NCBI RefSeq assembly: GCF_007845675.1
Contig: NZ_VOBR01000015.1
Location: forward strand, 1-64,000
Length of the DNA stretch: 64,000 nucleotides
Reading direction: 5' to 3'
Source of the DNA: Lentzea tibetensis
GTDB taxonomy: Bacteria > Actinomycetota > Actinomycetes > Mycobacteriales > Pseudonocardiaceae
The stretch's first letter is position 1. Each line of letters starts with the position of its first letter. Below, piece by piece: positions 1 to 64,000 of this stretch. The position numbers and the translations under genes are program-made. Below the pieces are notes generated by a model. That model was not told the DNA's origin and did not search any database. It saw nothing but the letters and a program-made list of their open reading frames with translations.

Positions 1-1
1 C

Positions 2-109
2 CAAATCCGGGAAACGCATCCCGCCCTGGCCGACCAGATCGCCGCGATCACCGAGCAGACCGAGCAGGTGCGCCGCGACACCCAGAGTCGCCGGACGAGA
101 CTTGGCTAG
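2..109 (+). CDS. C-terminal end of an unidentified protein (partial)
   Basis: An open frame enters from the left edge and stops at TAG 107-109, giving 35 residues that are charged and helical (heptad-like spacing of L, I and A, ending in an Arg-rich tail). The composition resembles the coiled C-termini of mobile-element recombination proteins, which would fit the integrase debris 1 kb away, but 35 residues are too few to name a family. Confidence 0.45.
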   Translation, partial: QIRETHPALADQIAAITEQTEQVRRDTQSRRTRLG

Positions 110-499
110 CTCGGAACCTCACACGCCCTGCATGGACGGCAGGGCGTCTCAGAGCCGGCCGGCACCTGGCGCACCGGAGGCCAGGCTCGAAACCTTTGTT
201 CGCAGCGTGACCGCATCCGTGGAAGCGGATGGGGACGAGTCGTCAGGCGGATAGTGCCGGACGGACAGCGACGGTTCACTGAGGTCGTGGATCTTGATCA
301 GTGCGCGAGGGGCCGGTGTGTCGGACGGAGACTCTCTCAAGTGCCGGCAACGTGCGCCACGACCATCCTAAGTGGACGTATCTCCAGGGTTGCGGGGTGA
401 GCAGCAGGCCGTCGCTCCACCATGAGGTGAAGCCGGTTCTGACTGTGTCCCGGAAGCCTGACCTCACAGGCCGCGTCGGTCGATGCAACCGGAACAGGT
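110..499. other. Non-coding stretch with one hairpin
   Basis: No convincing gene is seen here. A perfect 9-bp inverted repeat (ACGCCCTGC at 123-131 and GCAGGGCGT at 139-147, 7-nt loop) lies 14 bp after the stop of the partial gene and could terminate it; there is no T-run, which is common for actinobacterial terminators. The remainder should contain the promoter of the PPOX gene, but I see no strong sigma-factor hexamers and no copy of the 17-bp dyad found upstream of later genes. Confidence 0.4.
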
Positions 500-895
500 G
501 TGATGGCGGTACACGAGCTCACCAACAGCGAATGCTGGGACCTGCTGGACCGCGTCAGCCTAGGGCGTCTGTTGTACACCTCAGCCGGTTTGCCGGTGGC
601 TCAGCCCGTACCGTTCATCGTGCGCAACAAAGTGATCATGGTCAGTCTTGACCAAAGCACCGCGACCAGGCTGTTGCCTGCCGGATTCGAGTTCGTCGCG
701 TTCCAGGCCGATGACTTCGTAGACGGCGCGCAGACCGGATGCTCAGTGACGGTGTACGGCAGGGGGCAGGTGGTCTCTCACCAACGTCGCAGCATTGCCG
801 AAGCAGCCGGATTGCCCAGCCACGACGGGAAGGCTGTCTACGCTTGTGTTGCGCCAACACAACTTTGCGGCAGCCAGCTCGATCTTCGCACCTGA
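500..895 (+). CDS. Pyridoxamine 5'-phosphate oxidase (PPOX) family flavoprotein
   Basis: 131 residues, close to the 130-145 of small actinobacterial PPOX-fold split-barrel proteins. Family hallmarks are a helix LTNSECWDLLDRVSLGRLLY (residues 7-26), the P-V-P-F turn near residue 38, the strand VIMVSLDQSTA, and TGCSVTVYGRGQVV near residue 80. Such proteins bind FMN or F420 and many sit in hypoxia/dormancy regulons of actinobacteria; the substrate cannot be predicted. GTG at 500 is followed directly by ATG at 503, and either could start translation. The gene ends against decayed minus-strand DNA, so the last ~10 residues may be shortened. Confidence 0.8.
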   Translation: MMAVHELTNSECWDLLDRVSLGRLLYTSAGLPVAQPVPFIVRNKVIMVSLDQSTATRLLPAGFEFVAFQADDFVDGAQTGCSVTVYGRGQVVSHQRRSIAEAAGLPSHDGKAVYACVAPTQLCGSQLDLRT

Positions 896-1014
896 CCTGC
901 CATTCGTGTGGTGTCGAAGGCGTCCGCGCAGTCCAGAACGAGGACGTTCCGAGTGAAGATCTTTTTCGCCGGCTCTGAGCTCGCGCGCGGCTGCAACGAC
1001 GACCGCGAGCGCGT

Positions 1015-1225
1015 GCAGTTCGACGATGCGGTTCCAGTAGGTGCCATGCACCCGTCGGGTGCCTTCGTTGACCGCGTCGGAGACGATCTGCACGTGTGCC
1101 GCGAAGGTGAGGGCGGCCGGCCGAGGTGCGTCGGCCTGGACCAGGTCCGCGGGGCTGATGCCCATCCGGTCGAGCAGCAGGAGCGCGGCTTCGAGGTGTT
1201 CCTGGATGTTCAGCCGCGTGCCGGG
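1015..1225 (-). pseudogene. N-terminal fragment of a tyrosine recombinase/integrase
   Basis: Reading leftwards from about 1225 the minus strand encodes LNIQEHLEAALLLLDRMGIS, ADAPRPAALTFAAHV and GTYWNRIVE, the SAM-like DNA-binding N-terminus of actinobacterial site-specific integrases. It breaks down left of about 1015; 896-1014 is open on the minus strand but matches nothing I recognise. The catalytic R-H-R-Y domain is absent. A second, differently decayed copy lies at 29655-29835. The fragment abuts the truncated zwf, marking a deletion or insertion junction. The family call rests on recall of related sequences. Confidence 0.5.
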
Positions 1226-1709
1226 TGTCCACGGGGAAGACCTCGCTCAGCGTCTTGTTGAGTTCTCGTGCGCTCTGGAGATCGGTGCCGAACGGCTTCT
1301 CCACCACGATCCGAGCTCCGTCCGCACGCCCGGCCGCCGCGATGCCGAGTGCGATGCGGCCGAACAGGGATGGGGGCGCCTCGAGGTAGAACAGTGCTCG
1401 CCCACCGCCCATTTCCTCGGACATGGCTTTGCAGGTGGTGTCGGCCGTGAGGTCGCCGTCGACGTACCGGAGCAGCTCGAGCAACTTCTCGACAGCCGGA
1501 GAGTGCAGGTCGAAACCGTTGTCGCGCAACGAGTCCGCCGCGTACTGCCGGAACTGGGCGAGGTCCCAGCCGCTCATCGCCACCCAGACCACGGGTACGT
1601 CGAGCATACCCCGTTCCACCAGCCCGACCAGCGCGGGAAAGGTCTCCAGCCCGGCCAGGTCACCTGTGGCACCGAAGATGGCCATCGCGCCAACCACGTC
1701 CGCTTCCAT
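1226..1709 (-). pseudogene. zwf: Glucose-6-phosphate dehydrogenase, N-terminal third only
   Basis: ATG at 1709 opens a G6PD N-terminus: Rossmann motif MAIFGATGDLAG (residues ~9-20), then ALFYLEAPPSLFG and the conserved IVVEKPFGTDLQSAREL near residue 140. Identity ends at LSEVFP, immediately before the expected RIDHYLGKE catalytic segment. About 330 residues, including the substrate-binding lysine and catalytic histidine, are missing and are replaced by integrase debris. The same frame runs on to 642 only as nonsense. The product cannot be catalytic. The gene is divergent from the GH15 gene across a shared intergenic region carrying the 17-bp dyad. Confidence 0.85.
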
Positions 1710-1770
1710 CAGCCGCTCTCCCGTCACCCATGTCGGGCTGCACGGTTCTCCGCGGCGTGATGAGCGCACA

Positions 1771-1787
1771 TCACCTCGCCGGGGTGA
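1771..1787. promoter_or_regulatory. 17-bp dyad, copy 1 (zwf/GH15 intergenic)
   Basis: TCACCTCGCCGGGGTGA has perfect TCACC/GGTGA arms around a 7-nt spacer. It lies 62 bp upstream of the zwf remnant start and 90 bp upstream of the GH15 start. It belongs to a set of recurring sites in 1.7-15.4 kb. Confidence 0.55.
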
Positions 1788-1876
1788 CCCGCCTTTCTCG
1801 TCCTCGGCAGGTGAGGCGGATGCGGCTGGTCGTGGTGATGATCGAGTCGTCCAGCGGGGAGTAGAGGAGGTCGGCC

Positions 1877-3709
1877 ATGGCCGAGGCAGCGATCGCTGAA
1901 CACGGACTGATCGGAGATCTGCAGACCGCGGCGCTGGTCAGCACGGACGGCGCGGTCGACTGGTTCTGTTGCCCGCGGTTCGACTCGCCGAGCGTCTTCG
2001 GCGCTCTGCTGGACGACGAGCGCGGCGGCCGGTTCCGGATCACGCCCGCGCGCGGCGGCTACGAGACGAAGCAGATGTACATCCCGGGCACCGCGGTCCT
2101 CATCACGCGGTTCATCACCGAAGCCGGCGTGGGCGAGGTGGTCGACTTCATGCCGCCCGCACCGGCCGAGGCCACCGACAACCACCGGCTGGTCCGGATG
2201 GTGCGCTGCGTCCGCGGCGAGGTGAGCCTGGAGATCGAGGTGGCCCCGCGGTTCGACTACGGGCGTGCCGCGCACCAGACTCAACTGACCGACCACGGCA
2301 TCCTGTTCACCTCTGATGCGCTGCGACTGGTCCTGCACTCCGTGCGGGAGCCGGGTGACGAACGGCTGGCTCGGGTCCGCCTCGACGGGGACGACGTCCG
2401 GCTGTCGATCGACCTCACGGCTGGTGACGTGCGCGGTTTGGTGCTCGAGTCGGCGGCGACCGGGCCACCGCGGGAGATCCGGGTGGCCGAGTTCGAGCGG
2501 CTGTTCGACGACACCGTGGCGTGGTGGCGGTCCTGGGTCGCCCGCTCCACCTACACCGGGCGGTGGCGGGAGGTGCTGCAGCGCTCGGCCATCACGCTCA
2601 AGTTGATGACCTACGCGCCCACCGGTGGCCTGGTGGCCGCGCCGACGGCCGGCCTGCCCGAGCAGATCGGCGGGGAACGGAACTGGGACTACCGCTACAC
2701 GTGGATCCGGGACGCGTCGTTCTCGGTGCACTCGTTGCTGCGCCTCGGTTTCACCGGCGAGGCACGCCAGTTCGCCGAGTGGCTGGGCAAGCGGGTCGCG
2801 GAACACGCCGGGGGAGAGGGCGGCCCGTTGCACATCATGTACCGGGTTGATGGTTCCAGTGATCTCAAGGAGGAGTCGATCGAGCACTGGTCCGGCTACC
2901 GCGGTTCGGTGCCGGTCCGAATCGGCAACGGCGCGTCCGACCAGTTGCAGCTCGACATCTACGGTGAAGCTCTCGACAGCATCTTCTTCGCCGACCAGCG
3001 GGGAATCCGGCTCGGGCACCGCGGGTGGCAGGCGGTGTGCGGCTTGCTGGACTGGCTCGCCGGGCACTGGGACATGCCGGAGGAGGGCATCTGGGAGACG
3101 CGCGGCGGGCGCAAGAACTTCACGTACGGACGGCTGATGTGCTGGGTCGCCTTCGACCGCGGCATCCGCCTCGCGGCCGCGCACGGGCGTCCCGCCGCCG
3201 TCGAGAGCTGGATCGCCGCGCGGGACGGGATCTACAACCAGATCATGGAGAACGGCTGGAGTGCGCAGCGGCATGCCTTCGTCCAGCACTACGGCAGCGA
3301 GGTGCTCGACTCGTCCTTGCTGCGCATGGCGAGTGTCGGTTTCATCGCACCGCGGGACCCGCTGTGGGTGTCCACTGTGGAGGCGATGGAGCGGGAGCTG
3401 GTCACCGACAGCCTCGTCTACCGCTACGACCCGGAAGCCTCGCCCGACGGCCTGCGCGGCAGCGAGGGCACGTTCTCCCTGTGCAGCTTCATGTACGTCG
3501 ACGCGCTGGCGCGGATGGGCAGGCTCGACGACGCCCGGCTCGCGTTCGAGAAGATGCTGACCTACGCCAACCACGTCGGGCTGTTCTCCGAGGAGATCGC
3601 GCTGACCGGTGAGCAGATCGGCAACTTCCCGCAGGCCTTCACCCACCTGGCGCTCATCGACGCGGCGATCACACTCGACGACGCGCTCGATCGACCATCT
3701 GGTTCATGA
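1877..3709 (+). CDS. Glycoside hydrolase family 15 protein (glucoamylase/trehalase-like)
   Basis: 610 residues, typical of actinobacterial GH15 enzymes that hydrolyse trehalose or alpha-glucans. An N-terminal beta-sandwich (residues 1-240, starting IAEHGLIGDLQTAALVS) precedes the (alpha/alpha)6 barrel. Barrel motifs include NWDYRYTWIRDASFSVHSLL near 270, EEGIWETRGG near 402 with the likely general-acid Glu, FSLCSFMYVDALARMG near 535, and FSEEIALTGEQIGNFPQAF near 573 with the likely general-base Glu. There is no signal peptide, so it is cytoplasmic. The ATG has a GGAGG-like site (gtagaggagg). In mycobacteria relatives of this type are trehalases; trehalose turnover would suit the stress gene neighbourhood, but the substrate is inferred. 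Confidence 0.9.
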   Translation: MAEAAIAEHGLIGDLQTAALVSTDGAVDWFCCPRFDSPSVFGALLDDERGGRFRITPARGGYETKQMYIPGTAVLITRFITEAGVGEVVDFMPPAPAEATDNHRLVRMVRCVRGEVSLEIEVAPRFDYGRAAHQTQLTDHGILFTSDALRLVLHSVREPGDERLARVRLDGDDVRLSIDLTAGDVRGLVLESAATGPPREIRVAEFERLFDDTVAWWRSWVARSTYTGRWREVLQRSAITLKLMTYAPTGGLVAAPTAGLPEQIGGERNWDYRYTWIRDASFSVHSLLRLGFTGEARQFAEWLGKRVAEHAGGEGGPLHIMYRVDGSSDLKEESIEHWSGYRGSVPVRIGNGASDQLQLDIYGEALDSIFFADQRGIRLGHRGWQAVCGLLDWLAGHWDMPEEGIWETRGGRKNFTYGRLMCWVAFDRGIRLAAAHGRPAAVESWIAARDGIYNQIMENGWSAQRHAFVQHYGSEVLDSSLLRMASVGFIAPRDPLWVSTVEAMERELVTDSLVYRYDPEASPDGLRGSEGTFSLCSFMYVDALARMGRLDDARLAFEKMLTYANHVGLFSEEIALTGEQIGNFPQAFTHLALIDAAITLDDALDRPSGS

Positions 3710-3730
3710 TCGCGCGGGAGGCCCGCGGCC

Positions 3731-3747
3731 TCGCCCCTGGCGGGTGA
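3731..3747. promoter_or_regulatory. 17-bp dyad, copy 2 (upstream of AI-2E permease)
   Basis: TCGCCCCTGGCGGGTGA matches the recurring TCAYC-N7-GGTGA site with one left-arm change. It ends 35 bp before the ATG of the AI-2E family permease. Confidence 0.5.
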
Positions 3748-3782
3748 CGCACGCCTCCCGTGTGCGGGCTCAGGTTCCGTTG

Positions 3783-4976
3783 ATGACAGATTCGGCTGGT
3801 CAGACTCCCGATGTCCGGTCCACCGGAAGCCAGTTGTTCGACCTCCCACGGGCGTTCGTCATCCTGCTCAGCGCGGCTGCCGCCGTGGTGGTGCTCGCCG
3901 GGTTGCAGGCGGCGGCGTGGCTGGTGGCCCCGACCTTCCTCGCGCTCATCCTGGTGATCACGATGGCGCCGGTGGCCTCCTGGCTGCGGCGCCGGGGATG
4001 GCCGGGCTCGTTGACCACACTGGTGCTGGTCATCTGCGTGTTCGGTGGTCTGCTCGTGCTCGCGCTGGGCATTGTCGTATCGGTGGCCGCGCTGGCGACC
4101 GAGCTGCCGCGGTACACGGGCGCCGCTCACGACATGGCCGCGAAGGTGACGTCCTGGCTCGCCGGGTTCGGGGTCGGGACGGACCAGCTGCGCCAGGCGG
4201 CGGACTCGCTGGACCTGGGCAAGCTGGGTGGGCTGCTGGCGTCGCTGCTGGGGAGCATCGCGGGGCTGGCGTCGAGCTTCGTGTTCCTGTTGGCGCTGCT
4301 GCTGTTCCTCAGCGTCGAGTCCTCCGGGGTGGGGGACCGCCTGGCGTCGATCGGCGCGGACCGGCCGAGGGTGACCGCGGCGCTGGGGCGGTTCGCTCGC
4401 AACACGCGCCAGTACCTGCTGGTGACCACGGTGTTCGGGTTGATCGTCGCGGTACTCGACTCCGTCGCGCTCGCGATCATGAACGTGCCGCTGGCCGTCA
4501 TCTGGGGGCTGCTGGCGTTCATCACCAACTACATCCCGAACGTCGGGTTCGTCATCGGGCTGCTGCCGCCTGCGTTGCTCGCGCTGCTGTCCGGCGGGCC
4601 GGATCTGATGGTGGCGGTCATCGTCGTCTACGGCCTGCTCAACTTCGTGCTGCAGTCGCTGGTCCAGCCACGGTTCATCGGTGACGCCGTCGGCCTGTCG
4701 GTCACCGTGACCTTCCTGGCGTTCGCGTTCTGGGCGTGGCTGCTGGGCCCGCTGGGGGCGATCCTGGCGATCCCGCTCACGTTGCTGCTGAAGGCGTTGC
4801 TGGTGGACATCGATCCGCGTGCCCGCTGGGCCGACGCACTGCTCCGCTCCTCGCCCAAGGAAGGCGACGTAGCGGAGCTGGAAGTCTTGGCGCAACAGCG
4901 GAAGACGCAGCGCCGCCGCTGGCGTCTTCGCAAGCAGGTCGAGTCCGCCGAGTCCGCCGAGCCGGTCGCGACCTGA
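3783..4976 (+). CDS. AI-2E family transporter (PF01594-type permease)
   Basis: 397 residues with about eight membrane segments in the family arrangement: two N-terminal helices (residues ~24-60), one near 75-105, a periplasmic helical region, then helices at ~165-190, 220-265, 270-315 and 325-350. The family signature ITNYIPNVGFVIGLLPPALL (about residues 243-262) and QPRFIGDAVGLSVTVTFLAF are present. Members export small molecules or act as Na+/H+ antiporters; the substrate is unknown. The C-terminal 45 residues are cytoplasmic and basic. ATG 3783 was chosen because upstream in-frame sequence overlaps the GH15 gene; a TTG sits immediately before it. Confidence 0.85.
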   Translation: MTDSAGQTPDVRSTGSQLFDLPRAFVILLSAAAAVVVLAGLQAAAWLVAPTFLALILVITMAPVASWLRRRGWPGSLTTLVLVICVFGGLLVLALGIVVSVAALATELPRYTGAAHDMAAKVTSWLAGFGVGTDQLRQAADSLDLGKLGGLLASLLGSIAGLASSFVFLLALLLFLSVESSGVGDRLASIGADRPRVTAALGRFARNTRQYLLVTTVFGLIVAVLDSVALAIMNVPLAVIWGLLAFITNYIPNVGFVIGLLPPALLALLSGGPDLMVAVIVVYGLLNFVLQSLVQPRFIGDAVGLSVTVTFLAFAFWAWLLGPLGAILAIPLTLLLKALLVDIDPRARWADALLRSSPKEGDVAELEVLAQQRKTQRRRWRLRKQVESAESAEPVAT

Positions 4977-5012
4977 CGCCGGCGGGCGGGTTCCTCAGTC
5001 CGATGTGGACCT

Positions 5013-6296
5013 TCAGTCTGGTGTGGACTTCTGGGACAGGGTGGGAATCCGGCGTGCGTAGAACACGCCTGCCCGCCGATGAGCGTCAGCACGGTGAGGG
5101 CGGCTCGCAGCCCGTCGACGCGCGCCTGCGAGTTCACGTCCGCGATGTCGGCGACCACGTCGGGGGCGAGGTCTGCCTTGGCGAGCGCGTCGCGCAGCTG
5201 CTCGTCGGACAGGAAGGGCACGCCTCCGGCGAGCTCGGTGCCGGCCTGTGCTTTGACCTGCTCGGGAATCGCCGGGTTCTGGGCCACGTTGTCGAGGAAC
5301 GAGGTCGTGAGCGCGGTGATGAGGATCGACCCCGCCAATGCGGTGCCGAGCGCCGCGCCGAGGTAGATGGCGGTGTTCTGCAGACCGCCCACCTCCGGGC
5401 TCTGCTCGTCCGGCACCGCGGGCACTGTCACCGCACCGAGCTGCGAGGCCAGTGCTCCGATTCCGAGTCCTGCGAGCAGCAGCGGAACGGTCACGATCCG
5501 GGCGTCGGCCTCGACGTCGATCGCGGCGAGCAGCACGACGATCCCGACGAGCATGGAGATCAGGCCCAGCCGCACCACGAGACGTGGTGACGCGGCGGGG
5601 AAGAACGGGGGATGCCGATCGCGGCGAGCAGCAGAGTGATCGACAGCGGCAGAATCCGCACCCCGGTCTCCAGCGCCGTCAGGCCCAGCGACACCGAGAG
5701 GTGCAGCGGGATGGTGAAGAACAGCCCGGCCTGGACGCGACCCAGCCCCAGTCGGCGGAGCGAAGCACGCTGAACACCGACAGGCCCAGCCCGGCCCCGG
5801 CCAGCAGGGCGCCGACGAGGTCGAACCGGACCGGGGCCTCCGCCGGGGCGTCGGCGATGCGGCGAGCGAGCAGCAGGATCCCGGCGACGAGCACGACCTC
5901 GCCCGCGAACACCCAGCGCCACGAGACGTACGTGGTCGCGAGACCTCCGATCAGCGGGCCGACGGCGATCGCGATCGCGCCCGCGCCCATGACGAGGCCG
6001 TAGGCGCGGGGTCGTTCCGCTGCCGGGTAGTTGCTGGCGACCAGCGCGACGATGGCGGGCAGGATGAGTGCGGCGCCGATTCCCTCGAGCACCGACCAGC
6101 CCAGCACGAGCACCGGCAGGTTCGGCGCGAGAGCCGTGGTGAGCGAACCGAGCCCGTAGATCACGCAGCCGATGGTGAAGGCGCGCAGCCTGCCGATCAT
6201 GGAACCGATCTTGCCCCCGGACACCATCGTCATGGCCATCACGAGCGTGAGCAAGACGCCCGCCGTGGCGGGCCCCGCGCGCGTACTGGTGCTCAT
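5013..6296 (-). pseudogene. MFS transporter of the DHA2 (EmrB/QacA) type, decayed
   Basis: ATG 6296 overlaps the TGA of the upstream DUF7144 gene (ATGA), so it is the third gene of a coupled operon. The first frame encodes MFS helices 2-6 (GGKIGSMIGRLRAFTIGCVI, ALILPAIVALVASNYPAAER, VGPLIGGLATTYVSWRWVFA) but lacks helix 1. Around 5745-5760 an estimated 40-60 residues are lost and the frame changes to VQAGLFFTIPLHLSVSLGL. A second frameshift near 5600 leads to RLGLISMLVGIVVLLAAIDV, and a third near 5075 leads to ARRIPTLSQKSTPD and a stop at 5013. N-terminal loss, an internal deletion and three frame breaks make it non-functional. Confidence 0.8.
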
Positions 6297-6715
6297 CGGC
6301 GCTTGAGCTCGTTCCCGTGCACCACGATCGCGTAGATCACGATGACGTCGAAGGTGATGGCCACCGAGCACCAGAGCGGGAAGGCCGCGATGAACGCGAG
6401 GTTCGCCAGCGCGCTGAGCACCGCGAAGACGACCGCGAGCACACGGGCGACCACGCTGCCGGTCCGCAGCCCGATCCCGGTGGCCACGATGATGACGCCG
6501 ATGCCGAGGTGCACCCATCCCCAGACGGTGAAGTCGAGGTTGACGACGAGACCGCCTGCGTCGACGAGGTAGAACTCGTCGTCGAAGATGGCCACCAGCC
6601 CCTCGAGCACCTGCAGCCCGCCGAGGAGCATCATCATCACGCTGGCGAAGCCGACCCACTCGGTCCACTTGGTGGCCTCGCCGTGATGGCCCGACGCCGC
6701 GGAGTGGTCGATCAT
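6293..6715 (-). CDS. DUF7144-type four-helix membrane protein
   Basis: 140 residues with four predicted membrane helices after a short hydrophilic N-terminus (KWTEWVGFASVMMMLLGGLQ, then WGWVHLGIGVIIVATGIGL, ARVLAVVFAVLSALANLAF and AITFDVIVIYAIVVHG). The YGL/LV-A-I/L-FDD-YY/FYLV element near residue 40 is shared with the paralogue at 10367-10819. Function is unknown; such proteins often occur in actinobacterial stress loci. ATG 6715 overlaps the upstream kinase stop (ATGA) and has a GAGGAG ribosome site inside that gene, so translation is coupled on both sides. Confidence 0.75.
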   Translation of the reverse strand: MIDHSAASGHHGEATKWTEWVGFASVMMMLLGGLQVLEGLVAIFDDEFYLVDAGGLVVNLDFTVWGWVHLGIGVIIVATGIGLRTGSVVARVLAVVFAVLSALANLAFIAAFPLWCSVAITFDVIVIYAIVVHGNELKRR

Positions 6716-8136
6716 GGCGTTTCTCCTCGATCGGTGAAACCGTCGACGTTGCGCTGACCGGGAACCCGCGTGCTCACCCTCTGCGGGTGAGAACGCGCGG
6801 AACTGCCGCTCAGGACCCGGAACAAGACTCTGACCACGTTCACCACCCCGGTGGGTGCCAGCGCGGCGGGAGCGGCGCCTGGTGCGTCCACCGGGGTGCG
6901 GACGCGCAGCGCACCGGGCAGTGAGCGGAACCGCAGTGGTGGCGGGAGGCGGAGGGCTTCGCCGTCGACGCCGACGTCCACCAGCGGCTGCCCGGAGTCG
7001 ATCTCCAGTTGCGGCGCCGTCCACTCCTCGTAGCCGCGGAACCGGCTGATCTGGCCGGCCATCTCGGCGGCGATCAGCGTCGGCACGTCGAGCGCGCTGT
7101 CCACGGTCACCGTGACGACGCCGAGCAAGCCCTCGTCCATCCGCGCACGGGTGCCGAAGCCGTTCATGCTCGTGAAGCGGTAGGCGCCATTGGACACGAG
7201 CACGACGTCGGCCGACCGCGCCGTGGAACCGTCGGGTTTGGCGAAGCGGAAGTCGGTTCGGTCGGTGCCGGGGCCGAACAGGTCGGGGAGCCGCTGCGCG
7301 GTGGTCGCGAGCTTGGCGTCGCGATACTCCTCGGACTGCACAACCGTCGCGTACACGCCGAGCGAGGCGTTGTTGACGAACACGCGGTCACCGATCAGCG
7401 CCAGGTCCACGCGCCGTTCGACCGCCGGACCGAACGCGTCCAGCGCGGCGGCGACGTTCTCGCGGTCGAGGCCGAGGTCGAGCGCGAAGTGGTTGCGCGT
7501 CCCCGCGGGCACGCAGACGAACGCGACGTCGTGCTGGCTCGCCACGTCGGCGACCAGCGCCTGGGAACCGTCGCCGCCCGCCATGCCGAGCACGTCGGCG
7601 CCGCCTGCCACCGCCTGCTCGGCGAGCGCGCGGAGGTCGTCGCCCCGCTGGAGCACGACCGGGGTGACGCCGATGCTGCGCGCCTTGTCCTCGAGGTCGA
7701 ACCGGCCCACTTTTCCGCCACCGGACCATGGATTCATCAGCAGGACGCCGTGCCGGGCTGGGAGCGCGATGTGACCGCCGGTGACCGGGGCCAGGTCACG
7801 TCCGATCGCCACCCGTGCCGCCGCGGTCGAGGCGAGTACCAGCCCGACCACGACGGAGATCACCAGGAACGACCTGATCTCGGGTAGCAGGACGACCGTT
7901 ACCAGTGCCACGATCGCGACCGCCGCCGCGAGGAGTCGTGCGAGCCCGCGGTTCACCAGTGCCGACCACGCCGCCGCGACCGTCGCGAAGAGCAGGATCA
8001 ACGCGATCGGCAGCTCGACGGGGTGTCGCAAGAGCACCACGACGACGACCACGACGGCGCCGGCGAAGGTCAGCAGTGCCACCCCGGCCGCTGCTCTGCG
8101 GCCGGTCGATGGCGATGGGGATCGTTCGCCGTCCAT
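6712..8136 (-). CDS. Diacylglycerol/lipid kinase family protein with N-terminal membrane domain
   Basis: 474 residues. Residues 1-120 contain about four membrane helices; the DAGK catalytic domain follows with the nucleotide-binding NPWSGGGKVGRF near residue 134, the GGDGS loop (MAGGDGSQALV near 183) and VPAGTRNHFALDLGL near 213, all conserved in DgkB/YegS lipid kinases. It probably phosphorylates a membrane lipid using ATP at the inner face of the membrane. The start at 8136 has an excellent GGAGGAGG site. It is the first gene of an operon with DUF7144 and the decayed MFS gene. The Pro/Ala-rich, Arg-rich C-terminal tail of ~45 residues is unusual. Confidence 0.88.
   Translation of the reverse strand: MDGERSPSPSTGRRAAAGVALLTFAGAVVVVVVVLLRHPVELPIALILLFATVAAAWSALVNRGLARLLAAAVAIVALVTVVLLPEIRSFLVISVVVGLVLASTAAARVAIGRDLAPVTGGHIALPARHGVLLMNPWSGGGKVGRFDLEDKARSIGVTPVVLQRGDDLRALAEQAVAGGADVLGMAGGDGSQALVADVASQHDVAFVCVPAGTRNHFALDLGLDRENVAAALDAFGPAVERRVDLALIGDRVFVNNASLGVYATVVQSEEYRDAKLATTAQRLPDLFGPGTDRTDFRFAKPDGSTARSADVVLVSNGAYRFTSMNGFGTRARMDEGLLGVVTVTVDSALDVPTLIAAEMAGQISRFRGYEEWTAPQLEIDSGQPLVDVGVDGEALRLPPPLRFRSLPGALRVRTPVDAPGAAPAALAPTGVVNVVRVLFRVLSGSSARSHPQRVSTRVPGQRNVDGFTDRGETP
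6774..6790. promoter_or_regulatory. 17-bp dyad, copy 3 (within kinase 3' end, upstream of DUF7144)
   Basis: TCACCCTCTGCGGGTGA is the best copy; the arms extend to a 7-bp perfect repeat CTCACCC/GGGTGAG. It lies inside the last codons of the lipid kinase and 58 bp upstream of the DUF7144 start, the spacing seen for other copies. This suggests an internal promoter for DUF7144 and the transporter. Confidence 0.55.
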
Positions 8137-8193
8137 CGCGCACCACCTCCTCCCTCGACGGACCACCCTGGTGCGGCGTCGGCGCGGTTGTCG

Positions 8194-8210
8194 TCACCCG
8201 GTCTGGATGA
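8194..8210. promoter_or_regulatory. 17-bp dyad, copy 4a (kinase/NUDIX intergenic)
   Basis: TCACCCGGTCTGGATGA, read on the other strand as TCATCC-N5-GGGTGA, lies between the divergent lipid kinase (start 8136) and NUDIX (start 8300) genes and could serve both. Confidence 0.55.
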
Positions 8211-8221
8211 CCTGGAGAGGC

Positions 8222-8238
8222 TCACCCTGAGCGGAGGA
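8222..8238. promoter_or_regulatory. 17-bp dyad, copy 4b (kinase/NUDIX intergenic, degenerate)
   Basis: TCACCCTGAGCGGAGGA has a perfect left arm and a degenerate right arm. It lies 11 bp from copy 4a (28 bp centre to centre), an arrangement that would allow paired binding. Confidence 0.4.
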
Positions 8239-8299
8239 TGCGGACGGAGCGGTCCGCGACCGAACCTCATACGTCCACGACCGGTCCCGGAGGTGCGCC

Positions 8300-8803
8300 A
8301 TGAGCGACGTCGAGGTCGGCTCCAGGCCGGTCCGCCGAGTCCACTTCCACGACCCCGCCGCCCCGGTGGCGACGGTGGTGACGCCGTCGGTGTTCGTCGC
8401 GGTCCGCAACGACCTCGGGCAGCTGCTGCTCGTTCGGCGCTGTGACAGCGGCGCGTGGGAACTGCCGGGAGGACGGGTCGACGTGGGGGAGACCGCCGTC
8501 GAGGCCGCAGTGCGCGAGACCGCCGAGGAGTCCGGACTGCGGGTGCGGATCACCGGTCTGATCGGACTGTTCACCGACCCCCGCCACGTCGTCGAGTCCG
8601 CCGCGGGGGAGGAGATCCGGCAGCAGTTCGTCGTGTGCTTCCACGCCTGCGTCGTGTCGGGGAGTCCGGCCCCCGACCTGGACGAGACGTGCGACGCAGC
8701 GTGGTTCGAGCCGGAGAAGGTGGTGCTCGTGCCGCTGGAGCCCGGCGTGCGGCGGTGGATCCGCCACGCCCTGTCCGCGGCCGCCGAGCCCCATCTCGAA
8801 TGA
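8300..8803 (+). CDS. NUDIX hydrolase
   Basis: 167 residues. The Nudix box GX5EX7REUXEEXGU is intact: GGRVDVGETAVEAA followed by VRETAEESGL (residues ~56-79), so Mg2+-dependent hydrolysis of a nucleoside diphosphate derivative is expected; the substrate is not predictable. The ATG has a clear GGAGGTG site 7 nt upstream. It is followed after 37 bp by the DUF2252 gene and probably shares its transcript. Confidence 0.9.
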   Translation: MSDVEVGSRPVRRVHFHDPAAPVATVVTPSVFVAVRNDLGQLLLVRRCDSGAWELPGGRVDVGETAVEAAVRETAEESGLRVRITGLIGLFTDPRHVVESAAGEEIRQQFVVCFHACVVSGSPAPDLDETCDAAWFEPEKVVLVPLEPGVRRWIRHALSAAAEPHLE

Positions 8804-8840
8804 CCGCCTGCCGTGTCGTGAAGCTGAGGAGGAGCCGGCG

Positions 8841-10271
8841 ATGACCCGAGCGACAGGCGCCAAGGCGCCCGAGAAGGTGCCACTCACGCGCCATGACCGC
8901 GTGGCACAGGGGAAAGCCGCGCGCGCCGCGGTGCCGCGCGCCAGCCACGCCGAGTTCGATCCCGGTCCCGACCGGCCTGATCCGCTGTCCATGTTGGAGA
9001 TGGAGGACAAGGGCCGCGTGCAGGAGCTGGTGCCGATCCGCTACGGGAGGATGGTCGCCTCGCCGTTCGCGTACTACCGCGGTGCCGCCCTGCCGATGGC
9101 GAGCGATCTGGCGCACACACCGAACAGCGGCCTGACCGTCCAGTGCTGCGGGGACGCCCACCTGTCGAACTTCGGCCTCTTCGGCTCACCCGAACGACGT
9201 CTCGTCTTCGACATCAACGACTTCGACGAAACGCTGCCGGGTCCGTGGGAGTGGGACATCAAGCGACTCGCGACCAGCATGGAGATCGCCGGCCGCAACA
9301 ACGACTTCACCGCCAAGACCCGGCGCAAGATCGTGCTCGCGACCGTCGCCGCGTACCGTCGCGCGATGCGCGAGTTCGCCGACCGGTCCTCCCTCGCGGT
9401 CTGGTACGCGCACCTCGACATGGCCGACATCCGCGAGCGTCTCGACCCGAAGCTCCACAAGACTCAGCGCAAAGGCTTCGACCGGGCCGCCGCGAAGGCG
9501 CAGTCCAAGGACCACCTCGGCACGCTCAGCCGGTTCGCGGGGCTCGTGGACGGCGAACCGAGGATCATCGCGCAACCGCCGCTGGTCGTGCCCGTAGCCG
9601 AGCTGCTGGAACCGGGCACGGACGCCGCCGAGATCACCAGGCAGATGAGCGTCCTGCTCCGCAACTACCGCAGCAGCCTCGAACCGGAGCGGCGGATGCT
9701 GTTCGATCAGTACCGGTTCACCGATCTCGCCCGCAAGGTCGTCGGTGTCGGCAGCGTGGGCACCCGCTCCTGGATGATCCTCATGCTCGGCGACGACGCA
9801 CGCGATCCTCTTTTCCTGCAAGCGAAAGAGGCTGGTCCGTCGGCGTTGGAGGAGTTCACGAAGCCGAGCGAGTTCGACAACGCGGGCCAGCGGGTCGTTG
9901 TGGGGCAACGGCTCATGCAGGCGGTCAGCGACATCTTCCTCGGCTGGGTACGGGTCAAGGAGGGTCTCGACGGCCGCATGCGCGACTTCTACGTGCGGCA
10001 GCTGCGCGACTGGAAGGGATCGGCGACGATCGAGACCATGCCGTCGGCGGGGATGGAGCTCTACGGTGAGCTGTGCGGCTGGACCCTCGCGCGGGCACAC
10101 GCCCGCACCGGTGACCGGATCGCGATCGCCGCGTACCTCGGCGCCGGGGACGTGTTCGACCAGGCGGTCCGCGAGTTCGCCGACACCTGCGCCGACCAGA
10201 ACGAGCGCGACCACGCCGCGCTGGTCAAGGCGATCGACCGCGGCCGGATGCGCGCGGCGCCCGGACTGTAG
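8841..10271 (+). CDS. DUF2252 family protein (kinase-like fold)
   Basis: 476 residues, the usual family length. The conserved core is CCGDAHLSNFGLFGSPER (about residues 101-118), VFDINDFDETLPGPWEWD (about 122-139), and KRLATS, which resemble the catalytic HxDxxxxN and DFD/DFE loops of aminoglycoside-phosphotransferase-like kinases; the biochemical role is unknown. RBS gaggagccggcg precedes the ATG. It is cytoplasmic, without signal peptide or membrane helix. It lies downstream of the NUDIX gene in the same orientation. Confidence 0.85.
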   Translation: MTRATGAKAPEKVPLTRHDRVAQGKAARAAVPRASHAEFDPGPDRPDPLSMLEMEDKGRVQELVPIRYGRMVASPFAYYRGAALPMASDLAHTPNSGLTVQCCGDAHLSNFGLFGSPERRLVFDINDFDETLPGPWEWDIKRLATSMEIAGRNNDFTAKTRRKIVLATVAAYRRAMREFADRSSLAVWYAHLDMADIRERLDPKLHKTQRKGFDRAAAKAQSKDHLGTLSRFAGLVDGEPRIIAQPPLVVPVAELLEPGTDAAEITRQMSVLLRNYRSSLEPERRMLFDQYRFTDLARKVVGVGSVGTRSWMILMLGDDARDPLFLQAKEAGPSALEEFTKPSEFDNAGQRVVVGQRLMQAVSDIFLGWVRVKEGLDGRMRDFYVRQLRDWKGSATIETMPSAGMELYGELCGWTLARAHARTGDRIAIAAYLGAGDVFDQAVREFADTCADQNERDHAALVKAIDRGRMRAAPGL

Positions 10272-10282
10272 GCGTGCGCATC

Positions 10283-10299
10283 TCATCATCTGCGGGCGA
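10283..10299. promoter_or_regulatory. 17-bp dyad, copy 5 (upstream of second DUF7144 gene)
   Basis: TCATCATCTGCGGGCGA, with TCATC and a one-mismatch right arm, ends 67 bp before the DUF7144 ATG at 10367. The first DUF7144 gene has a copy at a similar distance. Confidence 0.45.
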
Positions 10300-10366
10300 T
10301 GAGCGGGCGGCGACGGTGGGACACGGTGACGGCTGCTGGGCTCATCGGAGTTGACAGGAGTCGAAC

Positions 10367-10819
10367 ATGACAGACACACCAGCGAGTGCCACTGCGCCCG
10401 CCGGCCGCGGGAGGACCTCCGAGTACACCAAGGGCATGACCAGGTCCACCTCCGCGTGGACGGGCTGGATCGTGTTCGGCGCCGTCATGACGGTCATGGT
10501 CGGGATGTTCAACGTCATCTACGGCCTCGTCGCGCTCTTCGACGACAAGTACTACACGGTGGGCCCGCAGGGCCTGCTGGTGTTCGACCTGACCGCGTGG
10601 GGCTGGATCCACCTGATCGTCGGTGCGGCTGCCGTGATCTCCGGCATCGCGTTGCCGGGCGGGGCGGCGTGGGCCCGGATCGCCGTGGTTCTACTCGTGT
10701 CGCTCAACGCCCTCACCCAACTGGCCTTCATGTCGGCGTACCCGGCGTGGTCGATCATCGCCATCGTCCTCGACGTGATCGTGATCTGGGCCGTGATCGT
10801 GCACGGCGGGCGGGAGTGA
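10367..10819 (+). CDS. DUF7144-type four-helix membrane protein (paralogue)
   Basis: 150 residues with the same plan as 6293-6715: a hydrophilic start, GWIVFGAVMTVMVGMFNVIY, a LFDDKYYTV loop, WGWIHLIVGAAAVISGIAL, a third helix near residue 108 and a fourth ending VIVIWAVIVHG. Function is unknown. The ATG follows ggagttgacaggagtcgaac. Its 3' end overlaps the convergent YihY/BrkB gene by 129 bp. Confidence 0.75.
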   Translation: MTDTPASATAPAGRGRTSEYTKGMTRSTSAWTGWIVFGAVMTVMVGMFNVIYGLVALFDDKYYTVGPQGLLVFDLTAWGWIHLIVGAAAVISGIALPGGAAWARIAVVLLVSLNALTQLAFMSAYPAWSIIAIVLDVIVIWAVIVHGGRE

Positions 10820-11623
10820 CCCGAGCTCACCGATCGCACCCGGCCCGTGGTGGTCGGTCAGGACTGCGTTGAGCACCTGGCCGATCACCACGAGCCGCGC
10901 GATGAGAGCGAGCCACACGAGAATGGCCGCCGCGACACCGAGGGTGCCGTAGAGCTGCGAGGCGCGGGCGAGCCTGCCCGGCAGGTAGAGCACGGCCACC
11001 AGGTGCAGGCCCTCGGCCCCCAGCGCGACCAGGAGACCGCCCGGACGCGCCTGGCGCCACCTCGGCGGCCACTCGACGCTCAGCATGATCGCGGCGAGCA
11101 CCACGTACGTCGCCAGCACGGGAAGTCCTATCAGGGCCGCGGGCAACCCGGTGGCGGCCACCACCACCGGGCCGGTGATGTTGACGACGATGATCGCGAG
11201 CAGCACCAGGTTGTAGCGAGCGGCGCGGGCCAGCGCCGGCTTGATCCCGCGGTCGCTGCGGCTGCGCCACACCCGGTCGTGGATCCGGTCCAGCACGCGG
11301 CCGAGCGCGAGACCCGCCCACGCCATCAGCCCGAGACCCAGCGCGGCGGTGATGTAGCGGCCGCGTTCGGCCTGAGCGCCGACCTGACCGATGATGTTCA
11401 CGGTCAGCGGGCTCATGCCCGCGGTCTGACTGAGCTCGTCGGCCGAGTGGCCGGTCGTGGCGGTGAAGCCGAGCACCGCGGCCAGCAGCAGGCCGCACGG
11501 CAGCAACCAGATGAACAACCGGAACGCGAGTGCTCCGGCGAGCAGCGTGCCGCCTGCCTCGACGTCCCGGCGCACGACCGCGACTCCGACGGCGACCGTT
11601 CGATTCCCTTCGGCCGCGGACAT
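10691..11623 (-). CDS. YihY/virulence factor BrkB family membrane protein with run-on tail
   Basis: About 310 residues. Six membrane helices of the YihY/UPF0761 family are visible: GGTLLAGALAFRLFIWLLPCGLLLAA, TAALGLGLMAWAGLALG, NLVLLAIIVVNITGPVVVAA, LPVLATYVVLAAIML, a segment near LLVALGAEGLHLVAVLYL, and LGVAAAILVWLALIARLVVIG. The last ~55 residues are His/Asp/Arg-rich and are simply the complement of the convergent DUF7144 gene, so the original stop has probably been lost or the native stop is read in overlap. ATG 11623 is preferred; a GTG at 11671 would add 16 residues and overlap the dyad region. Confidence 0.75.
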   Translation of the reverse strand: MSAAEGNRTVAVGVAVVRRDVEAGGTLLAGALAFRLFIWLLPCGLLLAAVLGFTATTGHSADELSQTAGMSPLTVNIIGQVGAQAERGRYITAALGLGLMAWAGLALGRVLDRIHDRVWRSRSDRGIKPALARAARYNLVLLAIIVVNITGPVVVAATGLPAALIGLPVLATYVVLAAIMLSVEWPPRWRQARPGGLLVALGAEGLHLVAVLYLPGRLARASQLYGTLGVAAAILVWLALIARLVVIGQVLNAVLTDHHGPGAIGELGSLPPAVHDHGPDHDHVEDDGDDRPRRVRRHEGQLGEGVERHE

Positions 11624-11677
11624 CACCCGGTGACGCAGGCGGCGGACGTGCTCACCGGCTCGGCCGGTCACGTTGGC

Positions 11678-11694
11678 TCATCCCCGACGGGGGA
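11678..11694. promoter_or_regulatory. 17-bp dyad, copy 6 (YihY/membrane-protein intergenic)
   Basis: TCATCCCCGACGGGGGA lies 55 bp upstream of the YihY start and 63 bp upstream of the plus-strand GTG at 11758, so it could control both divergent genes. Confidence 0.5.
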
Positions 11695-11757
11695 GGCAGG
11701 CGAGGCCACCCGGCCGGAAGGTGGGCCGTTGACGTCGAGTCCCGTGGGAGGTCCCCG

Positions 11758-13101
11758 GTGTCCGAACCCACTGTCTCCGAGCCCGTTGCATCTGCGCCTG
11801 CTGTGTCCGGGGCGTTGAGCCTGGACGAACGCGCCGAGCTGGAGCGGCTGCGCGGGGAAGTCGAGGCGCTGCGCACCGCCCGGCCCCGTGCCCGGCGGTC
11901 GATCAGCTGGAAGGCGATCCTGTCGGCGTTGCTGATCGTGCTGGGATGCGCACTGGCCCCGGTGGCGCTCGCGACCGTGTGGACGAACCGTCAGGTCGCT
12001 GACACGGATCGGTTCGTCGCCACGGTGAGCCCGCTGATCCGCGACCCGGCGGTGCAGGCGGCGCTGACCAGCCGGGTCGTCGACGCCGTGTTCACCTACG
12101 TCGACGTGCGGGCACTGGCCGACGAGGCCGTTGACGCGCTCGGCGCCCAGGGCGTGCCACCACGCGTCACCGACCGCCTGCACGAGTTCACCGTCCCGCT
12201 CGCGAACAGCGTGCGCGACTTCGTGCGGACCAAGGTCGCGGAGCTGTTCGCGAGCCAGCAGTTCGCGCAGGCGTGGGATCGGACGATCAGGGTCGCGCAC
12301 GAGCAGGCGGACGCGGTGCTGTCCGGCTCCGCCTCCGCCGTGTCGATCCGGGGCGAGAAGGTGACGCTCGACCTGGCCCCGTTCATCGGTGCGGCGAAGC
12401 AGCAACTGGTCGACGCCGGCCTGACCGCCGCGAACCGCGTGCCCGACGTGCACCCCACGATCGAGATCGCCGATGCGTCGGCACTGGTGAAAGCCCAGTC
12501 CGCCTACACAACCCTCAACCGGCTCGCGACCTGGCTGCCGTGGGTCTCCATCGCGCTGATCGCCATCGGTGTCGTCCTCGCCCGCAACCGCAGGCGTGCG
12601 CTGCTCGTGTCCGGGCTCGGCTTCGCGGGCAGCATGCTCGTGCTCGGGACGGGTCTGCTGATCGCCCGTGTCGTTCTGATCGACGCCGTGCCCAACCGCT
12701 CCGCGGCCTCGACCGCGGCGTCGTACGACATCATCGTCCGGTTCCTCCGCGACGGGCTGCGCACCCTGCTCGTGCTCGGCCTGATCACCGCGCTCGGCGC
12801 GTTCCTCACCGGACCTTCGGCCACCGCCGTGCGGATCCGCCACGCCGGGGCCGGTGCACTGGCCTGGTTGCGCGGCCTGTCCGGCCTGCGCGCCGGGCGT
12901 CTCGGCACCTGGGTGCACACCTACCGCGGCGTACTGCGCGGTGCGGCACTCGGCCTGGCCGTGCTCGTGCTCGTCTTCCTCGACCAGCCGACCGGCCTCG
13001 CCGTGCTGATGGTCGCGGTGTTGCTCGCCGTCTTCCTGGCGGTGATCCAGTTCCTCGATCAGCCGGCGACCGCTGCTCCAACTCCCGGTCCCACCGGCTG
13101 A
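11758..13101 (+). CDS. Large integral membrane protein of unknown function
   Basis: 447 residues. After a disordered Pro/Ala/Glu N-terminus and a short coiled coil (DERAELERLRGEVEALRTA), there is a helix at ~58-80, an extracellular alpha-helical domain of about 170 residues beginning VWTNRQVADTDRFV, and then at least five membrane helices (WLPWVSIALIAIGVVLA, GFAGSMLVLGTGLLIARVVL, TLLVLGLITALGAFL and two near the C-terminus). This single-helix/ectodomain/helix-bundle layout is common in uncharacterised actinobacterial membrane proteins. GTG 11758 was chosen for its gggaggt ribosome site. Confidence 0.75.
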   Translation: MSEPTVSEPVASAPAVSGALSLDERAELERLRGEVEALRTARPRARRSISWKAILSALLIVLGCALAPVALATVWTNRQVADTDRFVATVSPLIRDPAVQAALTSRVVDAVFTYVDVRALADEAVDALGAQGVPPRVTDRLHEFTVPLANSVRDFVRTKVAELFASQQFAQAWDRTIRVAHEQADAVLSGSASAVSIRGEKVTLDLAPFIGAAKQQLVDAGLTAANRVPDVHPTIEIADASALVKAQSAYTTLNRLATWLPWVSIALIAIGVVLARNRRRALLVSGLGFAGSMLVLGTGLLIARVVLIDAVPNRSAASTAASYDIIVRFLRDGLRTLLVLGLITALGAFLTGPSATAVRIRHAGAGALAWLRGLSGLRAGRLGTWVHTYRGVLRGAALGLAVLVLVFLDQPTGLAVLMVAVLLAVFLAVIQFLDQPATAAPTPGPTG

Positions 13102-13181
13102 CCCGTGCACTACGACCTGATCGTCACCGACGCGTCGAGGGGGCACCCGGCCATGGTTGTCGGACCTCGTGGCCCGAGTCC

Positions 13182-13198
13182 TCGCGTGTTCCGGGTGA
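13182..13198. promoter_or_regulatory. 17-bp dyad, copy 7 (upstream of ClC channel, weak)
   Basis: TCGCGTGTTCCGGGTGA has a perfect right arm but a degenerate left arm and sits only 19 bp before the annotated ATG; it may be coincidental. Confidence 0.3.
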
Positions 13199-13217
13199 GG
13201 TGTGGAGCGTGCCGAAC

Positions 13218-14594
13218 ATGAACGCCGAACCGTCGCACGACGAACCCGACATCGACGTGGTGCTGCACAGTCAGGGTTACCTCGCCCTGCTGCTCACCGC
13301 GGCGCTGATCGGAATCCCGTTGTCCTTCCTCGTGTTCGCCTTCCTGGCCGCGGTGCACTGGCTCGAGCACCTCATGTGGGACACCCTTCCGACGAGCCTG
13401 GGTCTCGAGCCGCTCCCGGCGTGGTGGCCGATCGCCACCATCGGCCTGGCGGGGGTGCTCGTCGCGCTCGCGGTCACCCACCTTCCCGGTCGGGGTGGCC
13501 ACGTGCCCGCCGAGGGCCTGGATGCGAGCGCGACGCCAACCAGCCATGTTCCCGGGACCATGCTCGCCGCCACCGCGGGCTGGGTGCTCGGCGCCGTGGT
13601 CGGCCCAGAGGCACCGTTGTTCGCGATGGGCAGCGGCCTGGCGCTGCTCGCGGCGAAGTGGGTGAAGGCGGGAGGTGACGCGCGTTCGACGACCGTGATC
13701 GCCGCATCGGGCTCGGCGGCGGCGGTCTCCGCGGTCTTCGGCAACCCGCTCGTCGCGGTCATCATGTTCCTCGAGGTGGCCGGGCTGGCTCGGCGTCAGA
13801 CGATGCAGCTCGTCCTGCCATGTCTGGTGTCCAGCGGGGTCGGCGCGCTCGTGTTCACCGGGCTCGGGAAGTGGACGGGCCTCGAGATCGACGCGTTGTC
13901 CATCCCCGACCTCGAGCCCGCCCGTCTCGAGATCGCCGACGTGGCGTGGGCGTTCCCCGTGGCGGCCGTCGTTGCCGTGACGACCTGGGCCATCTTCGCG
14001 GTGGGACGGAGAACCGCTCGCCTGGCGGCGTCCCGAACCATGGTGATCACGGTCGCCGCCGGCCTGCTGGCCGGGTGCAGTGCGGCCCTCTACGCCGTGA
14101 TCACCGATCACTCGCCCGCGGACGTCGCGCTGTCCGGGCAGGCCACGCTGCCGACGCTCGCCACTCAGCCTGGCCAGTGGTCGGCGGGAGCGCTCGTGGC
14201 GTTGCTGGTGTGCAAGGGCCTCGCCTACGCCGTGTGCCTGGGGACGTTCCGCGGCGGCCCGGTGTTCCCGGCCGTGTTCCTCGGCGCGGCCTTCGGTCTG
14301 CTCGCGAGCACGTGGTTGCCGGGAATCGAGACCGTTCCCGGACTGGCCATCGGCATGGCGGCCGGCGCCGCCGTGACCCGCCTGCCTGTCACGAGCATCG
14401 TGCTCGTGGTGCTTCTGCTGGGTGATGCCGCGAGGAGCCAGATCCCGGTCGTGATCCTGGCGGCGGTGACCGCACTGGTCGTCGGCGAGATGCTCTCGGG
14501 CCGGCGGACCGCTAGCGGGAGCGGGCGAGCCGTGTCGCGCTCTTCGCCGAACCTGCCGTCAACGAGCCGATGGCCGCCCCGAGCACCAGGTTGA
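13218..14594 (+). CDS. Voltage-gated chloride channel (ClC) family protein
   Basis: 458 residues. ClC selectivity signatures are recognisable: GxxGPEAPLFAMGSG near residue 133 (GREGP-like loop with Arg replaced by Pro/Glu context VVGPEAP), VSAVFGNPLVAVIMFLEV near residue 172, and FRGGPVFPAVFLGAAFGLLA near residue 350. About ten hydrophobic helices are present. It probably moves chloride or other anions across the cytoplasmic membrane. The Arg/Ser/Pro-rich C-terminal tail overlaps the convergent DUF6069 gene by 83 bp. ATG 13218 is the first in-frame ATG after the preceding gene; the ribosome site is weak. Confidence 0.85.
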   Translation: MNAEPSHDEPDIDVVLHSQGYLALLLTAALIGIPLSFLVFAFLAAVHWLEHLMWDTLPTSLGLEPLPAWWPIATIGLAGVLVALAVTHLPGRGGHVPAEGLDASATPTSHVPGTMLAATAGWVLGAVVGPEAPLFAMGSGLALLAAKWVKAGGDARSTTVIAASGSAAAVSAVFGNPLVAVIMFLEVAGLARRQTMQLVLPCLVSSGVGALVFTGLGKWTGLEIDALSIPDLEPARLEIADVAWAFPVAAVVAVTTWAIFAVGRRTARLAASRTMVITVAAGLLAGCSAALYAVITDHSPADVALSGQATLPTLATQPGQWSAGALVALLVCKGLAYAVCLGTFRGGPVFPAVFLGAAFGLLASTWLPGIETVPGLAIGMAAGAAVTRLPVTSIVLVVLLLGDAARSQIPVVILAAVTALVVGEMLSGRRTASGSGRAVSRSSPNLPSTSRWPPRAPG

Positions 14595-14976
14595 GGCAGG
14601 CGGTGGCGAGCTTGGCCGCGACGGTCTCCCCGCTCGCGAACGGTGCCAGCACGGCGATGATGGTCGCCAGTGCGATGGCCCACGAGAAGAATCGCATCGG
14701 ACGTGGCGTGGAGATGAGCAGTACGTGCACGAGTCCGGTCGCCGCCAGAGCGGCGGTTGCCGCGCCGAAGGCGTACCACGCGGTGCTGGCATCCCCCCAC
14801 GCGCCGGAACCCTTGGGCGCGAGAATCGGTACGTCGAACAGACCGCGTGCGATCAGGATTCCGGCGACGGCGATGAGCGCGGCGACGAGGGCGGTGGCCG
14901 CACCCCCGGCCCACAGCCTGCCTGCGTCGACTGCGCGAGGCGCGGAAGGCGTCTGCGCTCGCTGGTACTCCGCCAT
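14512..14976 (-). CDS. DUF6069-type four-helix membrane protein
   Basis: 154 residues with four membrane helices (LVAALIAVAGILIARGLFDV, FGAATAALAATGLVHVLL, FFSWAIALATIIAVLAPFA, and LNLVLGAAIGSLTAG) and a basic C-terminus; a typical actinobacterial DUF6069 layout of unknown function. ATG 14976 has a caggagacgg site. Its 3' end overlaps the ClC gene. Confidence 0.75.
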   Translation of the reverse strand: MAEYQRAQTPSAPRAVDAGRLWAGGAATALVAALIAVAGILIARGLFDVPILAPKGSGAWGDASTAWYAFGAATAALAATGLVHVLLISTPRPMRFFSWAIALATIIAVLAPFASGETVAAKLATACLNLVLGAAIGSLTAGSAKSATRLARSR

Positions 14977-15130
14977 AGCCGTCTCCTGACGTGAGTAGCT
15001 CACTTCCGGTGGGAGCAGGTCGGGATCTGATTTCTCCTGTCCTGCTCGCGGGTTTCTGCCCTGGCGTCATCGACGATCGTGCTGCCGTGTCGACCTCGAG
15101 TGAGGCTTCCCGATCGCCGGCCGCCGGGAA

Positions 15131-15147
15131 TCACCCGGCGGGGATGA
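15131..15147. promoter_or_regulatory. 17-bp dyad, copy 8
   Basis: TCACCCGGCGGGGATGA is one of three copies in the 476-bp gene-free stretch 14977-15452. No gene is convincing in that stretch. A degenerate fourth site (TCACT arm) lies at 15000-15016, 24 bp upstream of the DUF6069 start. Confidence 0.5.
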
Positions 15148-15188
15148 GCCGTTGGCGGCAATGGGCTACCCGGCGCACCGGGGCCGAG

Positions 15189-15205
15189 TCATCCCTGTTG
15201 GGTGA
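15189..15205. promoter_or_regulatory. 17-bp dyad, copy 9
   Basis: TCATCCCTGTTGGGTGA is a near-perfect dyad; centre-to-centre distance to copy 8 is 58 bp. Both may act on the divergent genes at 14976 and 15453, or belong to a gene that has been lost. Confidence 0.5.
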
Positions 15206-15377
15206 GTCCCATCCGACTCGGACCGAACAGACTGCGGTCTCTCAGGTCGACGAGGGTGGTGTGGCAATGGTGCGAGCAAGGCAGGACCTCGAGCCGACAG
15301 TCGCCGCGAGCCTGGGGTCATCGCTGGGCTGATTCCCGAGCTCACGATCGAACGTGATCGCCGGCGGCCTCTCGGGC

Positions 15378-15394
15378 TCATCCGGTTCGGGTGA
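15378..15394. promoter_or_regulatory. 17-bp dyad, copy 10 (upstream of glycoside hydrolase remnant)
   Basis: TCATCCGGTTCGGGTGA ends 58 bp before the GTG of the broken glycoside hydrolase at 15453. Confidence 0.55.
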
Positions 15395-15452
15395 TTCGTG
15401 ACGATCGTCGCGCTGCCACGCTGCACGGGCTCCTAGCGGGAGGTGCGACATC

Positions 15453-15912
15453 GTGGTCGATGCTGAGCGGAAGCGTCTGCACGAGGCGGACGCGGGTGGT
15501 GTCCCATGGCGGCGGTTCGGTCCTTACCTCAGTGAACGGCAGTGGGGAACGGTCCGCGAGGACTACAGCGGTGGGGACGCCTGGTCGTCCTTCCCGCACG
15601 GCCACGCTCGTTCCAGGGCCTACCGGTGGGGAGAGGACGGGCTGGCCGGTGTCAGCGACGACCGGCAGCGGCTGTGTCTGGCGCTGGGCTTGTGGAACGG
15701 CGTCGATCCGATCCTCAAGGAGCGGTTGTTCGGGTTGACGAACCAGGAGGGCAACCACGGCGAGGACGTGAAGGAGTGCTACTTCTACCTCGACGCCACC
15801 CCGACGTCGTCGTACCTGAAGATGCTCTACAAGTACCCGCAGGCCGAGTTCCCGTACGCGGACCTCGTTGCCGTGAACCACGAGCGGGGCAAGCAGGACC
15901 CCGAGTACGAGC
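15453..15912 (+). pseudogene. MGH1-like glucosidase, N-terminal fragment
   Basis: GTG 15453 opens a frame with the characteristic N-terminus of ~880-residue actinobacterial glucosidases of the MGH1/GH63-like type: [20 protein letters not shown] (residues ~19-38), [40 protein letters not shown] and GNHGEDVKE. Identity ends at DPEYEL near residue 153, less than a fifth of the expected length and before the catalytic barrel is complete. The DNA then continues in another frame as the tail of an alpha-amylase, so a deletion has fused two neighbouring genes. It has the shared dyad upstream. Confidence 0.8.
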
Positions 15913-16257
15913 TGGTACCGCCGGCTGCTGGAGGTGGCCGGCGACCGCGGTGTGCGCAGCGGCACGTGGTCGCTGCTCGAACCCGAGGGCTGGCCCGACA
16001 ACCAGACCTGTCGCAACCTGCTCGCCTGGTCGTGGTCCGCGGCCGACGGAGCCCGCCACGTCGTCGTCGTGAACTTCTCCTCCGAACCGGGCCAGGCACG
16101 CATCCCGTTCGGGTGGCCCGACCTGTCCGGCCACTCATGGCGCCTCACCGACCTCCTCGAGGGAACCGTGTTCGAGCGCGACGGTGACGACCTGGTCCTG
16201 CCCGGCCTGTACGTCTCCCTCGAGCCGTGGCAGTTCCACGTCCTGTCCGTGCGTTGA
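15913..16257 (+). pseudogene. C-terminal domain of a GH13 alpha-amylase family enzyme (fragment)
   Basis: Starting at about 15912, in a frame different from the preceding fragment, the DNA encodes [40 protein letters not shown] and a beta-rich end finishing GLYVSLEPWQFHVLSV. This is the beta-sandwich C-terminal domain of amylase-type glycosidases that normally follow a full TIM barrel. The barrel is missing, so it cannot be active. In intact relatives the glucosidase and amylase genes are probably adjacent, which explains the fusion by a single deletion. The stop is 14 bp before the glutamine amidotransferase ATG. Confidence 0.75.
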
Positions 16258-16271
16258 TCCAAGGAGCAGCC

Positions 16272-17102
16272 ATGTGCCGTTGGCTCGCATACTCCGGTTC
16301 GCCAGTCCTCCTTGAGGAACTTCTCTACAAGCCCACGAACTCACTGGTCATCCAGAGCAAGCACTCCCGCCTCGGCGTGGAAACCACCAACGGTGACGGG
16401 TTCGGCGTCGGGTGGTACGGAGGTGGACAGACCCCCGGGTTGTTCCTCAGCACCGAGCCCGCCTGGAACGACCGCAACCTGCGAGAACTCTCCGCCCAGG
16501 TCGCGGCCGGCCGGGTCTTCGCCCACATCCGCGCGTCCACCGGCTCCGCGGTCCAGCAGACGAACTGCCACCCCTTCCGGCACGGCCGATGGCTGTGGAT
16601 GCACAACGGGGTCATCGCGGACTTCGCGGCCGTGCGGCGCGACCTCACCCTCGCGATCGACCCCGTGCTCTTCCCCGGGATCGAGGGTTCGACGGACTCC
16701 GAGATCCTCTTCTACCTCGCGCTGAGCTTCGGCCTGTCCGAGGATCCGCCCTCCGCGGTGGCTCGGGCGGTCGGATTCGTCGAGGAAACGGGCAGGCGCC
16801 ACGGTGTCGCGCACCCGATCCAGATGACCGTCGCGACGACCGACGGCGAGGTCACCTGGGCGTTCCGCTACTCCAGCATCGGCCGGTCGCGCTCCCTGTT
16901 CCACAGCACCGACGTCTCGACACTGCGCCGTCAGTATCCGGACAACGCCGTGCTGCACGACCTTTCCGCCGACACGCGGCTCGTGGTGTCCGAACCGTTG
17001 GGGGATCTGGAGGGCGCATGGCGGGAGGTACCCGAGTCCTCCTGCGTCGTCGTGCTCAAAGGCGTCGAGGAACTGCGCCCGTTCGCACCTGTGGTCTCCT
17101 GA
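16272..17102 (+). CDS. Class II glutamine amidotransferase
   Basis: 276 residues starting MCRWLAYSG; removal of Met leaves Cys as the N-terminal nucleophile expected for class II (Ntn) amidotransferases of the YafJ/EgtC type. The glutamine-binding elements ETTNGDGFGVGWYG (residues ~41-54), HIRASTG, and QTNCHPFRHGRWLWMHNG with conserved N and G (about residues 94-112) are present, as is FPGIEGSTDSEILF. It probably acts as a gamma-glutamyl hydrolase/amidase on an unknown substrate. RBS aaggag is 5 nt before the ATG. It follows the broken glycosidases and may be their surviving operon partner. Confidence 0.88.
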   Translation: MCRWLAYSGSPVLLEELLYKPTNSLVIQSKHSRLGVETTNGDGFGVGWYGGGQTPGLFLSTEPAWNDRNLRELSAQVAAGRVFAHIRASTGSAVQQTNCHPFRHGRWLWMHNGVIADFAAVRRDLTLAIDPVLFPGIEGSTDSEILFYLALSFGLSEDPPSAVARAVGFVEETGRRHGVAHPIQMTVATTDGEVTWAFRYSSIGRSRSLFHSTDVSTLRRQYPDNAVLHDLSADTRLVVSEPLGDLEGAWREVPESSCVVVLKGVEELRPFAPVVS

Positions 17103-17246
17103 CGAGGTCGGCAAGGGACGGCAACGCGGCCGCCACCCGAGCTCAGGCGGTACAGGTTGTCCAGGGTGGAGCGGTCCTCCTGACGACGGCGCTGACCGCG
17201 GTCTGCCTCTACCCGGACTGGCCGCCCGCGGGTTGACGAGACCGTC

Positions 17247-17544
17247 GTGGCGTTGATCGAGCGTATGGCGCCGGAGAACACCACCTGGGGTTACCGCCGT
17301 ATCCAAGGTGAGCTGCTCGAGCTCGGCCACCGGACAGCCGCGTCAACCGTCCTCCGTGTACTCAAGCGTCTGCATCTACCGCCCTCGCTGAGTGCATCAT
17401 CGCGGCGGACTTCATCCACATCGACACCGTGCTCGGCAAACGTCTGTACGCGTTGGTGTTTCTCGAACAGGGCACCAGGCGCCTGCACATCACTGGCGTG
17501 ACCGCGCGTCCGACGCGGGACTGGACTGTGCAGCAGGCGAGACA
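17247..17544 (+). pseudogene. rve-type IS transposase fragment (chimeric)
   Basis: Frame one gives MALIERMAPENTTWGYRRIQ and GELLELGHRTAASTVLRVLK, the HTH part of an rve/IS3-IS481-like transposase. At about 17395 the frame changes to AADFIHIDTVLGKRLYALVF and GTRRLHITGVTARPTRDWTV, the start of the DDE core with its first Asp. The second half closely matches the remnant at 48615-49691, while the first half looks like a different sublineage. The rest of the catalytic core is deleted and the sequence runs into the aminopeptidase fragment. Confidence 0.75.
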
Positions 17545-17850
17545 CCGGGAAGCGTTGGAGGCGGCGATCGAGGTGGCACGTCCGGACCGAGTTCGGTGGC
17601 CACGGCGTTGGCCGCACCACGCACGAGGACCTTCACGTCTCCAACAAGGGCCGGGCTGGCCGTGGCCTGAAGCTCCGGCCGGGGCTGACCCTCGCGCTCG
17701 AACCCTGGTTCGCGCGTACGACCGATCGGATCGTTTACGACGCCGACGGCTGGACCATCCGGTCGGCCGACGGCTCACGCACGGCCCACTCCGAGCACAC
17801 GGTCGCCATCACCGAGGACGTCACTTGGTGCTCACCCGGCGTGAACCGGA
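17545..17850 (+). pseudogene. map: Methionine aminopeptidase, C-terminal fragment
   Basis: After EALEAAIEVARP there is a deletion and frame change, then GGHGVGRTTHEDLHVSNKGR, LKLRPGLTLALEPWF and SRTAHSEHTVAITED, the metal-binding second half of type I methionine aminopeptidase (His of GHGVGR, Glu of ALEPW and Glu of SEHTVA). Near 17820 another frame change restores LVLTRREPED. The N-terminal half, including the two Asp ligands, is absent. It is fused to the IS remnant on its left, so this is deletion debris of a second, dispensable map copy. Confidence 0.8.
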
Positions 17851-17918
17851 GGACCGGGTCGGGTGTTGTCCGCGTCTTGGTCCAGAGGGTTGCGCGGTGG
17901 AGGCGGTGCCCGCCGCGA

Positions 17919-17949
17919 GAATCCGGCCCGCGCTGTCCGGGCCGGATTC
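17919..17949 (-). terminator. Terminator hairpin of the eight-gene PHA operon
   Basis: A perfect 12-bp inverted repeat (GAATCCGGCCCG at 17919-17930, CGGGCCGGATTC at 17938-17949, 7-nt loop) lies 41 bp after the minus-strand stop at 17990. It lacks a T-tract, as is usual for actinobacterial terminators. Confidence 0.75.
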
Positions 17950-17989
17950 GTCGCCTCGAGGCCACGTGATGCCTCCTCGCGGTCGCGGA

Positions 17990-18598
17990 TCAGCGGTGCA
18001 GCTTCTCCTTGACTGTCTCGACCTTCTCGTCGATCTTGGCGCGGATCTCGGCGCGCTTGCGCTCGCGCAGCACGCGGTTGGCTTCCTTCTGTGCCGCCTC
18101 TGCCGCGGATGCGGCGGCTTCGACCTCTGCGGCGACCTGTGCGGTGGGCTGACGCTCGATGGTCGCGTCGAACCGGGCGGCGAGCTGGTCGAGCGGCTCG
18201 GGGGTGGTCTCGACCGCCTCGACGATCACAACGGTGCTGCCGGGCGTGATCTGCGCGGACAGCAACGCCAGTGCGCCGTCCACACTGGTCGCCCGGTCGA
18301 GGTCGAACACGCCGCCGACCAGGGCGCCGGTGCTGAAGCCGAGCAGCAAGCCCAGCGGGCCGCCCAGCACGCCGAACAGCATGCCGATCAGCCCGCCCGT
18401 GGCGGTACCGGTGCTGATGGTGTCGTCGCTCTGCTCCGGGACGTGCAGAGTGCCATCGGGCCTGCGTTCGGCCACGGCAGCACCGCGCACCTGCAGGCTG
18501 GTGAGGCTCTCGTCCAGGCTCCGCAGTGCGCTCAGTGCCTGGTATGCGTGGCCGGACTCCGGAAAGCGAATGAGGACAACGGATTCGGTGATGGTCAC
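17990..18598 (-). CDS. DUF1269 family protein
   Basis: 202 residues. The DUF1269 core is TESVVLIRFPESGHAYQALS, then a glycine-rich membrane hairpin GTATGGLIGMLFGVLGGPLG (about residues 64-83), followed by TPGSTVVIVEAVE and a long charged coiled coil (about residues 140-202). Function is unknown; relatives associate with the membrane through the glycine-rich hairpin. Its GTG overlaps the depolymerase stop (GTGA) and it is last in the operon. A hairpin-bearing, coiled-coil protein made with PHA enzymes could bind granules like a phasin; that is inference. Confidence 0.75.
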   Translation of the reverse strand: MTITESVVLIRFPESGHAYQALSALRSLDESLTSLQVRGAAVAERRPDGTLHVPEQSDDTISTGTATGGLIGMLFGVLGGPLGLLLGFSTGALVGGVFDLDRATSVDGALALLSAQITPGSTVVIVEAVETTPEPLDQLAARFDATIERQPTAQVAAEVEAAASAAEAAQKEANRVLRERKRAEIRAKIDEKVETVKEKLHR

Positions 18599-19536
18599 AG
18601 GATGTCTCCTTGTCGGTGGGGGATTCTGATGTCCGTCATCAGGACGACGGGGTTGTCGCCGTCAGGCGGACCTGTGCGCGGGTCGCGCGGCTCTGGGGGG
18701 ACAGGTGGAGGTTCAGCACGTCGTTCTCCGTCCGTGAGGAAGTCGTGGATGAGGGGGACGACCTCGTCCGCGTGAGTCAGCAGGGCGAGGTGTCCGCCGC
18801 CGCGCACGATGTGAACGCGGCCGTGCCGCAGCAACCGGGCCATGAGGTGGGCATTGACGGTCGGGATGATCGGGTCGTCGTCGCTCGCTACGAGCAGCAC
18901 CCGCTGCGGCAGCCGAGGCAGGTAGTGGACGCTGGTCCAGCCGACGCTGGCGGCGATCTGCCAGTAGTAGCCGACCGGGTCGGGTGCCCTGGTGTGCATG
19001 GCGAACCGCGCCGCGAAGCCGGGGTCTGAGCCGAACCCGCCGCCGTAGATTCGCCGCCCGGTCTCGTGCATGTGCCGGGGGCCGAAGTAGCGCAACGGGC
19101 TCGCGAGGGTCAGCAGCACCGAGGGCCTCGCGGGGATCATCACCATGCCCATGCTGGTGGCACACAGCACGACCCGGCGGCACAGCGACGGGTTGCGGTA
19201 CGCGAACTCCTGGGCCAGCGCGCCACCCCACGAGATGCCGAGCACGTCGACCTCGTCGTAACCGAGGTCCGTCACCAGGTCGGCCAGCATCCGGGCGAGC
19301 CGCGGCATCCGCCGGGGCAACCGCGTGGCCGGCGAGCCGCCGGCTCCCGGCATGTCGAACCGGATCACCGGTATCCGCCTGCCCGGCCGGGCGCGCAGGT
19401 CGTCGACCACCGGCTGCAGGAGTTCGAGGTTCGCCCCGATGCCGTTGCACAGCAACAGCGGTGTGCCCTCGCCGGGCTGGACGTCGACGTTCAGGCACGT
19501 CCCGTGCACCCATCGCGGCCCGTGGAACGCGTTCAT
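18595..19536 (-). CDS. phaZ: Intracellular poly(3-hydroxyalkanoate) depolymerase-like alpha/beta hydrolase (copy 1)
   Basis: 313 residues, alpha/beta hydrolase of the medium-chain PHA depolymerase type (as in pseudomonad PhaZ). Oxyanion region LLLCNGIGANLELLQPVVD, nucleophile elbow GISWGG (Ser near residue 102), acid in ASDDDPIIPT near 217 and the histidine in RGGGHLALL near 245 are all present. It should release hydroxyacids or hydroxyacyl units from stored polyester in the cytoplasm. A Pro-rich ~45-residue C-terminal tail is absent from the paralogue at 36788. ATG overlaps the PHA synthase stop (ATGA). Confidence 0.82.
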   Translation of the reverse strand: MNAFHGPRWVHGTCLNVDVQPGEGTPLLLCNGIGANLELLQPVVDDLRARPGRRIPVIRFDMPGAGGSPATRLPRRMPRLARMLADLVTDLGYDEVDVLGISWGGALAQEFAYRNPSLCRRVVLCATSMGMVMIPARPSVLLTLASPLRYFGPRHMHETGRRIYGGGFGSDPGFAARFAMHTRAPDPVGYYWQIAASVGWTSVHYLPRLPQRVLLVASDDDPIIPTVNAHLMARLLRHGRVHIVRGGGHLALLTHADEVVPLIHDFLTDGERRAEPPPVPPEPRDPRTGPPDGDNPVVLMTDIRIPHRQGDIL

Positions 19537-21194
19537 CCCAGCACGTAGCTGCCGGGCGCAGCCTCGATCGGGGCGTACCGGCGACTTCCGAGCTTCGCCG
19601 GTGCCGCGACGAGCTCGCCGGACCGCTCAGTGAGCCACTCCACCCAGCGAGGCCACCAGCTCCCGTCCACTTTGGACGAACCGTGCTGCCACTCCTGTAC
19701 CGACTCCGGCCGGTCGGGGTTGACGTAGTAGCTCGCCTTCGAGTTGCTGGGAGGGTTGAGGATGCTCTGGATGTGCCCCGAGTTGCTGAGCGCGAACTCG
19801 ACGTTCCCGCCGAGCCGCTGGGCCGAGCGGTAGCAGGCGTCCCACGGCGTGATGTGGTCGGTCGTGCCTGCCATGACGAACGCGTCCGCGGTGATCTTGC
19901 CGAGGTTCAGTGGTGTGCCGTTGACGACGACCTCGTCCGGGCGGGCGAGGGAGTTGTCGCGGTAGATGTCGATGAGCTGGCCGTGGAACGCGGCGGGCAG
20001 CCGGGTGGTGTCGTTGTTCCAGTACAGGATGTCGAAGGCAGGCGGCCTGTTGCCGAGCAGGTAGTTGTTCACCCAGTAGGTCCAGATGAGATCGTTGGGG
20101 CGCAACAGGTTGAACACCTTGGCGAGGTCGCGCCCGTCGAGCACGCCGCGCACGTGCGAGTGGCGCTTGGCGGCGGCGAGGGTCTCCTCGCTCGCGAACG
20201 CGCCGAGCGGGGTCTTGTCCTCGGCCATGTCGAAGACGCTCACCAACAGAGTCAGCGAGTTGATCACGGGCTTCCCTCGTGCGGTGAGGTGTGCGGCGAG
20301 TGATACCGCTGTGATGCCGCCCGAGCAGGCGCCCGTCAGGTTGACGTCAGGGCTCTTGGTGATCGCGCGGACCGCGTCGATCGCCTCTTCCGTCGCGGTG
20401 AGGTAGGTGGCGAGGTCCCAGTCGCGGTGGTCGGCGGTCGGGTTGTGCCAGCTGATCATGAAGACCTGGAAGCCCATCTCCAGCGCGTACCGGACGAGGC
20501 TCTTCTCCGGTGAGAGGTCGAAGACGTAGAACTTGTTGATCTGCGGGGGTGCGATGAGCAGCGGCCGCGCCTGCACGAGCTTGGTGCGCGGCCGGTACTG
20601 GATGAGCTCCAGCACGTCGTTGCGGAACACCACGGATCCCTCGGTGGTGGCGAGGTTGCCGCCGACGGTGAACTGCTCGGTGTCGACCTGGCTGGGGAAC
20701 GCCCCGTTGTGCCGGAGGTCGCCGACGAAGTGCCGTACGCCTTCCACGGCGCTCTCGCCGCCGGTGTCGATGAACGTCTTGATCGCGGCCGGGTTCACCG
20801 GGAGGTTGCTCGGCGCAACGGCGTCGAGTAGCAGGGACAGCACGAATTTCGCTCGTTCACGGTCCACTGCGGACAGGCCCGTGCCCGCGAGCCAGTCGTC
20901 CAGCTCGGCCTCGGTGGCCAGGTAGACGCCGAGAAGCCTGCGGTAGAGGAAGTTCTGCGTCCATGCGGAATCGGTGAACCGGCGGTCCTTGGCGCCGGGC
21001 GTCAGCGCGCCGCGTCCGCGGACGACGTCGACCGCGGTCGTGGCCAGGTGGCGCAGGCTGCTCGCGGTGTGCGACGGGTGCCGCACGGCCTCGACGACGA
21101 CCGAGCGCAGCGAGTCGACGACGTCCTTGCGCCGGAACCCGACGATGGGATTGGGGCCGCCGACGGCGTCGGCCGCGATCTCGGGGCTGCTCAC
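19533..21194 (-). CDS. phaC: PHA synthase, class II-like (copy 1)
   Basis: 553 residues, the size of class II (medium-chain) PHA synthases, which polymerise hydroxyacyl-CoA. The N-terminal domain contains FTDSAWTQNFLYRRLLGVYL (about 82-101) and PSNLPVNPAAIK; the catalytic domain has the lipase-like box GACSGG with the nucleophilic Cys near residue 287, the Asp in AGTTDHITPW and the His in NSGHIQSILNPP. FYVFDLSPEKSLVRYALEMG is typical. GTG 21194 has a GAGGAG site and overlaps the FAD hydroxylase stop (GTGA). No phaA/phaB genes are nearby, so monomers must come from the ligase or aromatic-degradation steps of the operon. Confidence 0.9.
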   Translation of the reverse strand: MSSPEIAADAVGGPNPIVGFRRKDVVDSLRSVVVEAVRHPSHTASSLRHLATTAVDVVRGRGALTPGAKDRRFTDSAWTQNFLYRRLLGVYLATEAELDDWLAGTGLSAVDRERAKFVLSLLLDAVAPSNLPVNPAAIKTFIDTGGESAVEGVRHFVGDLRHNGAFPSQVDTEQFTVGGNLATTEGSVVFRNDVLELIQYRPRTKLVQARPLLIAPPQINKFYVFDLSPEKSLVRYALEMGFQVFMISWHNPTADHRDWDLATYLTATEEAIDAVRAITKSPDVNLTGACSGGITAVSLAAHLTARGKPVINSLTLLVSVFDMAEDKTPLGAFASEETLAAAKRHSHVRGVLDGRDLAKVFNLLRPNDLIWTYWVNNYLLGNRPPAFDILYWNNDTTRLPAAFHGQLIDIYRDNSLARPDEVVVNGTPLNLGKITADAFVMAGTTDHITPWDACYRSAQRLGGNVEFALSNSGHIQSILNPPSNSKASYYVNPDRPESVQEWQHGSSKVDGSWWPRWVEWLTERSGELVAAPAKLGSRRYAPIEAAPGSYVLG

Positions 21195-22723
21195 GGGCGA
21201 TCTCCTCGGACGAATGCGCCGAAGCGGGGGAGGGTGGCGCAGAGTTCGGTCAGGTCGCGCCCGGCTCGCAGGACCGTGCCGTCCGGCCGGACGACGACGG
21301 CCTGCGCGTGCCCCCGGCGCAGCCAGTGGTGCAGGTCCGTGCCGGCGGGGGCGGCGATGCACAGTCCGCCGCGTCTCTCCGCCTCGGCGTGCTGGGCAGG
21401 GGACGCCGGGCTGGCCGTGATCACGGCGAACCGGCCTGCGACGATCTCGTCGAGGCGACGCCCGTCGTCGAGGGCGGCGTTGGGGCACAGCCGGCCGGCG
21501 AGGGTCCGGCGCAGGCGTGGCCGGACGACGAGGCCGGACCGGTGCAGGGCCGGGGTTTCGCTGTCCAGGACGATCCGGCGAAGGCGGGGCATCCGGGCCA
21601 GCAGAGGCACGACGAGCCGGCGCAGGACGTTGCCGGGTTTGCCGCCTCGAGTCATGGCCGTCCCGATGAGCTTGGCCAGCCCGATCATGGCGTGTGCGTG
21701 CGGCTTGCGTTCGGCCTGGTAGCTGTCCAGCGCGTGCTGCGGCAAGCTGCCGTCGAGCACTCCGGCGAGCTTCCACGCGAGGTTGGCGGCGTCGCGGAGC
21801 CCGGCGCACAGGCCCTGTCCGATGAAGGGGGGTGTCAGGTGGGCGGCGTCGCCGAGCAGGAACAGTCGGCGGTCGCGCCACCGGTCGGCGAGCCGCGCAC
21901 GGAAGGTGTACTCGGCGATCCGGACGATCTCCAGCGCCTCGACCGGAATGTCCCCGGTCCACGGTGCGAGCAGCGGGTGCAGGTGGCCGATGTCGCGGTA
22001 GTCGTCGGCGGTTTCACCCTGGCGGAGGCGGAACTCCCAGCGGTAGCGGTGGCGGCCGACGCGCATGTAGGTCGCGGCCCGGTTCGGGTCGCACACCTGG
22101 TGCACACCCTCCCACTCGCGGAGGTCGGCCTCGGTGGCCACGTCGACCACCAGCCACCGCTGCTCGAACCGCAGATCGTGCATGGTGGCGCCGATCGCGT
22201 CCCGGACCAGGCTGTTGGCTCCGTCGCAGCCCAGGACGTAGTCGGCGAGCACCGAGCCGCGCGTGCCGCTGTCCCGGTCGGTGAAGTCGACCCGGACGGG
22301 TCCGGGGCCGTCCTGTGCGACCGTGGTGACCTCGGTGTTGCACCGCAGCGTGACGGTGGCGTGTCGCTTGAGGTTGGTGCGCAGCAGGCGTTCCAGCTCG
22401 GGCTGGTCGAACATGTTCGCCTCGGGGTAACCGTGCCGCCCGGCTTCAGCGCCGCGCTGGAACTCGGCGAGTACCCGCATGCTCGGGTCGATGAGGCGAA
22501 GACCGTGGCACGGCCACGAGATGGCGGCGAACTCCTCGCGAAGTCCGAGCCGGGCGAGGATGCGGTAGGTCTCGTCGTCCAGGTGCACCGCGCGGGGCTG
22601 CGGGTAGATCGACTCCCATCGGTCCAGAACCAGGCACTCGACACCGTGCTGGGCGAGCAGTGTCGCGGCGGTCATCCCGGTCGGGCCCGCGCCGACCACG
22701 ACCACCGGAACCCGCGGTGTCAC
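21191..22723 (-). CDS. FAD-dependent aromatic hydroxylase (MhpA-like)
   Basis: 510 residues, PF01494-type flavin monooxygenase resembling 3-(3-hydroxyphenyl)propionate hydroxylase. It has the N-terminal FAD motif VVVGAGPTGMTAATLLAQHG, the DG motif VLGCDGANSLVRDAIG near residue 170, and the second FAD motif RLFLLGDAAHLTPPFIGQGL near 280. A ~130-residue C-terminal thioredoxin-like domain follows. It probably uses NAD(P)H and O2 to ortho-hydroxylate a phenolic substrate to a catechol. GTG 22723 overlaps the DoxX stop (GTGA). The neighbouring extradiol dioxygenase would be expected to cleave its product. Confidence 0.85.
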   Translation of the reverse strand: MTPRVPVVVVGAGPTGMTAATLLAQHGVECLVLDRWESIYPQPRAVHLDDETYRILARLGLREEFAAISWPCHGLRLIDPSMRVLAEFQRGAEAGRHGYPEANMFDQPELERLLRTNLKRHATVTLRCNTEVTTVAQDGPGPVRVDFTDRDSGTRGSVLADYVLGCDGANSLVRDAIGATMHDLRFEQRWLVVDVATEADLREWEGVHQVCDPNRAATYMRVGRHRYRWEFRLRQGETADDYRDIGHLHPLLAPWTGDIPVEALEIVRIAEYTFRARLADRWRDRRLFLLGDAAHLTPPFIGQGLCAGLRDAANLAWKLAGVLDGSLPQHALDSYQAERKPHAHAMIGLAKLIGTAMTRGGKPGNVLRRLVVPLLARMPRLRRIVLDSETPALHRSGLVVRPRLRRTLAGRLCPNAALDDGRRLDEIVAGRFAVITASPASPAQHAEAERRGGLCIAAPAGTDLHHWLRRGHAQAVVVRPDGTVLRAGRDLTELCATLPRFGAFVRGDRP

Positions 22724-23073
22724 GACACGGCCTGGAACAGCGCCACCAGGTAGCCGGCGACCAGCACCGCGCACACCAGTGCGGGCGCGAACTTGCGCGG
22801 GCCGTCGCCCTTGCGAAGGTGGGTGATCACGGCCCCGGCGAGCAGGGCCAGCAGGCCCGCACCGGCCAGGCCACCCAGCAGCGGCACGACCGGGCCGAGC
22901 GCCACCCCGATGGCGCCGGCGAGCTCGAGGGTCCCGATGCCGCGGTAAGCCTCGACCGACATCCCAGCCTCGGTGGCCAGTGCGCGCATTGGTGCGAGTG
23001 CGACCACCTTGGCCAGCCCGAGCACGGCGAAGATCAACACGATGACGGCGGCGAGGCCGATGACCAGGTTCAT
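22720..23073 (-). CDS. DoxX family membrane protein
   Basis: 117 residues with four hydrophobic helices: LVIGLAAVIVLIFAVLGLAK, IGTLELAGAIGVALGPVVPL, GLLALLAGAVITHL and FAPALVCAVLVAGYLVALF. Members of the family assist oxidative steps or associate with electron transfer, but the precise role is not established. It lies between the ligase and the hydroxylase with 4-bp overlaps on both sides, so it is part of the same pathway unit. Confidence 0.78.
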   Translation of the reverse strand: MNLVIGLAAVIVLIFAVLGLAKVVALAPMRALATEAGMSVEAYRGIGTLELAGAIGVALGPVVPLLGGLAGAGLLALLAGAVITHLRKGDGPRKFAPALVCAVLVAGYLVALFQAVS

Positions 23074-24914
23074 GAGACTTCCTCGGTGAGTCGGAGGTTC
23101 CAGCGCACGGCGTAGGCGCCGAGCGCGGCTGTTACGGCGGTCTGGTCGCAGGCCGCAGGGATGGTCACCGTCGCGACGACGGAGCCGTCCTCGATGCGCG
23201 TGTCGACCTCGGCTCCCCGGATCGCGGCGAGGGCGTCGGTGACGGCCCGACGGGTGGCGTGGGCGCGCAGGCCGAGCTTGAACGGCTTGCCCACGGCGGT
23301 GACCGGCAGCGCGTCGAGCACCGTGACGGCCTTCGGCACCGCGGCGCGCTCAGGTACACGGGCGGCGGCCCAGGCGAGCAGGTCCTCCTCGGTGACCGAG
23401 GCGCCGGGCACGACGGTCACGTAGACCACCGGCACCTCGCCCGCGTGGATGTCCGGCCGCCCAACCGCCCCAGCGGCGGTGACCTGCGGGTGCGCGAGCA
23501 GCGCGTCCTCGATGAGCGCGGGGTCGATGTTGTGGCCGCCGCGGATGATCAGGTCCTTGGCCCTGCCGGACAGGTGGACGAAGCCCTCGTCGTCGACGTC
23601 GGCGAGGTCACCTGTGTCGAGCCAGCCGTCGACCAGCTTGCCCATGCCGTCCAGCACGTACCCGTCAACGTCGCGGCCGGCGAGGTAGCCGGGGAAGACC
23701 GTCGGCCCGCTGATCATGAGCACGCCGTGAACGACCTTCATGCGTTGATACGGCAGCCGCTGGCCAACGGACCCCGGCCGGGGCGCGTCGGGGAAGCTGC
23801 GCGCGCTGGCGCAGGTGGCTTCGGTGAGGCCGTAGCCCTCGAGCAGCGGGACGCCGGTGTGGCTCTCGAAATTCGCCCGCACGGCGGCGGGCAGGGGGGA
23901 GGCGCCGACCATGGCGAAGCGCAGGCTGCTGATGTCGGCGTCCACCGGTGCCAGGGCGAGCGTGGCGTACACCGTGGGCACCGCGCTCATGGAGGAGATC
24001 CGGTAGTGCTCGACGATCCGCCAGAACTCGGCGAACAGAGAGGGATCGCGGTAGCCCAGCGGCCCGGCCCAGACCACCTGCTGCCCCTTGAACAGTGGCG
24101 CGAGCAGGGTGACCACGAGCGCGTTGACGTGGAAGAGCGGCAGAGCGCCGAAGATGACGGAGTCGGTGTCGAACAGCGAGTTCGCGGCCAGCATCCACGC
24201 GTCGGCGACCTCGTTGCCGTGCGTGTGCGCGGCCAGCTTCGGGGCACCGGTGGTGCCGCCGGTGTGGAAGAACGCGGCGAGGTCGGTGGATTGCGGCGGC
24301 TCGCCCGCGAAGGCGACCGCACCCTCGGCCACGGCCAGCTCGCTGAGGTAGCCAACCCGCACACCGTCCATCACGGGCAGCGGCACCGCGGCGCCGGTGG
24401 CCCCGGTGGGACGCAGGACCAGGATCGCGTCCAGCCCGTCTGCCAGGTGCCGCGCGGCGTACCAGACCTCGGGGGCGAGCTCCGGCCCGGCGGTGATCAG
24501 CACGCGGGCGCCGGACCGGTGGAGCAACTCGGCGATGTGCGACCGGGACAGCGCGCCGTTCACCGGTGCCGCGACGCCCGCCAGCTGTGCGGCCAGGGTC
24601 GCGGTGATCAGCTCGGCGCAGTTCGGCGCGATCAGCGCGACCGCGTCCGCACGCCGAATCCCCAGGCGGCGTAGCAGGTTGGCGTAGCGGTGCACGTCGG
24701 CGAGCAGCTCGGCGAACGTGCGTGATTCCGGCTTCTGCCAGCGGGCGGCCTCGGGCAGCACGGAGATCGCGGTGCGGTCGGGCCAGAGCGTCGCGGCACG
24801 GGTGAGCAACGCGTAGGTCGACTCCGGCAGGCCTCGCTCGGCCAGTGGAACGGCCTCGATCGCGGCCAGATCGGCGGGGGAGTCGTACCGAGGCCAGAGC
24901 AGGTCGGCGCTCAT
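23070..24914 (-). CDS. AMP-dependent acyl-CoA synthetase/ligase
   Basis: 614 residues, ANL superfamily. Signature motifs: phosphate loop FFHTGGTTGAPKLAAHTHGN near residue 205, LLEGYGLTEAT near 350, the hinge GWLDTGDLADVDDEGFVHLS near 437, AKDLIIRGGHNIDPALIED, and a C-terminal lysine in VGKPFKLGLR near 550. It activates a carboxylic acid to its CoA thioester with ATP. In this operon it could activate an aromatic or ring-cleavage acid and thereby supply the PHA synthase; the substrate is inferred. ATG 24914 overlaps the upstream FAH-family stop. Confidence 0.88.
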   Translation of the reverse strand: MSADLLWPRYDSPADLAAIEAVPLAERGLPESTYALLTRAATLWPDRTAISVLPEAARWQKPESRTFAELLADVHRYANLLRRLGIRRADAVALIAPNCAELITATLAAQLAGVAAPVNGALSRSHIAELLHRSGARVLITAGPELAPEVWYAARHLADGLDAILVLRPTGATGAAVPLPVMDGVRVGYLSELAVAEGAVAFAGEPPQSTDLAAFFHTGGTTGAPKLAAHTHGNEVADAWMLAANSLFDTDSVIFGALPLFHVNALVVTLLAPLFKGQQVVWAGPLGYRDPSLFAEFWRIVEHYRISSMSAVPTVYATLALAPVDADISSLRFAMVGASPLPAAVRANFESHTGVPLLEGYGLTEATCASARSFPDAPRPGSVGQRLPYQRMKVVHGVLMISGPTVFPGYLAGRDVDGYVLDGMGKLVDGWLDTGDLADVDDEGFVHLSGRAKDLIIRGGHNIDPALIEDALLAHPQVTAAGAVGRPDIHAGEVPVVYVTVVPGASVTEEDLLAWAAARVPERAAVPKAVTVLDALPVTAVGKPFKLGLRAHATRRAVTDALAAIRGAEVDTRIEDGSVVATVTIPAACDQTAVTAALGAYAVRWNLRLTEEVS

Positions 24915-25861
24915 GTCGAGTACCTCACGACCGTGCGCTGGGCACCGAGGTCGATCGCGCCGTCGCCGGTGGCGACGCCGGCTTCGATGACGTCGCCGTC
25001 GGCCAGGTACTTCGCGTTGCGCGCCTGGCGTTTGAAGAACAGCTTCCACTTCGTCGCCGGCGGCAGCAGCGACCCGATGATCTCCATCGGCTTGGGTGGG
25101 GCCGACAGCGCGGTGCCGGCCGGGGTGCCGGTGAGCACCAGGTCCCCGGCGTCGAGGCGCTGGAAGCGAGCCAGCGCGGTCAGCGCCTGCGCGGGCCGGT
25201 AGATCATGTCGGCGCCGACGGCCATGTCCTGCCGGACCTCGCCGTTGACGGACAGTCGCAGCCGCAAGTCGGTGAACCGTTTGAGCTCGTCGGCGTCCAG
25301 CAGCACCAGGGCGGGGCCGGCCGGGGTGAAGGTCGGATAGGACTTCGACTCGTAGAACTGCGTCTTGGGCAGTTGCAGGTCACGGGCGGAGATGTCGTTG
25401 GTGACCACCAGCCCGGCGACGCAGTCGGCCAGGTCGTCCTCGGTGATCTCGGTGCCCACCGGCAACTCCCTGCCGATGACCAGCCCGATCTCCACCTCGT
25501 AGTCCAGCAGCCGCACGTGGGCGGGCTTGACGACGTCGTCGAACGGCCCGCTGATCGAGCCGGAGGACTTGCGGAAGAAGGTCAGCGGCACGGTCTCGGG
25601 GTTCATCCCGGCGTCTCGGACGTGCGAGGCGTAGTTGGTCATCTGCGCGACCACCCGGCACGGCGCGGTCACCGGGGAGACCAGGTCGAGCGAACCGACC
25701 GGCACGGTGTCGTCGCTCGACGCCGCGGCGCTGATCGCCCGCCGGTCGGCAAGGAGCTTCGCGGTGGTCCGCGCCGTGGTGTCGATCTTGGCGGCGCCGC
25801 GCGGGGTGGTCACGTACCAGGCAGCGTCTTTTCCGGCGGTGCGGAGCACTGAGGTGGTCAT
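24911..25861 (-). CDS. Fumarylacetoacetate hydrolase (FAH) family protein
   Basis: 316 residues with the C-terminal FAH fold. Metal ligands are recognisable in RLLDYEVEIGLVIGRELPVG (E-x-E near residue 125) and in TNDISARDLQ (Asp near 160); YPTFTPAGPALV, GDLVLTGTPAG and YLADGDVIEAGV complete the active-site framework. Enzymes of this family hydrolyse or hydrate keto-enol acids produced by aromatic ring cleavage. It lies directly downstream of the extradiol-type dioxygenase with an ATGA overlap, matching the reaction order. Confidence 0.85.
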   Translation of the reverse strand: MTTSVLRTAGKDAAWYVTTPRGAAKIDTTARTTAKLLADRRAISAAASSDDTVPVGSLDLVSPVTAPCRVVAQMTNYASHVRDAGMNPETVPLTFFRKSSGSISGPFDDVVKPAHVRLLDYEVEIGLVIGRELPVGTEITEDDLADCVAGLVVTNDISARDLQLPKTQFYESKSYPTFTPAGPALVLLDADELKRFTDLRLRLSVNGEVRQDMAVGADMIYRPAQALTALARFQRLDAGDLVLTGTPAGTALSAPPKPMEIIGSLLPPATKWKLFFKRQARNAKYLADGDVIEAGVATGDGAIDLGAQRTVVRYST

Positions 25862-26991
25862 GAGGTGGCTACTTTCAGAAGGCCGCGCAGGCGCTCGAAG
25901 TCGAACTCGTTGTCCTGGCGCAGGGCGTTGACGACGGTGCGGAGTTCCCGCAGTGCCTGGGGGCCCGGCTTGATGCCGAGGAAGTCCTTGGTGGCAGGCG
26001 GACCCCACTGGGCCAGGCCGGAGGCCTTCATCGGCGCCCAGCCGGGGTCGAGGGCGTTGTCGAACAGGTCGCCGTCGCTGAAGTGCTCGACCATGAACCC
26101 GTCCGGGTCGCGCCAGTAGTCGAAGATCTGGCTGCCCTGGATGTGTCTGCCGATGCCCCACGAGTGGTGGTAGCCGTGCTCGCGCAGGTATTCGCCGCCC
26201 GCCGCGAGTGAGTCCAGGTCGGCGACCTGGTAAGCCGAGTGCACGTACCGGTTCGCCGGGCCGAGAGCCAGTGCCAGCGTGTGGTGGTCGGTCGGAGTGG
26301 CGCCGCGGTCGCAGCGGATGAAGCTCATCACCGGACCCCGCTCGCGCTGGCCGGGGTAGTAGAGGAAGTCGCTGACGATCAGCCCGAGGTGCCGCAGGTA
26401 CCAGTCGAGGGTTTCCCGGTACTTGGTCGTCTGCCACACCACGTGCCCGAGCCGCTGCACCCTCGCCGGCTCGCGCACCGGCCGCTGCGCGGCATTGGCC
26501 CGGACGGCGGCGTGGCCGAAGTTGAACGTGAGCGGCTCCTGCGCCGGTTGCGCAGCGAGCTCGTGGGTGTCGGAGACGACGCGCACCCGCAGTCCGCTCG
26601 GGTCGACCAGGTCGACGGCCAGTCCGCCCAGGCTCTCCGGCAGTTTCGCCGCCTTCCGCCCGGTCGCGTCGGCGAGCTTGACCACGTCGGTCGAGTCGGC
26701 GGCACGGAAGGCGGGCCCCACGAACGCCGACCGCCGGCCGCGGCGGATCAGCACACAGGGCGCGCCCAGGTCGGTGCCGCGCAGGTGCAGCTCGTCCACC
26801 GTGCGCACCGATGTGGTGAACCCGAAGGCGTGCGCGAACAACTCAGCCTTGGTCAGGTCGGGCTTCTCGAACTCCAGCCACGCGAGGTCGTGCACCTTGA
26901 CGATCGGGTCGGACACGCGCCCCGGATGCTCGCCCGCCAGGGCGCCCTGCTCGCTGTGCAGGCCGGTGTGGGGGTCGTGGTGGTCGCTCAT
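25858..26991 (-). CDS. Extradiol-type ring-cleavage dioxygenase (VOC superfamily)
   Basis: 377 residues with two vicinal-oxygen-chelate modules. The second module carries the likely Fe(II) triad: His in QRLGHVVWQT near residue 183, His in GYHHSWGIGRH near residue 270-277, and Glu in GFMVEHFSDGD near residue 293. These positions fit catechol 2,3-dioxygenase/2,3-dihydroxybiphenyl dioxygenase-like enzymes. It should cleave a catechol at the meta position with O2. It is first in the eight-gene operon and faces the TetR gene across a 133-bp operator region. Confidence 0.82.
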   Translation of the reverse strand: MSDHHDPHTGLHSEQGALAGEHPGRVSDPIVKVHDLAWLEFEKPDLTKAELFAHAFGFTTSVRTVDELHLRGTDLGAPCVLIRRGRRSAFVGPAFRAADSTDVVKLADATGRKAAKLPESLGGLAVDLVDPSGLRVRVVSDTHELAAQPAQEPLTFNFGHAAVRANAAQRPVREPARVQRLGHVVWQTTKYRETLDWYLRHLGLIVSDFLYYPGQRERGPVMSFIRCDRGATPTDHHTLALALGPANRYVHSAYQVADLDSLAAGGEYLREHGYHHSWGIGRHIQGSQIFDYWRDPDGFMVEHFSDGDLFDNALDPGWAPMKASGLAQWGPPATKDFLGIKPGPQALRELRTVVNALRQDNEFDFERLRGLLKVATS

Positions 26992-27010
26992 CGAGCGCTC
27001 CCTTCAAAGA

Positions 27011-27076
27011 TGACGAAATCATCACCCCTGACTACATCCTCAGTCAAGACGTTCTGATGAATTCGTCAGTCTTGAC
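27011..27076. promoter_or_regulatory. Twin TetR-type operators between dioxygenase operon and tetR
   Basis: Two 14-bp imperfect palindromes are almost identical when one is reversed: TGACGAAATCATCA at 27011-27024 and TGATGAATTCGTCA at 27055-27068. A further inverted repeat GTCAAGAC (27043-27050) / GTCTTGAC (27069-27076) encloses the second. The first lies 20 bp upstream of the dioxygenase ATG. This is a classic layout for a TetR repressor controlling both divergent transcripts. Confidence 0.7.
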
Positions 27077-27124
27077 GTTGAGTTAGGATGGAGGGCGCAG
27101 TGGCCAACGGGAGGGTGGACGGAC

Positions 27125-27781
27125 ATGACGGAGCAGGCGGGCAACCGCGTTGACCGCCGCAAGGCGCGCACCCGTGCGGCCCTTGTCCGCGCTGCTCAGG
27201 CCTGCATCGCGGAGGGCAGGACGACCGTTCCGATCCTGGAGATCACCCAGATCGCCGATGTCGGAATGGGGTCGTTCTACAACTACTTCGAGACGAAGGA
27301 ACAGCTCTTCCAGGCCGCCGTCGAAGATGCCCTCGAGACGTTCGGCGACGCGCTCGACGCCCTCACCGCTGACCTGGACGACCCTGCGGAGGCGTTCGCG
27401 CGCAGCTTCCGGCTCGTCGGGCGGCTGCACCGCAGGCAACCCGAGCTCAGCAAGGTCCTGCTGCACAACGGCCTGGCGCTGGCCGGCTCCGACCAGGGCC
27501 TGGCCCGCCGCGCGCGCCGCGACATCGAAGCGGCCGTGCACGCGGGCAGGTTCGCCGCCGTCCGCGACCTGGATCTTGCTCTCGCCGTCGCCACGGGCGC
27601 GACTCTCACCCTCGGCCAGTTGCTGCACGACCACCCAGACCGTGACGACCTGGAGGCGGCCGACCTCATCACCGAGGACCTGCTCCGCATGTTCGGCGTT
27701 CCCGCCGACGAGGCGCACGACATCTGTCAACGCCCGCTGCCCGACCCGGACGACGTGCCTCGGCGAGACAGCGTCGCCTGA
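27125..27781 (+). CDS. TetR family transcriptional regulator
   Basis: 218 residues. The N-terminal HTH spans RRKARTRAALVRAAQACIAE and ITQIADVGMGSFYNYFETKE (residues ~10-65), with the recognition helix GMGSFYNYF. The C-terminal ligand-binding domain is helical and lacks recognisable ligand residues. Divergent placement and the operators at 27011-27076 make it the likely repressor of the aromatic/PHA operon, responding to a pathway compound or CoA thioester (inference). It is followed by ~145 bp with no recognisable gene before the alkA fragment. Confidence 0.88.
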   Translation: MTEQAGNRVDRRKARTRAALVRAAQACIAEGRTTVPILEITQIADVGMGSFYNYFETKEQLFQAAVEDALETFGDALDALTADLDDPAEAFARSFRLVGRLHRRQPELSKVLLHNGLALAGSDQGLARRARRDIEAAVHAGRFAAVRDLDLALAVATGATLTLGQLLHDHPDRDDLEAADLITEDLLRMFGVPADEAHDICQRPLPDPDDVPRRDSVA

Positions 27782-27927
27782 CTCGGCTACCGCGGGCCGC
27801 TGCCGTCCGCGAGCTTCCGCTGCACGACCGCGGCGCGAGCAGGGACCACTGCTGCAGTGCGGCTGGACCGCCTGCACTTCTTCGACTCGCCGACGGCCGC
27901 CGCATCAGTCCTCGGGTGAGGGCGGCA

Positions 27928-28098
27928 TCAAGGACCAATCTCGTGGGTGCGTTCCTCGCGCAGGGTGCGCAGGTGGACGGCGGCCCAGGTGCGGAACGGC
28001 CGCCATGCCTCGGAGAGTTCGCGGCCGGGGCCGTAGCGCTGGATGATCTCGTCGTCCAGCCTGCGCTCGTGGTGCGGGATCAGGCGCAATTGCTCCGG
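27928..28098 (-). pseudogene. alkA: DNA-3-methyladenine glycosylase 2 (AlkA-like), C-terminal fragment
   Basis: The minus strand from about 28098 to a stop at 27928 encodes EQLRLIPHHERRLDDEI, then RYGPGRELSEAWRPFRTWAA and VHLRTLREERTHEIGP, the conserved final helices of AlkA-type glycosylases (W-R-P-x-R-x-x-A-x-x-H-L). The remainder is replaced at about 28090-28100 by the plus-strand serine recombinase fragment, marking an insertion or deletion breakpoint. Confidence 0.65.
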
Positions 28099-28692
28099 CG
28101 ATCACGAGGGGCGGGCGGCTTCAGCGCAGGGAAGAAGCTGGAAAGAGGCCTGAAGCGGACCAAGCGGGTGTACCCGCTACGTGGGCGGGTGAAGTGCTCG
28201 TATTGCACGCGGCGAATGGAGGGCACGCCGCGCGGTCCTCGGACGTACTACCGCTGTGCCGCGCGAACGATGGTGCCTGGCTCGTCCGCGCTGAAGGGGC
28301 ACCCACCAAACGTGTACCTGCGTGAGGTTGCGGCAATGGACCGGTTCAACAAGTGGATTGATGGACTGTTCGACCGCGCGAACCTCGACAGCACAGTGTC
28401 TGCGCTCGTGGCATCGCAGGACGACGAAAACGCAGGGACGAAAGATCGTGCGGCCGTCAAGAAGCGGCTTGCAGACGCGGAAGGAAAGCTGCGCCGATTC
28501 CAAGACGCCATAGCGGCGGGCGTTGACCCGACAGCGCTGGTCGATGCGATCAACAAGGCACAGGAGCAGCACGCGGCCGCTCAAGCCGAGCTGAACGGGA
28601 CGCCGAGGCGGACCGGGCGGAGTGCGGCCGAGGTGTACGCGATGATCGATTCGCTCGGCGACGTGCCAACGGCAGCCCCGCACAGCATTTGA
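28087..28692 (+). pseudogene. Large serine recombinase, C-terminal fragment (copy 1)
   Basis: The frame encodes AQLLRRSRGAGGFSAGKKLE, YPLRGRVKCSYCTRRMEGTP (first Cys pair of the zinc ribbon), TYYRCAART, and a coiled coil (AAVKKRLADAEGKLRRFQDA) with VDPTALVDAINKAQEQHAAA. This is the recombinase/zinc-ribbon/coiled-coil half of phage-type serine integrases. The N-terminal resolvase catalytic domain is missing. A related copy at 43072-43700 has the same orientation. Its 5' edge is fused to alkA and its 3' edge abuts the truncated NB-ARC gene. Confidence 0.8.
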
Positions 28693-28701
28693 TCAACTCC
28701 G

Positions 28702-29442
28702 CTACCGCGTCGGGTTCGGCAGGCAGCCGTTCAGCACCCAGGCGGGCCCCAGCAGCTGATGAGCCTCGGCGTCCGTGAGCGGGTTGAGGACGACGGGCTT
28801 CGCGGCGTGGCTGGCGACCAACCCCGACAGGTACCGACGACTCGTGACGAGTACCGTGCGGTTCGGGCTCCCTGGCAACAGCGGGGTCACCTGATCAGTG
28901 TCACGGGCGTTGTCCAGCACGATCAGCATTCGCCGGTCCGCGACAAGGCTGCGGTACCGCCCTGTCCGGGCCTCTGGATCCACCGGGATCTTGTCGGGGG
29001 TCACCCCCAACGCGTCCAGGAACCCTCGCACCGCCTCGGCCGGCTGCACGGGTTTCTCAGTCGGGCTGAAACCTCGCAGGTCCACGAACAACTGCCCGTC
29101 GGGAAAGCGATCGGCGTTGCGGTGCGCCCACTGCAGTGCCAAGCAGGTCTTGCTGACACCCGCGAGCCCGCCGATCGCCGAGATCACCATCGTGGCGTCG
29201 GCCTCCGCCGCCTCGTCCACCGCAGTAGTGATACCCGCCAGCTCGGAATCCCTGCCGGTGAACGGCTTCGGTGCGGGCGGGAGTTGCCGCGGCACCAGAG
29301 GTTCCCGCTCGCGCCGGAAGTGAACGCCACCGTGGAGCGTGCCCACTTGAAGCACCGGACCGTCCACGGAGCCGGCGAACTCGTTGACACACAGCGTCAC
29401 CGGCGAGGATGTCTGCTCACCTGGCCCTTCGTCGACAGTCAT
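28702..29442 (-). pseudogene. NB-ARC (STAND) ATPase, truncated after the nucleotide-binding domain
   Basis: ATG 29442 (agggagcggg site) starts a 246-residue frame with PKPFTGRDSELAGITTAVDE, a P-loop AIGGLAGVSKTCLALQWAHR in which the canonical GVGKT reads GVSKT, VDLRGFSPTEKPVQPAEAVR, and the Walker B/sensor RRMLIVLDNARDTDQVTPLL followed by VLVTSRRYLSGL. These are the NB-ARC hallmarks of AfsR/NPHR-type signalling ATPases, which normally continue with a winged helix and TPR repeats for another 400 or more residues. The frame ends in unrelated sequence next to the recombinase remnant. Confidence 0.8.
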
Positions 29443-29654
29443 CGCCCGCTCCCTGTGGGAAGTGAGCAGCATAACGAGGTCGCGCGCACATCCTGTGGTG
29501 CGATGAGTGATGGTCATCCGGTCTGCAACCCGGGATGCTGGTCGGAGGACAGGGGCGAGCATGAATGCGACGACCCTCTGCCACGACCATGCCGGGACGA
29601 GCTGTTCGATCTCGATATAGGCGGGTTCGTCGATGGGCCGGTCACAACACTCTT

Positions 29655-29835
29655 CGAAGATGCCGTTCTAGCAGGTGCCGTGACCCGTCGGTGACCGCGT
29701 CCGAGACATTCGGCATGTAGACCGCGAACGTGGGCGCGGCCGCACGTGGCGCATCCGCCTGCAGGAGATCTGTGAGGCTGATAGCCATCCGGTCGAGTAT
29801 CAGGAAAGCAGCGTTGATGACCCGCGTGCTGGTGC
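29655..29835 (-). pseudogene. N-terminal fragment of a tyrosine recombinase/integrase (copy 2)
   Basis: The minus strand encodes VINAAFLILDRMAISLTDLL, QADAPRAAAPTFAVYM and NVSDAVTDGS, clearly homologous to the fragment at 1015-1225 (LLLLDRMGIS, QADAPRPAALTFAAHV, IVSDAVNEGT). It decays soon after. The catalytic domain is absent. The same family has left two independent scars in this window. Confidence 0.5.
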
Positions 29836-30027
29836 CGACCACTGGGGTGCGCGCAGCCACTGCTGTCCTCGGTTTCGCAATCGCCGACGATCGGTCCATC
29901 CGTTACTGGCGGTGGGGCAAAGATCGGTACCTTGCAGGCACTTCACGCGCCGATCGCCTCCGGGAGGTTGGCGCTGGTGCCTGACGGAGGATGTCACGAA
30001 GCGGCGAGCGCGGACGATGGTGACAGG

Positions 30028-32088
30028 GTGAGACGTCGGCTGTTGGTTCTGGCGTGGCTGTTGGTGGCAGCAGGTCTGGGTTGGGCCGTGGTGCGGGTAA
30101 CGTTGCTGGAGTCGTCCGCTCGCAGCGAAGCCAGTGGATTCGGCCAGTTCGTACTCGCCGCGGTGGGATTGGCGATCATGGTCGGGGACTTGGTCGTCCG
30201 GGCGTTCATCCCGGCGCCGGCTCCTGACATAGACGAACTGGCCGACGGGCTGGCGATGGCGATGCGCGACCAGTGGGAGCAGGCCGCCATCGATCGAGGA
30301 CTTCTGCAACCAACACCGTTGCCGATCCGGTGGCGACGCTGCACCACCGCGGTGGCAGGCCCTGCGTCGGCGGCGACCGGCTCTCGCGACGGACAGGCTC
30401 AGTTCGACCCACTTCCAGGCCTCGACCGGGTCACCGCCAGCGCACTGCGGAGCGGCACGCGGCGCGCACTGCACCGCGTGTACGGCGGGTTGGGCTCCGG
30501 ACGGCTGGTCCTCGTCGGCGGCCCTGGTACCGGGAAGTCCTCGGTAGCGGTGTTGCTGATGCTGGACGCTCTCCGCTATCGCGACCAACTCGACCTAGCC
30601 CAGCGCAGCCGGGTCCCGATTCCCGTGTTGTTCACCCTCTCCGACTGGGATCCCGGCACAACCTCGGTCCAGGACTGGCTGACCGCCAAACTGGCGGACA
30701 GTCCGCTGCTCCGGGGACGCCGTGGTGCCGAGCGCGTACGCCACCTGCTCCATGCCAGGCGCATTGCGGTCTTCCTCGATGGCCTTGACGAGATCCGAGA
30801 AGAGACCCGGCCGGTGGCGCTGCGCGTATTGAGCGAGCAAGCCAACTTCCGGCTGGTGCTGCTCACTCGCACCCACGAGTTGGTCGCTGCCGCGGTCGAC
30901 CAGGGGCTGGTCGGCGCGGTCGCACTCGAGCTCCTCCCGCTGCGCCCGGTCGACGTCGCCACCTACCTGCTCCGGCCGCTGACCGAGCCGGCTCCGCCCG
31001 CCTGGCAGCAGTTGACCACCAGCCTCACCGTAGCTCCAACCAGTCCGGCCGCCCAGGCGCTGACCACACCGCTGACTGTCCGACTGCTGCGCGACGCCTA
31101 CCCCGTGTCTGCACCAGTCGACGATCTACTCGACACCACCCGGTTCCCCACGCCCGGCTGCATAGTCGACCACCTCCTCGACCAGGCCGTTACCGCCGCG
31201 TACGCCCCACGACCGGGACATCCCCCGCCCCGCTACAGCCTCGACACCGCTCAGCGGACCCTGACGTTCATCGCCCGCCAGCTGACGAACCGCAACACAC
31301 GCGACTTCGCCTGGTGGGCAACGGCGACCTGGGTTCCGCGCAAACTCCTGATGACACTGACTTCAGGGCTCCTGATCGGGCTGGTGGCCGGCATCGGATT
31401 CGGGCTGGCATCCGGGCGGGACGCCGGGATCGGAATGGCGGTCACCGCCGGGATCTCCTTCGGACTCGCGATCGGACTGGTGACCAATCCCGGTCCTCTC
31501 AAGATCCAGTTCGACCGTGCGACCAGGCGATCGCTGCTCAAGCCCACTCGGCTTGCAGCAGGACTGACGATCGGGCTCGTGACCGGATTCGGTTTTGGCA
31601 CCAATCTCCAACTAGGGGCCGCACTCGGGATAGCGTTCGGGGTCGGATTCGGCATTCTGACCTGGCTCCAGGTCGGCCTCACCACCGCACCTCTCCACAA
31701 GACCGCATCCGCCAACCCCGTGAGTGTCTGGCGCGATGATCTGCTGGCCGGTATCGGGACCGCGATCACCACTGGATTCGTAGTCTTCGTCCTGACCGCG
31801 CTCGCGTTCATCGTGAGGCCGGACACCGGTAACCTCGGCGGGGCACTAGCTGTCGGCGTCGCTACCGGGCTCGCGTTAGCTCTGTTGGTCATGGAAAGCG
31901 CGACCGCTGCGGTGGCCCAGGCCTACCTCGCCATGAGACACAGAACTCCGCTCCGTCTGCTCCGGTTCATGGAGGATGCAAGGTCACGTCACTTGCTGCG
32001 CACGGTGGGCCCGATCTACCAGTTCCGGCACGCGACCCTGCAGGACCGGCTCGCCGGTGTACCGACGGCCAACCAACCGCCGCCGTGA
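30028..32088 (+). CDS. NACHT-domain NTPase with N- and C-terminal membrane segments
   Basis: About 686 residues. Two N-terminal membrane helices (LLVLAWLLVAAGLGWAVV and FVLAAVGLAIMVGDLVV) precede a NACHT NTPase with P-loop LVGGPGTGKSSVAVLLML (near residue 165) and Walker B RIAVFLDGLDEI near 245 showing the NACHT-type DGLDE. From about residue 440 come about six glycine-rich membrane segments (LLIGLVAGIGFGLASG, AVTAGISFGLAIGLV, GLTIGLVTGFGFGTN, AALGIAFGVGFGIL and others), then a short cytoplasmic end FRHATLQDRLAG. Similar proteins exist in actinobacteria without known role; some NACHT proteins act in phage defence. GTG 30028 is preferred; upstream GTG 29977 is possible. Confidence 0.8.
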   Translation: MRRRLLVLAWLLVAAGLGWAVVRVTLLESSARSEASGFGQFVLAAVGLAIMVGDLVVRAFIPAPAPDIDELADGLAMAMRDQWEQAAIDRGLLQPTPLPIRWRRCTTAVAGPASAATGSRDGQAQFDPLPGLDRVTASALRSGTRRALHRVYGGLGSGRLVLVGGPGTGKSSVAVLLMLDALRYRDQLDLAQRSRVPIPVLFTLSDWDPGTTSVQDWLTAKLADSPLLRGRRGAERVRHLLHARRIAVFLDGLDEIREETRPVALRVLSEQANFRLVLLTRTHELVAAAVDQGLVGAVALELLPLRPVDVATYLLRPLTEPAPPAWQQLTTSLTVAPTSPAAQALTTPLTVRLLRDAYPVSAPVDDLLDTTRFPTPGCIVDHLLDQAVTAAYAPRPGHPPPRYSLDTAQRTLTFIARQLTNRNTRDFAWWATATWVPRKLLMTLTSGLLIGLVAGIGFGLASGRDAGIGMAVTAGISFGLAIGLVTNPGPLKIQFDRATRRSLLKPTRLAAGLTIGLVTGFGFGTNLQLGAALGIAFGVGFGILTWLQVGLTTAPLHKTASANPVSVWRDDLLAGIGTAITTGFVVFVLTALAFIVRPDTGNLGGALAVGVATGLALALLVMESATAAVAQAYLAMRHRTPLRLLRFMEDARSRHLLRTVGPIYQFRHATLQDRLAGVPTANQPPP

Positions 32089-32199
32089 ACGCGCGGTCCT
32101 ACCGGGGCCAGCGGCGCTTTTCCAGGCCTGCGCTACTCGGTGACATCGCCATCTGAGTTGATGACGCAGGATCCCGGTGGGTACGGCATCGACGGGACG

Positions 32200-32610
32200 G
32201 GTCGGCGGGGCGCCGGGGAGGCGGAGGCTCCCCCCAGTTCGCTTCGAACACCACGACCATGTGGTCACGGGTCCAGTCGTCCGCGATCGTCGGGTCGTAG
32301 CCGACCACGTGCACCAGGAACCGCACGTTCCAGTCGAACGCGCGCCGCGACAGCCTGCCGCGTCTGTGCCTCGGTCGCCGTCAGCACGACCACCTGGGCC
32401 TTGGCCGCCTTGAGCGCGGTGATCTGCTCGGCGGCGTTCTTCGCCACCGGTCGAGCTGACACGCTCATGCCGAGCTGGTTCGCGACGAACCTGCTGCCCT
32501 CCAAGGCGTTCTCACCGTAGTCGCCCGGCAGGTAGAGGTGGCCGATCACGCCACCGTCCTGGAGCACGCCCTCCCCGCACAGGTGGTCGAGTCCGTTGAT
32601 CACGTCGATG
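32200..32610 (-). pseudogene. ABC substrate-binding protein fragment (paralogue of 34107-35297)
   Basis: The minus strand encodes INGLDHLCGEGVLQDGGVIG, YLPGDYGENALEGSRFVANQ and ITALKAAKAQVVVLTATEAQ, then after a frameshift near 32330 FLVHVVGYDPTIADDWT. All match the central part of the lipoprotein at 34107-35297 (INGLDHLRQEGALREGAVIG and LVHVVGYDPAITDS). Both ends are missing. It is a decayed tandem duplicate; 32089-32199 shows nothing recognisable. Confidence 0.75.
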
Positions 32611-32629
32611 TAGCAGAGGGACTCCTGGG

Positions 32630-32902
32630 TTCAGTGTGGCGCACCACTTCGGTGCCGTGGCGGTGGCCGAGGCGAGCGGGCTGGCCGAGTTCGGCGACGA
32701 TCGCGGACGGCTCCGGGACGCGTTGTGGTGCTGCGACATGACCACGAGTCCGGATGGGCACCTGGGGGATGACCGGCTGGCCGAGATCCGCAGGCGCCAT
32801 AGGCCCGATGATCCGGTGGTCCGCGCTCTGGCGATCAACGTCGACGAGCGGCTGGCGGCGGTCCGGCGCACGCACCGGTTGCTGCGCCGAACAATGGTCT
32901 GA
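32630..32902 (+). pseudogene. HD-domain phosphohydrolase, C-terminal fragment
   Basis: The plus strand encodes VAHHFGAVAVAEASGLAEFG, LRDALWCCDMTTSPDGH and DDRLAEIRRRHRPDDPVVRA, matching the end of small actinobacterial HD-domain proteins (conserved HH, and D in A-D-M-T-T-x-P-D-G). The first half with the HD metal-binding motif is missing, replaced by the substrate-binding fragment on the other strand. 32903-32990 carries nothing I recognise. Confidence 0.55.
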
Positions 32903-32990
32903 CGGCGCAAGGCACCCGCCGCGACCACGAACTCCTCGTCCGATCCGTGGGTGACCACCTGGAGTTCGATTGGCCAGCTGTGTCGCGTGC

Positions 32991-34094
32991 TCACGGACGA
33001 ATGGCCGTGGTCGCCACGGACACGTGGTCGAGCAGCTGGACGACCTCCTCGGCGCATCCCCAGGACAGTGTCACGCCGGAGCCGCCGTGACCGACGTTGT
33101 GCAGGATCCGAGTGCCTGCCTGGTGGCCGAGCCGGACGCCTTGGCGCCGCATCGGCCGCAGCCCGGTGCGCACCGTCCCCTCATCGCACAGGCTGACGTC
33201 GCGCAGCGCGGGGAGGAACTCCTGGCACCGGGCCAGCATCTCGCGCACCGGCGCGTGGTTGTCCAGCGTGAGGTCCGTGTTCCACTGGTCCGGCTCCACG
33301 AGCCCGCCGAGTACGAGCCGGTAGCGGCCGCGCGGCACGATGAAGACCATGTTCTGACCGCCGAGGGTCGCGTCGTGCGCCATCAGGTGGGCGCGGGTGA
33401 TGCGCGGCATCGTGCGGCCGTCGTTGTGCGCGTGCACGAGCGCGCCGCGCAGCGGGTACATGGCCTCGCCGGTGAGCTCGATCGCGCCCAGCCCGGCGCA
33501 GTTGACGATGAAGTCCACTCCGAACGCCGCGAGCAGGCCCTGTTGCTGTGCGACGAGATCACCCTCGATGCGGGTGCGCACGACGACGCATCCGGCGCTG
33601 GTGACGTGCCCGTACAGCCAGCGCAGGTACACGTCGGTGTCGATCATCGGAGCGAGGTGGGTGTAGGCGTCGGCGACCTTCGCGGACGGGCTGACGCCGT
33701 TCTCGTCCGCGAGCGAGGGGTCCCGCCGGAAGCCGCTGACGTGCGTGGCGAGCTCGAGCATCTTGCGGTGCTCGACCGGGTTGTCCTCGATCGGGCCGCG
33801 GAAGTAGAAGATCGCGGGCCGCACGTGCACGCCGCTGTGCGCGTCCTCGGCTAATCGCTGGAACCGCTGGTACGAGGTCAGGCACCACGCCTTCGACCGA
33901 TCCACCGACACCTCGTCGCGGTGGTGCCCGCACACGGCGGGCGGCCACTCCCACAACGCGCCGGCGACCACCGACGTGATGTCGGGCGCGAACCGGTCGG
34001 CGGCGATCACCACCTCGTACCCGGCCCTGCGGGCGCAGAGCGCTGTCGTCAGCCCGACCACACCCGCGCCGATCACCAGGATTCGCGGCTTCAT
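32991..34094 (-). CDS. FAD-dependent oxidoreductase, D-amino-acid oxidase type
   Basis: 367 residues. N-terminal Rossmann motif ILVIGAGVVGLTTALCARRA, then AGALWEWPPAV, a substrate domain, and the C-terminal FAD signature ILHNVGHGGSGVTLSWGCAE (about residues 325-344), as in D-amino acid oxidases (DAO, PF01266). It likely oxidises an amine or D-amino acid with O2. ATG is 13 bp after the stop of the substrate-binding lipoprotein, so the gene is last in the second PHA operon. The GxGxxG is canonical; substrate is unknown. Confidence 0.85.
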   Translation of the reverse strand: MKPRILVIGAGVVGLTTALCARRAGYEVVIAADRFAPDITSVVAGALWEWPPAVCGHHRDEVSVDRSKAWCLTSYQRFQRLAEDAHSGVHVRPAIFYFRGPIEDNPVEHRKMLELATHVSGFRRDPSLADENGVSPSAKVADAYTHLAPMIDTDVYLRWLYGHVTSAGCVVVRTRIEGDLVAQQQGLLAAFGVDFIVNCAGLGAIELTGEAMYPLRGALVHAHNDGRTMPRITRAHLMAHDATLGGQNMVFIVPRGRYRLVLGGLVEPDQWNTDLTLDNHAPVREMLARCQEFLPALRDVSLCDEGTVRTGLRPMRRQGVRLGHQAGTRILHNVGHGGSGVTLSWGCAEEVVQLLDHVSVATTAIRP

Positions 34095-34106
34095 GCAGGG
34101 TCTCCT

Positions 34107-35297
34107 TCACTTCGCTTTGGTCGCTTTGAGCTTCACGAGCGGTGACTCGAACAGCGGCCGCACGACGGTCAGGCCGCCGGACGCTGCGGAGTCCGGTTTG
34201 CTGAGGTACGACTGCGTGCTCGACGGCCTGCCCGTGTGCGAGAAGTGCAGCGGCGCGGTGATGCCGAGCGTGTCGACGTCGTTCGTGTCGTGGAACGCGC
34301 GCAGCACACCCTCCCTGGTGAGATCGCCCGTGTGACAGGCCTTGTCGAGCACGGCGGTGAACGCGAGCCCGACCGCGTACCCGTCGACGACGGGTCCCGC
34401 CGGCCGCACGTCCGGGTACTTCGCCCGGAACGCCTCGGCGGCGGACCGCGCGCCGGGCACGTCGGCCGACAGCGGCGCGGTGGACGACATCACGAGGACG
34501 CGGCTGTCCGTGATCGCCGGGTCGTAGCCGACGACGTGCACCAGGAAGGGCACGTTCCAGTTCTGCGCCGCGGCGATCGCGAGCTGCGTCTGGCTCGCCG
34601 TCGTCGTGACCACCACCGCCTGGGCCTTGGCCGCTCTGAGTGCGGCGACCTGCGCCGTGACGTCGTTCGTGGTCGCGGTGATCGACTGGGACGCCACTGT
34701 CATCCCGGACTGAGCCGCGAAGAAGGTGGTGCCCTCCAACGCGTTCTCGCCGTAGTCGCCGAGCAGGTGCAGGTGTCCGATCACGGCCCCCTCGCGCAAC
34801 GCGCCTTCCTGGCGGAGGTGGTCGAGGCCGTTGATCACGTCGAGGTCGTAGGTCGTGCCGACGACCATCATGTGCGGATTGCCGAGCAGCGCCGCCGACC
34901 AGGACGCGGGTGCGGCGAGCGCCCTGCTCTGCATGAGGTCCGGACCGATCGCCGCGGTCATCGGCGCGCCGGTGATGTCGAGGAAGCCGAGCACCTGGGG
35001 CTCCAGCTCGAAGTAGGCGGCCATGGCCCGTTCGACGTCGTAGCCGTGGTCGGAGACCCGCAGCACGACCTTCCGCCCGCAGACACCGCCCTTCGCGTTG
35101 AGGTCGGCGACGAACAGTTCGTACCCGGAGGTCCGGGCCGACGCCTGCGCTTTGAAGGGTCCGCTCAGGTCGGACAGCACACCCAGTTCGATCGTGGTGT
35201 CGGAAACCCCCTGGCCCGTGCGGAGGCCGGGTTGGTGGTGCGCGGTCCCGCAGGCGGTCAGCAGCAGGAGACCGGTGAGGACGGTGGCGGCCCTCAC
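34107..35297 (-). CDS. ABC-type substrate-binding lipoprotein (branched-chain amino-acid receptor family)
   Basis: 396 residues. GTG 35297 starts a lipoprotein signal RAATVLTGLLLLTACG with a lipobox LTAC, followed by a type I periplasmic-binding fold (Peripla_BP_6): IELGVLSDLSGPFKAQAS, FVADLNAKGGVCGRKVVLRV, DYGENALEGTTFFAAQ and FHDTNDVDTLGITAPLHFSH. It would capture a small ligand outside the membrane; no permease or ATPase gene is adjacent, so it may be an orphan receptor. GTG overlaps the ligase stop (GTGA). A broken paralogue lies at 32200-32610. Confidence 0.85.
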   Translation of the reverse strand: MRAATVLTGLLLLTACGTAHHQPGLRTGQGVSDTTIELGVLSDLSGPFKAQASARTSGYELFVADLNAKGGVCGRKVVLRVSDHGYDVERAMAAYFELEPQVLGFLDITGAPMTAAIGPDLMQSRALAAPASWSAALLGNPHMMVVGTTYDLDVINGLDHLRQEGALREGAVIGHLHLLGDYGENALEGTTFFAAQSGMTVASQSITATTNDVTAQVAALRAAKAQAVVVTTTASQTQLAIAAAQNWNVPFLVHVVGYDPAITDSRVLVMSSTAPLSADVPGARSAAEAFRAKYPDVRPAGPVVDGYAVGLAFTAVLDKACHTGDLTREGVLRAFHDTNDVDTLGITAPLHFSHTGRPSSTQSYLSKPDSAASGGLTVVRPLFESPLVKLKATKAK

Positions 35298-36775
35298 CGC
35301 AGCTCCCGCTTGAGGATCTTGCCCGTGGCGGTCATCGGCAGGGCGTCGCGGAACTCGACGACGCGCGGGTACTTGTAGCCGGCCATGTTCTCCTTGCACC
35401 ACGCGACGAGCGCGTCCTCGGTCAACGCGGCGTCGGGCTTGCGGATCACATAGGCCTTGACCTCTTCGCCGTGGCTGTCGTGCGGGACACCGACGACCGC
35501 GACCAGGCTCACGCCGGAGTGCGTCATGATCACTTCTTCGAGCTCGCGCGGGTAGACGTTGAACCCGCCGCGCACGATCATGTCCTTGGCCCGGTCGACG
35601 ATGTAGTAGTAGCCGTCGGCGTCGCGGCGGCCGACGTCGCCGGTGCGGAACCAGCCGTCCCTGATCGCCTCGGCCGTGGCGTCATGGCGGCCGAGGTAGC
35701 CCTTCATGACGTTGTGGCCGCGGATGGCGATCTCGCCCGCCTCGCCGTCGGGCACCTCGTTCCAGTCGCCGTCGACCAACTTGAGCTCGATGCCCCACAC
35801 GGGCTGGCCGATCGAGCCGGGCTTCGCTTCGCGGCCGGGGTGGTTGAACGTGGCCACCGGGCTCGTCTCCGACAGGCCGTACCCCTCGCGGATCTCCACG
35901 CCGAAGCTCTCGCGCACCTGCTCGATGATCTCGACGGGAAGAGCGGCGCCGCCCGACACGGCCATGCGCAGGTCGGTGGGGTCGAAGGACGCTTCGGCGT
36001 TCAGCAGACCCCAGTACATGGTCGGCACGCCCGCGAAGAACGTCACCCGCTCCCGTTGCATGGTGGCCAGCGCCTCCGCCGGGTCGAACCGGGGCAGCAG
36101 CACGAGCGTCGCTCCGGCGCCGAAGCCCGCGTTCATCTGCACGGTCTGCCCGAAGGAGTGGAACAGCGGCAGGGTGATCAGGTGCACGTCGTGCTCGACC
36201 ACGCCGAACAGGCGGTGACAGGTCACCGCGTTGAGCACCATGTTGGCGTGCGAGAGCTCCGCGCCCTTCGGTTGCCCGGTGGTGCCGCTGGTGTAGAGGA
36301 TCACCGCGGTGTCGGTCGCCTCGGTCGCGGCGGTCTCGAAGTCGGTGGGCCGGTCGCTCCACGTGTGCGAGTCGATCGCGAAGAGGTGTTCGCAGGACGG
36401 GACGTCGGCGAACCCGGCCCGCCCCTCGGCACCGAGCGGCAGCTCGGCGGTGCCCTCGAAGCAGAAGTACGCCTTCGCTCCCGAGTCCCGCAGGTGGTAG
36501 GCGATCTCCCGGCTCTTCAGCAGCACGTTCAACGGCACCACGACCGCGCCGGCCTTGAGGATTCCGAAGTAGACGATGGGGAAGTGCGGGACGTTGACGC
36601 AGGACACCGCTACGCGGTCGCCGGGGAGCACACCGGAGGCGACGAGCAGGTTCGCGACCTGGTTGGCCGCCGCGTCGACCGCCGCGTAGGACAACCTGGC
36701 GTCGCCGAGCACGACGGCGTCCCGGTCCGGCAGGCGTTGTGCGCTGTCTTCGAGGAGCAGAGCGAGGTTGAGCAC
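35294..36775 (-). CDS. Long-chain fatty-acid-CoA ligase type enzyme
   Basis: 493 residues, ANL superfamily of FadD size. Motifs: VILYTSGTTGQPKGAELSHA near residue 160, REGYGLSETSP near 295, RDGWFRTGDVGRRDADGYYY near 370, AKDMIVRGGFNVYPRELEEV, and MTATGKILKRELR at the C-terminus with the catalytic Lys. It should activate a fatty or other acid to a CoA thioester feeding PHA synthase copy 2. It begins 12 bp after the depolymerase stop. Confidence 0.88.
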   Translation of the reverse strand: MLNLALLLEDSAQRLPDRDAVVLGDARLSYAAVDAAANQVANLLVASGVLPGDRVAVSCVNVPHFPIVYFGILKAGAVVVPLNVLLKSREIAYHLRDSGAKAYFCFEGTAELPLGAEGRAGFADVPSCEHLFAIDSHTWSDRPTDFETAATEATDTAVILYTSGTTGQPKGAELSHANMVLNAVTCHRLFGVVEHDVHLITLPLFHSFGQTVQMNAGFGAGATLVLLPRFDPAEALATMQRERVTFFAGVPTMYWGLLNAEASFDPTDLRMAVSGGAALPVEIIEQVRESFGVEIREGYGLSETSPVATFNHPGREAKPGSIGQPVWGIELKLVDGDWNEVPDGEAGEIAIRGHNVMKGYLGRHDATAEAIRDGWFRTGDVGRRDADGYYYIVDRAKDMIVRGGFNVYPRELEEVIMTHSGVSLVAVVGVPHDSHGEEVKAYVIRKPDAALTEDALVAWCKENMAGYKYPRVVEFRDALPMTATGKILKRELR

Positions 36776-36787
36776 GGCGGATTCCTT

Positions 36788-37582
36788 TCACTCAGCGAGA
36801 AAGCGGTGCACGAGCGGGGCGAGTTCGTCGGCGTGGGTGAGCAGGGCGAGGTGGCCTCCGCCGCGGACGACGTGCAGCGTGCCCTCCCGCAGCAGTCCGG
36901 CCATCAGCCGCGCGTTGACGAGCGGGATGATCGGGTCGTCGTCGCCGGCCACGACCAGCACCGGCTGGCGCAACCGGTGCAGGTAGTGCGCACTGGTCCA
37001 GCCGGCGCCCGCGACGATCTGCCAGTAGTAGCCGCGCACGCCGGGTGCTCTGGTGGCGTTGGCGAAGCGGGCGGCGAGTTCGGGGTCCTGCCCGAACCCG
37101 CCGCCGTATGTCCGCGCGCCGAGGAGCCGCATCCGCGACGGGCGGAAGTACCGCAGGGGACTGGCCAGCGTGAGCAGCACCTCGGGCCTGGCAGGCACCA
37201 TGGCCATGCCCATGCTGGTGGCGCACAGCACGATGCGGCGGCACAGCGCCGGGTTGCGGCGCGCGAACTCCTGCGCCAGCGCACCACCCCAGGAGATGCC
37301 GAGCACGTCGACCTGCTCGTGGCCGAGCCGCCCGACCAGGTCGCGCAGCAGCCCGGCCAGCCAGCGCATCCGGCGAGGCAGCACGGTCGCAGGCGATCCA
37401 CCCGCGCCGGGGACGTCGAACCGGATCGTCGGGACCCGGCGCCCCTGCTGCGCATCGAGCGCGTCCACGAACGGTTCGAGCAGCTCGAGGTTCGCGCCGA
37501 TGCCGTTGCACAGCACCAAAGGAGGCCCTTCCCCCGCTCGGGTGTCGACCATGATCGGGAGAGCGCGCACGCGCATCCTCAT
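36788..37582 (-). CDS. phaZ: PHA depolymerase-like alpha/beta hydrolase (copy 2)
   Basis: 264 residues, strongly similar to 18595-19536: LVLCNGIGANLELLEPFVDA, nucleophile GISWGG near residue 88, GDDDPIIPLVNARLM near 204, and RGGGHLALLTHADE near 233. It lacks the extra Pro-rich tail of copy 1. ATG 37582 overlaps the synthase stop (ATGA), the same arrangement as in the first operon, so the phaC-phaZ pair was duplicated as a unit. Confidence 0.82.
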   Translation of the reverse strand: MRMRVRALPIMVDTRAGEGPPLVLCNGIGANLELLEPFVDALDAQQGRRVPTIRFDVPGAGGSPATVLPRRMRWLAGLLRDLVGRLGHEQVDVLGISWGGALAQEFARRNPALCRRIVLCATSMGMAMVPARPEVLLTLASPLRYFRPSRMRLLGARTYGGGFGQDPELAARFANATRAPGVRGYYWQIVAGAGWTSAHYLHRLRQPVLVVAGDDDPIIPLVNARLMAGLLREGTLHVVRGGGHLALLTHADELAPLVHRFLAE

Positions 37583-39237
37583 CCGTGGACGTACGTGCCG
37601 GGGGCGGGCACGAGCGGTGCGTGCGCCTGGTTGCCGAGCGACCTGGGCGCCTTCTTCCAGGTACCCGACCGCGTGCCGAGCCAGTCGGTCCAATGCGGCC
37701 ACCAGCTGCCCGTCGTCTTCGTGGCGCCGGCCCGCCAGTCCTTTGTGGAGCCATCGTCGTTGACGTAGTAGGACGCCCTGGGATTGCCCGGCGGGTTGAG
37801 GATGCTCTGGACGTGGCCGGAGTTGCTCAGCACGAACTCGACCTCGCCGCCGAGCCGTGACGATGAGCGGCGACAGGCCTCCCACGGCGTGATGTGGTCC
37901 GTCGTGCCCGCCAGCACGAACGTGTCGCAGTCGATCCTGCCGAGGTCGATCGGGGTGCCGTTCACCACGACCGCGCCGGGTGTGGCGAGCGAGTTGTCCC
38001 GGTAGATGTCGATCAGCTGCCCGTGCAGCGCAGCGGGCAGGCGGGTGGTGTCGTTGTTCCAGTACAGCACGTCGAACGCGGGCGGCTTGTTGCCGAGCAG
38101 GTAGTTGTTGACCCAGTAGAACCAGATGAGGTCGTTGGGGCGCAACAGGCTGAAGACCCGGCCCAGCTCCCGCCCGTCGAGCACGCCGCTCGCGTGCGAC
38201 CGGCGTTTCGCGGCGGCGAGGGTCTCCTCGCTGGCGAAGACGCCGAGGAGCGTGCGGTCCTCGGCGGTGTCGAACACACTGACGTACAGGGTGAGCGCGT
38301 GGACGAGGTGCCTGCCGCGGGCGGCCAGGTAGGCGGCGAGCGCGACGGACGTGATGCCGCCCGAGCACGCGCCCACGAGGTTCACGTCCCGCTGGCGGGT
38401 GATGGCGCAGACCGCGTCCAGCGCCTCCTCCAGTGCGGACAGGTAGGTGCCGAGGTCCCAGTTCCGGTGCTCCGTGGTGGGGTTGCGCCAGCTGACCGCG
38501 AAGACCTGGTGACCGGTGTCCAGCGCGTAGCGGACCAGGCTCTTCTCCGGTGACAGGTCGAACACGTAGTACTTGTTGATCTGCGGTGGTGTGATCACCA
38601 CCGGTCTGCGGCGCACCTCGTCGGTGCGCGGGGTGTACTGGATCAGCTCGAGGACCTCGTTGCGGAACACGACGGCGCCCTCGGTGGTGGCGATGTTCTC
38701 GCCGAGGGTGAAGCTCTCGGTGTCGACCTGGCGGGGCAGCCCGCCGTTGTGCCGGACGTCGGCGATCAGCTGCCGCACCCCGCTGACCGCGCTCAGGCCG
38801 CCGGTCTCGACGAACCGCTTGATCGCCACCGGGCTCACCGGCAGGTTGCTCGGCGCGACCGCGTCGAGTACGAGCGACAGCACGAACCTCGCGCGCTCCC
38901 GGTCCACTTCGGACAGTCTGGTACCCGCGAGCCAGCTGTCCAGCTCCGCGTCCGCCGCGAGGTAGAGCTGCAGCAGCCTGCGGTACAGGAAGTTCTCGGA
39001 CCAGGCCGAGTCGGCGAACCGGCGGTCCTTCGCACCCGGCTGGAACGCGGCTCTCCCGCGGACGATGTCGACGGTCGCGCTCACCAGGTTGCCGAGACTG
39101 TCCGCGGTGTGCCGGGAGTTGCGGACCGCCTCGGTGAGCACCGAGCCGAGCGAGTCGAAGATGTCCTTGCGGCGCAAGCCGACGACCGGGTTGGGGCCGC
39201 CGATCACATCGGTTGTGGCGTCCGGGGCTGCGGTCAT
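37579..39237 (-). CDS. phaC: PHA synthase, class II-like (copy 2)
   Basis: 552 residues and collinear with 19533-21194. GPNPVVGLRRKDIFDSLGSV at the N-terminus, FADSAWSENFLYRRLLQLYL, the catalytic box GACSGG, Asp in AGTTDHITPW and His in NSGHVQSILNPPGN are all intact. It is first in a five-gene minus-strand operon (synthase, depolymerase, ligase, substrate-binding lipoprotein, FAD oxidase) divergent from the MalT-like regulator with only 59 bp between them. Confidence 0.9.
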   Translation of the reverse strand: MTAAPDATTDVIGGPNPVVGLRRKDIFDSLGSVLTEAVRNSRHTADSLGNLVSATVDIVRGRAAFQPGAKDRRFADSAWSENFLYRRLLQLYLAADAELDSWLAGTRLSEVDRERARFVLSLVLDAVAPSNLPVSPVAIKRFVETGGLSAVSGVRQLIADVRHNGGLPRQVDTESFTLGENIATTEGAVVFRNEVLELIQYTPRTDEVRRRPVVITPPQINKYYVFDLSPEKSLVRYALDTGHQVFAVSWRNPTTEHRNWDLGTYLSALEEALDAVCAITRQRDVNLVGACSGGITSVALAAYLAARGRHLVHALTLYVSVFDTAEDRTLLGVFASEETLAAAKRRSHASGVLDGRELGRVFSLLRPNDLIWFYWVNNYLLGNKPPAFDVLYWNNDTTRLPAALHGQLIDIYRDNSLATPGAVVVNGTPIDLGRIDCDTFVLAGTTDHITPWEACRRSSSRLGGEVEFVLSNSGHVQSILNPPGNPRASYYVNDDGSTKDWRAGATKTTGSWWPHWTDWLGTRSGTWKKAPRSLGNQAHAPLVPAPGTYVHG

Positions 39238-39275
39238 GCGGCAAAGCTAGAATCCGCCGCTGGTCATGGCCCCTG

Positions 39276-39287
39276 CCTAAAGTTAGG
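39276..39287. promoter_or_regulatory. Dyad CCTAAAGTTAGG in the phaC2/luxR intergenic region
   Basis: A perfect 5-bp inverted repeat (CCTAA/TTAGG, 2-nt spacer) lies in the 59-bp gap between the divergent PHA synthase (start 39237) and regulator (start 39297). Its position 9 bp upstream of the regulator GTG suggests an operator or a promoter element of either gene. Confidence 0.5.
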
Positions 39288-39296
39288 TTTCCAGAC

Positions 39297-41900
39297 GTGC
39301 GGCTGGTCGCCACCAAACTGCTCACCCCGCCCGAGCGGCAGGGGCAGGTCTCGCGTGCGAGGTTGTTCCACAGGTTGGACGGGGCGCTCACCCGGCCGCT
39401 GACGCTCGTCACCGCACCGGCGGGGTTCGGCAAGACGACGCTGGTCAGCGCGTGGTCGCGGCAGCTGCCGGTGCGGTCGGCCTGGCTGACCCTCGACGAG
39501 GACGACGACGTGCCGGGCCGGTTCCTCGACTACCTGATCGCGGCCGTGCGCGCCGACGAGACCGCGCAGACCCTGCTCGAGTCGAGCACGTCGGTGCCCG
39601 CGGTGGTCGCCGCGCTGGTCAACGACCTCGCCGCGGCGACGGACGACGTGGTGCTCGTGCTGGACGACTTCCACGCCATCGGCGAGCCGGAGATCCTCGA
39701 CGCCGTCGGCTTCCTGGTCGACCACTGCCCGCAACGCCTGCACCTCGTCCTGGTCGGCCGCTCGGAGCCGGACCTGCCGCTGGCGCGGTGGCGCGGCCGC
39801 GGGCTGGTCGCCGAGATCGGCGCGGCCCAGCTGCGGTTCTCCGCCGACGAGGCGGCCGCACTGCTCCGTTCGGTGATCGGCGCGGAGGTGGGGGAGAGCA
39901 CCGTGCTCGAACTGCACCGGCGCGCCGAGGGGTGGGCGGCCGGCCTGCAGATGCTCGGCATCGGCGTGCGGGACGGCACGTCCGCCGCGGGGCCGTCGAT
40001 GTCAGCGCCGTCGGTCTGGTACCGATCAGGTGATCGGTACGTGCTCGACTACCTCGCGTCGGAGGTCGTCCGCGGCCAGTCCGGCGACGTCCGCGAGTTC
40101 CTGCTGCACACCTCGGTGCTCGACCGGCTGACGCCGTCGTTGTGCGACGCGGTCACCGGCAGGCGCGACAGCGACCAGGTGATCCGCGAGCTGGAGCGGG
40201 CCAACCTGTTCCTGGGCCCGCTCGACGAGGCAGGCGAGTGGCACCGCTACCACGGGCTGTTCGCCGACTACCTGCGTTCGGAGCTGGATCCCGTGCAGGC
40301 GGCCCGCTGTCACGCGCGGGCGGCGGCGTGGTTCGCCGACCGCGAATTCCCCGCCGAGACGATCAAGCACGCCGTCGCCGCGGGGGACGTCGAGCTGGCC
40401 GTGCGCACGGTGCGGTCGGTGGTCGAGGACCAGGTGCGCCGCGGTGAGCTCGCGTCCCTGCTGAGCTGGTTGAACCGGCTGCCCGGCGAGACCGTCCGCA
40501 GCCACGCGGACCTCGCCGGGTTCAAGGGGTGGCTGCTGTACCTGGCGGGCCGGGCCGACGAAGCCGAGACGTTCGCCCGGATCGCCGACGCGGGCATGCC
40601 CGCGGACTCACCGGACCGGGCGATGCTGCTGTCGTTCCAGGCCTACCTCGCGCTGTCCCAGGGCGAGCCCGCGACGGCGGCCGCGCTGGCAGGCGAGGTG
40701 CTCGACCTGCTCGGCGACAGCACGTCGTTCTTCCGTGCCGCGGCCATGGGGGTGCTCGGCCAGGCGCGCAGGCTCACCGGCGACCGCAGGGGCGCGATCG
40801 AGGTGCTGCGGGCGGCCGTGCGGCTGGGCGAACGCAGCGGCAACCCGTTGAGCACACTGGAGGCCACCGGCTACCTCGCGCCGCTGCTCTACGCGCAGGG
40901 ACGGATGCGCGAGGCTGTCCTGCTGTGCGAGGAAGCCCTGGATGCGCACGCGGTCGTCGCTGGCAGGCGCCTGCCGATGGCAGGCTTGGCCGAGGTGCCG
41001 CTCGGCACCCTGCGCTACGAACGCGACGAACTGGACGACGCGAAGAAGCTGCTCGTCGACGGCATCGCCCGGTGCGAGCAGCTCGGCACGACCTCCTACA
41101 CGCTGCTCGGGCTGCGCACCCTCGCCCGGCTGCACGTCGTGCACGGGGAGACGGACGACGGCCTGCGCGCTCTGCTCGCCGCACGCAGGCAGGCCGACGC
41201 GGCGGAGGACCACCGCCGCACCGCACTGGTGATCGCGACGATCGCGGAGCTGCACCTGCGCACCGGCAACGTCGCGGCGGCCGAACAGGTGCTGCTGGAG
41301 ATCGACCAACCGTCCACTTCGGACTACGAGCAGCTCGTCCGGGCCCGGCTGCTGGTGGCGCGGAACCGTCCGCGCTCAGCTGTCGACACGCTGACCGGCG
41401 TGTGCGCTCGGGCCGTCGAGCAGGGCCGGGACGGTTCCCGCATCGGCATGCTCACCGTTCTCGCGCTCGCCCACGACGAGCTGGGCGACGCGGCGCAGGC
41501 ACGTGAGCTGCTCGCTGGCGCGGTCGAGCTGGCTGCACCGGACGGGTACCGCAGGACGTTCCTCGACGAGGGCGCGCCGCTGGTTCCGCTGCTGCGCGAC
41601 GTGCGCGCCACCGCGCCTGGATTCGTGGCCGACCTGCTCGATCGCGCGGCCGCGGCACCACGGCCACGCGCATCCGAGCTGCTGACCGTCGAGGGAATCG
41701 GAGTGGTGGAGACGCTGACGGACACCCAGCAGCGGATCCTGACGCTGATCGCGACCGGGATGTCCAACCGGGAGGTGGCCGAGAAGCTGTTCATCACCGT
41801 CGGCACCACCAAGTGGCACCTGAACCAGATCTTCGGGCGTCTCCAGGTGCGCAACCGCACCGAGGCGGTGGCGAGGGCACGCGAGCTGCACCTGCTGTAG
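39297..41900 (+). CDS. MalT-like LuxR family transcriptional regulator
   Basis: 867 residues of LAL/MalT architecture: an N-terminal STAND-type ATPase with P-loop TAPAGFGKTTLVSAW (about residues 40-54) and Walker B VVLVLDDFHAI near 118, a long TPR-like helical region (about 350-780), and a C-terminal LuxR HTH (LTDTQQRILTLIATGMSNRE, VGTTKWHLNQIFGRLQVRNR, about 805-865). Such regulators activate transcription on binding an inducer and ATP. Divergence from phaC2 across 59 bp makes it the likely activator of the second PHA operon. GTG 39297 is preferred; upstream in-frame sequence would overlap phaC2. Confidence 0.88.
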   Translation: MRLVATKLLTPPERQGQVSRARLFHRLDGALTRPLTLVTAPAGFGKTTLVSAWSRQLPVRSAWLTLDEDDDVPGRFLDYLIAAVRADETAQTLLESSTSVPAVVAALVNDLAAATDDVVLVLDDFHAIGEPEILDAVGFLVDHCPQRLHLVLVGRSEPDLPLARWRGRGLVAEIGAAQLRFSADEAAALLRSVIGAEVGESTVLELHRRAEGWAAGLQMLGIGVRDGTSAAGPSMSAPSVWYRSGDRYVLDYLASEVVRGQSGDVREFLLHTSVLDRLTPSLCDAVTGRRDSDQVIRELERANLFLGPLDEAGEWHRYHGLFADYLRSELDPVQAARCHARAAAWFADREFPAETIKHAVAAGDVELAVRTVRSVVEDQVRRGELASLLSWLNRLPGETVRSHADLAGFKGWLLYLAGRADEAETFARIADAGMPADSPDRAMLLSFQAYLALSQGEPATAAALAGEVLDLLGDSTSFFRAAAMGVLGQARRLTGDRRGAIEVLRAAVRLGERSGNPLSTLEATGYLAPLLYAQGRMREAVLLCEEALDAHAVVAGRRLPMAGLAEVPLGTLRYERDELDDAKKLLVDGIARCEQLGTTSYTLLGLRTLARLHVVHGETDDGLRALLAARRQADAAEDHRRTALVIATIAELHLRTGNVAAAEQVLLEIDQPSTSDYEQLVRARLLVARNRPRSAVDTLTGVCARAVEQGRDGSRIGMLTVLALAHDELGDAAQARELLAGAVELAAPDGYRRTFLDEGAPLVPLLRDVRATAPGFVADLLDRAAAAPRPRASELLTVEGIGVVETLTDTQQRILTLIATGMSNREVAEKLFITVGTTKWHLNQIFGRLQVRNRTEAVARARELHLL

Positions 41901-41940
41901 GAGTCGCGGCGCCGCGTCCGAACGGACGGGTTGTGCCCGC

Positions 41941-41966
41941 GTGCAGCGGGGGAGAACCCGCTGCAC
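41941..41966. terminator. Bidirectional terminator hairpin
   Basis: A perfect 10-bp inverted repeat, GTGCAGCGGG (41941-41950) and CCCGCTGCAC (41957-41966) with a 6-nt loop, lies between the convergent regulator (stop 41900) and secreted protein (stop 41981). Confidence 0.75.
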
Positions 41967-41980
41967 ACCGGCTGGGTGGT

Positions 41981-42334
41981 TCAGTTCCAGTTGCAGGCGT
42001 AGCCGAAGTAGCCCTGGCTCTCCCACGGGTAGACGCTCAGCCGGAAGCCGGAGCACCACCCCCAGCTCGCGTACTGCTGGGCGATCCAGCGGTGTCCGTA
42101 GGCCAGCGCGTAGTAGGCGCCCTTGAGCTGCCACGGCGTCGCGGTGGGTGGCGCGGGCACGTAGCCGTTGGCGAATGCTCTGGTCTCGGATTTGTTGAGG
42201 TAGATGGTGCATCTGCCGCTACCGCACGATGCGACAGCGGCGTCTGCGGGTGCGGGCATTGCCACGGCGAGGCTCGTCGTGATCACTCCGGCTATGGCCA
42301 GAGCGGCCGCCAGCTTCTTGAAGAGAGTGAACAT
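41981..42334 (-). CDS. Small secreted four-cysteine protein of unknown function
   Basis: 117 residues. A classical signal peptide (FKKLAAALAIAGVITTSLAV, cleavage probably after ADA near residue 32) leaves ~85 residues with exactly four cysteines: CGSGRCTIYLNKSETRAF near the N-terminus, GWCSGF near 92 and GYACNWN at the end. Two disulphides are expected. The mature part is rich in Tyr/Trp and includes YYALAYGHRWIAQQY. An aaaggac site precedes the ATG. I do not recognise a characterised family; similar small secreted proteins are common in actinobacteria. Confidence 0.75.
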   Translation of the reverse strand: MFTLFKKLAAALAIAGVITTSLAVAMPAPADAAVASCGSGRCTIYLNKSETRAFANGYVPAPPTATPWQLKGAYYALAYGHRWIAQQYASWGWCSGFRLSVYPWESQGYFGYACNWN

Positions 42335-42480
42335 CGGAGTGTCCTTTCCGACTGGTGGATGTGACAGGTGTAAGGGTGCTGGCGGCGAGTGAGACTCGGC
42401 AGTCGTCACTTGGGACGGTCGGCGGTTGTGCTGTCGTCGCAAGTGCCGGCTGCCGATCGGGCGGTGTCCGGGAGAAGGTG

Positions 42481-43067
42481 ATGACCATGGCGGTGTGCAC
42501 GACGGCGGCCACTCAGACGCGGAATCGGGTGGAGCGCTGGATCCTCAAGTCCGTGGCGCTGTTGCGGGTAGCGCAGTACGCGGCACCGCTGCCGGTCGTC
42601 GCTGCCCACAACGTGATCAGCTGGAACGAGCACGGTCGGCTGGTGGCCGGCGCGTACCTCGTGGGGGCGGCTGGTCGGCGTGGATGTTCGTCCACTCTTT
42701 GAAGGGCGGCGGGCGCGCGATCGCGTCATGGTTGGCGGTGCTCGACATCGTCCTGATCACCGTGCTGCAGACCGCGATGCCGTTGACGCTCGGCGCAGAC
42801 CGCGAGATGTGGCAGAACTGGACGTACGGTCCGGCCATCGGTGCCGCGTTCGTCGTGATCCTGTACGGCCCGCGCAGGTTGGCCTGGCCACGGGCATGCC
42901 TGCCGATCCTGTCGTGGGCGACCATCCCGCTGGTCGGCGTCGCCACTGGCGCCTCGGTGGATCATTCCGACGTATTGGCGTGGTCGGTCGGGATGCTGCT
43001 CTTCGCCGGCCTCGGTGCTCATATCGCCGCCGTATGCTGCTCGACCCAGACGACGGGGCGCGGGTGA
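42481..43067 (+). pseudogene. Polytopic membrane protein fragment, possibly a histidine-kinase sensor region
   Basis: ATG 42481 with a ggagaagg site encodes a helix RVAQYAAPLPVVAAHNVI; a frameshift near 42665 connects to AWMFVHSLKGG, WLAVLDIVLITVLQTAMPL, IGAAFVVILYGPRRLAW and VLAWSVGMLLFAGLGAHIAA. Five or six hydrophobic helices in ~190 residues resemble N-terminal sensor regions of actinobacterial histidine kinases, but no DHp or ATPase domain follows because the sequence is cut at about 43035 by the serine recombinase fragment. The kinase assignment is tentative. Confidence 0.5.
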
Positions 43068-43071
43068 CGTC

Positions 43072-43700
43072 GTGCGGTTCCGGAAAGCAGCACCGGAGCG
43101 CGTGGTGCGGTCCCGCAAGCCCGCACATCCGGCGATCGTGACAGTGGAGGAGTTCGTCGAGGCACAGTTGTTGCGCCGGTCTCGGGCTGCGGGCGGGTTC
43201 GCGGCAGGACGGAAGCTGGAGCGCGGGCCGAAGAACACCAAGCGGGTCTATCCGCTGCGCGGCCGTGTGCGGTGCGGGTATTGCGAACGACGGATGGAAG
43301 GCACGCCGCGGAACATGCGGACCTACTACCGGTGTGCGGTCCGCACGATGGTTCCGGGCGCGCCAGCGCTGAATGGTCATCCGACGAACGTGTATCTGCC
43401 GGAAGAAGCAGCCACGAAAGCCCTGAACACGTGGCTGAACGACCTCTTTGCCCGCGAGAACGTCGACCGCACCGTTTCCGCCCTTGTGGCCTCCCAGGAG
43501 GGCAGGAAGAACAGCACACCCGACGCGAAGGACGCGGCGAAGAAGCGCCTTCAGGAAGCCGAGGGCAAGCTTCGGCGGTTCCAAGACGCCATTGCAGCCG
43601 GAGTCGACCCCACAGCGATGGTGGAAGCGATCAACGAAGCTCAGGCGCAGCGAGCTGCGGCGCAGGCCAAACTGGAGAACGCGGCAACCTTGCGGACAAC
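43072..43700 (+). pseudogene. Large serine recombinase, C-terminal fragment (copy 2)
   Basis: Homologous to 28087-28692: AHPAIVTVEEFVEAQLLRRS, AGGFAAGRKLERG, YPLRGRVRCGYCERRMEGTP, TYYRCAVRTM and EAEGKLRRFQDAIAAGVDPT. It extends about 20 residues further upstream than copy 1 but is cut earlier at the 3' end, where the frame changes after about 43690. The resolvase catalytic domain is missing. 43701-43877 holds nothing I can identify. Confidence 0.8.
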
Positions 43701-43877
43701 CTGTCGAACTCAGTCAGATCGAACGCTTCACCACAGGCCGACATGATCTTCTCGGCGGCGCCATCTACGAGTATCGCCATGCGCGTTGACCTGCATGGAC
43801 GTAGATTTCGGCACGCATGAGGCGGGCGGTGCAGACAAGGCCGTCAGGGCCCTCGGTGAGACCGATTCGCCGCGTGG

Positions 43878-44008
43878 ATGTCCGCCGACGCCGACGACGG
43901 CCTTCCCGTGGTGGCCACCCTGGTCGGCGCGATCCTGCTCGCCCGCGCCACGGCGGGCACAGAACTGTCGGAGAAGATCCTGGAATCGACCCACAAGGCC
44001 CTGACCGC
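43878..44008 (+). pseudogene. TetR-type regulator, C-terminal scrap
   Basis: DDGLPVVATLVGAILLARAT and GTELSEKILESTHKALT resemble the final two helices of TetR family ligand-binding domains. The DNA-binding half is missing. The interval 44009-44256 shows no recognisable gene. Confidence 0.45.
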
Positions 44009-44256
44009 ACCACACGGGCCCCCGGACTCCTGGGGACAGGGACTGTGCGAGTGGGACCCGACGCCACATAGGTAGGCAATCTCCGGAATCCGATCCCAGC
44101 AGCGCGTGGTGGCGGTAGCCCTCCGGCCGCCCGCCCCACCTCTCCAGCCATGTCGGAACGGGCAGCAAGCCGGATGACCTGCCGTTCAGGGATTCGGGCC
44201 ATGCCGCAGCCGAGGATTACCCGGATGGTCGCCTGGGCCTGAGGCTGGGCCGCGCT

Positions 44257-44844
44257 TCAGCGAGGCAGCAGGACGTCGACCTGCCTGCGGATGTCCTGCG
44301 CGATCTCCTCGACGCTCAAGGCGATGTTCACGCTCGCCGCCATGCTGAGGAACATCACGGCGGACATGATGTGTGCCAGCGTCGCGGCGTCGCCCTCTGT
44401 GACCCGCTTGTCTCGGCGCAGAATGGCGGCGATGGCCTCCTCTGTCTGCACGACGATGGCGAGTGCTGCGCTGTGCTGGGGCTCCTCGGGGTCGCCGAAG
44501 ACCATCTCTCGTAGGTAAGTGCGTCCGTTGTCGATCTGGGTGCGGTTGCACTCGACGATCGGCCGGACGATCGCCATCACCGCGTCCAGCACGCCCGGGA
44601 CGGTCTCGGCGTCCGCCCGGCCCTGCGCGAGCGCTTCGGCGTACTCGGCGTTCTGCACGAGCAGGAGGAGTTCGCCCTTGGTCTTGGCATAAAGGAACAA
44701 GGTCCCGGTGCCGATGTCGGCCTTGTCGGCGATCTGCTGGGTCGTGACCTCATCGACGCCGTGCTCGGCGAACAGCTCACTGGCGGCATCGACAATGCGG
44801 TCGAGTTTCTCCTGCTTGTTTCGCTCGCGCCGTCCGACAGGCAT
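44257..44844 (-). CDS. TetR family transcriptional regulator
   Basis: 195 residues. HTH: NKQEKLDRIVDAASELFAEH, VTTQQIADKADIGTGTLFLY (about residues 10-60), followed by a helical ligand domain (LLLLVQNAEYAEALAQGRAD, RTYLREMVFGDPEEPQHSA). It is paralogous to the frameshifted regulator at 48008-48580 (shared RTYL-E-VFGDP-EP, VQN-x-x-A-ALA). ATG 44844 is divergent from the broken SDR gene, with the dyad at 44872-44883 between them. Confidence 0.85.
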   Translation of the reverse strand: MPVGRRERNKQEKLDRIVDAASELFAEHGVDEVTTQQIADKADIGTGTLFLYAKTKGELLLLVQNAEYAEALAQGRADAETVPGVLDAVMAIVRPIVECNRTQIDNGRTYLREMVFGDPEEPQHSAALAIVVQTEEAIAAILRRDKRVTEGDAATLAHIMSAVMFLSMAASVNIALSVEEIAQDIRRQVDVLLPR

Positions 44845-44871
44845 GACGGTGTCCTCCAGGCGTAGATTCTG

Positions 44872-44883
44872 ACTGTAATCAGT
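44872..44883. promoter_or_regulatory. Operator-like dyad ACTGTAATCAGT
   Basis: ACTG-TAAT-CAGT is a perfect inverted repeat 28 bp upstream of the TetR start and 127 bp upstream of the SDR remnant, in a locally AT-rich stretch. It fits an autoregulatory TetR operator. Confidence 0.5.
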
Positions 44884-45009
44884 TTGGATTGTGCTCAATA
44901 CCGTGTGAGCTCGAATGTGGCTCCGCTCATTCTCCCATCGCGGGGCGAGGAGTCGCTCCCTCCGTGCGCAGCCACGCACGTCACATCCCCTCGTAAAGAA
45001 GGAACACCG

Positions 45010-45539
45010 ATGCCCTCTCGACGGATCTGTCGTCCTCGTCACCGGCGCCAATAGCGGTATCGGCACCTACTTCGTCCACGACGCCCTGGCGCGCGGCGCC
45101 GCCAAGGTCTACGCCACCGCCCGTTCCCCCGCCTGGGACGATGCACGCATCGTCCCCCTGATCCTTGACGTCACCGACCGCGCGTTGATCGCCGCGGCCG
45201 TCGCCGCCCGCGGCGGATGTCACCGTGCTCGTCACAACGCGGGTGCCATCCCGCCGAGCGCGCGCCTGCTGACGTCACCGAGGCGGACATCCGGGTGAAC
45301 ATGGAGACGAACTTTCTTCGGGCCGGTCTTCCTCGCCCGCGCCTTCGCACCGGTCCTCGTCGCCAAGAAGGGGTCAATCCTCATCGACGTGCACTCCGCA
45401 CCCATGGGCGTCCACGTCACGGGTGTGCACACGGGCTACGTCGACACTGGTATGGCCGCGCACGCTGACGGACCCGAGAGATGCTGCCGACGCAGCTGGT
45501 GACGACGGTCTACGACGCCGTCGAGGCCGGAGAATTCAC
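45010..45539 (+). pseudogene. Short-chain dehydrogenase/reductase, multiply frameshifted
   Basis: ATG 45010 is out of frame with the protein that follows: PLDGSVVLVTGANSGIGTYF, AKVYATARS and VPLILDVTDRALIAAAVAAR give the SDR Rossmann fold. Near 45215 the frame shifts to ADVTEADIRVNMETNFL, near 45320 to a stretch resembling VFLARAFAPVLVAKKGSILI, and finally LPTQLVTTVYDAVEAGEF. The expected YxxxK catalytic segment is not intact. At least three indels make it non-functional. It would have been the target of the divergent TetR. Confidence 0.75.
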
Positions 45540-45699
45540 GTCGGGACCCCGTGCTCCATGGCGTTCGAACAGTTGGCCGACCGGTGTCGAGAAGGGGTGC
45601 ACCGTCGCGGCCGTCGAGCGGTGGATGACATCGGCGGTCGGTCCGGCGGCAGCCCGATCCGACCACGGTGCCGAAGACGTCGGAACCCGAGACGGTACT

Positions 45700-45904
45700 C
45701 GAAGTCGATGCCGGCCTGTTCGACGACAGCCTGCGTGCCGGCGGCCCAGGTGAGGAAACCGGGGAGGGTGAGAGAGTGAGTGAATTCGCCGTACGCGGCG
45801 ACCAGGTCCGCAATCCATCCGCCCCGACTTCCTGGCCCTCCAGTGACGACTACGACGCCGACACCGCCGACTTCCAGGGGCGCGGCGGCCTGTGACGTGC
45901 TCAT
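45700..45904 (-). pseudogene. Fragment of an unidentified cytoplasmic protein
   Basis: ATG 45904 (aagggcaacacc site) follows the hydrolase stop by 31 bp and starts a frame with VGGVGVVVVTGGPGSRGG and, after likely deletion, LVAAYGEFTHSLTLPGFLTW and AVVEQAGIDFEYRLGF. Left of about 45700 it is only the complement of the SDR remnant. The Gly-rich start suggests a nucleotide-binding enzyme, but I cannot name it. Confidence 0.35.
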
Positions 45905-45935
45905 GGTGTTGCCCTTTTTCCTGGTCAGGTGGTGG

Positions 45936-46802
45936 TCATCGGGCCAGGAACTCGACCGCTACGGGGGCGAATTCCTGGTGGTACTGGAAGATGCCGCCGT
46001 GCCCGGAGTCGGGGTAGATGATCAGCTCGCTGTCCTCGATGCGCCGGTGCAGGTCCTCCGACAGGACCGACGGCACCATGCGGTCGTTGTCGCCGTTGGC
46101 GATCAGGGTGGGCTGCGTGACCGACGACAGGTCGTCGGGGGCGGAGCGCCCCCACTTCTTGATCGCCTTCAGCTGCGTCTGGAACGCCTTGGTCTTGATC
46201 TCCGCGTCGCGGTCGACAGTGCGCTCCTTGAGCCGGTTGACGAACGTGCGTCCGGCAGCCTTGCCGGTGGCGTTGCGGTTGAAGAACAGGAACTCCTTGG
46301 GGTCCGAACGGGTCAAGGTGGCGCGCAGGATGTCCCAGTAGGTGATTCCGGCGACCTTGTCCATGTCCTTGCCGCCCTTGGGCCCGGTGCCGGTGAGGAC
46401 AAGCTTGCGGACGAGCTCGGGGTGCTTCACCACCAGGGCCTGGGCGACCATGCCGCCGAGGGAGAAGGAGAAGACGTCGACCTTGTCGTACCCGAGTGCC
46501 TTGATGAAGGTGTAGGCGTCGTCGGCCATCGCCTCGACACTGTCCGGCACCTGACCGGTGGACGCCCCCACACCCCGGTTGTCGAAGGCGATGACGTGAC
46601 GGCCCTTCGCGACGGGGTCGATGATGCGGGGGTCCCAGTTGTCCAGGGTCGCGGCGAGGTGGACGAAGAAGACGACGGGGACACCGCCCTTCGGGCCCAG
46701 CTCGCGGTAGGCATAGGTGACGTCACCGGCACTGACGGTGCGGGTCGGGGCCTTCGCGTAGGAGGTGATGACGGCTTCCTCATGGGTGTTGGTGCTGCTC
46801 AT
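45936..46802 (-). CDS. Alpha/beta hydrolase
   Basis: 288 residues. The core has VVFFVHLAATLDNWDPRIID, IAFDNRGVGASTGQVPDS, the nucleophile elbow FSFSLGGMVAQ with Ser near residue 120, the acid near NGDNDRMVPSVL and the histidine in YPDSGHGGIFQYH near 268. Similar enzymes are haloperoxidase- or esterase-like; the substrate is unknown. It follows the quinone oxidoreductase gene by 65 bp in the same orientation. Confidence 0.85.
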   Translation of the reverse strand: MSSTNTHEEAVITSYAKAPTRTVSAGDVTYAYRELGPKGGVPVVFFVHLAATLDNWDPRIIDPVAKGRHVIAFDNRGVGASTGQVPDSVEAMADDAYTFIKALGYDKVDVFSFSLGGMVAQALVVKHPELVRKLVLTGTGPKGGKDMDKVAGITYWDILRATLTRSDPKEFLFFNRNATGKAAGRTFVNRLKERTVDRDAEIKTKAFQTQLKAIKKWGRSAPDDLSSVTQPTLIANGDNDRMVPSVLSEDLHRRIEDSELIIYPDSGHGGIFQYHQEFAPVAVEFLAR

Positions 46803-46867
46803 GACGGATTCTCCTGCGTGTTCTGTGTCGCTGTGTGTCTCGTGTCGCCCGTCGCGGTTGCGGCGGG

Positions 46868-47863
46868 TCAGCTGTTGCTGATGACGGCCTTGCCGCGGAT
46901 GCCACCCTGGGACAGGGACTGCAGCGCCTGCGGCGTCTGGTCGAAGCCGACCACCTTTCCCACGACCGGACGCACCACGCCCTCGTCGACGAGGGTGGTG
47001 ATCTGGCGGAGGTGGTCGCCGCTGGCGCGCATGAACAGGAACTCATACGTCACGCCGAGCTTCTTGGCCTGCCTGCGGATCTTGCCGCTCATGCCTGCGA
47101 CCGCCAGGCGCAGCAGCGGGTTCAGGCCGGCCTCGCGGGCGAACGCGGGGTCCGGGGGACCGGCGATCCCGATGGCTTTGCCGCCGGGCTTGAGCACCCG
47201 CAGGGACTTCTCGAGAGTCTCCCCACCGAGGCTGTCCAGCACCAGGTCGTAGCCGGTCAGGAGCTGCGCGAAGTCCTGGGTGCGGTAATCGATCACCGTG
47301 TCCGCGCCGAGCGCGCGCACGAAGTCCGCGTTGGAACCGCTGGCGGTCGTGGCGACGCTCGCGCCGAGGTGCGCGGCGAGCTGGATCGCGATCGAACCGA
47401 CCCCGCCGGCGCCGGCGTGGATGAGAACCTTCTGCCCAGGCCGCACCTTCCCGCGCTCCACCAGCGCCTGCCACGCCGTGAGCGCCGCCAGCGGCAGCGA
47501 GCCGGCCTCGTCCATGCTGATCGAGGCGGGCTTGAGCGCCAGGTCGCCCTCCGCGACGGCGATGCGCTCGGCGAACGTGCCGATGCGCCCCTGGCCGGGC
47601 CGACCGTAGACCTCGTCTCCGGGCCTGAAGCCGCGAACTGCCGTCCCGACGCCGATGACGGTGCCCGCGACGTCGTTGCCCAGGATCAGCGGCAGCTTGT
47701 AGGGCAGGATCTGCTTGAACTCACCGGCGCGGATCTTCTCATCCAGCGGGTTCAGCCCGGCGGCCTCCACTCGCACAAGCACGTCGTGCTCCCCCACGGT
47801 GGGCTCGGGGACGTCCGCCTCCTGCAGCGGCTCCTTGTACTTGGCGACGACGAACGCTCGCAT
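46868..47863 (-). CDS. NADP-dependent quinone oxidoreductase-type alcohol dehydrogenase (MDR)
   Basis: 331 residues of the medium-chain reductase fold. GroES-like N-terminal domain: EPTVGEHDVLVRVEAAGLNP, LPLILGNDVAGTVIGVG; nucleotide-binding domain: VLIHAGAGGVGSIAIQLAAH near residue 148 and ALGADTVIDYRTQDF. The catalytic/structural zinc cysteines are absent, as in zeta-crystallin-like quinone reductases. It likely reduces quinones or enones with NADPH. It is divergent from the frameshifted TetR gene, with a strong dyad between. Confidence 0.88.
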   Translation of the reverse strand: MRAFVVAKYKEPLQEADVPEPTVGEHDVLVRVEAAGLNPLDEKIRAGEFKQILPYKLPLILGNDVAGTVIGVGTAVRGFRPGDEVYGRPGQGRIGTFAERIAVAEGDLALKPASISMDEAGSLPLAALTAWQALVERGKVRPGQKVLIHAGAGGVGSIAIQLAAHLGASVATTASGSNADFVRALGADTVIDYRTQDFAQLLTGYDLVLDSLGGETLEKSLRVLKPGGKAIGIAGPPDPAFAREAGLNPLLRLAVAGMSGKIRRQAKKLGVTYEFLFMRASGDHLRQITTLVDEGVVRPVVGKVVGFDQTPQALQSLSQGGIRGKAVISNS

Positions 47864-47968
47864 GGGGCACTCCTTGTCTTCATCCGATTTATCCAGGCAT
47901 GAGGCCAGGTCAGCCACTTCGGCGTGACATCTGGGGCCTCGCCTCGCTCGCTCAACCCAAGTACGCTC

Positions 47969-47990
47969 AATTATGAGTTCACTCAGAATT
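47969..47990. promoter_or_regulatory. 22-bp TetR-type operator
   Basis: The core TGAGTTCACTCA (47974-47985) is a perfect dyad (TGAGT/ACTCA, 2-nt spacer), flanked symmetrically by AATT on both sides with one mismatched base between each flank and the core. It lies 106 bp upstream of the oxidoreductase ATG and 18 bp upstream of the TetR ATG. Confidence 0.7.
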
Positions 47991-48007
47991 ATTGTCAAGG
48001 GAGGTCC

Positions 48008-48580
48008 ATGGGAAGCGGTCACATGCCGATCGGGCGCCGCGAGCGGGCCAAGCAGGCCAAGCGCGAGCGCATCATGACCGCAGCCCGCGAACTGTTCGCC
48101 GAACACGGCGTCAACGGGGTCACGGCACAGCAGGTCGCCCGCCGGGCCGACGTCGCGAACGGCACTCCTACCTGTACGCGTCCACGAAGGCCGAGTTGCT
48201 GATCATGGTGCAGAACGAGAAGTTCGCCGCCGCCCTCGCCGCCGGCCTCGCCGCCGCGAACGCCGCCGTCGGACAGGGCGTACTGGAGCCGGTCATCGCG
48301 CTCATCCGTCCGGTGGTGGAGTGCCTGAGGGAGCACATCGAGAACGGCCGCACCTACCTGCTCGAACTCGTCTTCGGCGACCCGGCCGAGCCCTACCGAC
48401 AAGCGGGTCTAGCCCCTTGCCGGCCGCCTCGAGGACGGCATCACCGCCCTGCTCACCCGCGACAAGTACATCGGTGTCGCCGACGCGGCAACGCTGGCGC
48501 GGGTGATCACCGCGATCATCCACATCAGCACCACCGCCACCGTCTACCTTGTGCCGCCCGGAAAGTCATCGCTGCTCTGA
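48008..48580 (+). pseudogene. TetR family regulator, frameshifted
   Basis: ATG 48008 (gggaggtcc site) opens RRERAKQAKRERIMTAAREL and VTAQQVARRADVANGT; near 48165 a one-base change moves to SYLYASTKAELLIMVQNEKF, ENGRTYLLELVFGDPAEP; near 48415 another moves to LEDGITALLTRDKYIGVADA, ending at TGA 48578. Two frameshifts disrupt an otherwise full-length ~190-residue protein paralogous to 44257-44844. If the sequence is right, repression of the oxidoreductase is lost or taken over by the intact paralogue. Confidence 0.8.
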
Positions 48581-48614
48581 GCGGTGCGGTTCTCCCACCT
48601 GCGAGCATGCCTGC

Positions 48615-49691
48615 GTGATCGGTTCGCTGGTGTACCAGGCGTTGTGCAAGTTGCTGTCTGTTCGGGCGGTGCTGCTTCGCAGTGAGGCGGCCAAGGATGC
48701 GGAACTTCTTGTGCTGCGGCACGAGAACGTTGTGCTTCGTCGGTAGTTGACCGGGCTGGTCCGTTACGAGCCCGCAGACCGGGTCTGGTTCGCCGCGCTG
48801 TCGAGACTGGTGCATCGCTCGCGCTGGCAAGGGGGTCTTTCCAGTCACTCCTGGCACGTTGCTCGGCTGGCACCGCAGGTTCATCGCCCGAAAGTGGGAT
48901 CACACCGCGCGCCGGCGAACCGGGCGTGCCTCAACCGCAGCAGCGATCAAGGCGCTTGTACTCCGACTTGCTAGGGAGAATCCGCGGTGGGGACATCGGC
49001 GGATCCATGGCGAGTTGGTTGGGCTTGGTCATCGTCTGGGTGCTTCGACGGTCTGGGAGATCGTGAATCGCGCGGGGCATAAATCCGGCTCCGCGTCGAT
49101 GCGGTCCGACCTGGCGCGAGTTTCTGACCGCGCAGGCCGAGGGGATCGTCGCGGCGGACTTCTTCCACATCGACACCATGCTCGGCACACGTCGGTACGC
49201 GCTGGCGTTTCTCGAACACGGCACCAGGCTCCTGCACATCACCGGCGTCACCGCGCATCCGACACGGGACTGGACGGTGAAGCAGGCGAGGAACCTGGCC
49301 AGCGAGCTCGGAGCGCGCATGGAGTCTCTCCGCTTCCTGCTGCGTGACCGCGACGGAAAGTATGGCGACGCGTTCGACGCCGTGTTTGAGGCAGAGGAAC
49401 TGCGTGTGATTGCGACTGCGCCGAGCTCCGCGGATGAACGCGCAGTGCGAACCGATCATCGGCAGCATCCGCCGTGAGATTCTCGACCACGTTCTCATCA
49501 TGGGAGAAAGTCATGCGCGTCAAGTACTCGCGGCCTACCAGACGCACTACAACGAGCACGGCCTCACCAGGCCCGCGACCAGCTACCGCCAGACGTTCAA
49601 GAACACACCGGAACGGTGCACGATCTTGACGTCTCTGGCTGTCGACCTGTCCGCACGCGGATCCCCGGTGGGGGTGATCAACGAGTACTGA
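48615..49691 (+). pseudogene. rve-type IS transposase with internal stops and frameshifts
   Basis: GTG 48615 starts VIGSLVYQALCKLLSVRAVL and ELLVLRHENVVLRR, then an in-frame TAG at 48745-48747. Later frames give RRTGRASTAAAIKALVLRLA, NPRWGHRRIHGELVGLGHRL (HTH), AADFFHIDTMLGTRRYALAF (first Asp), RFLLRDRDGKYGDAFDAVFE (second Asp) and CEPIIGSIRREILDHVLIMG (Glu), ending GVINEY at 49691. The DDE residues can still be read but frames change near 48860, 49110 and 49410. I see no clear terminal inverted repeats. It is an IS481/IS3-like element of a type frequent in actinobacteria. Confidence 0.8.
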
Positions 49692-49885
49692 TATGCGGCT
49701 TGAGCTGCAGCGATGACTTTTCGAGCGGTACAAGATCGTCGGCCAACAGCGCGCGTTCGAGCACCAGATCGGCGAGAAACGCAATGAGGACGTCCGCATA
49801 CTCGGGCAACGGCTGGTGACGGCGCGCGAACTCGGTGACTTTGGCGATGTACTCACGGCGGAGCTGCCGCGCGTCGGGATCAGGA
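49678..49885 (-). pseudogene. C-terminal fragment of an unidentified protein
   Basis: The minus strand encodes REYIAKVTEFARRHQPLPEY, ADVLIAFLADLVLERALLAD and a short tail with strong GC-third-position bias, so it looks like genuine coding sequence. It overlaps the end of the IS remnant and is cut at about 49890 by the cold-shock gene upstream region. Family unknown. Confidence 0.4.
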
Positions 49886-49944
49886 TGTACATACGGCGCC
49901 TGGGACACTGGCCCCCCGACCACCCGCGAGACCAGGAGTGCACC

Positions 49945-50883
49945 GTGCAGCAGGGAACCGTCCGCTGGTACGACCTCGAGCGCGGCTTCGGCTTTCTCGC
50001 CCCCGACGACGGCAGCGACGACATCTTCGTGCACGTCTCGCAGGTGCAGGGCGAGGGCGTGGCCCGGGCGCTGCGCGAGGGCCAGACGGTGGAGTTCGAG
50101 CCCGGTGAGGGACCCCGCGGTCCGCAGGCGCTGCGCGTCGCCGTCACCGGGGACGCCGCGCCTGACGCGACCCTGGGCGTGCTCGCCACCGTCTCCTGGT
50201 ACGAGCCGGCCAAGGGCTACGGGTTCGCCGCGCCGGACGGCGGGGGTGCGGAGGTGTTCGTGCACTCCTCCGCCATCGTCACCGGGGGCGTCCTCGCGGC
50301 CGGGCAGCGGGTGGCCTTCGTCGTCATCGCCGGGGAGAAGGGGCCGCAGGCCCAGCACCTGGTGCCGCTGAGCTTCGACGCCGGGGTCCGCAGAGCCCCT
50401 CTGGTCGCGCCCGGCGACGGTGCCGACGGCTCCGTCCTGTGGTTCGACGAGGAGAAGTCGTTCGGCTTCGTGGCCGCCGACGACGGGGCGGGCGACGTCT
50501 TCCTGCACGTGCGCGCCCTGGTCGACGACCTGTACCTGCCTGCCGAGGGCGACCGGGTCTCGTTCACCACGGTCACCATGGACCAGGGTCGTCAGGCGCG
50601 CGAGGTGCGGTTCGTGGCCACCGGCGAGCCGGTGGAGGCCGCCGCGGCCCCCAGTCAGGCCCGTTCGGTCACCCGGCCCGCAGCCCGCGCCGGCGACGGC
50701 TCGGTGGCCCGCTATGACGCCGACCGCGGCTTCGGTTTCATCACCCCCGACGCGGGCGGGCCCGACCTCTTCGTGCACGTCTCGGTGGTCTCCGGCGAGC
50801 CCCTGGTGGCTGGCGAGCGGGTGCGCTTCCGCATCCGGCAGAGCGACCGGGGCCCGCAGGCCGATGCCGTCGAGCACGCCTGA
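49945..50883 (+). CDS. Protein of four tandem cold-shock domains
   Basis: 312 residues composed almost entirely of four cold-shock (CSD) repeats: residues ~4-66 (TVRWYDLERGFGFLAPDDG, IFVHVS), ~79-140 (VSWYEPAKGYGFAAPDGG, VFVHSS), ~161-224 (SVLWFDEEKSFGFVAADDG, VFLHVR) and ~251-312 (SVARYDADRGFGFITPDAG, LFVHVS). Each keeps RNP1 (K/R-x-F/Y-G-F) and RNP2 (V/L/I-F-V/L-H). Typical bacterial Csp proteins have one domain of ~67 residues. Aromatic platform residues are conserved except Arg256 replacing the first Trp in repeat 4. It should bind single-stranded RNA or DNA in the cytoplasm. GTG 49945 has an AGGAG site 6 nt upstream. It stands alone between mobile debris and tRNA-Leu. Confidence 0.88.
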   Translation: MQQGTVRWYDLERGFGFLAPDDGSDDIFVHVSQVQGEGVARALREGQTVEFEPGEGPRGPQALRVAVTGDAAPDATLGVLATVSWYEPAKGYGFAAPDGGGAEVFVHSSAIVTGGVLAAGQRVAFVVIAGEKGPQAQHLVPLSFDAGVRRAPLVAPGDGADGSVLWFDEEKSFGFVAADDGAGDVFLHVRALVDDLYLPAEGDRVSFTTVTMDQGRQAREVRFVATGEPVEAAAAPSQARSVTRPAARAGDGSVARYDADRGFGFITPDAGGPDLFVHVSVVSGEPLVAGERVRFRIRQSDRGPQADAVEHA

Positions 50884-50898
50884 CCGTCCGGGACGGTC
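50882..50898 (+). terminator. Possible terminator after the cold-shock gene
   Basis: GACCGTCC (50882-50889) and GGACGGTC (50891-50898) form an inverted repeat that starts at the stop codon; as RNA it would fold as a 6-bp stem with a 5-nt loop. There is no T-tract. Confidence 0.4.
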
Positions 50899-50899
50899 C

Positions 50900-51400
50900 T
50901 ACGACGCCTCGAAGCGGGCCGACGTAGCGGCGCTGGAGAGGAACGGGCCCACGAGAACGTGAGCCGCCGCCGCGCGGTCTCGGCGTTCCACTGCACCGAC
51001 ACCGCGTCCGCGAGCACGGTCTTGGCACTGCTGATCGACACGGCTACCGGCGCGGGCAACCGACTCAGCTGCCGCACCACCTGCACCAACGAAGGCAACG
51101 CAACGGCCAACGACACCATCTGCACCCAGTTGGCCGCCGTCTCCAACGAGCCGTACCCGCGCAACGCCACGCTGATCTCGCGCTGCGAGGCGATCTTGGT
51201 CGGCTCGACCTGGCTGTCCACGCAGAACGGAGCAGCCCAACAGCTTCGCCGTGGACATCGCGATGTACTCGCGTTCACCGGCCGTCCAGAACTGGACCGG
51301 TGGAAGGCGCGGAGGAGGAGTTGGTCGATCAAGTCCACGAGCAGCGTCTGCAGATTCACTATGACGACCAGTGCCTTGAAATCTGCCCCGCACAATTAGC
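50900..51400 (-). pseudogene. Degenerate coding-like stretch, unidentified
   Basis: No intact gene is seen here. Minus-strand pieces in different frames look protein-like (EYIAMSTAKLLGCSVLRGQP near 51270; then SLETAANWVQMVSLAVALPS and LPAPVAVSISSAKTVLADAV near 51000-51150), suggesting a frameshifted small protein. I do not recognise the family. 51401-51488 is relatively AT-rich and gene-free. Confidence 0.3.
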
Positions 51401-51488
51401 GCTGAAAACCGTGGAACCAGCTCGTCGCCCAGTTCAGCCAGCGCTTGCGTTGGATTGGTGTGCTGATATGAAAGTGGCCGAAAATGAA

Positions 51489-51524
51489 TTACCCCACGGG
51501 ATTCTGGGGAATCCCGTGGGGTAA
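51489..51524 (-). terminator. Intrinsic terminator of tRNA-Leu
   Basis: A perfect 16-bp stem (51489-51504 paired with 51509-51524) with a 4-nt loop lies 4 bp beyond the 3' end of the tRNA. On the transcribed minus strand the stem is followed by a T-rich run (TTCATTTT), so it is a strong classical terminator. Confidence 0.85.
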
Positions 51525-51528
51525 GAAA

Positions 51529-51611
51529 TGTCCGAGGGGGGACTTGAACCCCCACCCCCTTTCGGGGACTAGCACCTCAAGCTAGCGCGTCTGCCATTCC
51601 GCCACCCGGAC
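51529..51611 (-). tRNA. tRNA-Leu (anticodon GAG)
   Basis: Reading the minus strand from 51611, the 7-bp acceptor stem GTCCGGG pairs with the 3' strand ending CTCGGAC; the anticodon stem-loop is CTAGC-TTGAGGT-GCTAG giving anticodon GAG for CUC codons; a long variable arm (CCCCGAAAGGGG) and T-loop GGTTCAAGTCC identify a class II leucine tRNA. CCA is not encoded. No integrase or repeated 3' end suggesting an attachment site was found nearby. Confidence 0.92.
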
Positions 51612-51721
51612 TCGCGGCTCTCGCCGTGACGTGTGCATAGATTACATGATCGTCTCCAGCCGCCAAAATCGGCCCCCCGGGACGAGGTTCCAACTGGTAG
51701 GAGCAGTGGTAGGAAGGCTTC

Positions 51722-53047
51722 GTGAGCATCTTGGGAGAGGGCCTGGGACTGGCCGAGGACGAGGTCGTCGCGCTGGCCAGCGAGTTGATCCGGATCGACA
51801 CCACCAACACGGGTGATCCGGACACGCTGGTGGGGGAGCGGAAGGCAGCCGAGTGGGTGGCCGAGAAGCTCAGTGAGGTCGGGTACGAGACGACGTACGT
51901 GGAGTCCGGGGCCAAGGGGCGCGGGAACGTGATCGCTCGGCTCGAGGGAGCCGACAGGAGCAGGGGTGCGTTGCTGGTGCACGGGCACCTGGACGTGGTG
52001 CCGGCGGACGCCAGCGAGTGGAGTGTGCACCCGTTCTCCGGGGCCGTGCAGGACGGGCACGTGTGGGGGCGCGGCGCGGTCGACATGAAGGACATGGTCG
52101 CCATGTCGTTGGCGATCGCGCGGCACTTCAAGCGGGCGAACGTCACGCCGCCGCGTGACATCGTGTTCGCGTTCCTCGCTGATGAAGAGGCTGGCGGGAT
52201 GTTCGGGGCCAAGTGGCTCGTCGACAACCGGCCCGAGTTGTTCGAAGGGGTCACCGAGGCGATCAGTGAGGTCGGGGGGTTCTCGATCACGCTGAAGGAT
52301 GACGTGCGCGCGTACCTCGTCGAGACCGCCGAGAAGGGGATTCGGTGGCTCAAGCTGCGGGTCAAGGGGACCGCGGGGCACGGGAGCATGATCCATCACG
52401 ACAACGCGGTCGCGAAGCTCGCTGCGGCGGTCACCAAGTTGGACCAGCACAAGTGGCCGCTGATCATGTCGCCCAGCGTCCGCGAGTTCCTCGACGGGAT
52501 CAGTGAGATCACCGGGCTCGACTTTCCCGACGACGACATCGAAGGGTCGATCGGCAAGCTCGGGAACCTCAGCCGGATGATCGGTGCCACGATCAGGGAC
52601 ACGGCGAACCCGACGATGTTGCAGGCGGGGTACAAGGCGAACGTCATCCCGTCGCACGCCGAGGCCACTGTGGACTGCCGCATCCTGCCTGGCCGCGAGG
52701 AGGCGTTCGACCGGGAGCTGGCCGAGTTGCTCGGGCCCGACGTCGAGCGCGAGTGGATCGGGCTGCCGCCCGTCGAGACGACGTTCGACGGGACGCTGGT
52801 GGACGCGATGACGGCGTCGATCATCGCTGAGGATCCCGGTGCCAAGGTGTTGCCGTACATGCTGTCCGGCGGTACGGACGCCAAGTCGTTCCAGTTGCTG
52901 GGGATTCGCAACTTCGGGTTCGCCCCGCTCAAGCTTCCCGCGGACCTCGACTTCAGCGGGCTCTTCCACGGCGTCGACGAGCGCGTGCCCGTGGACGCGT
53001 TGAAGTTCGGGGTCAGGGTTCTCGACCGTTTTCTGCGCAACTCCTGA
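51722..53047 (+). CDS. M20/M25/M40 family metallopeptidase
   Basis: 441 residues of the ArgE/DapE/carboxypeptidase type. Di-zinc ligands are visible: His in LLVHGHLDVVPADASEW near residue 89, Asp in WGRGAVDMKDMVAMSLAIA near 120, the catalytic Glu pair in FLADEEAGGMFGAKWL near 154, Asp/Glu near ISEVGGFSIT, and the terminal His in GLFHGVDERVPVDAL near 419. A dimerisation lid domain lies between residues ~195 and 310. It likely cleaves an acylated amino acid or dipeptide in the cytoplasm. GTG 51722 has an aggaagg site. It starts a run of four plus-strand genes. Confidence 0.9.
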   Translation: MSILGEGLGLAEDEVVALASELIRIDTTNTGDPDTLVGERKAAEWVAEKLSEVGYETTYVESGAKGRGNVIARLEGADRSRGALLVHGHLDVVPADASEWSVHPFSGAVQDGHVWGRGAVDMKDMVAMSLAIARHFKRANVTPPRDIVFAFLADEEAGGMFGAKWLVDNRPELFEGVTEAISEVGGFSITLKDDVRAYLVETAEKGIRWLKLRVKGTAGHGSMIHHDNAVAKLAAAVTKLDQHKWPLIMSPSVREFLDGISEITGLDFPDDDIEGSIGKLGNLSRMIGATIRDTANPTMLQAGYKANVIPSHAEATVDCRILPGREEAFDRELAELLGPDVEREWIGLPPVETTFDGTLVDAMTASIIAEDPGAKVLPYMLSGGTDAKSFQLLGIRNFGFAPLKLPADLDFSGLFHGVDERVPVDALKFGVRVLDRFLRNS

Positions 53048-53056
53048 GGAGAGACT

Positions 53057-53833
53057 GTGGATCTGACTGGCAAGGTCGCGTTGGTCACTGGTGGTGCCGG
53101 TGGAATCGGTGCCGCCACAGCGCGCCGGCTGGCGAAGCTCGGGGCGAAGGTCGTGATCGTCGACCTCGACGAGGCGGGAGCGGTGCGGACAGCGGCGGAA
53201 CTGAACGGGCTCGCCATCGCCGGGGACGTCACTGATCCCGAGACGATGCCCGCCGCCGTGAAGCAGATCGAGGAGGAGCTCGGGCGGCTCGACGTCGTGC
53301 ACCTCAACGCCGGGCTCGGTGGTGGGCAGAAGGGGCTCGACGACGCGCTGGACGTCGCGCGGTACCGCAGGCTCGTCGGGGTCAACGTCGACCACGTCGT
53401 CTACGGGACGTGCGCGGCCGTGCCGGCGCTGCGCAGGGCCGGTGGCGGCCAGATCGTGATCACGGCCAGTCTCGCCGGGCTCGCGGCCATGCCGAACGAC
53501 CCGCTGTACACGCTCACCAAGCACGCGGTGGTCGGGTACGCGCGGGCGGCCGGGGCGGCGCTGGCCAAGGACAACATCACGGTCACCGCGCTCTGCCCCG
53601 GCTTCGTCGACACGCTGCTGCTCGGCCAGGCCAAGGAGGAGTTCGACGCGGTCGCCTTCCCGCTGCTCACGCCGGAGGACATCGCGGAGGCGCTGCAGTC
53701 CGTGCTGACCGACGGCAACCCCGGTGAGGCGTGGATCATCCAGCCCGGCGGGCAGGCGGGGCCGTACAAGTTCCGCGGCGTGCCCGGCGCCGCGGGCCAG
53801 GTGCCGCCCGACGTCCAGCTCGGGCGCGTCTAG
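53057..53833 (+). CDS. Short-chain dehydrogenase/reductase
   Basis: 258 residues, classical SDR. Cofactor motif ALVTGGAGGIGAATARRLAK (about residues 9-28), acidic VDLDEAG favouring NAD(H), NAG in VVHLNAGLGGGQKG, and catalytic Ser-Tyr-Lys in TASLAGLAAMPNDPLYTLTK. GTG 53057 follows the peptidase stop by 9 bp with a gaggagaga site, so the two genes are co-transcribed. Substrate unknown. Confidence 0.88.
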   Translation: MDLTGKVALVTGGAGGIGAATARRLAKLGAKVVIVDLDEAGAVRTAAELNGLAIAGDVTDPETMPAAVKQIEEELGRLDVVHLNAGLGGGQKGLDDALDVARYRRLVGVNVDHVVYGTCAAVPALRRAGGGQIVITASLAGLAAMPNDPLYTLTKHAVVGYARAAGAALAKDNITVTALCPGFVDTLLLGQAKEEFDAVAFPLLTPEDIAEALQSVLTDGNPGEAWIIQPGGQAGPYKFRGVPGAAGQVPPDVQLGRV

Positions 53834-53869
53834 CGCGGAACGGTCCGGATCCCTGCGTAACGTGGACGC

Positions 53870-54685
53870 ATGGGGAACACACTGAAGGTGCCCGGCGCCG
53901 GTCTCCACTACGAGACGTCGGGATCCGGACCCGTTCTGCTGTTCATCGGCGGTGGCAACAGCGACGCCGCGATCTTCGACCGCGTCGCAGGGCGCTTCGA
54001 GGACCGGTACACGGTCGTCCGCTACGACCGGCGCGGCAACTCCCGCAGCAGGCTGCACGAGGCCGTCGGGCCGCAGTCCGTCGAGGAGCACGCCGACGAC
54101 GCGCGCCGGCTGCTGGAGCACCTCACCGACGAGCCGGCCGACGTGTTCGGCAGCAGCTCGGGGGCGCTCATCGCGCTCGACCTCGTCGCGAAGCACCCGG
54201 AGAAGGTGCGTCTCGCGGTGCCGCACGAGCCGCCCGCGTTCACGCTGCTGCCGGACTACGCCGAGCTCCGCGTGAAGCTCCAGGCCTCGCTCGACGAGTT
54301 CCACCGGGCGGGCACGGAGGCGGCCATGCAGATGTTCGGCAAGTCGATGGGGCTCGAGAACCCCGAGCCCGCGCCCGAGCAGGTCGTCGCCCTGCCGCCC
54401 GCGGTGCGGGCGATGATGATGCGGATGAACAACAACATGCCGTTCTTCTTCGAGTACGAGCTGATGCCGTTCGTCGCCTACCAGCCGGACCTCAAGGCGC
54501 TCGAGAAAGCGCCCCTGGTGCTCGGCATCGGCGCGGACTCCGGCGACGCGCCCCCCACGCGGCCCAACCGGGTGCTCGCGGAGAAGCTGGAGATCGAGCC
54601 GACGGTGTTCCCCGGTGGGCACGTCGGCTACGTGACGCACGCGGCCGCGTTCGCGGAGAAGCTCGACGAAGTCCTCAGCGCATAA
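53870..54685 (+). CDS. Alpha/beta hydrolase
   Basis: 271 residues. Oxyanion loop LLFIGGGNSDAAIFD, VVRYDRRGNSRSRL, nucleophile elbow DVFGSSSGALIALDLVAKHP (Ser near residue 98), IGADSGDAPPTRPNRVLAEK and the terminal His in VFPGGHVGYVTHA near 250. Substrate unknown. It lies 36 bp after the SDR gene, same strand. Confidence 0.85.
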   Translation: MGNTLKVPGAGLHYETSGSGPVLLFIGGGNSDAAIFDRVAGRFEDRYTVVRYDRRGNSRSRLHEAVGPQSVEEHADDARRLLEHLTDEPADVFGSSSGALIALDLVAKHPEKVRLAVPHEPPAFTLLPDYAELRVKLQASLDEFHRAGTEAAMQMFGKSMGLENPEPAPEQVVALPPAVRAMMMRMNNNMPFFFEYELMPFVAYQPDLKALEKAPLVLGIGADSGDAPPTRPNRVLAEKLEIEPTVFPGGHVGYVTHAAAFAEKLDEVLSA

Positions 54686-54739
54686 CCTGCCCGCCGTCGT
54701 CTCGTTGGACTAGTCGGACGACGGCGAAAGGACGACGAG

Positions 54740-55567
54740 GTGCTGCTCGAGGACGGAACCGAGCTCAACGTGGTGCGCGGCGGGGATCCGGACGCGGGCG
54801 TGACCGTGGTGCTCGCGCACGGTTACGCATTGGATCACCGCAGCTGGCACCGGGTGGTCGCGGAACTCCCCGAGCAGTACCAGGTCATCGCCTACGACCA
54901 CCGGGGCCACGGCAAGTCCGGTCCGGCCACAAAGGACACCGCGACCATCGAACGGCTCGCCGACGACCTCGGCGAGCTGATCGAGCGGGCCGTCCCGAGT
55001 GGACAGGTCATCGTCGTCGGCCACTCGATGGGCGGCATGGCCGCGATGACGATGGCCGAACGGCGGCCGCGGCTCTTCCGGCAGCGGGTGGCGGGAATGG
55101 TCTTCGTGTCCACCGCGGCCAGCGGCCTGTCCGAGACGGCCCTCGCCTGGCCGAAGTCCGTCGGCAAGCTCGTGCGCGAGCTGGAGCGGGCGTTCGGGCC
55201 GCTCGTGCGGGCTGTCCGGGAGCGGATCGAGCCCACCAAGACCGCCGGGCTGCGGTGGTGGCTCTTCGGTGACCAGCCGCGCGACGAGGACGTCGCGCTC
55301 ACGGCCGAGATGGTGTGGGCGCAGTGGCCGGAGACGGTCGCGTTGTTCCGGCCCGCCGTCGACCGCGTCGACCGGGAGGCAGCGCTGACGGTGGCGGGGG
55401 AGAAGCCGGTCGTCGCGGTGGTGGGGGACGAGGACCGGCTGGTGCCCGAGTCGAACGCCCGCGCCCTCGGTGGCGAGGTGGTCGTGCTCGAGGACGCGGG
55501 GCACATGCTCCCGCTGGAGAGGCCCGCGGAGATCGCGGGCCTGATCCGCGAGCTGGCCGGCCGGTAG
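54740..55567 (+). CDS. Alpha/beta hydrolase
   Basis: 275 residues. VTVVLAHGYALDHRSWHRVV, YDHRGHGKSGPA, nucleophile VVGHSMGGMAAMTMAERR (Ser near residue 95), acid in VVGDEDRLVPESNA near 228 and His in LEDAGHMLPLERP near 257 form a complete catalytic triad. It resembles esterase/lipase or peroxidase-type hydrolases. The start GTG 54740 has a gacgacgag-like weak site; it converges on the minus-strand gene ending at 55570. Confidence 0.85.
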   Translation: MLLEDGTELNVVRGGDPDAGVTVVLAHGYALDHRSWHRVVAELPEQYQVIAYDHRGHGKSGPATKDTATIERLADDLGELIERAVPSGQVIVVGHSMGGMAAMTMAERRPRLFRQRVAGMVFVSTAASGLSETALAWPKSVGKLVRELERAFGPLVRAVRERIEPTKTAGLRWWLFGDQPRDEDVALTAEMVWAQWPETVALFRPAVDRVDREAALTVAGEKPVVAVVGDEDRLVPESNARALGGEVVVLEDAGHMLPLERPAEIAGLIRELAGR

Positions 55568-55569
55568 AA

Positions 55570-56016
55570 CTAGCTGGTCGAGGCGCGGCGGGCCCGGCCA
55601 GGGGGCCTGCCGAAGACCTTCACGTGGTGGTCGACCAGCCACGCCTTGAGGTCCGTCCACTCGGGATGGTGGTTGAGCACCAGCAGCCGGTGCATCCACC
55701 AGTTCGGGTCACTGGCGCGCGAGTACGTCGCGAGCCATGCCTCCCGGTCCTCCACGGACAGCGTCCGCAGGTGAGCGAGCTGGCCGGACGGATCGGAGTC
55801 CAGCTCGGCGACGACGCGCCCGTCGACGGTCTGCGTCTCCACGCGCAGCTCGCGCAGCAGGTCCAGTGCGGGGGAGTCGTCGGGGTCGAGCGTCACGACG
55901 ACGGTGTGCAGGCCCGCCGCGGCCGCTCTCGCCAGCAGGTCGTGCACTGCGGGTTCATCGGTGGGCAGGGCGGCTTCGGCTACGCCAGGTTGGTCGTCCA
56001 GCGGTACGAGCTCCAT
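55570..56016 (-). CDS. Conserved hypothetical cytoplasmic protein
   Basis: 148 residues if started at ATG 56016 (ELVPLDDQPGVAEAALPTDE); an in-frame GTG at 56073 would add 19 residues but overlaps the operator-like dyad and an AT-rich leader. The protein has LLARAAAAGLHTVVVTLDPD, LRELRVETQTVDGRVVAEL and a Trp/His-rich end NWWMHRLLVLNHHPEW. No known family is recognised. It is divergent in arrangement from nothing: the upstream neighbour is the STAND-WD40 gene in the same orientation, ending at 56092. Confidence 0.65.
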   Translation of the reverse strand: MELVPLDDQPGVAEAALPTDEPAVHDLLARAAAAGLHTVVVTLDPDDSPALDLLRELRVETQTVDGRVVAELDSDPSGQLAHLRTLSVEDREAWLATYSRASDPNWWMHRLLVLNHHPEWTDLKAWLVDHHVKVFGRPPGRARRASTS

Positions 56017-56072
56017 GACCAAGAATCTGATCACATCACCAACTACTCCGGTGGATTTTATTGCTTCGATCA

Positions 56073-56090
56073 CTTCAGTGTTGACTGAAG
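56073..56090. promoter_or_regulatory. Dyad CTTCAGTGTTGACTGAAG (site 1)
   Basis: A perfect 7-bp inverted repeat (CTTCAGT/ACTGAAG, 4-nt spacer) in an AT-rich 75-bp gap upstream of the minus-strand hypothetical gene. A TAAAAT element lies just downstream on that strand. The same sequence recurs at 61237-61254 with two changes. Confidence 0.6.
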
Positions 56091-56091
56091 C

Positions 56092-59000
56092 TCAACATGG
56101 CGGCTGGTAGCTGACGCCGGCGAAGTACCGGTCCCACTCAGCTTTGGACATGACCGGGGCAGCCGTCTCGCACACTCGGCGAGCGACGCGGTCGACGTCG
56201 ACGTCCCAGCGCCGCACCGTGTGGTCGGCGCTGGCGCTGAGCAACGACCCGTCCGGGCCGAACGCGAGATCCCACACGTGGTCGGTGTGGCCGGTCATGG
56301 TCGCGATCTCGACCGGCTTCGCGGGGTCCTGGATGTCCCACACGTCCACGGTCTGGTCGCTCCCCGCGGTGGCGAGCTGATGGCCGTCCACACTGAACGC
56401 GAGCCGGGTCGCCGGTCCGCTCCGACCGGTGAGGGTGGAGAGCCTTGAAGGTTTGTGCTGGTCCGCGAGGCTCCAGAGGGACGCGGTGCTGTCAGTGCCG
56501 GACACGGCCAGTGTCGAGCCGGAGAACTCGGCGGACAGGACGTTGCTGCTCTCCTTGATCGACGGCAGCTCCTCGGGGTGGGCGCGGTCCGAGATGTCGA
56601 AGAGCTGGATCTCCCTGCTGCCCACGACGGCGGCCACCGTGCGGTCGTCGCCGCTGAACGACCCCCACGCGACGGACGAGGCCGGGGCGAGCTTCAGCAC
56701 GCCGACCTCCGCCGGGTTGCGCGGGTCGGAGACGTCGAGCAGCCGCGCACTGCCTGCGGCGTCGATCGCGAGCAGCGTGCGGCCGTCGTGGCTGAACGCG
56801 CCGCCGCCGGTCCAGATCTGTCCGCGCGGCAACGTGGCGAGCTCACGCGGGTGCGCGGGATCGGTGGTGTCCCACAGCTTCGCGGTGCCGCCGAAGTCGG
56901 AGGTGAGCAGCACGTCACCACGCCGGTTGAGCAGGACCACACCGACCGGCATCGGGTGGTTCAGCGTGGCCAGGGGCCGGAGGTGCGGGCCGTCCGGCCG
57001 CCACAGCCGGGCGGTGCGGTCCTCACCTGCCGTGGCGACGAACCGGCCCGCGGTGTCGTACTCGACGCCCCAAATGGTGTCCAGGTGCGCGATGAGCGGT
57101 TGTTCGCGGAGGTGCTCGATGCGCACCGTGCGGTCATCGCTCGTGGTGACCAGCATGGAGCCGTCGTGGTTGAACCGCAGCGACCAGATGATGTCGGCGT
57201 GGCCGCGGAACTCCTTGTACCGCACGGGTTTCGCCGGGTCCGTGATGTCCCAGAGCCGGATGGTCTTGTCCTCGCTGCCGGTCGCGAGGTGGCGGCCGTC
57301 CGGACTGAACTGGAGGTCGTGGATGAGAGACGTGTGGTCGGTGATGGTGGACAGCAGTTTGGCGGCGCGCGGGGCGGTGATGTCCCAGATCTTCGCGGTG
57401 CGGTTGTTGCCGGCGGTGGCGAGGAGCTTGCCGTCCGGGCTGAAGCCGACCGCCTGGACGGCCCGCTCGTCCGGCTCGGTGATGGTGAACAGGTGCTGCG
57501 GCTCGGCTGGTTTCGCGATGTCCCAGAGCCGGGCGGTGCCGTCGAGGCTGGCGCTGGCGAGGAGTGTGCCGTCGGGGCTGATCGTGACGCCGTGGACGGG
57601 GTGCTCGTGACCGGTGAGGATGGACAGCGGCTTGGGGGAGCGGAGGTCCGTGATGTCCCACAGCTTGATCGTCTTGTCCTCGCCGCCCGTGACGAGGACG
57701 CGCGCGTCCGGGGTGACGGCGACGGTCAGGAGGATGGGCGCGTGGCCGGTGACCCGGCCCAGCTCGGTCGGGTGCCGGGGGTCGCTGGTGTCCCAGAGCC
57801 GGGCGGTGCCGTCGCGGCCGGCGGTCACGAGTGACTTGCCGTTGTTGAAGAACTTGAGGTCGTGGACGTAGTCGGTGAACGGGCCGAGGCGGCTCAGCTC
57901 GACCGGCCGGTGCGTGTCGGTGGTGTCCCAGAAGATCAGGATGTTGTCGCGGCCCGCGGTCACCATCGTCTTGTCGTCCGGGGTGAACTCGGCTTCGGAC
58001 GTGGCGTCGCTGTGCGCGGCGATGCGGGTCGCGTACGGGGCGGCGAAGGTGCTGAGCAGGCTGTCGCGGGCCTCGGGGCGGGGGGAGAGGCGGTACGCGG
58101 CGAGGCGCAGCTGAGCGGCGAGCGCGGGGTTGGTGTCCTGCATCGCGTTCGCTTCGGCGATGGCCTTCTGGACGAGTGCGACGGTGCCCTGTTCGGTGGC
58201 GGTGCGCTGGGCGTGGATGGCGAAGCCGGTGGCGACGGCCGCGACGAGCAGCAGCACGGAGAGCAGGGCGACCAGGCGGCGGAGCTTGCGGGTGCCGCGT
58301 TGCTCGGCGGCGGTGCTGGCGTCGAGAAAGGCCTGTTCCTGCGGGTTGAGGTCGGTGCGGGCGGCGCGTTCGGTGGCGAGGGAGAGCGGGACGCCGCGGT
58401 AGAGGGCGCCGGGGTCGCGGTCGTGTGCTTCCCAGTCGGCCGCGGCGGCGGTGAGCTTGCGGTGCACGCGCAGGCCCTCGCGGTCTTCGGAGATCCAGTC
58501 GCGCAGGCGTGGCCACGAGCGGATGACGGCCTCGTGGCTGATCTCGACGGTGTCCTCGTCGAGGGTGAGCAGGCGGGCGGCGGCGAGCTGTTCGACGACG
58601 CCGGGGGCGCCGAGCTCGGCCTTGCCCGCGCGGCGTTTGGTGTCCTCGGTGCCGTCGCCGGGGCTGGTGAGGCGCAGGAGCACCTGGCGCGCCTGGTGTT
58701 GCTGGTCCGGGTCGAGTCCGGTGTAGACCTTCTCGGCGGTCTGGGCGATGGCGCGGGTGATGCCGCCGCTCTCGTGGTAGCTGGCGAGGGTGAGGGTCGT
58801 GCCGCGGCGGCGGGACCAGGTTTCGAGCAGGGCGTGGGAGACGTGGGGGAGCACGCCGGGTTCGCCGGTGGCGTCGGCGATGAGGCGGGCGACGAGGGCG
58901 GTCTCGAGCGTGCAGCCCGCGGCGATTGCGGGTTGGGTGATGGCGCTGCGGAGCTCGTCGGTGGTCATGGGGCCGACCAGCACCTGGGCGTCCTCGAGCG

Positions 59001-59688
59001 CGTCGACGAGCTCGGGGTGCTGGGCGCAGTGGCCGTAGAAGTCGGCGCGCAGGCCGACGACGACCTGGGCGGGGGAGTCGAGCAGCGCGCGGATGAACGC
59101 GGTGCGGACGGTTTGGTCGGGGCAGAGGGTGAAGAGCTCCTCGAACTGGTCGACGACGAGCAGTTCGACGTCGCCGAGGTCGTGGGCGAGGGGAGTGGCA
59201 CCGGGGGTGATCAGCTTGTGGGGGCGGTCGTCCGAGGCGAGCAGACCTGCTCTGAGCAGGGAGGACTTGCCGGAGCCCGATGCGCCGGTGACGAGCACGA
59301 ACCGGTGGGCGGCGACCTTCTCGTTGAGTTTGACGAGGAGGCGTTCGCGGCCGTGGAAGCGGTCCGCGTCGGCCTCGGAGAAGGGGGAGAGGCCGACGTA
59401 GGGCGCGTCGATCGGCTCGGGTGCGGTGGTGTCGTTGAGCTCCTGCCAGCGGTCGCGCCACTCGTTCTCGTTGCCGCCGCACGCGCGGACGAAGGCGAGG
59501 GTGACGGCGAGGGTGGGGAGCTTGGCGCCGCGGGCGGCGTCGGCGAGGGTGCTGGCGGAGTAGTGGGCGACCTTGCCGAGTTCGCGGTAGCCCGGTGAGC
59601 CCGCCTTCTCCCTGAGCTTGCGGAGGTCGAAGGCGAACTGCTCGACGGGACCGGCGAACGGGTCGACCGGACGCTCCGGGCGTGGCAT
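56092..59688 (-). CDS. HTH-nSTAND-WD40 repeat protein
   Basis: 1198 residues. N-terminal XRE-like HTH (FDLRKLREKAGSPGYRELGK and YSASTLADAARGAKLPTLAV, about 18-65), then an nSTAND1-type NTPase with P-loop VTGASGSGKSSLLRAGLLAS near 132, Walker B VELLVVDQFEELFTLCPDQ near 175 and GEPGVLPHVSHALLETW near 270, a single membrane helix LRRLVALLSVLLLVAAVATG near 480, and about 13-14 WD40 blades to the C-terminus (recurring D-x-T-x-x-L-W-D-I/T). Domain order places the HTH and NTPase inside and the WD40 propellers outside the membrane, a transmembrane signalling layout. Ligand and targets unknown. Confidence 0.88.
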   Translation of the reverse strand: MPRPERPVDPFAGPVEQFAFDLRKLREKAGSPGYRELGKVAHYSASTLADAARGAKLPTLAVTLAFVRACGGNENEWRDRWQELNDTTAPEPIDAPYVGLSPFSEADADRFHGRERLLVKLNEKVAAHRFVLVTGASGSGKSSLLRAGLLASDDRPHKLITPGATPLAHDLGDVELLVVDQFEELFTLCPDQTVRTAFIRALLDSPAQVVVGLRADFYGHCAQHPELVDALEDAQVLVGPMTTDELRSAITQPAIAAGCTLETALVARLIADATGEPGVLPHVSHALLETWSRRRGTTLTLASYHESGGITRAIAQTAEKVYTGLDPDQQHQARQVLLRLTSPGDGTEDTKRRAGKAELGAPGVVEQLAAARLLTLDEDTVEISHEAVIRSWPRLRDWISEDREGLRVHRKLTAAAADWEAHDRDPGALYRGVPLSLATERAARTDLNPQEQAFLDASTAAEQRGTRKLRRLVALLSVLLLVAAVATGFAIHAQRTATEQGTVALVQKAIAEANAMQDTNPALAAQLRLAAYRLSPRPEARDSLLSTFAAPYATRIAAHSDATSEAEFTPDDKTMVTAGRDNILIFWDTTDTHRPVELSRLGPFTDYVHDLKFFNNGKSLVTAGRDGTARLWDTSDPRHPTELGRVTGHAPILLTVAVTPDARVLVTGGEDKTIKLWDITDLRSPKPLSILTGHEHPVHGVTISPDGTLLASASLDGTARLWDIAKPAEPQHLFTITEPDERAVQAVGFSPDGKLLATAGNNRTAKIWDITAPRAAKLLSTITDHTSLIHDLQFSPDGRHLATGSEDKTIRLWDITDPAKPVRYKEFRGHADIIWSLRFNHDGSMLVTTSDDRTVRIEHLREQPLIAHLDTIWGVEYDTAGRFVATAGEDRTARLWRPDGPHLRPLATLNHPMPVGVVLLNRRGDVLLTSDFGGTAKLWDTTDPAHPRELATLPRGQIWTGGGAFSHDGRTLLAIDAAGSARLLDVSDPRNPAEVGVLKLAPASSVAWGSFSGDDRTVAAVVGSREIQLFDISDRAHPEELPSIKESSNVLSAEFSGSTLAVSGTDSTASLWSLADQHKPSRLSTLTGRSGPATRLAFSVDGHQLATAGSDQTVDVWDIQDPAKPVEIATMTGHTDHVWDLAFGPDGSLLSASADHTVRRWDVDVDRVARRVCETAAPVMSKAEWDRYFAGVSYQPPC

Positions 59689-59719
59689 GTGCTGCAGTTC
59701 CCCTCTGGTCGGGCCCCCA

Positions 59720-59736
59720 GCCCGGTTTTGCCGGGC
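59720..59736. promoter_or_regulatory. Hairpin/dyad between divergent STAND-WD40 and lipoprotein genes
   Basis: GCCCGG (59720-59725) and CCGGGC (59731-59736) around TTTTG lie in the 74-bp gap between starts 59688 and 59763. It could be an operator for the divergent promoters; no partner sequence elsewhere was noted. Confidence 0.35.
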
Positions 59737-59762
59737 CCAAATCTAGGTGTCAGCATTCCGGC

Positions 59763-60254
59763 ATGAGCAACTGGGGGAGCGCGTTGGGCGCTATGGGCCT
59801 GTTGGTGGTGCTGTCGGCGTGCACGACGCAGGAGGCGGTGCCGCCTCTGCAGCCGGTTCCGGCGACGACCGCGGGGGTGCCGCTGACCGGGCATTCCCTG
59901 TGCGGTGACCACGTGATGGCCGACTTCAAGACCGATGACGAGATGTACGCCGCCGTCGCGGCGGCGGAGGCGGACGACCGGGTCCGCAAGGTGTACACGG
60001 AGAACAAGGAAGAGGCGTTCGAGCACTTCAAGGTGATCTTCCAGGACCACCCGGACAAGCTGAAGCTGGGCAGGGTGGAGGCGATGCCGTCCGGGTTGAA
60101 GATCCTGCCGAACGCGGGCGCGGACGTGCGCGCGCTGGCCGGCGACCTGCGGACGAAGTACTCGCAGGCGAAGAGGGTGGAGCCGTTCGTCCGGCCGGCT
60201 GTGGTGCCGGGTGCCTCGGAGTGCCCGCCGGACGGTGAGTGGCCCGCTAAGTGA
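59763..60254 (+). CDS. Lipoprotein with FtsX-ectodomain-like fold
   Basis: 163 residues. A lipoprotein signal (ALGAMGLLVVLSACTT) with lipobox LSAC near residue 20 is followed by a Pro/Ala linker and a domain with MADFKTDDEMYAAVAAAEAD, VRKVYTENKEEAFEHFKVIF and VEAMPSGLKILPNAGADVRA. This matches the permease-like extracellular domain of FtsX (difference between paired residues, E-S/N-K-E-E-A motif), which in FtsEX binds peptidoglycan hydrolases. Here it lacks the permease helices, so it is a stand-alone, membrane-anchored ectodomain. ATG 59763 preferred over an upstream ATG. It overlaps the convergent DUF5703 gene by 8 bp. Confidence 0.75.
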   Translation: MSNWGSALGAMGLLVVLSACTTQEAVPPLQPVPATTAGVPLTGHSLCGDHVMADFKTDDEMYAAVAAAEADDRVRKVYTENKEEAFEHFKVIFQDHPDKLKLGRVEAMPSGLKILPNAGADVRALAGDLRTKYSQAKRVEPFVRPAVVPGASECPPDGEWPAK

Positions 60255-60459
60255 TCAGTCCGGGTAGGACGGCGAGGGTGCGCTTGCGGCGCAGCCACAC
60301 CTTTCGTGAGCCGTCGCCGTAGAGCAGCGTGCGGGAGAGTTCCCAGCCCGCGAACTCGGCTTGGATGGCCAGCTGCGTGGTCGCGGTTCGGCGGGAGACA
60401 CCGGGCGGCAGCCGCAGCGGCCGGTACTCCCAGTCCCCGTCGATCACCCCTTCGTTCAT
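60247..60459 (-). CDS. DUF5703 family small protein
   Basis: 70 residues: DWEYRPLRLPPGVSRRTATT, QAEFAGWELSRTLLYGDGSR and KVWLRRKR, the conserved pattern of small actinobacterial DUF5703 proteins (W-E-Y-x-P-L-R-L-P and G-W-E-L-x-R). Function unknown. ATG 60459 overlaps the upstream lipoprotein stop (ATGA), so translation is coupled. Longer upstream frames have no support. Confidence 0.8.
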   Translation of the reverse strand: MNEGVIDGDWEYRPLRLPPGVSRRTATTQLAIQAEFAGWELSRTLLYGDGSRKVWLRRKRTLAVLPGLIT

Positions 60460-61115
60460 GGCGAGATCACCTGTATCCCTCCGTTGTCGGCGGATGAGAC
60501 GTACACGCGTCCGGTGGCTTCGTCGGTCGCGACCGCGTTGGGCTGGCGGAGGGTGGGGAACCGGTGCTTCTCGACCGGTTCGCCACCCGCGACGTCGAAG
60601 CCGACGACTTCGTTGCGTTCGGTGAGCGTGATCCATGCGAGGTCGCGCTTCGCGTCGTAGGCGATGCCGTACGGCGCGCCGGGCACGGGGAAGCGCTGAC
60701 GCATGATCAGCGGGTTGACCGAGAACGCCATGAGCTCGCCGCCGCGGGTGTCGACGACGAGCAGGCGGCCGTAGCGGTCGGGGACGGCGTTGGTGGCGCC
60801 GTCGCCCGCGCGGAGTCCCGCGCCGTTCTTGTCGCCGTCGCGCTCGAAGACCGCGCTGCGCAGGCGGTCGAGCTGGACCTGGCGGTCGCCGACCTCGAAG
60901 AGCTGGTGGTCGTCGGTCTTGACCTTCAGCTGGTCCTTGATCGCCTGGTCGACGGGGTCGGTGGTGGGGATCTGCTGCGGCTGCGCGGGGGAGTTCGCGG
61001 GTTTCGCGGCCTCGAGCGTGGCCGCGATCTGCAGGGGATCGGTCGGTTCGTCGCTCGTGCCGCAGGCAGTGGCCAGCAAGGCGCTGGCGAGCAGCAGAGC
61101 GGTGGGTCGAAGCAA
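60456..61115 (-). CDS. Lipoprotein with beta-propeller-like repeats
   Basis: 219 residues. Lipoprotein signal MLRPTALLLASALLATACGT with lipobox ATAC, a Pro/Gln-rich linker, then blades of YncE/NHL-like type: GRLLVVDTRGGELMAFSVNP, APYGIAYDAKRDLAWITLTE, GFDVAGGEP and PNAVATDEATGRVYVSSADN. Only three or four blades are present, so it may be a partial propeller or oligomerise. It is coupled to the DUF5703 gene. The dyad at 61237-61254 lies 122 bp upstream. Confidence 0.78.
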   Translation of the reverse strand: MLRPTALLLASALLATACGTSDEPTDPLQIAATLEAAKPANSPAQPQQIPTTDPVDQAIKDQLKVKTDDHQLFEVGDRQVQLDRLRSAVFERDGDKNGAGLRAGDGATNAVPDRYGRLLVVDTRGGELMAFSVNPLIMRQRFPVPGAPYGIAYDAKRDLAWITLTERNEVVGFDVAGGEPVEKHRFPTLRQPNAVATDEATGRVYVSSADNGGIQVISP

Positions 61116-61232
61116 CGCGGGTCCTCCTGGACGTCAGTGGCGCAGACCTCCAGCATCCCCGAAGCGCCCGCGCAGGTCACGCAAGGGGTGGCGGATTACC
61201 CGTTCGGAGGTGTCGTTCACTCATCAGTCTCT

Positions 61233-61259
61233 ATTGCTTCAGTGTTGACTAAAAGCAAT
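61233..61259. promoter_or_regulatory. Dyad related to site 1 (site 2)
   Basis: CTTCAGTGTTGACTAAAA (61237-61254) repeats the site at 56073-56090 with two changes in the right arm. Here a second inverted repeat ATTGCTT (61233-61239) / AAGCAAT (61253-61259) encloses it. On the minus strand TTGCTT and AATAGA are 17 bp apart and could be -35/-10 elements for the lipoprotein operon. Confidence 0.55.
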
Positions 61260-61260
61260 C

Positions 61261-61944
61261 CTATCCGAGTCGCACGACCCGGCCCGACCCCAAGTCGTAA
61301 GAAGCAGCAACGAGGGCAAGGCCGTCGTGGACGACCGCGTCGCGGATGATGACCGACCGTTCCTGCAGGATGGCGGCGGTGCGGCGGGCCTGTTCGTTGA
61401 CGCACGCGGCGAGGAACGTCTTGCTGTCGGGTTTCGGCGGGGTGGCGCGCACGGCCGGTTCGATCGTGCGGACGAGCGTGCTGATGTCGCCGCTGACCTG
61501 GGCGTTTCCCTTGACCACCTCGATGGTGGCGCTGACGGCGCCGCAGTTCGCGTGGCCGAGCACGACGACGAGCGGCACGTGCAGGTGCTGCACGGCGTAC
61601 TCGATGCTGCCGATGACGCTGCTGTCGAGCACTTCGCCCGCGGCGCGGATGGTGAAGATGTCGCCCAGTCCGTCGTCGAAGACGAGCTCGGGCGGCACGC
61701 GTGAGTCGGCGCAGCCGAGCACGCAGGCGAACGGGTGCTGGTGGTCGATGAGCGACTCGCGCCAGTGGCTGGAGGCGTGCGGGTGCTGCTGCCTGCCCTC
61801 GACGAAGCGGGTGTTGCCGTCCATCAGCCGGATCCAGGCGTCCTCGGCGGCCTTGGTGCTGACCGTGGAGGCGCTCGCCGTGCTGGTGGCGACCAGTGAT
61901 GTCGCGGTGATTCCGATGAATCCGCGCCGTGTTAATTCGGGCAC
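61261..61944 (-). CDS. Tat-exported beta-carbonic anhydrase
   Basis: 227 residues. The N-terminus PELTRRGFIGITATSLVATS is a twin-arginine signal with RR near residue 6, followed by Ala/Ser-rich residues to about 30. The beta-CA domain has zinc ligands Cys in VLGCADSRVPPELVFD near residue 78 with the Asp/Arg dyad, and His and Cys in VLGHANCGAVSATIEVV near 133. It converts CO2 to bicarbonate, predicted outside the membrane. GTG 61944 preferred; TTG 61953 is an alternative with a ggagcagg site. Most beta-CAs are cytoplasmic. Confidence 0.88.
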   Translation of the reverse strand: MPELTRRGFIGITATSLVATSTASASTVSTKAAEDAWIRLMDGNTRFVEGRQQHPHASSHWRESLIDHQHPFACVLGCADSRVPPELVFDDGLGDIFTIRAAGEVLDSSVIGSIEYAVQHLHVPLVVVLGHANCGAVSATIEVVKGNAQVSGDISTLVRTIEPAVRATPPKPDSKTFLAACVNEQARRTAAILQERSVIIRDAVVHDGLALVAASYDLGSGRVVRLG

Positions 61945-62101
61945 GCGGAGCAACGTAGACCTGCTCCGTTCGGAGTAGTCACCGGGGGTCGTTAGTTGCG
62001 GGTCGTTGATGGACTCGTCGAGGAGGACGGTCCATGCTGCGATCAGGTCGCACGCCGCAGCACCTGTAACACCACCAACTGCATGGCGGATCAACCCGGT
62101 T

Positions 62102-62971
62102 ATGACCTCGCCCTCGTCTGGTCCCGCGCCCAGTTCTGGTCCAGCCAGATGGATCTTGTTGGCGTTGGGTGTTGTCGCCGATGTGTCCGCTGTGGTGGCT
62201 CTGCTGGGACAGGGCATCAAGCCCGTGCTGGTGGTTGCGCTGGCCGTCGCGCTGTTGGCGGGCATCGGGGCCTTGCTGCTGCCGAACAAGCTGTTCAAGG
62301 CGGGAGGGGTGCTCCTCATCGTGGCCAGCCTGGTGGTGGGTGTGTTCGTAGTCGGCACACCGCTCGGCGATGCGGCGAGTGGACGCAGCGGAGGGACCAC
62401 GGCGTCGTCGGCACCGGACTCGAGCCAGCAGCCCACAACGACTGTGACTACGACAGCAGAGCCCATTTCGAGCAGCACATCGACCCTTGGGACCACCCAG
62501 TCAGCAGCTGGTCAGCCGACGTCCAAGGCCTCAGGCCCCACTTGGTACGTCTTGACCGCCCACCAGCCCGTGGCGTTCGGAAACGGGCACAACTCGGTCA
62601 ACACGATCACGATTGGCGCCCAGTCCTACCCGGACAGCATCCGTGCCACGTACCCGTCGTCAGCCGCAGACCCGAACAATCGCCGCACCTGGCTCACCGG
62701 CGGCAACTGCACGAAGTTGTCCGCGTGGGTTGGTAAGGACGCCGGTTCACCGCGTACTAGCGGCACCGGAAGGTTCGTCGTCCAGGCGGAGGAGGCCGAA
62801 ATGGCGGCGGTAGAAGCGACTATCAGCACCCCGGCGCAGCATATGGATGTCGACATCACCGGCGTCGTGCGTCTGACACTCTTCGACACGCGCGGTGGCA
62901 GCGCCGATGCGTACAACGCGTGGGGCACCCCGCGGGTCTTTTGCAGCACACCGCCGGGGAAATCGCGCTGA
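62102..62971 (+). CDS. Membrane-anchored protein with beta-rich extracellular domain
   Basis: 289 residues. Three hydrophobic segments near the N-terminus (ARWILLALGVVADVSAVVAL, PVLVVALAVALLAGIGALL, AGGVLLIVASLVVGVFVVG; about 13-85), a Ser/Thr linker of ~55 residues (TTTVTTTAEPISSSTSTLG), then a ~140-residue domain: TWYVLTAHQPVAFGNGHNSV, IGAQSYPDSIRATYPSS, WLTGGNCTKLSAWVGKDAGS and VRLTLFDTRGG. The domain resembles NPCBM/NEW2-like carbohydrate-binding folds (I infer this from pattern). ATG 62102 preferred; its ribosome site is weak. It is divergent from the carbonic anhydrase gene. Confidence 0.7.
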   Translation: MTSPSSGPAPSSGPARWILLALGVVADVSAVVALLGQGIKPVLVVALAVALLAGIGALLLPNKLFKAGGVLLIVASLVVGVFVVGTPLGDAASGRSGGTTASSAPDSSQQPTTTVTTTAEPISSSTSTLGTTQSAAGQPTSKASGPTWYVLTAHQPVAFGNGHNSVNTITIGAQSYPDSIRATYPSSAADPNNRRTWLTGGNCTKLSAWVGKDAGSPRTSGTGRFVVQAEEAEMAAVEATISTPAQHMDVDITGVVRLTLFDTRGGSADAYNAWGTPRVFCSTPPGKSR

Positions 62972-62974
62972 CCG

Positions 62975-63940
62975 TCAGCCCATCGGGCGCTCGGGATAGC
63001 CGAGCTCGAGTGCGCTGACGTCGTCCAGAGCAGCGCGGATCGCCGGTGGCAGGGTGAGTTGCTCGGCGTCGAGGGACCCGAGCAGCTGGTTGGTGTCGCG
63101 GGCCCCGACGACGGGTGCGACGACGCCGGGGCGGTCGCGGACCCAGGCGAGTGCGACGCACAGCGGTGAGGTGCCGAGGCCGTCGGCGGCGGTGGTGACG
63201 GCCTGGACGATGCGCGCGGCGCGTTCGGTGCGGTGTTGCTCGACGTATCCGGCGAAGTGCGCGGAGGCGCCGCGTGAGTCGGGTGGGGTGCCGTTGCGGT
63301 ACTTGCCGGTCAGGACGCCGCGGCCGAGTGGTGCCCAGGGCAGGAGTCCGATGCCGTGGTGGGTGGCGGCGGGGGCGACTTCGCGTTCGATGCCGCGTTC
63401 GAGCAGGGAGTACTCGACCTGGGTGGAGATGATGGGGTGCTGGGTGGGCAGGGTGGCGGCGGTGGCGAGTTGCCAGCCCGAGTAGTTGGAGATGCCGGCG
63501 TAGCGGACTTTTCCGCTGGTCACGGCGGTGTCGAGTGCGGTGAGGGTTTCTTCGAGCGGGACGTTGGCGTCCCAGGCGTGGAGCTGCCAGAGGTCGATGT
63601 GGTCGACGTCGAGGCGGCGCAGTGAGCCGTCGAGTGCGGTGAGCAGGGCGCCGCGGGAGGCGCCGCCGCCGAAGGGGCCGTCGGAGCGGCGTGCGACGGC
63701 TTTGGTGGCGATGACCAGCTCTTCGCGGGGGACTACTTCCTTGAGGAGTCCGCCGAGGATGCGTTCGCTCTCGCCTTCGACGTAGACGTCGGCGGTGTCG
63801 ACGAGGGTGCCGCCGGCGTCGGCGAAGGCCATGAGTTGGGTGGCGGCCTCGTCCGCGTCGGTGTCGCGGCCCCACGTCATCGTGCCCAGTGCCGTTCGGG
63901 ACACGCGGAGGCCGCTGCGGCCGAGGTATCGCTGTTCCAC
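62975..63940 (-). CDS. Aldo/keto reductase
   Basis: 321 residues, (alpha/beta)8 AKR. The catalytic tetrad is visible: Asp and Tyr in LVDTADVYVEGESERILGG (about residues 46-53), Lys in LVIATKAVARRSDG near 80, and His in LWQLHAWDANVPLEE near 118. The NADPH-binding end PVVGARDTNQLLGSLDAEQL is present near 277. Physiological substrate unknown. The stop is 3 bp from the convergent membrane-protein stop. 63941-64000 holds no recognised feature. Confidence 0.9.
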   Translation of the reverse strand: MEQRYLGRSGLRVSRTALGTMTWGRDTDADEAATQLMAFADAGGTLVDTADVYVEGESERILGGLLKEVVPREELVIATKAVARRSDGPFGGGASRGALLTALDGSLRRLDVDHIDLWQLHAWDANVPLEETLTALDTAVTSGKVRYAGISNYSGWQLATAATLPTQHPIISTQVEYSLLERGIEREVAPAATHHGIGLLPWAPLGRGVLTGKYRNGTPPDSRGASAHFAGYVEQHRTERAARIVQAVTTAADGLGTSPLCVALAWVRDRPGVVAPVVGARDTNQLLGSLDAEQLTLPPAIRAALDDVSALELGYPERPMG

Positions 63941-64000
63941 GTCGGCGATGCTAAGGGGTGATCACCACACAGGCCTGGCAATCGGGGTTACCTGCCAGTA

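Follow-up and report, generated by a model that had tools for sequence, protein, structure and literature searches.

Why should genes for aromatic ring cleavage be followed, within one operon of Lentzea tibetensis, by genes for the synthesis and breakdown of a storage polyester, when PHA genes usually reside in separate clusters of their own? The window analysed here is a 64-kb stretch of L. tibetensis DNA, and positions 26991-17990 of its minus strand hold eight open genes. These are listed below in their 5' to 3' order, preceded by a divergent TetR gene, whose start (27125, plus strand) is 133 bp away from that of the operon, and by two palindromes in the intervening promoter.

27125..27781, plus strand: TetR-family regulator (TetR_C_40), divergent; PF21306 81.3 bits, PF00440 24.8 bits
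27055..27068: operator-like palindrome 1, TGATGAATTCGTCA, 0 mismatches to TGAYGAWWTCRTCA; position -77, conserved
27011..27024: operator-like palindrome 2, TGACGAAATCATCA, 0 mismatches; position -33, conserved
25858..26991, minus strand: putative type I (VOC) extradiol ring-cleavage dioxygenase, 377 aa; PF00903 32.7 bits, cut-off 20.6
24911..25861, minus strand: FAH-family hydrolase, 316 aa; PF01557 161.7 bits
23070..24914, minus strand: acyl-CoA ligase, 614 aa; NF005714 (PRK07529) 734.2 bits, cut-off 632
22720..23073, minus strand: DoxX_2 small membrane protein, 117 aa; PF13564 62 bits
21191..22723, minus strand: FAD-dependent aromatic hydroxylase (MhpA-like), 510 aa, GTG start; NF004829 627.5 bits, cut-off 390
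19533..21194, minus strand: PHA synthase PhaC1, class-II-like, 553 aa, GTG start; TIGR01839 775.9 bits, cut-off 855.4; C290, D446, H474
18595..19536, minus strand: intracellular PHA depolymerase PhaZ1 (alpha/beta hydrolase), 313 aa; TIGR02240 248.6 bits, cut-off 250.6
17990..18598, minus strand: DUF1269-like protein, 202 aa, GTG start; PF06897 22.5 bits, below the gathering cut-off of 26.9

All eight reading frames are open and the seven junctions are 4-bp overlaps, which in transcription order read ATGA, ATGA, ATGA, GTGA, GTGA, ATGA and GTGA (six were scored by script, and the phaZ/DUF1269 junction was read from the sequence). This arrangement confirms the overlapping eight-gene operon described in a first-pass annotation, and supports its prediction as one transcription unit. 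That annotation had not remarked on the fourth gene (the 117-aa DoxX_2 membrane protein), the divergent TetR gene or a second phaC-phaZ pair in the window.

The roles assigned to the encoded enzymes are plausible. In the dioxygenase, H183, H251 and E302 are invariant across 10 homologs and align with the His, His and Glu residues of 2zi8 and 3b59, which we take to be the metal ligands of a 2-His-1-carboxylate site; their location in the C-terminal VOC domain is what would be expected of a type I extradiol enzyme. The hydroxylase scores above the subfamily model NF004829 of MhpA, a 3-(3-hydroxyphenyl)propionate hydroxylase, and below the equivalog cut-offs of NF004827, NF004828, NF004830 and NF004831, a result that does not imply a substrate, and its best structure matches (rifampin monooxygenase and 2-hydroxybiphenyl 3-monooxygenase, 105-101 bits) are equally uninformative in this respect. 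A comparison of the ligase with solved structures gave no match at E 1e-45. PhaZ1 misses the curated TIGR02240 score by two bits, and is 86% identical over 271 aa to the PhaZ of Actinomycetospora straminea.

The first five genes and the divergent TetR gene are, as judged by sequence comparison, a widespread actinobacterial cassette. Among 134 distinct loci (window included; 10 have less than 8 kb downstream), a TetR match lies near the cassette in 124 and a ligase match in 84. By a simple rule, 4-bp overlaps join dioxygenase and FAH genes at 118 of 129 scorable loci, FAH and ligase genes at 75 of 80, ligase and DoxX genes at 33 of 35, and DoxX and hydroxylase genes at 40 of 40. They are rarer where intervening genes are missing (ligase/hydroxylase, 12 of 34; FAH/hydroxylase, 30 of 43). 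Because such overlaps are common in the cassette, they cannot serve as a special sign of the Lentzea locus; nor do they set stoichiometry, which leaves the earlier expectation of products in fixed ratios unsupported.

The operon promoter carries two copies of a TGACGAWWTCGTCA-type palindrome, one just upstream of a -35-like TTGACT (27047-27042) and the other near the likely -10 element or start site. At least two palindromes occur within 200 bp upstream of the cassette at 104 of 133 loci, compared with 0 of 133 control windows, and the total of 187 sites compares with 1, 0, 0 and 0 for four scrambled palindromes; 13 of the 133 loci have no palindrome by the rule applied. From this position and conservation we infer that the TetR protein, the presumed repressor of the operon, binds the palindromes. 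Elsewhere in the Lentzea genome, where further sites could mark a larger regulon, one exact copy (G000:C71:11742) lies about 138 bp before a thiamine-pyrophosphate-enzyme gene. There are also seven one-mismatch sites. As read by us, four of these are inside reading frames and one has no listed frame; of the remaining two, one precedes a DUF4360 gene by 52 bp and the other closely follows the 3' end of a sigma-factor-like gene. A reversed-pattern control gave two.

The second phaC-phaZ pair lies outside the operon, in a module of its own:

39213..41900, plus strand: MalT/LuxR-type regulator divergent from phaC2 (longest frame); PF17874, PF00196
37579..39237, minus strand: PHA synthase PhaC2; TIGR01839 749.9 bits
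36788..37582, minus strand: PHA depolymerase PhaZ2; TIGR02240 262.6 bits, above the cut-off of 250.6
35294..36775, minus strand: long-chain-fatty-acid-type CoA ligase after phaZ2; NF004837 (PRK06187) 486.6 bits, cut-off 476

PhaC2 is 70% identical to PhaC1, and PhaZ2 72% to PhaZ1. The nearest relatives found for PhaC1, at 78-81% identity, belong to stand-alone MalT-(acyl-CoA dehydrogenase)-phaC-phaZ-ligase modules of other Pseudonocardiaceae (L160-L162), whose layout, apart from the dehydrogenase, is that of the second module, including the positions of the ligase and the regulator; comparison with L160 places the true start of the regulator probably near 39297. The phaC-phaZ overlap is already present in L160, but unlike the Lentzea operon these modules are unlinked to ring cleavage. 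A PhaC_N family search of the L. tibetensis genome found nothing beyond PhaC1 and PhaC2, and no PhaC was found in 24 other Lentzea genomes, which leaves one in 25 with a PhaC found.

Both synthases are class-II-like by sequence. Neither reaches the curated TIGR01839 score of 855.4 (PhaC1, 775.9; PhaC2, 749.9 bits), although both values exceed the class I scores of the same proteins (493.7 and 486.6) by a wide margin. The catalytic triad of lipase-box Cys, Asp and His is present (C290/D446/H474 and C291/D447/H475), and both proteins have S, S, Q and L at C+29, H-2, H+2 and H+5, positions counted from the catalytic residues rather than from an alignment to a Pseudomonas enzyme. Class II synthases have Ser325, Ser477 and Gln481 among their characteristic residues. 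Leu at position 484 is also reported for this class in the available part of one study (PMC4636328). These residues point to medium-chain 3-hydroxyacyl-CoA as the simplest expectation for both enzymes, which gives no support to the unusual monomers suggested earlier. A class-II-by-sequence synthase may nevertheless prefer short chains, as excerpts of the same study indicate for PhaC2 of Cupriavidus JMP134 (PMC4636328).

The DUF1269-like protein has a glycine-rich segment and a charged C-terminal part, as judged by eye. A search of 298 family genomes gave any match at E 1e-5 in 16, and the 297 genomes other than that of Lentzea hold one close homolog (70%; PF06897 19.4 bits). This homolog adjoins the cassette in genome G296 and not that genome's phaC system, which is 6 Mb away, and the idea of DUF1269 as a standard PHA-gene partner was rejected. 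Neither this protein nor the phasin-like protein of related loci has a phasin Pfam match; the latter shows apolipoprotein-like helices (below cut-off), which the DUF1269-like protein does not. No gene resembling the phasin-like gene of L048 was found in the window or, by a search run without a positive control, in the rest of the genome.

Is the pairing of ring cleavage with PHA genes more than an accident of one genome? PHA genes lie near the cassette at five of the 134 loci (window included), in three lineages, where about 0.11 loci would be expected by chance from a rough phaC density (P = 2e-4 for three lineages; P = 0.006 when counting only the two lineages that lie outside the PhaC clade of the window). 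The available stretch has no PHA gene at the other 129, and PHA is thus optional to the cassette. Wherever phaC lies downstream of the cassette, it has a 4-bp overlap with the hydroxylase gene (three of three cases, two by script and one read). A. straminea has the first seven genes in identical order with six matching overlaps (one ATG for GTG), its frames and overlaps being intact by script as in Lentzea, and Pseudonocardia acidicola has a version of the operon with a different synthase and a phaZ that reads as truncated. For this gene order, literature search listings, including those for PHA with TetR and extradiol dioxygenase, gave no published description; its uniqueness is rejected, since the first seven genes recur in that order in A. 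straminea.

A tree of dioxygenase, FAH hydrolase and hydroxylase, built from 26 chosen loci, joins the window and A. straminea with two g15 loci in a single clade (100/100), whose inner branching it does not fix; PhaZ alone groups Lentzea with A. straminea (98/96). The synthases of P. acidicola and N. guangzhouensis fall in a PhaC clade other than the window's (L112 is outside this tree). In Nocardioides, a neighbouring phaC has its own upstream palindrome, exact in L118 (whose PhaZ scores 283.8 bits, above the TIGR02240 cut-off) and with one mismatch in L112, where another copy precedes the phasin-like gene; four genes of the L112 record (those for phaC, phaZ, the ligase and the hydroxylase) read in broken frames. 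A g15 relative (L232) has a palindrome in promoter-like sequence of its DUF1269 homolog. The second phaC module of the window has no such site, and 19 stretches around cassette-free phaC genes (L160-L179 without L163) have none with up to one mismatch. Because of the copies at the Nocardioides phaC and phasin-like genes and at the g15 DUF1269 homolog, ring cleavage and PHA storage look co-regulated. The functional link proposed in the first-pass annotation thereby gains independent support, and is probably real, since some related bacteria join the two systems by different arrangements, one of which includes copies of this likely control site. The absence of phaA and phaB from the operon was correctly noted, yet it does not count as evidence in either direction. 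The operon also lacks a gene for monomer supply, a counterpoint to co-regulated storage.

We consider it reasonably probable that the operon arose by addition of a PHA storage module to a ring-cleavage cassette, with both parts under one TetR repressor: five overlapping catabolic genes follow the two-palindrome promoter, and phaC-phaZ and the DUF1269-like gene make up the 3' portion of what is predicted to be a single transcript. TetR would be released by an aromatic compound or by a product of its breakdown, and the FAD hydroxylase would generate a catechol- or trihydroxybenzene-type ring for opening by the extradiol enzyme. The FAH-type hydrolase would then cleave the acylpyruvate-like product, and the ligase would convert the freed carboxylic acid to its CoA thioester. 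PhaC1 could drain the resulting acyl-CoA surge into granules in the form of (R)-3-hydroxyacyl-CoA, in the simplest case medium-chain and supplied via general beta-oxidation, for later recovery by PhaZ1. Storage tied to the catabolic signal might thus act as a buffer for CoA and carbon when aromatic degradation surges. PhaC2 and PhaZ2, controlled by another regulator, would serve as the general copy, and the DUF1269-like protein may, as a guess, reside at the granule or membrane.

A more specific route, closest to that of the first-pass annotation, which we regard as possible but doubtful, would begin with a phenol whose side chain is an alkyl or phenylalkanoate group. The side chain would be freed as an acid by hydroxylation, extradiol cleavage and FAH hydrolysis, the operon ligase would activate it and PhaC1 would polymerise the 3-hydroxyacyl-CoA derived from it, so that the aromatic sets the monomers. 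The ligase matches near 84 of 134 cassettes and the medium-chain-type residues of both synthases favour this route, as does a P450-reductase fusion (L054) with upstream palindromes that is related to P450 BM3/CYP102, a type that often acts on fatty acids. However, another P450 family is commoner near the cassette (22 loci); its representative is related to CYP199A4, and two P450s 64-66% identical to that representative (L186, L192) carry the palindrome. The action of CYP199A4 on para-substituted benzoates favours substrates that are aromatic acids lacking long chains. Fifty of the 134 loci also have no ligase match, some being cut by contig ends. HcdB of Pseudomonas mandelii opens a trihydroxyphenylpropionate, in agreement with a side-chain substrate; the subsequent hydrolase step to succinate is, in the part of that report available, the authors' suggestion, with products not identified by them (PMC6222606). 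Only tentatively would we propose that an aromatic-sensing TetR controls one promoter for ring opening, side-chain release, CoA activation and polymerisation by PhaC1, with monomers dictated by the aromatic, and that this link was assembled at least three times in Actinobacteria, by operon fusion (Lentzea/Actinomycetospora, P. acidicola) or by palindrome copies before phaC and a phasin-like gene (Nocardioides).

Mobile DNA might have placed phaC-phaZ behind a catabolic operon by chance, making their co-transcription metabolically meaningless. Recombinase zinc-ribbon fragments (27916-28692 and 43015-43746), a frame-broken transposase-like sequence at about 17.15-17.55 kb (seen by eye; a tested 64-aa piece has no Pfam match) and the rarity of PhaC in Lentzea are consistent with such an event, but we judge it unlikely given the recurrence of the neighbourhood in three lineages (the P. 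acidicola and N. guangzhouensis synthases being of a clade other than the window's), the separate palindromes of the Nocardioides phaC and phasin-like genes, and the intact overlaps and frames in Lentzea and A. straminea. It is very improbable that PhaC1 and PhaZ1 serve mainly to sequester toxic acyl-CoA or free CoA during degradation of a toxic phenol, with storage secondary. A co-encoded PhaZ fits cycles of synthesis and breakdown, and the idea otherwise draws on general knowledge of PHA cycling, but nothing in the operon indicates detoxification, save the unexplained DoxX_2 and DUF1269 proteins.

On the preferred reading, a ring-cleavage cassette with an added storage module, several actinobacterial lineages appear to have storage wired transcriptionally to a single route of aromatic catabolism, by two genetic solutions. 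If so, the system offers substrate-specific carbon storage in a form open to direct test, the TetR protein and its palindrome are a candidate biosensor, and the enzymes could possibly convert plant or lignin phenols to medium-chain polyester in Gram-positive bacteria.

Known systems share parts of this design. The hcdABC operon of P. mandelii 7HK4 (7-hydroxycoumarin) likewise combines a flavin hydroxylase, an extradiol dioxygenase and a putative hydrolase and acts on a hydroxylated phenylpropionate, but has three genes, and the accessible text mentions no ligase, DoxX, TetR or PHA genes (PMC6222606); the likeness drawn here is one of layout. The fde (naringenin, Herbaspirillum) and ifc (isoflavones, Variovorax) systems, also likened by layout, similarly pair an FAD hydroxylase with a glyoxalase-type dioxygenase for a phenolic ring, but are proteobacterial, and PHA genes go unmentioned in the available portions, the word 'polyhydroxy' being absent from the ifc paper (PMC8552027, PMC11069340). 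Search listings on alkylresorcinol and orcinol routes held nothing matching the operon. The phaZ-phaP-phaC2-phaJ-fadE cluster of the aromatic degrader Cupriavidus pinatubonensis JMP134 has a class-II-type enzyme as its only synthase, accompanied by phaZ, a phasin and an acyl-CoA dehydrogenase, but, in the part of the report available, it is not joined to a ring-cleavage operon, and its synthase, with Ile at position 484 where Leu is found here, favours short chains (PMC4636328). On an aromatic, only the class I phaC1 of another JMP134 cluster is described there as involved in PHA synthesis (PMC4636328), and carbon can thus flow from an aromatic to PHA without a phaC being placed in the aromatic operon. 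The PHA genes beside the A. straminea cassette are a set similar to the JMP134 cluster.

The Pseudomonas pha cluster has the order phaC1-phaZ-phaC2-phaD-phaF-phaI. Its synthase-phaZ-synthase layout is noted in the portion of the JMP134 study available (PMC4636328), and here too a class-II-like synthase is followed by a TIGR02240-type depolymerase. In contrast, Lentzea has one synthase per cluster, phaD, phaF and phaI were not seen in it, and its phaC is fused to catabolic genes by a 4-bp overlap.

The operon consists of eight minus-strand genes running from position 26991 to position 17990, and the same window carries a second pair of polyhydroxyalkanoate (PHA) genes outside it. The synthase and depolymerase of the operon are referred to as PhaC1 and PhaZ1, and those of the second pair as PhaC2 and PhaZ2.

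Operon genes 1-4, minus strand: VOC-type extradiol dioxygenase, FAH hydrolase, AMP-forming acyl-CoA ligase (PRK07529), DoxX_2 protein
Operon genes 5-8, minus strand: MhpA-like FAD hydroxylase, class-II-like PHA synthase, TIGR02240-like PHA depolymerase, DUF1269-like protein
TetR gene, starting at 27125, divergent from the operon
39237-36788, minus strand: second phaC-phaZ pair, including the one further PhaC detected in this genome
39237-32991, minus strand: this second pair together with a fatty-acid-type CoA ligase, a periplasmic-binding-protein-like protein and a DAO-family oxidoreductase
39213-41900, plus strand: MalT/LuxR regulator, divergent from the second phaC-phaZ pair

The first five operon genes are a common cassette. 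After 148 locus rows were reduced to 134 distinct dioxygenase loci, the window among them, an FAH hydrolase gene was found near the dioxygenase gene in 132, an FAD hydroxylase in 125, a TetR gene in 124, a ligase in 84 and DoxX in 51. The 80 named loci, which are the best 80 of at least 572 relatives, belong to Nocardia, Rhodococcus, Amycolatopsis, Micromonospora, Arthrobacter, Nocardioides and others, and a Paraburkholderia plasmid carries a looser version (TetR, dioxygenase, FAH hydrolase and ligase). The first-pass annotation described the eight genes as fully overlapping, and a 4-bp overlap is indeed present at all seven junctions. Such overlaps are a common feature of cassette loci, and therefore provide little information on the Lentzea operon specifically.

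The PHA genes are an addition to this cassette. PhaC homologs occur in one of 25 Lentzea genomes, where both copies lie inside the window. The second pair, with its divergent MalT/LuxR gene and fatty-acid-type ligase, is arranged like stand-alone modules of two genomes in genus g15 and one in g19, which carry an extra acyl-CoA dehydrogenase gene before phaC. PhaC1, PhaC2, the synthases of these stand-alone modules and that of Actinomycetospora straminea form one clade (support 100/99). Among 298 genomes of the family, phaC is present in 61 (E 1e-100) and the dioxygenase in 28 (E 1e-110), and comparison of the two lists yields eight genomes with both. The two genes are adjacent in two of these eight (the window's genome and A. 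straminea), megabases apart in two (G296 and G339) and on different contigs in the remaining four.

Several fragments in the window were noted by eye or by profile search. Directly downstream of the operon, at about 17150-17550, lies a frame-broken transposase/integrase-like sequence (by eye); the 64-aa piece tested gave no Pfam match. Two similar recombinase zinc-ribbon fragments (27916-28692 and 43015-43746, plus strand), one next to each PHA region, suggest arrival or rearrangement of the segment by site-specific recombination. Near a recombinase fragment, a 718-aa protein (29932-32088, plus strand) has weak NACHT/AAA_16 matches below cut-off and, by eye, likely membrane segments.

Across the 134 cassette loci, 124 of which have at least 8 kb of downstream sequence, phaC lies near the dioxygenase gene in five. 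It is downstream of the hydroxylase gene in the window, in A. straminea (L048) and in Pseudonocardia acidicola (L103), and on the other side, beyond TetR, in Nocardioides ungokensis (L112) and N. guangzhouensis (L118). About 0.11 such loci would be expected from a rough phaC density (87 rows in 298 genomes of an assumed mean size of 7 Mb). Counting three lineages with a neighbouring phaC gives P = 2e-4, and a stricter count of two gives P = 0.006, both values being rough because a density estimated within one family is applied to loci of several. The stricter count omits the window's lineage and A. straminea, because the window was chosen for showing the link and A. straminea may share the event. 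The P. acidicola and N. guangzhouensis synthases fall in another PhaC clade than the window's, in different parts of it (tree built without L112), and we therefore infer that PHA genes were recruited to the cassette separately. In all three downstream cases phaC and the hydroxylase gene share a 4-bp overlap, two scored by script and the third, which the script's distance rule had scored as ‘other’, read directly from the sequence. At 10859-11873 of the P. acidicola locus, phaZ and an acyl-CoA dehydrogenase gene, both following phaC, appear truncated, through either genuine decay or draft-assembly error. At 6521-15814 of the N. ungokensis locus, phaC, phaZ, ligase and hydroxylase are each split into at least two pieces in different frames, which may reflect sequencing error or a record quality problem, or decay.

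The strongest evidence that PHA storage and ring cleavage are functionally linked comes from putative control sites, which we infer are bound by the TetR protein. Two palindromes like TGACGAWWTCGTCA lie upstream of the dioxygenase gene with a spacing of about 44 bp and a TTGACT -35-like box between them; these are the only copies in the window. Within 200 bp (up to two mismatches, 133 loci), at least two copies are found in 104 loci, one in 16 and none in 13, whereas the 133 control windows, each 200 bp long and located 1.5 kb into an operon, contain no copy. Promoters included, 187 places in the 2.64 Mb of cassette loci match with no more than one mismatch; four scrambled palindromes give 1, 0, 0 and 0. 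Away from the promoter, the wider form TGAYGAWWTCRTCA has 20 exact matches, versus zero for each of five scrambled forms, and some of the 20 precede second cassette copies (e.g. L065). In the strict form, allowing one mismatch, 25 outside sites were counted: a reading frame starts near 12 of them, one is inside a frame and 12 are unassigned.

The assigned sites include copies at phaC of N. guangzhouensis (exact) and of N. ungokensis (one mismatch), the latter in the record with the broken frames described above. Further assigned strict-form sites with at most one mismatch lie upstream of a phasin-like gene in N. ungokensis, at P450 genes (loci L054, L186 and L192) and near an MMPL-like gene, identified by eye, in L084. 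An exact wider-form copy precedes a gene for a 201-aa protein with no Pfam match in Arthrobacter sp. ISL-48 (L086, 2446-3051), about 4 kb from the cassette. In the window's genome, a further exact palindrome (G000:C71:11742-11755), some 138 bp upstream of a gene for a thiamine-pyrophosphate enzyme, is possibly a regulon member or a chance match. No site with at most one mismatch is present in any of 19 stretches surrounding phaC genes that lie apart from the cassette.

Among the 297 other genomes of the family, only G296 has a close homolog of the DUF1269 protein (70%). This homolog has a palindrome of its own and is 2 kb away from the cassette, and phaC is elsewhere in that genome. For this reason we assign the protein to the regulon of the cassette and not to PHA as such. 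In L232, a g15 locus, promoter-like sequence of the DUF1269 homolog contains an exact wider-form site that is two mismatches from the strict form. Near phaC in L048, L103 and L112 is an unrelated helical, weakly apolipoprotein-like protein of 143-151 aa (52-65% mutual identity), a possible phasin; no match to it was found in the window's genome.

The dioxygenase has the expected His-His-Glu, and ring opening is therefore likely. FAH-fold hydrolases cleave acylpyruvate-like chains; the ligase would then activate the product acid for entry into beta-oxidation. Since the operon contains no monomer-making gene, the monomer would have to come from general fatty-acid enzymes. CYP199A4-related P450s near 22 loci suggest para-substituted aromatic acids as candidate substrates. 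Chains are suggested by a BM3/CYP102-related P450-reductase fusion in Thermoactinospora rubra (L054, 4871-8095), which has palindromes upstream and lies 1.9 kb from the cassette; a cluster of fusions of similar size is found near seven loci.

Both PhaC1 and PhaC2 retain the catalytic triad. At four positions they carry class-II-type residues, one of them Leu where the short-chain synthase of Cupriavidus JMP134 has Ile (PMC4636328), and this points to medium-chain monomers. The open-licence literature searched, including portions of PMC8552027, PMC11069340, PMC6222606 and PMC4636328, yielded no description of the ring-cleavage/PHA arrangement. The components are already known; the wiring of ring cleavage to PHA genes is new to us.
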